DNA of 20,060 nucleotides from a virus. A program made the translations under genes and the position numbers. Shown here piece by piece: positions 1 through 20,060 of this stretch; the stretch's first letter is position 1, and every line of letters begins with the position of its first letter. The notes below the pieces were generated by a model. The model was not told the DNA's origin and made no database searches. It saw nothing but the letters and a program-made list of their open reading frames with translations. The DNA is taken from positions 1-20,060 of IMG/VR virus record IMGVR_UViG_3300023199_000252; one strand, written 5' to 3'.

Positions 1-849
1 CCCGCCGCCGCCGGGGCCGTCGGTGCCGAGGGCGAAGATCGTCTCGGCCAGGCTCTCGCCGTCGCGGATCGCCGCCCGCTCGCGCTCGAGCGCGATGCGC
101 TGGTCGTCGCGCTCGACCGCCGCCCGGGCCTGGTGCCAGAGCCGGGCGCGGCGATCGGGGTCGAGATGCGGTGCGGCGCCACGGGCGAGATCGGCGAGCG
201 CGGTGCGCGGGTCGGCGAGGATCAGACCGTCGATGCGGTCGCCCTCGAGGTCGCCCAGGGCCTCGCGCTCGAGCTTGGCCTTGACGTCGTCCGGCAGCGG
301 CAGGTCCGCCATCGCCCCTCGGGTCTGCTCGACCGCGCGGTCGAAGAGGCCGGGGTCGGAAAGCACCATGCGCCGCCGGGCGGCGAGCGCGTCCTTGTGC
401 TGCCCCACCTTGTGCTCGACCATGGCCTGGCGCTCGAAGCGGTCGGCCTGGTCGGCGAGGCCGAGCCGCAGCCCGTCCAGCGCCCGGGTCAGGCTGGACT
501 GGTCGTAGCCCTGCGGTGCTTCGGCCAGCACGGCGGTGCGGCGTTCGTCGTACCAGTCTTCGAAGGCGGCCTTCACGCCGATGCCGCCGGCGGGTGCCTC
601 GGCCTGCAGCTCCCTGAGCCTGGCCCTGGCGTCGGCCTCGAGGGTGGCGGCCGCCTTGTCGTCGAAGGCCCGGCCCTGCAGGTCGAGCCGCCTGGCCTCC
701 GCCTCTGCCAGGCGCCGCGAGGCGCCGCCGGCCCGGTCCAGGCCCTCGGCCAGCTGGCCCAGCCCCTGGGCGATGCCGGAGACGGCCGGCAGCTGCGCCT
801 GGACGCCGCCGGTGAAGGGGTCGATGCGCCGCTCGAGCACCCGCGCCAT
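1..849 (-). CDS. Internal virion / DNA-ejection protein, N-terminal part (runs off left edge)
   Basis: The minus strand is open from an ATG at 849 to the window edge (283 codons visible, no stop). The predicted protein is rich in Ala, Arg, Glu and Leu with long charged helices and no signal peptide, as expected for large helical internal core proteins. Its position directly after gp13- and gp14-like genes matches T7 gp15 or gp16, which leave the capsid with the DNA and form a conduit across the cell envelope. The start shares one base with the upstream stop (TGATG), so translation is probably coupled. No lytic transglycosylase motif is seen in the visible part; one could lie further left. The role rests on position and composition, not on a recognised motif. 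Confidence 0.75.
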   Translation of the reverse strand, partial: MARVLERRIDPFTGGVQAQLPAVSGIAQGLGQLAEGLDRAGGASRRLAEAEARRLDLQGRAFDDKAAATLEADARARLRELQAEAPAGGIGVKAAFEDWYDERRTAVLAEAPQGYDQSSLTRALDGLRLGLADQADRFERQAMVEHKVGQHKDALAARRRMVLSDPGLFDRAVEQTRGAMADLPLPDDVKAKLEREALGDLEGDRIDGLILADPRTALADLARGAAPHLDPDRRARLWHQARAAVERDDQRIALERERAAIRDGESLAETIFALGTDGPGGGG

Positions 850-1367
850 CAGCCGCGGCCCGAATTGATCGAGGACCGCCCCATCATGCCGAGGCGATAG
901 TCGCCGACGCCGCCGGCCGCGGCCGCCCCGGTCGAGAGCAGCGAGGCGCCGATGCCGATGCGGCCGGCGGTCCTGGCCTGCTTGGCGGCGAATGTGCTGC
1001 CGGCCGCCCTGGCATCGAGGCCGCGGGCCTGGCTCTCACCCTTGCGCCTGAGCTCGAGCGCATCGGCCTCGGCATCGATGGCGCTCTGGCGGTAGAGGTC
1101 CCAGGCCGAGGAGCCGGCGAGGTCGAGCCCCCTGGCCGCCGCGGTCGAGCGCTGGGCCGAGAGGGTGAGGCGCGAGCGCCGCCGCTCCTGCTCCTCGGCC
1201 GTCGCGGTCTCCTGCCGCGTCGTCCGGGCGTTCTGCTCGGCCATGCCGGCGTCGAACTCGGCTGCCGCTTCCTGCGCCTTGGCCTGGCTGAAGGCGGCGA
1301 CACCGCTGGTCGCCGCCGCCGCGGTCGAGGCGACTGCCCCGGCGATCAAGGCCGTCTCGAGCCCCAT
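849..1367 (-). CDS. T7 gp14-like internal virion protein
   Basis: This 172-aa protein begins with an Ala-rich hydrophobic segment (about residues 5-27), continues as a long charged helix with QAKAQEAAAEFDAGMAEQNA, and has a second Gly/Ala-rich hydrophobic stretch near residues 136-155. This hydrophobic, helical, hydrophobic layout is typical of the internal virion protein B / gp14 family of podoviruses, which is ejected into the host outer membrane at infection. It lies between a gp13-like gene and a large helical protein, the T7 order. Start and stop each overlap the neighbour by one base. Family assignment comes from layout and synteny; exact homology would need a profile search. Confidence 0.75.
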   Translation of the reverse strand: MGLETALIAGAVASTAAAATSGVAAFSQAKAQEAAAEFDAGMAEQNARTTRQETATAEEQERRRSRLTLSAQRSTAAARGLDLAGSSAWDLYRQSAIDAEADALELRRKGESQARGLDARAAGSTFAAKQARTAGRIGIGASLLSTGAAAAGGVGDYRLGMMGRSSINSGRG

Positions 1368-1825
1368 CAGCGGGCCTCCCGATCGGGCGGCTCGCGCCGC
1401 CAGGTGTCTTCGTTCGCCGCGCCCCAGCGCACGGGCGCTCCCGTCGGCCGGAAGCCCAGGAGCCGCGCCCAGCGCTCGCCGGCGGCGAAGCCCTTGGCCA
1501 CGCCGGTCTCGATCGCCTTGCCGAAGCCGTCGAGGAAGCGGCGGATGGCCCGGGTCAAGGGCGTGAGCCAGCGCCCGGCGGTCTCGGCCAGCACCGCCCA
1601 GGCGATGGCCGGGGCGCCCATGGAGAGGATGACGCCGGCGATCGCCACCGGACGGCCGTCGACCAGGCCGGTGAAGCCGACGCCGGCGGCCTGGAGCGCT
1701 GCCCCGGTCTCCGGCGTCAGCTCGGGGCCGATCGCGGCCTGCGCTTCCTGCACGGCGATGGCGGCGAGGTCTTCCGGCCGCATCGGCCGGACGACGAGGC
1801 GGGACCGGATCGTGAGACGGCTCAT
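1367..1825 (-). CDS. T7 gp13-like protein (GNAT-like fold)
   Basis: This 152-aa protein opens with a VRPMRPEDLAAIAVQEAQ segment, followed by a GFTGLVDGRPVAIAGVI strand pair and a MGAPAIAWAVLAE segment. That pattern is typical of the acetyltransferase-like gp13 family of podoviruses (DUF2833 type). T7 gp13 is needed for virion morphogenesis and is not known to be a working enzyme in the particle. The C-terminal third (residues about 95-152) has the hydrophobic/basic helix and RLLGFRPTG segment also common in the family. The gene overlaps the gp12-like gene by ATGA, and its stop overlaps the next start. Catalysis cannot be judged from sequence alone. Confidence 0.8.
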   Translation of the reverse strand: MSRLTIRSRLVVRPMRPEDLAAIAVQEAQAAIGPELTPETGAALQAAGVGFTGLVDGRPVAIAGVILSMGAPAIAWAVLAETAGRWLTPLTRAIRRFLDGFGKAIETGVAKGFAAGERWARLLGFRPTGAPVRWGAANEDTWRREPPDREAR

Positions 1826-4125
1826 TCGTTGAGGTCCAGCTTCTGCATGACGGCGGCCAGCGTGAAGGGCAGCGGCCCGTCCACGGCGATCTCGATCTTC
1901 GGCCGCTCCTTCCAGCCGAGATCGAGCATCAGCTCGACATCGTCGGAGACCAGCGGGGCGGGCTGGTCGGCCGGCAGGGCACCGGCACGGGTGTCGACCC
2001 GCCGGAGCCGGCCGTGCACCCCCGCCTTGAAGCGGTCGGCGCTCTCGACCAGGGTGAGCACCAGCTTCCTCGCCCGCCGCTTCTTGCCGATGCCCGGCCC
2101 GTCCATGCCGCCGGCATTGGGCACGAGCAGCACGACCCCGCTCTCATAGGGATGGCCGAGGACCACGGTCGAGGCGGCGAAGGGCAGAGCGGCGCTGCCG
2201 TCGGGAGCCACGGCCAGGCGCTCGGCCACGAAGCCGTCGAGCAGGGCCGAAACCGTCTGGCCGGCCAGGTGATCCGCGCCCGAGACGCTGCTCACGGGCT
2301 GCCCCTGATAGACCAGCATGCCGTCGAGATGCCGGCTGGCGGCGGGCCCGAGGCCGGCGCCGTCGCGCCAGCGGGGGGCCAGCCGCTCGATCGTGCGCTC
2401 GACGACGTTGTCGATGCTGCGGCGCACCACGAGCCAGAGCTCGGCGGCGTTGCCGTCGTCTGTCGGCATGGTCTCGCCCCATTCGACGACCGCCCCCGGC
2501 CCGCCGATGCGGTGCCGCGCCCAGGCGATGATTTCCTGCTCGGGCAGGTAGGTCAGGCTCACCATGCTGCCGTCGGCGAGACCATGCCAGAGGATGCCGT
2601 CGGGCTCGCCCTGCCAGGCGGTCCAGACCACGCCGGGGCGGAGCATGTGGCCGGCGAAGACGCCCATGTCGAAGCCGGAGAGCCGGCCGGTCTCGATCCG
2701 CTCCTCGAGCTCGCGCACCTTGCTGCCCGAGGCCTGCACCATCAGCGTGCGGCCGTGCGCCAGCACCGGCCGGACCCGCGAGGCGCCGTAGCTGGTGTGC
2801 TGCCGGGCCTGGACGTTGCGGGTGGCATCGGTCGCCGCCCCGAAGACCTCCGAGGTGTTCGGCTTGGTGACCAGAACCTCGCCGCCGTCGGTGCCGACGA
2901 CGAGGCCCGACGAGGTCTCCTGCAGCCAGCGGACATTGGTGATCTCGGGGCCGGTGAGCGTGATCGAGAGGGCGTCGTCGGCCAGGACCTCGCCGAAGCT
3001 GCGGTCGGCGAAGCTGAAGAAGTCGTCGGTGCGGCTGAACCAGACGCGGTTGCCCCTGGCCATCACCAGCCGGTCGAAGGCGAAGCCGACGGCCTCGGGC
3101 CAGCCCGCCGCGTCGTCCCAGGCCGAGAGCTGCCAGCGCTCGGTGGCGCCCTCGTCGTCGACGATGCTCTCGGGCAGCCGGTCGATCACCTCGATCGTCG
3201 CCTGCGACGGGCCCGCCACGGCGGTGATCCGGCCGAGGCCGTAGCCGGGGTGCAGGAAGCGCCACTTGATCCCGGCGCCGCTGATCTTGTCGCCGGTCGA
3301 GGGCGAGCGGAAGGTGCCGCCCGAATCCCATTCCTCGCCGCGCGTGTGGGTCGGGATGACGGTGCCGCTGATGCCCTTGGGCGTCTCAACAGCTTCGTAG
3401 ACGCGGCGCTCGACGCGCCGGAGCTCGCCGACGGCGACGTTTTCCATCTGCGCTTCCCAGGCGCGGATCGCCGAGAGGTCGCGGGCGAAGAGGCGGATCA
3501 GCCGGCCCTGGTGCGCGGCGGTGAAGACCTCGGCGCCGCCGAGCGCGTCGATGGTGACGGCATCACCGCTCACGGCCGAGGCCTTGAGGCGGATGGCGTC
3601 GTTCTTGTTCTCGGGCGCAAAGGGCCCGTCCTCGGGGTCGAAGGCGAGCAGCTGCCAGTCGGCGGCGCCGCGCCGCTCGAGCAGCATCGGCGGCTTGCCG
3701 GCGCCGGCGAGCCAGAGCCGGTCCCTGGCCTGCGCCGTGGTGAGCCGGAGGATGCCGTCGCCGCCGCCGAGATCGGCGGCGCTCCACGGCGTCAACATCT
3801 GCAGCGGCACGGGGGGCTCGGCGTCGGGGTCGAGGATCAGCCCGCCCTTGGCCCAGAAGCGCAGCGTCTGGTGCGCCAGCTCGAGGATCGCCGCGTCCTT
3901 CGGGCCGAAGACGAAGCGCCTGAGCCACGAGCTGCCGTCGCCCCTTGCCGTCCAGCCCAGCATCTCGCTGCCGGGGCGCCGGGTCACCGGCCCCTCGGGC
4001 AGCGGCAGGAGGTTCTCGAGCCGGGCACAGGCGGTGCCGTGCCTGGCGAGGTCGATGCGCGCCATCAGCAGCGGCGACAGCTCGCCGCCGTTCAAGGCCG
4101 GCAGGAAATGCGAGGCCCGCGCCAT
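1822..4125 (-). CDS. Tail nozzle / tail tubular protein B (T7 gp12-like)
   Basis: This 767-aa protein starts with FLPALNGGELSPLLMARIDL followed by an LLPLPEGPVTRRPGSE segment. The NGGELSP and RRPG motifs mark the large tail nozzle proteins of podoviruses. The rest is beta-rich with many WxG and FxR repeats, as expected of the propeller-like nozzle fold. In the virion it would form the distal part of the short tail below the gp11-like adaptor. Its length fits the family. It starts one base after the tail tube A gene and its stop overlaps the gp13-like start (ATGA). Confidence 0.88.
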   Translation of the reverse strand: MARASHFLPALNGGELSPLLMARIDLARHGTACARLENLLPLPEGPVTRRPGSEMLGWTARGDGSSWLRRFVFGPKDAAILELAHQTLRFWAKGGLILDPDAEPPVPLQMLTPWSAADLGGGDGILRLTTAQARDRLWLAGAGKPPMLLERRGAADWQLLAFDPEDGPFAPENKNDAIRLKASAVSGDAVTIDALGGAEVFTAAHQGRLIRLFARDLSAIRAWEAQMENVAVGELRRVERRVYEAVETPKGISGTVIPTHTRGEEWDSGGTFRSPSTGDKISGAGIKWRFLHPGYGLGRITAVAGPSQATIEVIDRLPESIVDDEGATERWQLSAWDDAAGWPEAVGFAFDRLVMARGNRVWFSRTDDFFSFADRSFGEVLADDALSITLTGPEITNVRWLQETSSGLVVGTDGGEVLVTKPNTSEVFGAATDATRNVQARQHTSYGASRVRPVLAHGRTLMVQASGSKVRELEERIETGRLSGFDMGVFAGHMLRPGVVWTAWQGEPDGILWHGLADGSMVSLTYLPEQEIIAWARHRIGGPGAVVEWGETMPTDDGNAAELWLVVRRSIDNVVERTIERLAPRWRDGAGLGPAASRHLDGMLVYQGQPVSSVSGADHLAGQTVSALLDGFVAERLAVAPDGSAALPFAASTVVLGHPYESGVVLLVPNAGGMDGPGIGKKRRARKLVLTLVESADRFKAGVHGRLRRVDTRAGALPADQPAPLVSDDVELMLDLGWKERPKIEIAVDGPLPFTLAAVMQKLDLNE

Positions 4126-4126
4126 G

Positions 4127-4765
4127 TCAGCGCGCCATGCGGTGGCGGGCGTCGATCCAGGGCGAGACGGGGACCAGCAGCCGGGGCGGCTTCTGGATGG
4201 CGTTGACCCGCTTCGCCCGGGCGACCGCCCGGTCGTGCTCGACCGCTGCCTTCTCGTAGCGGGCGGTGGACTGCGTCACGGCTTCGGCCAGGATCATCGC
4301 CAGGCGGTAGGCCATGGCCTCGGCGAAGAGCGGGTGCCACTTGGCGTGGTCGGTGGCATCGGCGACGTAGCGGATGTCGAGCGGTGCCTCGGCATTGACC
4401 AGGATCTCGCCGCCCTCGATCTCGAAGGGCACGGCCCCCGGCAGCCCGACGGGCTCGCCGCCGCCGGCCGGCCGCAGCCAGGACCAGCCGAGGCCGGGCA
4501 GCTCCAAGAGGCGGAGGTGGTCCGCCGGCAGCGGGAAGGCGCGGGCCCAGCCGAACGCCGGCGGCTCGGCCGAAGCACCCAGGGACGCCCGGCGGGTGGC
4601 GAAGAGCCAGGGGTGGCTGCTCAGCTCGGCCCGCCGCACGAAGGACCATTGCGCCCGCACGATGTCGGCCGCCGGCACGTCGTCCGTCTCGGAGATCAGC
4701 GGCTGCTCGCCCAAAAAGACGAGCGCCGCGTTGACGATCGGGAGCGAAGCGCCGGCGGCCGTCAT
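4127..4765 (-). CDS. Tail tubular protein A / adaptor (T7 gp11-like)
   Basis: This 212-aa protein begins ASLPIVNAALVFLGEQPL and continues with a helical IVRAQWSFVRRAELSSHPW segment, then ATRRASL. The NAAL-LGE-P...W..R....L..HPW arrangement is the signature of gp11-type tail adaptor proteins, which form a ring on the portal and carry the nozzle protein. The C-terminal helix (AEAVTQSTARYEKAAVEHDRA) is also usual for the family. The gene sits between the capsid module and the gp12-like gene, four bases after the upstream stop and one base before the next start, so one transcript is expected. Confidence 0.87.
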   Translation of the reverse strand: MTAAGASLPIVNAALVFLGEQPLISETDDVPAADIVRAQWSFVRRAELSSHPWLFATRRASLGASAEPPAFGWARAFPLPADHLRLLELPGLGWSWLRPAGGGEPVGLPGAVPFEIEGGEILVNAEAPLDIRYVADATDHAKWHPLFAEAMAYRLAMILAEAVTQSTARYEKAAVEHDRAVARAKRVNAIQKPPRLLVPVSPWIDARHRMAR

Positions 4766-4769
4766 CGGC

Positions 4770-5231
4770 TCAGCCGATCATGTAGGCGATGACGCCCTCG
4801 AGCGTGGCACCGTCGGGGATGGTGCCGCCGGCCACTGCCGCCACGACGTCGATCCCGCCGGCCGTCTCGGCCAAAAGGAACGAGCCCAGCGCCGCACCGC
4901 CGGCCGAGGCGACGTCGATCGCCGCGGCGAAGGCGTCGGCATCGGCGGCGATCGCCGTGCCGTCCGGCTGCGCCGCCGCCTTGTGGCCGACATCCAGCGT
5001 CCGGCTGGCGCCGAAGTCCGAGAAGGCGACCCGCGAGAGGTGGCCGATCACCCGCACCCGGCCGGCCGGCAGCCGGATCAGGTCGACGGTCGAGCCGGCG
5101 TCGCCGGCGCCCGCCTGGGTGTGCTTGAAGTAGGCGAGCTTGACGTTGCCGATGTCGGCCGGCTGCAGCCGGCCGGCGGCATCGCCCGCCTGGATGGAGG
5201 CCTGCGCCGAGGCCTGGTTGGTCACTGCCAT
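4770..5231 (-). CDS. Capsid-associated structural protein, probable head decoration protein
   Basis: This 153-aa protein is rich in Ala and Gly, lacks a signal peptide and is built of short predicted strands (VKLAYFKHTQAG, TVDLIRLPAGRVRVIGHLS). A protein of this size and make-up often directly follows the major capsid gene in phages of this type. Position and composition suggest a capsid decoration or accessory role, but no motif proves it. The start is an ATG preceded by GGAGCG at good spacing. A perfect 8-bp hairpin lies between it and the capsid stop, so its level may be set separately from the capsid protein. Confidence 0.7.
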   Translation of the reverse strand: MAVTNQASAQASIQAGDAAGRLQPADIGNVKLAYFKHTQAGAGDAGSTVDLIRLPAGRVRVIGHLSRVAFSDFGASRTLDVGHKAAAQPDGTAIAADADAFAAAIDVASAGGAALGSFLLAETAGGIDVVAAVAGGTIPDGATLEGVIAYMIG

Positions 5232-5267
5232 GGAAGTCGCTCCGAAGATTGAGGCAAGACGAGGAGC

Positions 5268-5289
5268 GGGCCGGGACTATGCCCGGCCC
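5268..5289 (-). terminator. Hairpin after the capsid gene, possible attenuator
   Basis: GGGCCGGG (5268-5275) and CCCGGCCC (5282-5289) form a perfect 8-bp stem with a 6-base loop, ten bases past the capsid stop on the transcribed strand. The sequence after it is pyrimidine-rich with no real T-run. It is more likely an RNA-stabilising or partly terminating hairpin than a full intrinsic terminator. Confidence 0.55.
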
Positions 5290-5298
5290 TAGCCGTCA

Positions 5299-6204
5299 TC
5301 AGCCGTTGTTTACCTTGACCTTCAGCACCCGGCCCTTCTCGAGGCGCGTCGCACCGCACTGCATCCAGGCGCCGACATAGGGGATCTGCATGCGCTCGGA
5401 GAGCGGCCAGACATTGCCCGAGACGTCGCGCCAGATGCCGATGTGCATGCCCGACGGCACCCAGACCGGCAGCGAGCGCACCGAGCCCGACTTGAAGCCG
5501 GGGACGGCGTCGATCGTGGCCGAGCTGAAGCGCACGAAGCGGAAGCCGTAGAGCGGCGGCAGCCTGCCGGTCGAGACCGGCCGGCCCTCGACGAAGTCGA
5601 GCGAGGTGGTGGCGTTCTCGCCGAAGAGCGAGAGCTCCTCCTCCTCGGTGATGAGGATCACCGGGCTCTCGGCATCGAGGTCGACGTGCAGCTTGGTGAA
5701 GATGCTCCGGAGCACCTTCAGCTTTTGATGGTTGAGGCCGCTGTTGTTCCCGCCTTCGTTCTCGTCGACGACCAGTCCGTTGTCGGACCAGTTCTCGGTG
5801 GTCTCGCCGCTCTCGCCGGTCTTGGCCTTGCCGAAGAACGCGTTCAGGCATTCCTCGTCCTCGGCGCGCCGGAGCGCCTCGAGGCCGGCACGCATGTATT
5901 CGCCCTCCGGGCTGATGCCCGTCGAGAGCTTGTCGATCTCGTCGACCGGCGTGCCCCAGTCGTAGGTGACCGGGTTCACCCAGCGCCGGGTGTGCGTCAT
6001 GGTCATCATCGGGTTCTCGCGGAACCGCTCGGTGACCTTCCGCGCCTTGGTCGCGCCCAGGTAGTTGACGGGCGAGACCGACTTGCCGGTGTAGCCGGTG
6101 TTGGAGCTGACGAACGGGCGCAGCTTGCCGCCCTGCTCCTGCAGGTTGTGGGCGAGCATCTGGCGGAACTGGACGATGCGCCACTGCTCGATATTGAAGT
6201 CCAT
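5299..6204 (-). CDS. Major capsid protein
   Basis: This 301-aa protein carries MMTMTHTRRWVNPVTYDWGT and VDEIDKLSTGISPEGEYMRAG in its first 125 residues, a variable acidic loop (GESGETTENWSDNG, then ENEGGNNSG), and a PLYGFRFVRFSS segment near residue 225. This is the pattern of the HK97-fold capsid family found beside gp8-type portals in BPP-1-like podoviruses. No signal of N-terminal delta-domain cleavage is obvious. The start ATG at 6204 follows a GAGGG ribosome-binding site. The gene follows the scaffold after a structured 274-base gap and is followed by another hairpin, so it may have its own control of message abundance. Confidence 0.87.
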   Translation of the reverse strand: MDFNIEQWRIVQFRQMLAHNLQEQGGKLRPFVSSNTGYTGKSVSPVNYLGATKARKVTERFRENPMMTMTHTRRWVNPVTYDWGTPVDEIDKLSTGISPEGEYMRAGLEALRRAEDEECLNAFFGKAKTGESGETTENWSDNGLVVDENEGGNNSGLNHQKLKVLRSIFTKLHVDLDAESPVILITEEEELSLFGENATTSLDFVEGRPVSTGRLPPLYGFRFVRFSSATIDAVPGFKSGSVRSLPVWVPSGMHIGIWRDVSGNVWPLSERMQIPYVGAWMQCGATRLEKGRVLKVKVNNG

Positions 6205-6305
6205 GGGGAGTGCCCTCGAAGGCTGGCCGGCACCCCGCCCCCGTCAACCAGGGGTCAGGCGCCGCGCGCGATTGATCCTGATCGCCAGAGGGCTGCCCGC
6301 ACCAA

Positions 6306-6418
6306 CCGTCGGACCCCGGCTTGCCGGTTCCGGCCCGGCCCTGCCGCCGGTCTCTCCCGGCGTCCGATGGACGGGAGCGCCGGCGCGGGGGTGAACCAGA
6401 AAGACCCCGCACCGGCGC
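6306..6418 (-). promoter_or_regulatory. Two strong hairpins in the scaffold-capsid gap
   Basis: The gap 6205-6478 has no gene. GCGCCGGCGCGGGG (6377-6390) pairs with CCCCGCACCGGCGC (6405-6418): 14 pairs with one G-T type pair and a 14-base loop. Further along the transcript, CCGTCGGAC (6306-6314) and GTCCGATGG (6362-6370) close a second, larger structure with one wobble pair. Neither is followed by a T-run. A short CCGG/GGCC simple repeat lies at about 6449-6467, next to the scaffold stop. The most likely role is transcript stabilisation or partial attenuation ahead of the capsid gene; no convincing promoter was found here. Confidence 0.55.
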
Positions 6419-6478
6419 CCGCCGCTGCCCACCACGAGAGCCAGGATAGCCGGCCGGCCGGCCGGCGGTGTTAGAGCG

Positions 6479-7408
6479 TCAGGACGGGTAGGCGGCCTGG
6501 AACAGCCGATCCATCTCGCGCTTGGCCGCCCCGTCGCCGGCCTTGACCTTGGCCATGAAGTCCTTGTCCTGCATCTTCTGCGCGATCTGCTCCTCGGCCG
6601 CGGCCTTGGTCAGCGGTGCCGCACCCTGCCGGCCGGCCGGCAGCGTGTCCTCGCCGAGCTTCCGGCCCACCTCGAGGAAACGCGCCATCAAGGCCTTGGT
6701 GCCCACCGAGCGCTCGATCTTGTCGAGCTCCTCGGGCGAGAAGCCGAAGGCCCGGGCACCACGCCTGGCCAGCTCCTCGTTGGCCGAGGCCTGCTGGCCC
6801 CACTCGCTCTTGAGCGCCGCCATCTCCGCTTCGGCCTTGGCCAGATAGGCCCCCTCGTCGGCCTCGGCCCGGCCGGTGACGGCCTTGCCCCACCACTGGG
6901 TGAGCGCCGCCGCCTGGCGGTCGTTGAGGCCGAGCTCGTGGAAGGTCTTGGCCGCTTCGGCGGCGAAGGCCGGGTCCGCACCTTCCAGCTTCTCCAGGCC
7001 GTAGCCCTCCGGGCTCTCCGGCCGGCCGAGCCTGGCGTAGAGCTGCTGCCAGCCCTCGGCATCGTCGGCGTCCTTGGGGATCACCACGCCGCGGCCGGCC
7101 TTGTCGGCGCCGAGATACTTCTGCAGCTCGCGCACGTTCGAGATCGCGTCCGCCGGGCCCTTGTAGCCGTTGGCCCGGGCGAAGGCGTGCAGGTCCTCGG
7201 CCGCATCGCCCAGCCAGTCGACCCGCTGCGCCCGGGGCTCCGCGGCACCGGTGTCGGTCGGGTTTACATCTGTCTGGCCGGCGGTTGCGCCAGCGTCAGC
7301 CGGCGTTGCGCCGGCTGGCTGATCGGTTGCGCCGGCTGGCTGATCGGTTGCGCCGGCTGGCTGATCGGTTGCGGCTTCGGCGCCGAGGGTTGCGGTCGCG
7401 GTCGTCAT
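6479..7408 (-). CDS. Scaffolding protein
   Basis: With the ATG at 7408 this is a 309-aa acidic, helical protein without cysteine in the core helices. It begins with a disordered Ala/Thr/Pro region containing three perfect ATDQPAG repeats (residues 13-33), has a middle segment WLGDAAEDLHAFARANGYKG, and ends in a helical tail (EEQIAQKMQDKDFMAKVKAG) typical of phage scaffolds, which assemble the procapsid and bind the capsid protein through the C-terminus. It lies between portal and capsid genes, as expected. The start was chosen for its AAGGTGA site seven bases upstream; the frame stays open upstream, but that part is Arg/Cys-rich antisense-like sequence overlapping the Bbp19-like gene. Confidence 0.83.
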   Translation of the reverse strand: MTTATATLGAEAATDQPAGATDQPAGATDQPAGATPADAGATAGQTDVNPTDTGAAEPRAQRVDWLGDAAEDLHAFARANGYKGPADAISNVRELQKYLGADKAGRGVVIPKDADDAEGWQQLYARLGRPESPEGYGLEKLEGADPAFAAEAAKTFHELGLNDRQAAALTQWWGKAVTGRAEADEGAYLAKAEAEMAALKSEWGQQASANEELARRGARAFGFSPEELDKIERSVGTKALMARFLEVGRKLGEDTLPAGRQGAAPLTKAAAEEQIAQKMQDKDFMAKVKAGDGAAKREMDRLFQAAYPS

Positions 7409-7727
7409 GCGTGTCACCTTCGCTGGCGGGGAGGAGTACTTCGAGCGGGGCGAGGCGGAGCCGGCCGAGCACGAACAGCAGCGCCTGGCGCCGGCCCTCG
7501 GCCACCGCCATGGCCAGCCCGTCGGCCCGGGCCCCGGCATCCATGCGGGCGGTCGTCACCGTGCCGTAGCAGAAGCGGGAGAGGTCGCGGATCAGCGCCA
7601 GGCCCTCGGGGTGCAGCTGCCCGCCGCCCTCGACCCGGAAGCGCGCCGCCCAGGCCCGCTCGAGCTCCAGGCGCGCCCGGCTCTTCGCCGGCTTGATGAC
7701 GTCATTCTGATGCCATTCCGGCGTCAC
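7296..7727 (-). CDS. Bbp19-like phage protein
   Basis: This 143-aa protein starts at a GTG that overlaps the portal stop (GTGA). The core, residues about 20-90, matches the Bbp19-like family pattern: a basic helix, HPEGLALIRDLSRFCYG, then MAVAEGRRQALLFVLGRL. The family occurs beside portal genes in BPP-1-like phages; its function is not established. The last 35 residues are very unusual: the frame runs 113 bp into the scaffold gene and reads its 21-bp repeats as three NRSASRR units, giving a highly basic tail. The family core ends near residue 100, so the tail may be an overprinted extension. The core assignment is firm; the tail is read directly from the sequence. Confidence 0.75.
   Translation of the reverse strand: MTPEWHQNDVIKPAKSRARLELERAWAARFRVEGGGQLHPEGLALIRDLSRFCYGTVTTARMDAGARADGLAMAVAEGRRQALLFVLGRLRLAPLEVLLPASEGDTHDDRDRNPRRRSRNRSASRRNRSASRRNRSASRRNAG
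7308..7370. repeat. Three perfect tandem 21-bp repeats, coding in two frames
   Basis: Three identical 21-bp units occupy 7308-7328, 7329-7349 and 7350-7370. On the minus strand they encode ATDQPAG repeats in the scaffold N-terminus and, in another frame, NRSASRR repeats in the C-terminus of the Bbp19-like protein. Because 21 is a multiple of three, gain or loss of a unit leaves both frames intact. Confidence 0.95.
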
Positions 7728-9328
7728 GGCTGCCGCCCCGCGACGTCGGCCAGCGTCTTCGCCGTCTCCGCCGCCACGGGCGCGGCCTCGAGGGCGGCGG
7801 CGGCATCGGCCTGCTGCTGCCGCTGCTGCGCGATCCGGGCCACCTCCTGGTCGCTGCGGATCAGCTCGGCCGGCAGGCCCAGGCCCCGCGCCAGGTGCAC
7901 CGCACTATCGCCCCAGGTGAAGCGGTCGAGCACCGACGGGTCGAGCTGGGCCAGCGCCCCCACGGCCTGCGCCGTCTCCATGATCGATCGGCCCTCGTCG
8001 GCCGCGACCAGCTTGGCCAGCGGCGAGGTGTAGGTGACCTTGAGACCGCCGCTCTCGACCAGTGCCGCCGGCGGCGGCGGCAGGGCGCCCATGGCGAACG
8101 CGATGTCGAGCTCTCGGTCGATCATCGGCCTGAGCAGCTCGCCCTGCAGCCGGCCCATGATGGGGGCCAGCACGATGCCCTTCTCGCCCGAGCGCTCCAT
8201 CACCTCGGTCGCCGTCATCTGCGGGTTGGACTGCAGCATGAGGAAGAGCGAGACCATGAAGGCCCGGTCGATCCTCGCCTTGGCCTGCTCGTAGGCCGCC
8301 TCGAAGCGCCCGCCGTCCGGCTGGAACTGCATCGGCACGGCCTTGGGCCGGCCGTCGCGGTCGAGCCAGCCGTAATTGATCGCATCCGGCATGAGGAGCA
8401 GCGGCTCGCCCATGTCGTCGTCGGCCGCCAGGAACGGCGGCTTGGCCAGCCGGTTGTCCTGCACGATTCGATTGCGCGCCATGGTGTTCAGCATCGACAG
8501 CGTCGGCAGGCAGGACCAGGCCGGCGAGCGGCCGTAGGTCTCGCCCGGGGCGACCAGGTAGCGGCCGGCCGCATAGGGCATGGTCCGGTAGCCGGCCCGC
8601 CGCACCACCGCAGCACCCTCGATGGCGAGGTGGATGCTCCTGAACGGCATGCCGCGGAAGTCGAGCCGGCCGGGCTCGCGTTCGTCGTTCGGCTCGACCA
8701 CGTGCAGAAAGGCGATCTTCCGGTCGGGGTGCTGTGCCGCCAGCTTCTGCAGCTTCTCGGGCAGGGCCTCGCCGAACACGCCGAGCGCCACCCTGGCCGC
8801 CAGCTCGTAGCGCCGGTGCACCTTGTCCTTGGTGCCGTCCGCCCCTTCGCTGAACCAGAGCTCGGCCATCGGCACCGCCTCGTAGCGCGGCCCGAAGCCG
8901 GCCCGGTCCTCGATCAGCATGGTCCCGGGGCCGAAGGCGCCGACCGAGAGCCAGCACTCGTGGATCTGCGAAGCGAAGGCCGAGCGCGAGCGCAGCTTGA
9001 AGAGCGTCCTGACCGCACTCTCGCACCAGGTGAGGATGGCGGGGTCGTCCTCGAGCGCCTCCTCGGCCGGTGCCAGACCGTGCCACTCCTGCCCGTCCGG
9101 CGTCAGCAGGTAGTTGAGCACCGCCGCGTGCAGCCGGTTCGCCTCCTCGCCGCTGTCGTCGTAGACGAAGGGATCGGGGGCTTCGACCGGCGTCGTCCGG
9201 CCGAAACCGTCGTGGCTCGGCAGGACCAGCCGGGCGATCTCGCCCCAAGGCCCCTCGAGCGTGACCCTCTGGCTCTTGAGCTCCTCGTGCTCAGCCAGCA
9301 GCCGCTTGGCCGTGCCGTCGGTCTCCAC
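7724..9328 (-). CDS. Portal protein (T7 gp8-like head-tail connector)
   Basis: This 534-aa protein has the layout of the podovirus head-to-tail connecting protein family: an N-terminal helical region (KRLLAEHEELKSQRVTLEGP, then WGEIARLVLPS), DSGEEANRLHAAVLNYLLTP, EVMERSGEKGIVLAPIMGRL and a long C-terminal helical tail rich in Gln and Ala (VARIAQQRQQQADAAAALEA). The dodecameric portal forms the channel through which terminase packages DNA and to which the gp11-like adaptor binds. Its length is usual for the family. It starts two bases after the small upstream gene and its stop overlaps the Bbp19-like GTG. Confidence 0.93.
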   Translation of the reverse strand: METDGTAKRLLAEHEELKSQRVTLEGPWGEIARLVLPSHDGFGRTTPVEAPDPFVYDDSGEEANRLHAAVLNYLLTPDGQEWHGLAPAEEALEDDPAILTWCESAVRTLFKLRSRSAFASQIHECWLSVGAFGPGTMLIEDRAGFGPRYEAVPMAELWFSEGADGTKDKVHRRYELAARVALGVFGEALPEKLQKLAAQHPDRKIAFLHVVEPNDEREPGRLDFRGMPFRSIHLAIEGAAVVRRAGYRTMPYAAGRYLVAPGETYGRSPAWSCLPTLSMLNTMARNRIVQDNRLAKPPFLAADDDMGEPLLLMPDAINYGWLDRDGRPKAVPMQFQPDGGRFEAAYEQAKARIDRAFMVSLFLMLQSNPQMTATEVMERSGEKGIVLAPIMGRLQGELLRPMIDRELDIAFAMGALPPPPAALVESGGLKVTYTSPLAKLVAADEGRSIMETAQAVGALAQLDPSVLDRFTWGDSAVHLARGLGLPAELIRSDQEVARIAQQRQQQADAAAALEAAPVAAETAKTLADVAGRQP

Positions 9329-9330
9329 CG

Positions 9331-9522
9331 TCAGCCGCCCAGAAGCTTCTTGGTGGCCGTCGCCGGGCCGGTGCCGCCCGAGCCGCCGGTCAAGAGCGAG
9401 GCGGCGAAGCCCTGCCGCCGCCGCTCGCGGTCTCTGAGCGTCTGGTCGATGCCCTTCTCGTCGGGCTCGGCCTTCTCGACCGGGTCGGGCAGCTTGGGCG
9501 TCTTGGGCGAGAGAAAGCTCAT
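9331..9522 (-). CDS. Small conserved protein between terminase and portal
   Basis: This 63-aa protein begins MSFLSPKTPKLPDP, has a charged middle (DQTLRDRERRRQGFAASLLT) and ends GPATATKKLLGG. Small proteins with a Pro/Lys-rich start, an RRRxGxxxxLLTGG-type motif and a K-LLG end are common between large terminase and portal genes in podoviruses of this kind. Their function is unknown; an accessory role at the portal or in packaging is a guess from position. The start overlaps the terminase stop by ATGA, which supports it as a real gene. Confidence 0.75.
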   Translation of the reverse strand: MSFLSPKTPKLPDPVEKAEPDEKGIDQTLRDRERRRQGFAASLLTGGSGGTGPATATKKLLGG

Positions 9523-10994
9523 GCGAAGGCTCCGCGTGTTGATCCTGGCCTCGTGGCCCTGGCGATGGCCGGCCGACGCAGCCGCGGCGAAAGGTCTTTC
9601 CTGGCGACCCGCTCGGCGAAGGTCAGCGCCAGGGCGTCGCCCTCGTCCGGGCTCTCGAGGCCGCGCCGCTCCATGGCATCCTTGCTCTCGAGGATCAGCC
9701 GCCCGTCCACGGCGTGATAGGTGTACTCCGGGGCGGTCAGGTCCTGCGCAAGATCGTCATCGTCCGGCACCGCCGCCTGCTCGATCCAGTCGGCCATCTC
9801 GGCCCACATCTCGGCCCGGCGGTTGACGTACTTGGCCTTGTCCCGGCAGCTGCCGCCGAAATCGACCTCGGTCACCCGAAAGCGCCTGGAGCGCAGGATG
9901 TCCGCCACCGGCCCGCCGACCCCGCCGCCGTCGATCATCACCGCATCGGGCTTGAAGCGCTCGATCGCCTCGGCGATGCGGTCGGCGAGCTCGGTCGCCG
10001 GCAGGCCGCGGTAGCGCTGCCAGGGGATGCCGCGCGCGTCGCGGCCCTGGCGGAAGGCCAGGACACTCTTGTTCGAGCCGAAGCGGGCGACATCGACACC
10101 CAGGATCAAGGGCGCCCCGTCGTCGTGCTCGACCAGCCGCTCCCGGGCCGCCTGGACGACGTCGCCGCCGATCAGCTGCCGGGCCGAGGCGCGGGGGAAC
10201 TGCCCCCTGACCCGCACCCGCACATAGTCGCTGTCCTCGCCGTAGTCCTCGACCCAGCGCTGCGTCTCGGCCTTGTCGGCGAAGCGGCAGGTGCGGCTGT
10301 CGATCTGCCGCTTCTGCCAGCGGTGCCGCTCGCGGCCGAGGAAGCACGCATGGAAGCGGCCGGTGTTGCGGGTCGGGTTGCCCAGCACCACCCACATCGC
10401 CCCAGGCGTGGTCATCGCCCCGCTGGCGACTTCCCAGATGATGTCCGGGATGGCCGAGGCCTCGTCGAAGAGCACGATGACGTCACGCGCATGCAGCCCG
10501 GCGAAGGCCTCCGACCGGCTCTCCGACCAGGGCACCGCGTCGATCCCCCAGGTCTTGGGTGCCATGCGGCACTCGTAGCGCGTCGCCGTCCAGCGGAACC
10601 AGGCGCGCAAGGGCGGGATCAGCCGGTTGTGCCAGACCTGCAGCTCGCGCCAGGTCTTGCCGGTCAGCTGGCTCTTGGTGTTCGCCGTCACCACGCCGGC
10701 GAGGTTCGGCCGGGTCGCCATCAGCCAGATCAGGAGCATCGCCGAGAACGCACCCTTGCCGATGCCGTGCCCGGCGGCCACCGCCTGGCGCACCGGCACG
10801 CCCTCGGCCGCCATCGCGCCGATCTCGGCGAAGGTCTCGGCCTGCCAGACGTCCGGCCCGTCGATTTCAACCAGCTCGCCGGCGCCCCAGGTGAACGCAT
10901 AGCGAACAAAGCCCAGGGGATCGGCGAAGAAGCGCGCCAGGTCCTCCGCCAGGAGAAGATCGGGGGCCAGCTGCGGCTCCGGCGCCTCGCTCAT
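9519..10994 (-). CDS. terL: Terminase large subunit
   Basis: This 491-aa protein is the packaging motor and nuclease. The ATPase domain shows a P-loop, GHGIGKGA (residues 75-82), the segment VVTANTKSQLTGKTWRELQV (101-120), a Walker B strand ending VLFDEAS (D177, E178) and a coupling motif GNPTRNTGRF (205-214). The RNase H-like nuclease domain shows acidic residues in LILGVDVARFG (D301), VMIDGGGVGG (D355) and EGDALALTFA (D453). The residue after the P-loop Lys is Gly, not the usual Ser or Thr. Length and order are normal. The start overlaps the small terminase stop (ATGA). Confidence 0.95.
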   Translation of the reverse strand: MSEAPEPQLAPDLLLAEDLARFFADPLGFVRYAFTWGAGELVEIDGPDVWQAETFAEIGAMAAEGVPVRQAVAAGHGIGKGAFSAMLLIWLMATRPNLAGVVTANTKSQLTGKTWRELQVWHNRLIPPLRAWFRWTATRYECRMAPKTWGIDAVPWSESRSEAFAGLHARDVIVLFDEASAIPDIIWEVASGAMTTPGAMWVVLGNPTRNTGRFHACFLGRERHRWQKRQIDSRTCRFADKAETQRWVEDYGEDSDYVRVRVRGQFPRASARQLIGGDVVQAARERLVEHDDGAPLILGVDVARFGSNKSVLAFRQGRDARGIPWQRYRGLPATELADRIAEAIERFKPDAVMIDGGGVGGPVADILRSRRFRVTEVDFGGSCRDKAKYVNRRAEMWAEMADWIEQAAVPDDDDLAQDLTAPEYTYHAVDGRLILESKDAMERRGLESPDEGDALALTFAERVARKDLSPRLRRPAIARATRPGSTRGAFA

Positions 10995-11527
10995 CGGCCC
11001 TTGGCCCGCTGCCTGGCCGCCTCGAGCACGGCGATGATCGAGGCCGCATCGGCCGCCCGGTCCTCCTCGCGATCACGGAAGAGCCCGTGATGCCGGCCGA
11101 GCTGCACCAGCGCCGGCAGCTTGGCGTGCGCCTTGGCACTCACCTCGCCGTCCGCGAAGCTCACCGAGGCCAGCGCCGCCGCCGTGTCGTCGTCGAGCTC
11201 GAGCAGCGCCTGCGTCCCGGCACCCAGCCCCGCCAGCTTCCTGGGATCGAAGAAGGCGATGCGCTCGAGCTCCCGCAGCACCCGCTCCCGCGCCTCGAGC
11301 GCCGCCTCGGTCGCCGGCCGCTGCGCCGCGGCGATCGCCGCCTTGACCTTAGCGTCCTTAAGCAGACGGGACGCCGTGACGTGCGCCGAGCCGGCGGCGA
11401 ATCCGGCCTCGATCGCCGCCGCCGTGCCGTTCGAGGACACGAGATAGGCCCGCACGAAGGCCGCCCGCCTGGGCGGCAGCAAGGCCAGCGCCGCCTCGAG
11501 GTCGTCAGTGCCCGTGTCGTCGGCCAT
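10991..11527 (-). CDS. terS: Terminase small subunit
   Basis: The protein is 178 aa from the ATG at 11527, which follows a GGGGTGAC site; a longer frame reaches 11590 but lacks this site and would overlap the candidate promoter. The N-terminal region has a helix-turn-helix pattern, FVRAYLVSSNGTAAAIEAGF then HVTASRLLKDAKVKAAI (residues about 24-65), as in terminase small subunits of the Terminase_2 type, which recognise phage DNA and start packaging. A helical middle (EARERVLRELERIAFFDP) and a C-terminal tail follow. It is the first gene of the virion operon. Confidence 0.88.
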   Translation of the reverse strand: MADDTGTDDLEAALALLPPRRAAFVRAYLVSSNGTAAAIEAGFAAGSAHVTASRLLKDAKVKAAIAAAQRPATEAALEARERVLRELERIAFFDPRKLAGLGAGTQALLELDDDTAAALASVSFADGEVSAKAHAKLPALVQLGRHHGLFRDREEDRAADAASIIAVLEAARQRAKGR

Positions 11528-11559
11528 GTCACCCCAAAAAGCAGCGAAAGATGCGGCCG

Positions 11560-11590
11560 ATGCTAAGCTGTCGCCGCGAGCGCCGCGCAA
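11560..11590 (-). promoter_or_regulatory. Candidate promoter of the packaging/virion operon
   Basis: On the minus strand TTGCGC (11590-11585) lies 18-19 bases before TTAGCAT (11566-11560). The -10-like part has T-A-x-x-A-T and the -35-like part begins TTG. The predicted transcript would start near 11,552, about 25 bases before the small terminase ATG. The same bases also read CTAAGCT on the plus strand, ahead of the 11,620 gene, so the site might serve both directions. Support is moderate: matches are partial. Confidence 0.4.
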
Positions 11591-11619
11591 AACAGCCGAT
11601 CGCCTGCAAAGGAGTTGCC

Positions 11620-11853
11620 ATGCCGACCATCCCCAGACCCGGCGAGACCGTCAGCCTCGAGGAACGCGTCTACTCGGGGCCGGCCAGCCGGCCCTTTGAC
11701 GAAGGCGTGCGTGTCATCACCGCCCGGGTGCTGAAGATCCGCACCGGCCCGGGCCGGCGGCACCCGACCATGTCGCTCGAGGTCCAGTCCTGCTCCGGCG
11801 CGATGCCGCTGCCGGCCGGCCGGCTGATCATCCGCCCCGTCGGCGACGGCTAG
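11620..11853 (+). CDS. Small hypothetical protein, divergent to the terminase operon
   Basis: This 77-aa protein starts at an ATG with an excellent AAAGGAG site six bases upstream; the upstream in-frame ATG at 11551 lies in the promoter region and is not favoured. The protein is probably all-beta: PRPGETVSLEERVYSGPA, VITARVLKIRTG, MSLEVQSCSG. No family was recognised. It is the only plus-strand gene between the two leftward operons, and its stop shares three bases with the convergent lipoprotein stop (CTAG). The strong ribosome-binding site and isolated position suggest independent expression, but the function is unknown. Confidence 0.65.
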   Translation: MPTIPRPGETVSLEERVYSGPASRPFDEGVRVITARVLKIRTGPGRRHPTMSLEVQSCSGAMPLPAGRLIIRPVGDG

Positions 11854-12320
11854 GACGCATTGCCCGGCGCCATCGCCCCGGCCGCGATCGTGTGCACCTG
11901 GGCGAGCAGGATCCCCGCCTCGCGCCGCGCCCGGTCGATCAGGAGATGCTCGCCCTCGACCGAGCGCAGCGCCACCCGCCGCAGCTCGTCGCCGATGATC
12001 CGCACCACCTCTTCCGCCGCCACCCGCTCCGGCGCCTCGAGCCGATCGAGATCGAGCTGGCGCAGGGCGAAGGCTTCGAGTGCCGCCACGGTCGCGAGCT
12101 CGCCCCGGACCAAGGCCTCGAGCGCCGCCGTCGAGACGGCGAGCGCGGCGGCCGCCCGGTCGGGCGAGGCGGTGATCACCTTGGCGGTGACGTAGAGCAC
12201 GCCCGCCTGCGCCAGGCGCTGCGGCGCCTCGGAGCGCGGCCCGCCTTCACCGGCGCAGCCGGCCAGCATGGCGACGATGAACGCCCCGGCCGCCAGCGCC
12301 CGCCGCAGCCCCGGCCGCAT
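11850..12320 (-). CDS. Phage-encoded lipoprotein
   Basis: This 156-aa protein has a classic lipoprotein signal: basic MRPGLRRA, hydrophobic AGAFIVAMLA, and the lipobox LAGC with Cys22. The mature part is almost all helical and charged (EALVRGELATVAALEAFALR, VAAEEVVRIIGDELRRVALR). Similar short lipoproteins occur in many phages, sometimes near lysis genes, but no holin or endolysin is seen here. A spanin-like or envelope-modifying role is possible but unproven. The ATG shares one base with the upstream stop (TGATG), which fixes this start; the frame upstream of it is a shadow of the 107-aa gene. Confidence 0.72.
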   Translation of the reverse strand: MRPGLRRALAAGAFIVAMLAGCAGEGGPRSEAPQRLAQAGVLYVTAKVITASPDRAAAALAVSTAALEALVRGELATVAALEAFALRQLDLDRLEAPERVAAEEVVRIIGDELRRVALRSVEGEHLLIDRARREAGILLAQVHTIAAGAMAPGNAS

Positions 12321-12643
12321 CAGTGCAAATCCCGTTCGAGGTCGAGGATGCCCAGCATCTCGCTCACCACGTCGTGCCGCCCGGCGATCACCGGCCGCTC
12401 GTCGTCGAGATGGACCACCCGGGTCCGCCCTTGATGGCCGTGGATCGCCACGACCTGCAAGAGGTTGTCGTAGACCACCACCGAGCCGTGGCCGACCTCG
12501 TCGGTCGCCCGCCATTGCGTGACGCAGCGCCCGGAGGGCAGCTCGACCCCCGCCGCCACGATGCCGACCCCCGACACGCCCGTCGCGTCCTCGACGCGCT
12601 CGAGCACGAACCGGCGGAACGCCGGCAACCCCGCATAACCCAT
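12320..12643 (-). CDS. Small conserved protein with SGVGIVAAGVE motif
   Basis: This 107-aa protein contains DATGVSGVGIVAAGVELPSG, a TQWRATDEVGHGSVVVYDNL strand pair and AIHGHQGRTRVVHLDDE. The run SGxGxVAxGVE...W......S..VYD......IHGHxGxTRVxxLD is a recurring pattern in short phage and bacterial proteins of unknown function. The fold is probably a small beta barrel. The ATG at 12643 follows GAGG five bases upstream; longer frames cross the dyad-rich gap and were rejected. It is cotranslated with the lipoprotein through a one-base overlap. Confidence 0.68.
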   Translation of the reverse strand: MGYAGLPAFRRFVLERVEDATGVSGVGIVAAGVELPSGRCVTQWRATDEVGHGSVVVYDNLLQVVAIHGHQGRTRVVHLDDERPVIAGRHDVVSEMLGILDLERDLH

Positions 12644-12660
12644 CGTCACCTCGCTCAAGA

Positions 12661-12680
12661 CGCGAGCCAGCCGACTCGCG
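12661..12680. repeat. Dyad before the 107-aa gene
   Basis: CGCGAG (12661-12666) and CTCGCG (12675-12680) form an inverted repeat with an 8-base centre, about 20 bases upstream of the ATG at 12643. It could be an operator or an RNA hairpin in the leader. Confidence 0.45.
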
Positions 12681-12735
12681 CGCCCAACCATGGAACTCAC
12701 TAACCGGCTGAAAACACACACGACAAGCGTCATGC

Positions 12736-12758
12736 ACGGTGTCTCGCTCAGACACCGT
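12736..12758. promoter_or_regulatory. Perfect 9-bp dyad, operator or hairpin
   Basis: ACGGTGTCT (12736-12744) and AGACACCGT (12750-12758) are perfect inverted arms around a 5-base centre. The dyad starts four bases past the stop of the 98-aa gene, in a 118-bp gap clearly richer in A and T than the rest of the window. There is no T-run after it on the transcribed strand, so a protein-binding operator or a stabilising hairpin is as likely as a terminator. The neighbouring OmpR-type protein is an obvious candidate binder, by inference only. Confidence 0.5.
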
Positions 12759-12761
12759 TCA

Positions 12762-13058
12762 TCAACCAGAGGTTTCATCGTCCAGCGGCACCAGCTCCAG
12801 CGCCAGGTGCCCGCGCCGCCCGCCGATCGTCTCGCCCACCATCGCCGCCGTGATCGACCGCGCCGGCACCGCCGCCACCTTGCGGCAGCGCAGCTCGACA
12901 TCGCCCACCACCAGCCGCTGCCGCCCCTTCATCCCGGCCAGGATCTCGTCCTTGAGCTCGGCCTCCTGCCGCGCCGCCTCGCGCGCCGCCGCCTTGGCCG
13001 CCCGGTAGCGGTCGACCAGGCCCTGCAGGAGATTGCCGCGATAGACGGGGACGCTCAT
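12762..13058 (-). CDS. Small coiled-coil/beta hypothetical protein
   Basis: This 98-aa protein has a helical first half (LVDRYRAAKAAAREAARQEA, then ELKDEILAGM) with coiled-coil character and a beta-rich second half (QRLVVGDVELRCRKVAA). The helix-then-strand layout, in which a charged helix is followed by a G-D-x-x-L-x-C-R-K turn, resembles small phage accessory proteins found with recombination or replication genes. No family was identified with confidence. The start (13058) overlaps the stop of the winged-helix gene by ATGA, so the two are probably cotranslated. The longer upstream frame is Arg/Ala-rich and is a shadow of that gene. Confidence 0.66.
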   Translation of the reverse strand: MSVPVYRGNLLQGLVDRYRAAKAAAREAARQEAELKDEILAGMKGRQRLVVGDVELRCRKVAAVPARSITAAMVGETIGGRRGHLALELVPLDDETSG

Positions 13059-13468
13059 GCGCTGATCCTCGAGCTGGATGGATGATCGGGCGGCGGGTCG
13101 TCGTCGTTGCCGGGCACCACCAGGCGGTAGCCCACGCCGACGACGTTGAGCACCAGCGCGCCGGTGCCGGCGAGCTTGGTGCGCAGCCCGGCGATCACCA
13201 CCCGGAGCGCCGAGGCGGCGCTGTCCGGCGGCTCCAGCCAGGCGCCCCACAAGGCCGTCATCAGCTGGTCCACCGTGCCGAGCTCGCGGGTCAGGAGCAC
13301 CGCCAGCGCCGCCTGCTCCTGCGGCAGCAGCCGCCGCGGCCCCGCCGGCGCCAGCACCGTCCCCGCCGCCACGTCCAAAGGCAGCCCGGCCACGGCCGGG
13401 CGCCAGGCCGGGGGCGGCGGCAAGAGCGAGAGCAGCGGCCGGCCTTCGGGGCCGCGCGGCGGGCTCAT
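13055..13468 (-). CDS. OmpR/PhoB-type winged-helix DNA-binding protein
   Basis: This 137-aa protein carries a winged helix at residues about 28-118: LPLDVAAGTVLAPAG strands, LLPQEQAALAVLLTRELG, VDQLMTALWGAWLEPPD, SALRVVIAGLRTKLAG (recognition helix region) and VLNVVGVGYRLVVPG. The VGYRLV ending is the hallmark wing of OmpR-type output domains. There is no receiver domain; a short Pro-rich arm precedes the winged helix. It is likely a transcription regulator of the phage, first in its operon. The ATG at 13468 was preferred over a TTG at 13573, because the latter overlaps the -35 of a candidate promoter; the ribosome-binding site (GGTGGGG) is weak. Confidence 0.75.
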   Translation of the reverse strand: MSPPRGPEGRPLLSLLPPPPAWRPAVAGLPLDVAAGTVLAPAGPRRLLPQEQAALAVLLTRELGTVDQLMTALWGAWLEPPDSAASALRVVIAGLRTKLAGTGALVLNVVGVGYRLVVPGNDDDPPPDHPSSSRISA

Positions 13469-13544
13469 CCGCCCCACCGTGGGCGGCGCGGTATCGAGGC
13501 AATGGTCATCGGCGGCGATCCAGGCGGCAGGGGTCCAGCCAGCA

Positions 13545-13573
13545 CCTATACCAGACGACGCGATTAGGAGCAA
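13545..13573 (-). promoter_or_regulatory. Candidate promoter of the winged-helix operon
   Basis: On the minus strand TTGCTC (13573-13568) is separated by 17 bases from TATAGG (13550-13545). The spacing is ideal, the -10 matches four of six consensus bases and the -35 three. A transcript would begin near 13,538 and have a leader of about 70 bases before the ATG at 13468. Confidence 0.4.
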
Positions 13574-13766
13574 ATTCCTATGCCCGGGCCATTGTCGACG
13601 CTGCCCGATAGCCCGCCTTCGAGGCCCTGGCCAGCCCGCCCGCTCCGGCCCCTCTTCATCGGGTCTTCATCGGGTCTCGATCGAGGCACCCGGCACCGCC
13701 CGGCCGGAGCGCCGGCGCGCTCCCCTCCGCTCGTCTTCCAAGCGGCCGCGCCAGCGGCCTCCCTGC

Positions 13767-13827
13767 CGGCCGAAGGCCGTGATGCGTGTTGCCGGCGATC
13801 AGCCGGCGCCTTTTCGGCCGAAGGCCG
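13767..13827. repeat. Paired CGGCCGAAGGCCG hairpins flanking a third palindrome
   Basis: Two identical 13-base palindromic units lie at 13767-13779 and 13815-13827, on either side of GCCGGC-GATCA-GCCGGC (13791-13807). The group looks like a small extragenic palindromic element. No gene covers it. Confidence 0.7.
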
Positions 13828-13872
13828 CCAGGGCGAGAGACTCTGATTCTGTTAAGAGGGATTCGAAAGGGC

Positions 13873-13903
13873 GGTCCTCTCCTGGTTATCCAGGACAGGG
13901 ACC
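13873..13903. repeat. Imperfect 13-14-bp inverted repeat
   Basis: GGTCCTCTCCTGG and CCAGGACAGGGACC are near-perfect inverted arms around TTAT. The region is relatively AT-rich for this genome, which fits an operator or replication origin element but does not prove either. Confidence 0.6.
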
Positions 13904-14104
13904 AGGATCGTTTCCCGCCGATTGATCTCAAAGCCTTTTTCGGCTTGCTCGTCATCGTCTGGGGGGGGCGAGGCTGACGCGCCAGGCGGCCGCGTGGCCA
14001 CTGCGGCCGGCGACGCTGCCCCGCCGCCGCGCTTACGTCCCGATCGATGACGAATTCAACCGCAGGAGCGAGGCATGTTGCCGCATTGTTCCATGCTCGC
14101 GCGC

Positions 14105-14142
14105 AAAAAAGGCGCCGCCGGGCCGAGCTCGCCCGTGGCGCC
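14105..14142 (-). terminator. Intrinsic terminator of the 452-aa gene
   Basis: Read on the minus strand, GGCGCC-A-CGGGC pairs with GCCCG-GC-GGCGCC across a 7-base loop, then a run of six T follows. It lies 40 bases past the stop at 14182. This is the only textbook Rho-independent terminator in the window and cleanly separates the 452-aa unit from the regulatory region to its left. Confidence 0.8.
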
Positions 14143-14181
14143 AGTCGCGCAATCCTATGCTGCTCCGACTAAATGCCCGCG

Positions 14182-15540
14182 CTAGCCGTCGGGCGGGTCG
14201 ACACCGGGGCGCCGCGCCAGCTCGCGCTGCACCAGCTCCTCCTGCCGGAGCACCTGCTGCCGCTCCGCGAAAGCCGCCTCGATCTCCGCCAGCTGCGCCG
14301 CCTTCTCCGCCGGCAGCTGGTGCTCTTCTTCCGGCACCGGCGCCGCGGCACGCTTCTCCCGACGCCCCGGATAGGGCATCGCCGGCAGCGCCGGCGCTGC
14401 GACGCGGCGCTCGACCGCCGCCTCGATCGCCCGCTCCACCTCGACCGGCAGGAGCGCCGCATCGGCCGCCTCGCCCTCCGCCTCGGCCGCCAGCCGCCGT
14501 GCCACCCAGTCCTGGCGCGCGACCTCGGCCCGCGCCGACCGCCGCCGCACCGCCGCCGCATCGAGCAGCAGCTCGGGCACCGCCTCGGGCAGGCGGAAGC
14601 CGAGCAGGAGCGCGCGCATCGAGCGGAACGACACCCAGCCCCAGACCTGCTGCAGCGTCATCTCCCGCTGCACCCGCCTGTCGGCCCAGAGCACACGCGC
14701 CCGCTCCGGCGGCTGCTTGAGGTAATGCCCCGTCTGCTTCAACCGCTTCCTGGCACAGCCCATCGTCCGGCCGAGCCTGCCGCTCCGCTTCTCGGCCTCG
14801 CTGCCGTCCGGGTCTAACGGGTCGTCGCCGACATTGACGCCGGCCAGCTGCAGCCGCTGCCGCTCGGTGTGGATCGCGCCGTGCACCGCCATCCAGTCGC
14901 GGCAGAGACCGTCCAGCAGCGGCTCCGTCTCCGCCCGGCCGGGATCGACGTCGACGAACCGCCGGACCAGGCTCTGCCGCTTCGAGGTCAGCCCGGCCAA
15001 GAGCGCCGTCCGCCGGCAGCGCTCGGCCCGGTTGCGCAGGAAGAACCTGGCCCGCTGCGCATCCGGCCAGCGCACGCGCCGCTCGCCGGCCGCGGCGACG
15101 ATGGTCCAGCCGAGCCCGGCGGCCGCCTGCTTGACCTGCGCCCGCACGCGGTCGCGGCGCACGCCGGACGCCTCCGCCAGGTAGTCCAGATCCAGCTCCG
15201 GCTCGGCCGCGTCACCATTCATGATCAGATCCAGCACCGCGCGGCCGACCCGCCGGGCCGGCGGCGCAAGCCCGCCCAGCCGTTCGCGCAACGCCGCCGC
15301 CAGCCGCGGGTAAGCGCCCTTGCCGTCGAGGTCGCTCAAGCGGTAGCGCCGCGGCTGCAGCCCGGCTGACGGCGACGCTTCGGCGGCGGGCCCCTCGTCG
15401 CGTGCCGCCGCCGGCCTGAGCTTGCCGACCACCTGCCCCAGCACCCCCGCCATTGGCTGAGCCTGCCGGTCCAGCCGCGGCGGATTCCCGTCGCGCCGGC
15501 GCGTCGCGCCTACCGGCTCGCTGGCATAGGGATGGCTCAT
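14182..15540 (-). CDS. Unrecognised 452-aa protein with a helix-turn-helix-like segment and helical tail
   Basis: The first 70 residues are low-complexity and probably disordered. From about residue 85 the chain looks folded: PPARRVGRAVLDLIMNG, then LDLDYLAEASGVRRDRVRAQ (a helix-turn-helix-like stretch near residues 116-135), then VKQAAAGLGWTIVAAAGERR with a wing-like end. A basic helical middle (RTALLAGLTSKRQSLVRRF) and a W-rich LQQVWGWVSFRSMRALLLG segment follow. The last 60 residues form a charged coiled coil (EEEHQLPAEKAAQLAEIEAA). A replication-initiation or DNA-binding role is plausible from this layout and from its own terminator and operon, but no family was recognised. The start overlaps the stop of the upstream gene (ATGA). 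Confidence 0.7.
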   Translation of the reverse strand: MSHPYASEPVGATRRRDGNPPRLDRQAQPMAGVLGQVVGKLRPAAARDEGPAAEASPSAGLQPRRYRLSDLDGKGAYPRLAAALRERLGGLAPPARRVGRAVLDLIMNGDAAEPELDLDYLAEASGVRRDRVRAQVKQAAAGLGWTIVAAAGERRVRWPDAQRARFFLRNRAERCRRTALLAGLTSKRQSLVRRFVDVDPGRAETEPLLDGLCRDWMAVHGAIHTERQRLQLAGVNVGDDPLDPDGSEAEKRSGRLGRTMGCARKRLKQTGHYLKQPPERARVLWADRRVQREMTLQQVWGWVSFRSMRALLLGFRLPEAVPELLLDAAAVRRRSARAEVARQDWVARRLAAEAEGEAADAALLPVEVERAIEAAVERRVAAPALPAMPYPGRREKRAAAPVPEEEHQLPAEKAAQLAEIEAAFAERQQVLRQEELVQRELARRPGVDPPDG

Positions 15541-15761
15541 CCGGCCACCGCCGCGGCGAAAGCTTCGGCGCAGCTCGGCTCATCCCGCGCCAGCAGGGCG
15601 CAGATGGAGGACGGGCGGACACCGGCCACCACCGGATCGAAGCGATCCCGCAGCTCGGTCGCGTAGTCTTCGCCCTCGCCGAGCTCGACCAGCCAGGCCT
15701 CCCGCGTCATCGACGCGGGGTCCTCGGGATCGTCCCAGCGGCGCCGCCAGCCCCCCCTCAC
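15537..15761 (-). CDS. Small hypothetical protein upstream of the 452-aa gene
   Basis: This 74-aa acidic protein starts at a GTG preceded by GGGAGG at good spacing; an internal ATG at 15710 is an alternative. Its centre is AWLVELGEGEDYATELRDRF followed by DPVVAGVRPSSICALLARDE. No family was recognised. The ATGA overlap with the 452-aa gene makes translational coupling likely and suggests a partner or regulator of that protein, which is inference. Confidence 0.55.
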   Translation of the reverse strand: MRGGWRRRWDDPEDPASMTREAWLVELGEGEDYATELRDRFDPVVAGVRPSSICALLARDEPSCAEAFAAAVAG

Positions 15762-15913
15762 CGCCCGCCTCCCGCGCCCGGCCGCCCCAGCGCGACGGCG
15801 GCACGCACCGCGCGCCGGGACGGCCTTTGCACGCCCCGCCGCCGCGATGCCTTAAGCTCACCCCCCTTCGGCACCACGGGCTCTTGATGGGCAGGATCGA
15901 CGATGGCGGGACG
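15762..15913. promoter_or_regulatory. Divergent regulatory gap
   Basis: This gap separates the leftward 15,761 unit from the rightward 15,914 gene. It contains GATGCCTTAAGCT (about 15,848-15,860), similar to GATGCTAAGCT near 11,559, and on the plus strand a TTGCAC lies 17-19 bases before CCTTAAGC. The matches are loose, so a promoter is only suggested. Confidence 0.3.
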
Positions 15914-16177
15914 ATGACGACCCAGGGAACGACCAAGGCCGGCGCCGCCGGCGAGCGGCTGGCCGACCAGCTCGGCCGGCTCGAGCGGCACCTCGCCGGT
16001 CTCGCCGCGAAGACCGCCGGCAAGGCCGACCTCGTCGCCCTCGAGGAGCGCCTCGACGCCAGGCTCGCCGCCATGGAGAGCCGCCAGGAGCAGCGCCTCC
16101 TGCTCCTCGAGGCCCGCCTCGCCGCCGTGCTCAGGGAGCTGATGGCGGCCATCGCCGCCCCCTTCCCCCCGGCCTGA
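15914..16177 (+). CDS. Small coiled-coil protein
   Basis: From the ATG at 15914 (GGCGGG upstream) this is an 87-aa, almost entirely helical protein: ERLADQLGRLERHLAGLAAK, ADLVALEERLDARLAAMESR, QEQRLLLLEARLAAVLRELM. The KADLVALEERLDARLAAMESR stretch has the heptad pattern common in small phage coiled-coil proteins, and the C-terminal AVLRELMAAIAAPFPP is mildly hydrophobic. ATGs at 15887 and 15827 are alternatives without a ribosome-binding site. It is the first plus-strand gene of the right arm. Function is unknown; a role at the membrane beside the other small right-arm proteins is possible. Confidence 0.6.
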   Translation: MTTQGTTKAGAAGERLADQLGRLERHLAGLAAKTAGKADLVALEERLDARLAAMESRQEQRLLLLEARLAAVLRELMAAIAAPFPPA

Positions 16178-16384
16178 AAACCTCCCGAAAACCTCCCGGT
16201 ACCAGCGGCAGCCCAGCGCGGCGCAGCGCGCCCGCTCGTCGATGCAGCCCCTGGCGCAAGGCGAGGCCGGGGCGGCGCGAGGAGAAGGCGCGCCGCCCCG
16301 GCCAAGGCCGGCGGAGGGGAGGCTCGTCCCCGCCGGCCGCGGCTCACCGGGGTCGGTCCCCCCGGCTCGCCGGTCACGGTCGGG
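16178..16384. other. Hairpin-rich intergenic stretch
   Basis: No gene is supported. A tandem 11-bp repeat GAAAACCTCCC (16176-16186, 16187-16197) begins inside the stop codon of the coiled-coil gene. GGCCGGGGCGGCGCG (16265-16279) and CGCGCCGCCCCGGCC (16289-16303) form a perfect 15-bp stem; its right arm shares GCGCCGCCCCGGCC with the hairpin of the repeat modules downstream. A further strong hairpin joins GGCCGGC and GCCGGCC arms between 16306 and 16340, and CCGGGG/CCCCGG arms lie just beyond. Confidence 0.7.
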
Positions 16385-16468
16385 CACGGGGCGGCGCACC
16401 ATGATGCGCCGCCCCGGCCTTTCCCCTAGGAGAGGAGTGTCACCAACAACTCCCGGGGAAGCTCGATG
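16385..16468 (+). repeat. Cassette leader repeat, copy A (84 bp)
   Basis: This 84-bp module ends in the start codon of the 16,466 gene. It contains a palindrome (GGGGCGGCGCA at 16388-16398, loop CCATGA, TGCGCCGCCCC at 16405-16415) and a leader with TTCCCC (16421-16426) able to pair with GGGGAA (16455-16460), which includes the ribosome-binding site, plus an inner stem GGAGT/ACTCC. It is identical to copies B and C. Confidence 0.95.
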
Positions 16469-16966
16469 GAGACCCTCTATGCCGTCCTGCGCTTCCTGGC
16501 GCAGGACCCGACCGGATGGATCATCGCCGTGGCCACCACGCTCGCCGCCGTGCTCGCCATCCTCGACAGGCGCACGCAGCCGGATATCACCCTCGCCCGC
16601 TGGTCCGACGGCACGACGCCGCTCCGGCCGGGCGTCGACCGCCTGCTCCTGAGCGTCGGCAATCCGAGCCGGAACCGCATGCTCACCATTGCCGCATTGC
16701 GGGTCGTGGCACCGCGCGGCGCCACCCTCGCCGGCGTGTTCCCGGTGACCGACGGCCTTCAAATCGACGTCCCCCGGGATCTCTCGGCCGGCGCCGGACC
16801 GCTCTGGGTCGTCCGCCCCGGCGGCGCCGCGCTCCTCGCCGTCGACGTCGCCTCCCTGAGCTCGAACGCCGACATCTCGATCGAGCTCCGCACGTGCCAG
16901 AGCACGCGGATCAGACGGTCCAGACGCCACAGGATCAGCGCCGCGATCCAGGCCACCAGCATCTGA
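16466..16966 (+). CDS. Cassette protein 1: membrane-anchored beta-domain protein
   Basis: This 166-aa protein has a short N-terminal helix, one membrane segment (WIIAVATTLAAVLAILDRR, residues about 18-36) and a beta-rich domain with RLLLSVGNPSRNRMLTIAAL followed by RVVAPRGATLAGVF. The NP-x-R-x-x-x-x-I-x-x-L-R-V-x-x-P-R-G core recurs in the products at 17,733 and 18,366, suggesting a shared immunoglobulin-like fold exposed on one side of the membrane. The ribosome-binding site is GGGGAAG in the repeat leader. The last 25 residues are basic and use codons (AGA, AGG) rare elsewhere here, and they lie opposite a good minus-strand frame, so the C-terminus may be secondarily acquired. Function is unknown. 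Confidence 0.68.
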   Translation: METLYAVLRFLAQDPTGWIIAVATTLAAVLAILDRRTQPDITLARWSDGTTPLRPGVDRLLLSVGNPSRNRMLTIAALRVVAPRGATLAGVFPVTDGLQIDVPRDLSAGAGPLWVVRPGGAALLAVDVASLSSNADISIELRTCQSTRIRRSRRHRISAAIQATSI

Positions 16967-17016
16967 GCCCAGAACAGCACGACCGCCCACAGCGGCGGCA
17001 GCCATTCCGCCGTCAC
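16759..17016 (-). CDS. Possible small membrane protein antisense to cassette 1
   Basis: A GTG at 17016 preceded by GGAGG opens an 85-aa frame. Its first 42 residues look like a real membrane protein: WLPPLWAVVLFWAQMLVAWI, then AALILWRLDRLIRVLWHVR, with GC-ending codons throughout. The remainder runs antisense through the beta domain of cassette protein 1 and looks like shadow sequence. It may be a genuine convergent gene whose 3' end is overprinted, or the 5' remnant of a gene truncated when the cassette arrived. The 19,861 gene shows the same arrangement. Confidence is limited by the 208-bp overlap with the plus-strand gene. Confidence 0.45.
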   Translation of the reverse strand: MTAEWLPPLWAVVLFWAQMLVAWIAALILWRLDRLIRVLWHVRSSIEMSAFELREATSTARSAAPPGRTTQSGPAPAERSRGTSI

Positions 17017-17033
17017 GCCCCCGCCTCCGCACG
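17013..17033. repeat. Intercassette motif (reference copy of five)
   Basis: A 21-base sequence beginning TCACGCCCCC and ending GCCTCCGCACG. An exact copy is at 19858-19878, one with a single extra C at 18263-18284, and looser copies at 18842 (TCACGCCCCGGGCTCCG) and 19425 (GCCCCCGGGCTCCGCACGA). Read on the minus strand it supplies GGAGG and a GTG, used by the frames starting at 17016 and 19861. Confidence 0.85.
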
Positions 17034-17036
17034 CCA

Positions 17037-17120
17037 CACGGGGCGGCGCACCATGATGCGCCGCCCCGGCCTTTCCCCTAGGAGAGGAGTGTCACCAACA
17101 ACTCCCGGGGAAGCTCGATG
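17037..17120 (+). repeat. Cassette leader repeat, copy B (84 bp)
   Basis: Identical to copies A and C over all 84 bases, up to the start codon at 17118, where identity stops. Upstream it shares a further stretch, including the 21-base intercassette motif and GCCACACGGGG, with copy D. Confidence 0.95.
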
Positions 17121-17639
17121 CTCGATCTGCTGCGGCCGGACTGGATCAACGCCATGAGCACAACCGCCCTCGCCGTCGTCGCCGTCCTCGGGATGCTCGG
17201 CGGCCTTCTCGCCTGGCACGCCGGCCGCCGCCGGCAACGCCGGCCGCCCGACATCGACCTGCGCCACGAGCCCGACGCCACCACGCCCCACGAGGCCGGG
17301 CTCGAAGCCGTCGCCGTGATCTGCCGCAATCGCGCCTCGCTGCCGATCACCCTGCTGCGGGTCGAGGCGGGCTCTCCCGCGGGCGCCGACATCGTCGACT
17401 GGCGCCACCTGCCCACCGGCGACGGCTTGCCGCCGCTCATGCTGCCGAACGCCGCCACGCCGCGCCCGCCGGAGCCGCCGCTCTGCATCCGGCCCGGCGA
17501 CACCGCCACGCTCGTCGCCGCCCTGGCCCCGATCACCCCGTCGACGGCCGAGATCTCCCTTTGCGTCACTGTCCGCTTCGAGCGCGGCATGCCCCGCACT
17601 CGCGTCTACCAGCCGCGGGTCACCATCGCCCGGCGCTGA
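17118..17639 (+). CDS. Cassette protein 2: membrane-anchored beta-domain protein
   Basis: This 173-aa protein has the same layout as cassette protein 1 but a different sequence: short N-terminus, membrane segment (MSTTALAVVAVLGMLGGLLA, residues about 13-32), a basic stop-transfer patch (GRRRQRR), then a beta-rich domain with AVAVICRNRASLPITLLRVE and ending in EISLCVTVRFERGMPRTRVY. The R-N-x-x-x-x-x-I-x-x-L-R-V core aligns in position with the other cassette proteins. The leader and ribosome-binding site are identical to cassettes 1 and 3, yet the coding sequence shares nothing obvious with them from the ATG on. An internal ATG at 17154 lacks a ribosome-binding site. Function is unknown. Confidence 0.7.
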   Translation: MLDLLRPDWINAMSTTALAVVAVLGMLGGLLAWHAGRRRQRRPPDIDLRHEPDATTPHEAGLEAVAVICRNRASLPITLLRVEAGSPAGADIVDWRHLPTGDGLPPLMLPNAATPRPPEPPLCIRPGDTATLVAALAPITPSTAEISLCVTVRFERGMPRTRVYQPRVTIARR

Positions 17640-17651
17640 GAGCGGGCACCG

Positions 17652-17735
17652 CACGGGGCGGCGCACCATGATGCGCCGCCCCGGCCTTTCCCCTAGGAGA
17701 GGAGTGTCACCAACAACTCCCGGGGAAGCTCGATG
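17652..17735 (+). repeat. Cassette leader repeat, copy C (84 bp)
   Basis: Identical to copies A and B. Together with copy A, identity continues about 60 bases into the coding sequence with only two mismatches, then ends abruptly near codon 21. Confidence 0.95.
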
Positions 17736-18260
17736 GAGACCCTCCATGCCGTCCTGCGCTTCCTGGCGCAGGACCCGACCGGATGGATCATGGCCGCCAC
17801 ACCGTTCCTCGTCGTCACCGCCAGGGCCGTCATCCGCCGGCTCACCGGCCCCGCCGCCGTGCTCGGCTACGAGCCCGAGGCCCGGAGCGTGCCGGAGCTC
17901 CACGACTTCTTCGCGCTCGCCGTGGACAACCCCGGCCGCCGGCCGCTGCGGGTGACCGCCATCCGCCTGCGCCGGCCGCGCCGCGCCGCCATCGCCGGGC
18001 TCTACGACTGGCTCGGCCGGCAGCCGGGCAACGGCATGCCCTACGACGAGGCCGAGCGCGACGCCGACGGCCTCGCCCGCCTGGTCGAGCCGGGCGCCAC
18101 GCGGCGCTTCGGCGTCGACGTCGCCGGCCTCCCCGCCGGCGAGCGCGTCCTGGTCGAGCTCGTCGTCGAGCTGCGCCCGACCGACAGCCCTTGGCCGTGG
18201 TCCAGGCACCGCCGGCGCGCCCGCCTCTGGCTCACGCTGCCCGCGCGGGATGCCGCCTGA
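17733..18260 (+). CDS. Cassette protein 3: membrane-anchored beta-domain protein
   Basis: This 175-aa protein begins METLHAVLRFLAQDPTGWI, differing from cassette protein 1 at one residue in the first 19, then diverges completely. A hydrophobic segment (GWIMAATPFLVVTARAVI) precedes the beta-rich domain: FFALAVDNPGRRPLRVTAIR, then LRRPRRAAIAGLYDWLG, and a C-terminal VLVELVVELRPTD strand. The NPGRRPLRVTAIRLRRPRR core matches the position of NPSRNRMLTIAALRVVAPR in cassette protein 1. An outer-face or cytoplasmic orientation cannot be decided. A role in superinfection exclusion or another host interaction is a guess based on membrane anchoring and variable domains. Confidence 0.7.
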   Translation: METLHAVLRFLAQDPTGWIMAATPFLVVTARAVIRRLTGPAAVLGYEPEARSVPELHDFFALAVDNPGRRPLRVTAIRLRRPRRAAIAGLYDWLGRQPGNGMPYDEAERDADGLARLVEPGATRRFGVDVAGLPAGERVLVELVVELRPTDSPWPWSRHRRRARLWLTLPARDAA

Positions 18261-18287
18261 CCTCACGCCCCCCGCCTCCGCACGCCA

Positions 18288-18368
18288 CACGGGGCGGCGC
18301 ACCATGATGCGCCGCCCCGCCGGTTCGCCTAAGACCAGGTCACCACAACCATCCGAGGCGAACCGATG
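18288..18368 (+). repeat. Cassette leader repeat, copy D (diverged)
   Basis: The palindrome half (18288-18318) is identical to copies A-C; the leader half has diverged but keeps the plan CCTA-GA...GTCACCA-CAAC...ATG. CGGTTCGCCT (18321-18330) pairs perfectly with AGGCGAACCG (18356-18365), ten bases ending at the ATG and enclosing the ribosome-binding site. Confidence 0.9.
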
Positions 18369-18836
18369 CTGGAATTCCTTTCCTGGGCGGGCCAGGCGCT
18401 GCTGCGCGGCCTCGCCGAGAGCGCGCTTGGAGCCGTCATGCCGGGCCTTCTCGACTGGGCGTTCAACCGCAACGAGCTGCCCGTGCTCCTCGAGCGCGAC
18501 TTCAGCCGCGCGCCGACCGAGCCCGGCGCGCCGCCCGTGGTCCATCTCGGCATCACCTTCCGCAACACCGATCGTGCCCGCTGGCAGATCGCCGGCGTCC
18601 GGCTCGTGGCACCACGCCGCGGCCGCATCGCCCGCGACGAGCGGCCGGCCGAGGCGCTCGCCGGCCGGGACCTGCCGCTGGCCCTCTACCTCGATCCCGG
18701 TGCTGTCGCCTGGCACCGCTTCGTCGTCACCCTGCCGCCCGGCTGGCGCCGCGGCCGGGTCACCGTGCGCCTCTACCTGCGCCGCCTCACCAGCGACAGG
18801 CGGCACCGCGCCTGGGCGACCACGAAGCTCGACTGA
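18366..18836 (+). CDS. Cassette protein 4: hydrophobic N-terminus plus beta-domain protein
   Basis: This 156-aa protein starts MLEFLSWAGQALLRGLAESA and has a hydrophobic but less clearly membrane-spanning first 33 residues (ALGAVMPGLLDWAF). The beta-rich domain reads VVHLGITFRNTDRARWQIAG, then VRLVAPRRGRIARDE, close in plan to cassette protein 1 (VRLVAPRRG against LRVVAPRGA), and ends RVTVRLYLRRLTSDRRHRAW. The ribosome-binding site GAGG lies within a 10-bp stem next to the ATG. The gene belongs with the three before it on leader, length and domain plan. Function is unknown. Confidence 0.7.
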   Translation: MLEFLSWAGQALLRGLAESALGAVMPGLLDWAFNRNELPVLLERDFSRAPTEPGAPPVVHLGITFRNTDRARWQIAGVRLVAPRRGRIARDERPAEALAGRDLPLALYLDPGAVAWHRFVVTLPPGWRRGRVTVRLYLRRLTSDRRHRAWATTKLD

Positions 18837-18867
18837 GCCGCTCACGCCCCGGGCTCCGTGTCCCGCC

Positions 18868-18896
18868 TTGTGACGCCGCACCGATCCGGACATAAT
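18868..18896 (+). promoter_or_regulatory. Sigma-70-like promoter of the DUF1640-like pair
   Basis: TTGTGA (18868-18873) lies exactly 17 bases before CATAAT (18891-18896), four and five matches to the consensus hexamers. The -10 sits in the palindrome GACATAATGTC. Transcription would begin near 18,903, just before GTGTCACCACCATC, a sequence resembling the loop of the cassette leaders, and the GTG follows GGAG with eight bases between. Confidence 0.6.
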
Positions 18897-18932
18897 GTCG
18901 GGGTACGTGTCACCACCATCGGAGCCGCCGCC

Positions 18933-19181
18933 GTGGCCACGACCATCGACACCCTCCGCTTGGCCGACCACCTCGCCGAGAAGGGCAAGTTCTCGGCCGA
19001 GCAGGCGCGCGCCATCGCCCAGGGCTTCGCCCAGGAGGCCCGCGAGGACTTCGCCTCCAAGCGCGGCCTCGACGTCCTGTACTGGAAGCTGATCGCCGGG
19101 CTCGCCGTCATGCTGCTCGCGCATCTCGCCGCTGTCTGGGCGATCGTCGCCGCGGTCGCCGCCCGCGGCGGTGCCGGCTGA
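18933..19181 (+). CDS. DUF1640-like small membrane protein 1
   Basis: Starting at the GTG with GGAG eight bases upstream, this is an 82-aa protein. It begins TTIDTLRLADHLAEKGKFSA, then EQARAIAQGFAQEAREDFAS, and ends in one membrane helix (LIAGLAVMLLAHLAAVWAIV). The F/I-D-T-L-x-x-A-x-x-L opening, the EQA helix and the C-terminal membrane anchor match DUF1640/CCDC90-like coiled-coil proteins, often found as short versions in phages and bacteria. It is followed six bases later by a paralogue and probably cotranscribed with it. Phage forms have no settled role; a helper of membrane insertion or lysis timing is only a possibility. Confidence 0.68.
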   Translation: MATTIDTLRLADHLAEKGKFSAEQARAIAQGFAQEAREDFASKRGLDVLYWKLIAGLAVMLLAHLAAVWAIVAAVAARGGAG

Positions 19182-19187
19182 GCCGCC

Positions 19188-19424
19188 GTGGCGAGCCAGC
19201 CCTTTGACACGCTCGACTTCGCCGCCAAGCTCCAGGCCGGCGGCTTCACCGAGCCCCAGGCGAAAGCGGCGAGCGAGGCGCTCCGCGCGGTCACCAGCGA
19301 GCTGGTCACGCGCCGCGACCTCGCCGTCGAGCTGCAGCTCCTCGAGCAGCGCCTGGTGATCAAGGTCGGCGCCATGCTGGCCGCGGCCGTCGTCATCGTC
19401 GGCGCCCTCGTCGCCCTGTTCTGA
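19188..19424 (+). CDS. DUF1640-like small membrane protein 2
   Basis: This 78-aa protein starts at a GTG and reads PFDTLDFAAKLQAGGFTEPQ, AKAASEALRAVTSELVTRRD, then LLEQRLVIKVGAMLAAAVVI and a hydrophobic end. It is a clear short DUF1640-type protein: FDTL-x-F-A-x-x-L-x-x-x-GF, an LVTRRDL turn, an LEQRL-x-I-K-x-G-A-M-L junction and a C-terminal membrane helix. It is a paralogue of the preceding gene and sits six bases after its stop, with no strong ribosome-binding site of its own, so coupling to the upstream gene is likely. The pair may form mixed coiled-coil oligomers in the inner membrane. Confidence 0.75.
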   Translation: MASQPFDTLDFAAKLQAGGFTEPQAKAASEALRAVTSELVTRRDLAVELQLLEQRLVIKVGAMLAAAVVIVGALVALF

Positions 19425-19445
19425 GCCCCCGGGCTCCGCACGACG

Positions 19446-19476
19446 CGGGCGGGCACGGTGACACCGCGCCCGCCCG
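19446..19476. repeat. Near-perfect 31-base palindrome
   Basis: CGGGCGGGC-A-CGGTG, a single central base, then CACCG-C-GCCCGCCCG: palindromic except for one A-C pair and the centre. It sits between the second DUF1640-like gene and the 19,516 gene and is followed by CCCCTACGATGGCAGTG, matching in plan the CCCCTAGGAGAGGAGTG that follows the cassette palindromes. Likely a hairpin that separates transcripts. Confidence 0.75.
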
Positions 19477-19515
19477 TCCCCTACGATGGCAGTGCGACCA
19501 ACCATCGGAGGAACC

Positions 19516-19725
19516 ATGTCCAATCCGCTCGTCCACAAGGAGCTGCTCGCGCTCGCCAGCGGCACCCGTGAGGAGGTGGCGTTCCGCCTGCTCATGATCC
19601 TGGCCCAGATCGAAGGCCGGGACCTGCGCTCGAAGCTGCCGCCCGACCAGGCCGCGGAGACCCGCCGCTGGCTTCTGGAGAGCTATGCGGCGTGCCTGGC
19701 GCCATCGGCGGGAACCCCTGGGTGA
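19516..19725 (+). CDS. Small hypothetical protein
   Basis: This 69-aa protein starts at an ATG with a strong GGAGGAACC site. It is helical: NPLVHKELLALASGTREEVA, then FRLLMILAQIEGRDLRSKLP, and AAETRRWLLESYAACLAP. No family was recognised. The leader contains CGATGG/CCATCG arms just before GGAGG with GTGCGACCAA in the loop, again resembling the cassette leaders. Its last 134 bases overlap a minus-strand frame starting at 19861. The frame upstream of 19516 is also open but lacks a ribosome-binding site. Confidence 0.62.
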   Translation: MSNPLVHKELLALASGTREEVAFRLLMILAQIEGRDLRSKLPPDQAAETRRWLLESYAACLAPSAGTPG

Positions 19726-19861
19726 ACGTGTAGAGCTCGCGCGCGGCGGCGGTCACCATGGCCGCCGCCGCCACCTCGTCCGCCGCCGTGCGCGCCCGAT
19801 CGCCGACCAGCTCGGCCGCCAAGCACAGCAGCGCCACCCGCAGCTCGTCCTCGTGCGTCAC
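19592..19861 (-). CDS. Small hypothetical protein, convergent overlap with the 19,516 gene
   Basis: A GTG at 19861 preceded by GGAGG opens an 89-aa frame. The first 49 residues are well-formed coding sequence free of any opposite gene: THEDELRVALLCLAAELVGD, then RARTAADEVAAAAMVTAAAR and ELYTFTQG. The rest is antisense to the 19,516 gene and becomes Ser/Pro/Gly-rich, so the true product may be best represented by its N-terminal half. No family was recognised. It lies downstream of the minus-strand gene entering from the right, after a strong hairpin. Confidence 0.55.
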   Translation of the reverse strand: MTHEDELRVALLCLAAELVGDRARTAADEVAAAAMVTAAARELYTFTQGFPPMAPGTPHSSPEASGGSPRPGRAAASSAGPGLRSGPGS

Positions 19862-19887
19862 GCCCCCGCCTCCGCACGACGCGGGCG

Positions 19888-19911
19888 GGCGGCGGGCTCC
19901 GGCCCGCCGCC
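19888..19911. terminator. Perfect 10-bp hairpin at the end of the right-edge gene
   Basis: GGCGGCGGGC (19888-19897) and GCCCGCCGCC (19902-19911) pair perfectly with a 4-base loop. On the minus strand it begins within the stop codon of the right-edge gene and precedes the GGAGG-GTG start at 19861. On the plus strand GCCTATGGCTTTTCCCC follows, giving a short T-run. Confidence 0.6.
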
Positions 19912-20060
19912 TATGGCTTTTCCCCGCCGCCCGCCGGCGACCACGGCCAGGCCGCGATCCTCTTCTCCACACCCTCGAGCCTGTCGGCCACGTCGCCTTC
20001 GTGCCGCGCGTTCTGCCGCAGCAGGCGCTCTTCGAGCTCTGTCATCCGCCCGTTGAGCTC
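19911..20060 (-). CDS. Coiled-coil protein, C-terminal part (enters from right edge)
   Basis: The minus strand is open from the window edge to a TAG at 19911-19913 (49 codons). The visible end is a heptad-patterned helix, ELNGRMTELEERLLRQNARH followed by EGDVADRLEGVEKRIAAWPW, and a short Gly-rich tail, SPAGGGEKP. It resembles the C-termini of small phage coiled-coil proteins, but a C-terminal fragment of this kind cannot be assigned to a family. An internal ATG at 20045 is possible, but the frame is open beyond it to the edge. Confidence 0.6.
   Translation of the reverse strand, partial: ELNGRMTELEERLLRQNARHEGDVADRLEGVEKRIAAWPWSPAGGGEKP

Follow-up and report, generated by a model that had tools for sequence, protein, structure and literature searches.

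How do identical leader sequences come to stand in front of genes that are related but differ so strongly from one another? This question is raised by an array of small genes in the metagenomic virus record IMGVR_UViG_3300023199_000252, of which we analysed positions 1 to 20,060 (20,060 nt, referred to here as the window). The minus strand carries a late region with terminase subunits, a head-tail adaptor (portal), a major head protein and two tail proteins, which by these genes appears to be podovirus-type. From 15.9 kb onwards, the plus strand carries the small genes Z (start at 15914) and A to G. A close relative (G001; loci L009, L123 and L128), whose terL is 97–99% identical to that of the window, encodes an HTH repressor and an integrase, and a tRNA-like 3' end adjoins the integrase, as read from sequence and open reading frames. 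The integrase and repressor of the relative indicate that the phage group is temperate, and the region of genes A to G is an accessory (moron) locus of a temperate podovirus-type phage. A search of genome contigs with terL gave 48–51% identity at best and no close prophage, so the host is narrowed down no further than our guess that it is high-GC.

The array is made up of the following elements, in which each gene follows its own leader module:

16265–16303, plus strand: perfect 15-bp inverted repeat with a loop of 9, between gene Z and the array.
16385–16468, plus strand: leader module A, with a hairpin at 16387–16416, a weak -10-like element (CCTAGGAG) and a ribosome-binding region up to the ATG.
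16466–16966, plus strand: gene A, 166 aa; N-terminal transmembrane helix (about residues 15–36) and predicted Ig-like beta-sandwich (AF2 model, pLDDT 67); coding signal.
17014–17036, plus strand: boundary element CACGCCCCCGCCTCCGCACG, whose minus strand holds a ribosome-binding site and the GTG start of a small ORF.
17037–17120, plus strand: leader module B, identical to A and C, with identity ending at the ATG.
17118–17639, plus strand: gene B, 173 aa; same plan as A and homologous to it; coding signal.
17652–17735, plus strand: leader module C, the same as A and B; its identity to A runs on to 17796.
17733–18260, plus strand: gene C, 175 aa; built on the same plan and nearly identical to A over its first 62 bp.
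18288–18368, plus strand: leader module D, with the same hairpin and a diverged second half.
18366–18836, plus strand: gene D, 156 aa; transmembrane segment and predicted Ig-like domain (gamma-adaptin ear/ApaG-like fold).

Direct comparison showed that modules A, B and C, which start at 16385, 17037 and 17652, are identical at 84 of 84 positions and are followed by the gene ATGs at 16466, 17118 and 17733. Module D, at 18288, matches the others exactly over its first 32 bp, which contain the perfect 12-6-12 hairpin, and then diverges (56/84 matches ungapped); in its second half, a separate 10-bp stem forms around the ribosome-binding region. The point at which identity ends differs between copies. 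In B it is the ATG, whereas A and C are identical at 144 of 146 positions (16384–16529 and 17651–17796, with mismatches only at 16478 and 16525) before an abrupt end about 62 bp inside the genes. The description of the leaders in the original prediction (three identical modules of 84 bp, each ending at a gene ATG, a fourth that is half-identical, and identity that stops at the ATG in B and runs about 60 bp into A and C) was thus confirmed throughout, with A and C as two copies of one event. Upstream of the module, B and D also share 19 identical bases (CCCCCGCCTCCGCACGCCA), a match that the prediction did not contain.

The boundary element CACGCCCCCGCCTCCGCACG recurs after gene C (partly), after gene G and after a remnant of gene C in the relative. 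Counting perfect inverted repeats whose arms measure 10 bp or more, we found seven in 15541–20060, where shuffled versions of the stretch gave 0.15 on average, and only two in 1–15540; their concentration in the accessory region is far beyond chance. In Rfam, the only match was a sub-threshold one to whalefall-1, on the minus strand of three modules (20–22 bits vs 37), which is accounted for by the palindrome.

Next, we focused on the genes behind these leaders. Codon statistics trained on the late genes back all four ORFs A to D in their annotated frames. Outside the shared N-terminus, alignments of A with B (z 10.9) and with C (z 10.3) show clear homology; those of B with C, A with D and C with D are weaker (z about 4), and that of B with D alone is not above chance. 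Genes A to D are therefore one paralogous family, in which the place of D is less certain. Predicted structures of A (pLDDT 67) and D (pLDDT 72) both consist of an N-terminal helix and an eight-strand beta-sandwich with the same strand order, and both resemble adaptin-ear and ApaG-type Ig-like folds, with modest matches. The two models have modest confidence and are not independent of each other, as both were built on the same alignment of four sequences. The original prediction had described the four proteins as sharing a plan but little sequence; the plan was recovered, with the two modelled proteins, A and D, appearing to share one architecture, whereas the sequence relationship had been understated. 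From the charges on either side of the helix, the proteins would be oriented N-out with the beta domain in the cytoplasm. Searches of Pfam, PHROGs, NCBIfam and PADLOC with A to D returned no significant family match, and the gene family is new.

The leaders and the genes differ strongly in divergence. Local alignments of the domains of A to D have amino-acid identities of 31–46% and third-position identities of 0.53–0.62, which is near saturation when judged against the chance level estimated for this base composition. In the non-coding leader, identity among A, B and C is 100%, and A and C remain identical over the first 62 coding bases save two changes. The contrast between 84/84 in the leaders and near-saturated third codon positions, a comparison of the kind that the original prediction had proposed, means that the leaders were recently copied or homogenised; they are much younger than the genes behind them. 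Uniform tandem duplication would fail to give such a pattern, whereas recent copying, exchange or gene conversion would produce it.

Downstream of the array, the locus continues with three further small genes, two of which have a recognisable promoter:

18868–18896, plus strand: sigma-70 promoter of E, TTGTGA-17-CATAAT; also conserved in the relative, with a different gene behind it.
18933–19181, plus strand: gene E, 82 aa; hydrophobic C-terminal segment; coding signal.
19188–19424, plus strand: gene F, 78 aa; CCDC90-like/phrog_17872, coiled coil and C-terminal transmembrane segment, 6 bp after E.
19458–19487, plus strand: sigma-70 promoter of G, GTGACA-18-TACGAT, inside a hairpin like those of A to D.
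19516–19725, plus strand: gene G, 69 aa; coding signal.

The similarity of F to the CCDC90-like family (PF07798) is weak (E 2e-5, below the curated cut-off), and likeness to such small coiled-coil membrane proteins is limited to the neighbours E and F, not A to D. The clear sigma-70 promoters at E and G are two found against 0.0 expected. The same scan of the A to D modules found no clear promoter, only a -10-like CCTA-GA without a -35 element. A terminator scan showed strong hairpins at each boundary with T tracts that are too short, and only 19887–19912 passed. As A to D have no -35 element and the T tract of the hairpin is short, we regard the A to D module only as a putative expression module, whose hairpin could terminate upstream transcripts or insulate the unit. 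A second leader hairpin over the ribosome-binding site was strong in D (z -5.4), weak in one leader of the relative (z -2.1) and not significant in A to C or G. General riboswitch-like masking of the ribosome-binding site was dropped, as the signal is mainly in D.

The relative reveals how the locus has changed. In G001 (L009), window position 16343, after Z, is joined to 17977–17987, in the middle of gene C, by a shared CGCCGGCCGCG, an 11-bp microhomology. Genes A and B are absent and only the 3' half of C remains (from about 17976, 98.7% identical). As half a gene cannot be ancestral to the full one, the deletion happened in the G001 lineage. The C remnant is followed by the boundary element, a different hairpin and then the repressor region, not by D; no match to A, B, D, F or G was found in the G001 loci examined. 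Deletion mediated by the leaders was rejected for this event, as the junction is the microhomology and not the leaders. Change thus has a second route, through short GC-rich homology. In the relative, E's promoter, leader and first seven codons are conserved but inverted, lie elsewhere and precede a different coiled-coil membrane protein, of which only about 30 N-terminal residues align to E. The coding content behind fixed leaders therefore changes from phage to phage in this group. An invariant order with neither gain nor loss, which would have pointed to simple duplication, was looked for in this one informative relative and not seen, as A, B and half of C were lost; the idea of cassette exchange was not refuted there.

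Exact-pattern searches for the 84-bp module and its hairpin in viral contigs found no other record, although diverged copies could be missed in this way, as they could in the searches by close protein match; the proposed listing of genes behind the module in related phages thus yielded no second phage in the collections searched. Close protein matches to B and C in viral contigs were limited to G001, for C. No match was found for A and C among 50,697 phage records, for D among plasmids, or for the neighbouring gene at 14182–15540 used as bait. A profile of A to D, searched in 289 genomes of one class, gave only matches with E 0.003–0.008, one of them with internal stops, which we did not accept. 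As no second phage with the A to D module was found, exchange between phages is not directly seen for these genes. The proposed repeated cassette exchange behind a fixed leader is largely supported, by the age contrast, the differing breakpoints, the common plan of the A and D models, the losses in the relative and the E leader before a different gene; swapping of A to D between phages is the part that was not recovered.

We consider recombination of cassettes at a shared block, acting on an old paralogous family, to be the probable explanation of the whole accessory locus (probability about 0.65). Genes A to D would be old paralogs encoding small membrane proteins, in which a predicted N-out helix would hold an Ig-like beta-sandwich at the inner membrane, on its cytoplasmic side. 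The intergenic block that precedes each gene combines a perfect GC hairpin with a -10-like element and a leader that includes the ribosome-binding region; it would supply the homology for duplication, exchange or homogenisation of cassettes. Through recent recombination in or near this block, A, B and C may have received one and the same leader, with the identity ending at the ATG in B and about 62 bp into the coding sequence in A and C. Short GC-rich homology would offer a second recombination route that deletes cassettes, as in the relative. The process is probably homologous recombination or gene conversion. A more specific form, which we consider possible but unlikely, would make the locus a dedicated diversity array: the phage would keep several proteins of a single membrane-anchored Ig-like family, each behind the same hairpin leader, and the whole beta-domain would be exchanged between phages at the leader or the shared N-terminal codons, so that lysogens differ in membrane-facing specificity.

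The likeliest alternative to cassette recombination is that gene conversion inside a single genome has recently made the leaders of an ancient set of paralogs uniform, with no coding cassettes passing between phages. Ancient paralogs treated in this way would leave the same pattern of identity, and no second phage with the module was found; the loss of cassettes in the relative and the relocation of the E leader before a different gene argue against it, and we find it doubtful as the full account. Tandem duplication followed by fast coding divergence, with leaders held identical by purifying selection, would fit the tandem arrangement on one strand of paralogs of one plan. This is improbable, as the identity of A and C extends 62 bp into the genes, third positions included, and beyond that point they are near saturation. 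In addition, the second half of module D has diverged while its role was kept, which makes selection on every leader base unlikely.

Could the array instead be an assembly artefact, in which a short-read assembler strung together alternative alleles of one locus at the repeats? The record is metagenomic and the repeat lengths of 84–146 bp are near common k-mer limits. The array order Z-A-B-C-D-E is read from one metagenomic contig, and is partly backed by an independent contig from another record, in which the C remnant has the same orientation and lies on the matching side of Z. Repeats of this kind normally make an assembler break the contig, and A, B, C and D differ in their 3' ends and boundaries, so an artefact is very improbable. 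Least probable is that the 12-6-12 palindrome serves a site-specific cassette system of the integron attC-like or Xer/dif-like type. Each unit has exactly one such palindrome, similar in size to the core site of a recombinase. However, identity extends well past it with breakpoints that differ between copies, for which reason an integron or Xer/dif site was rejected. The palindrome is also perfect and symmetric with no attC-type features seen, the deletion in G001 bypassed it, and the G001 integrases are found near the tRNA-like end, at a distance from the array.

Gene swapping behind a fixed leader is a principle known from other phages. The closest known system by working principle would be the promoter/stem-loop (PeSL) cassettes of T4-like phages (Arbiol 2010, Comeau 2014, as cited in PMC4503421), followed by SAS/ESAS and morons. 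As described there, PeSLs place a hairpin and promoter-like composite at each gene boundary of hyper-variable regions, where recombination shuffles genes; here too, a stem-loop is repeated at the boundaries, with a clear promoter only at G and E. Unlike the T4-like myoviruses of PeSLs, this is a temperate phage, presumably of a high-GC host, with podovirus-type adaptor, tail and terminase genes. Further differences from that description are that A to D have no clear promoter, that the cassettes are one paralogous membrane-protein family and that identity can enter the genes.

Start-associated sequences (SAS/ESAS) with inverted repeats are found in cluster K mycobacteriophages (PMC3203893). As there, a repeated inverted-repeat block lies just 5' of the starts of several accessory, non-structural genes (seven repeats in the accessory region vs two in the late region), and one block precedes different gene families. 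The present hairpin differs in its perfect 12-bp arms, the 84-bp identity and the far lower copy number. Reading the sequence against the published consensus, we did not find the 13-bp GGGATAGGAGCCC element next to start codons; the candidate in the best position, CCCCTAGGAGAGG, differs from it at 7 positions and is about 34 nt away from the ATG. Like morons (as defined in PMC4378225), E and G are single genes with their own promoter in an accessory locus, and genes are present or absent between close relatives, G001 having neither A nor B and only a remnant of C. Unlike morons, the locus is a paralog array with identical leaders, and its base composition does not contrast with that of its neighbours (71.5–77% G+C in A to D, 66–72% in core genes, 73% in the window). 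As at least one defining feature of PeSL, SAS/ESAS and morons each is missing or undecided here, we do not class the locus as a member of any of them.

Genes A to D are probably lysogenic accessory functions. Pfam, PHROGs, NCBIfam and PADLOC returned no family of defence, anti-defence or exclusion proteins for them, and a part in superinfection exclusion or anti-defence is speculative. The likeliest lysogenic role, which we put forward tentatively, would be superinfection exclusion or another membrane-facing interference function.

The entry and exit of accessory genes in phage genomes has been called mysterious even in well-studied groups (PMC4378225). Several stages can be seen together in this locus. 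Identical leaders precede different family members, the breakpoints are of three kinds, a close relative keeps a half-deleted remnant, and a second leader stands in front of a different gene. If A to D are exclusion factors, they would make up a small repertoire of membrane-tethered Ig-like domains used as interchangeable parts. The locus illustrates how genes can be exchanged in phages while the "on switch" in front of them stays the same, and the A to D module may play this role too.

The motif TTTGCAC-17-CCTTAAGCTC lies 5' of gene Z, a small plus-strand gene, both in the window (15850-15890) and in a locus of the near relative G001 (L009, near 5750-5790). It is kept in both phages with a differing spacer and is likely a promoter; a consensus promoter scan did not pick it up before gene Z. 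At window 13874-15981, which includes a gene at 14182-15540, L009 has unrelated or very distant sequence in its place, the best match being weak (L009:6031-7059, E 0.01), whereas to the left of this stretch the two phages are 92-97% identical.

The gene at 6479-7540 contains three exact 21-bp tandem units (7305-7373), which encode repeated GATDQPA. At another locus of the relative, L128, two adjoining integrase-like ORFs (1079-2068 and 2385-3392) flank a tRNA-like 3' end; next to come is a 2142-aa tail-fibre-like ORF.

The window holds two copies (19433-19454 and 19869-19890) of CTCCGCACGACGCGGGCGGGC, a boundary element of a second type. In the relative it follows the surviving 3' half of gene C (L123, near 6218), and at that place the window carries the hairpin of module D, the leader block before gene D. 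Coding signals were also found on the minus strand directly after genes A (16880-17019) and G (19700-19867), both starting with the same ribosome-binding-site/GTG element. The former overlaps the end of gene A and reads as a hydrophobic segment. These signals may represent small antisense genes or remnants.
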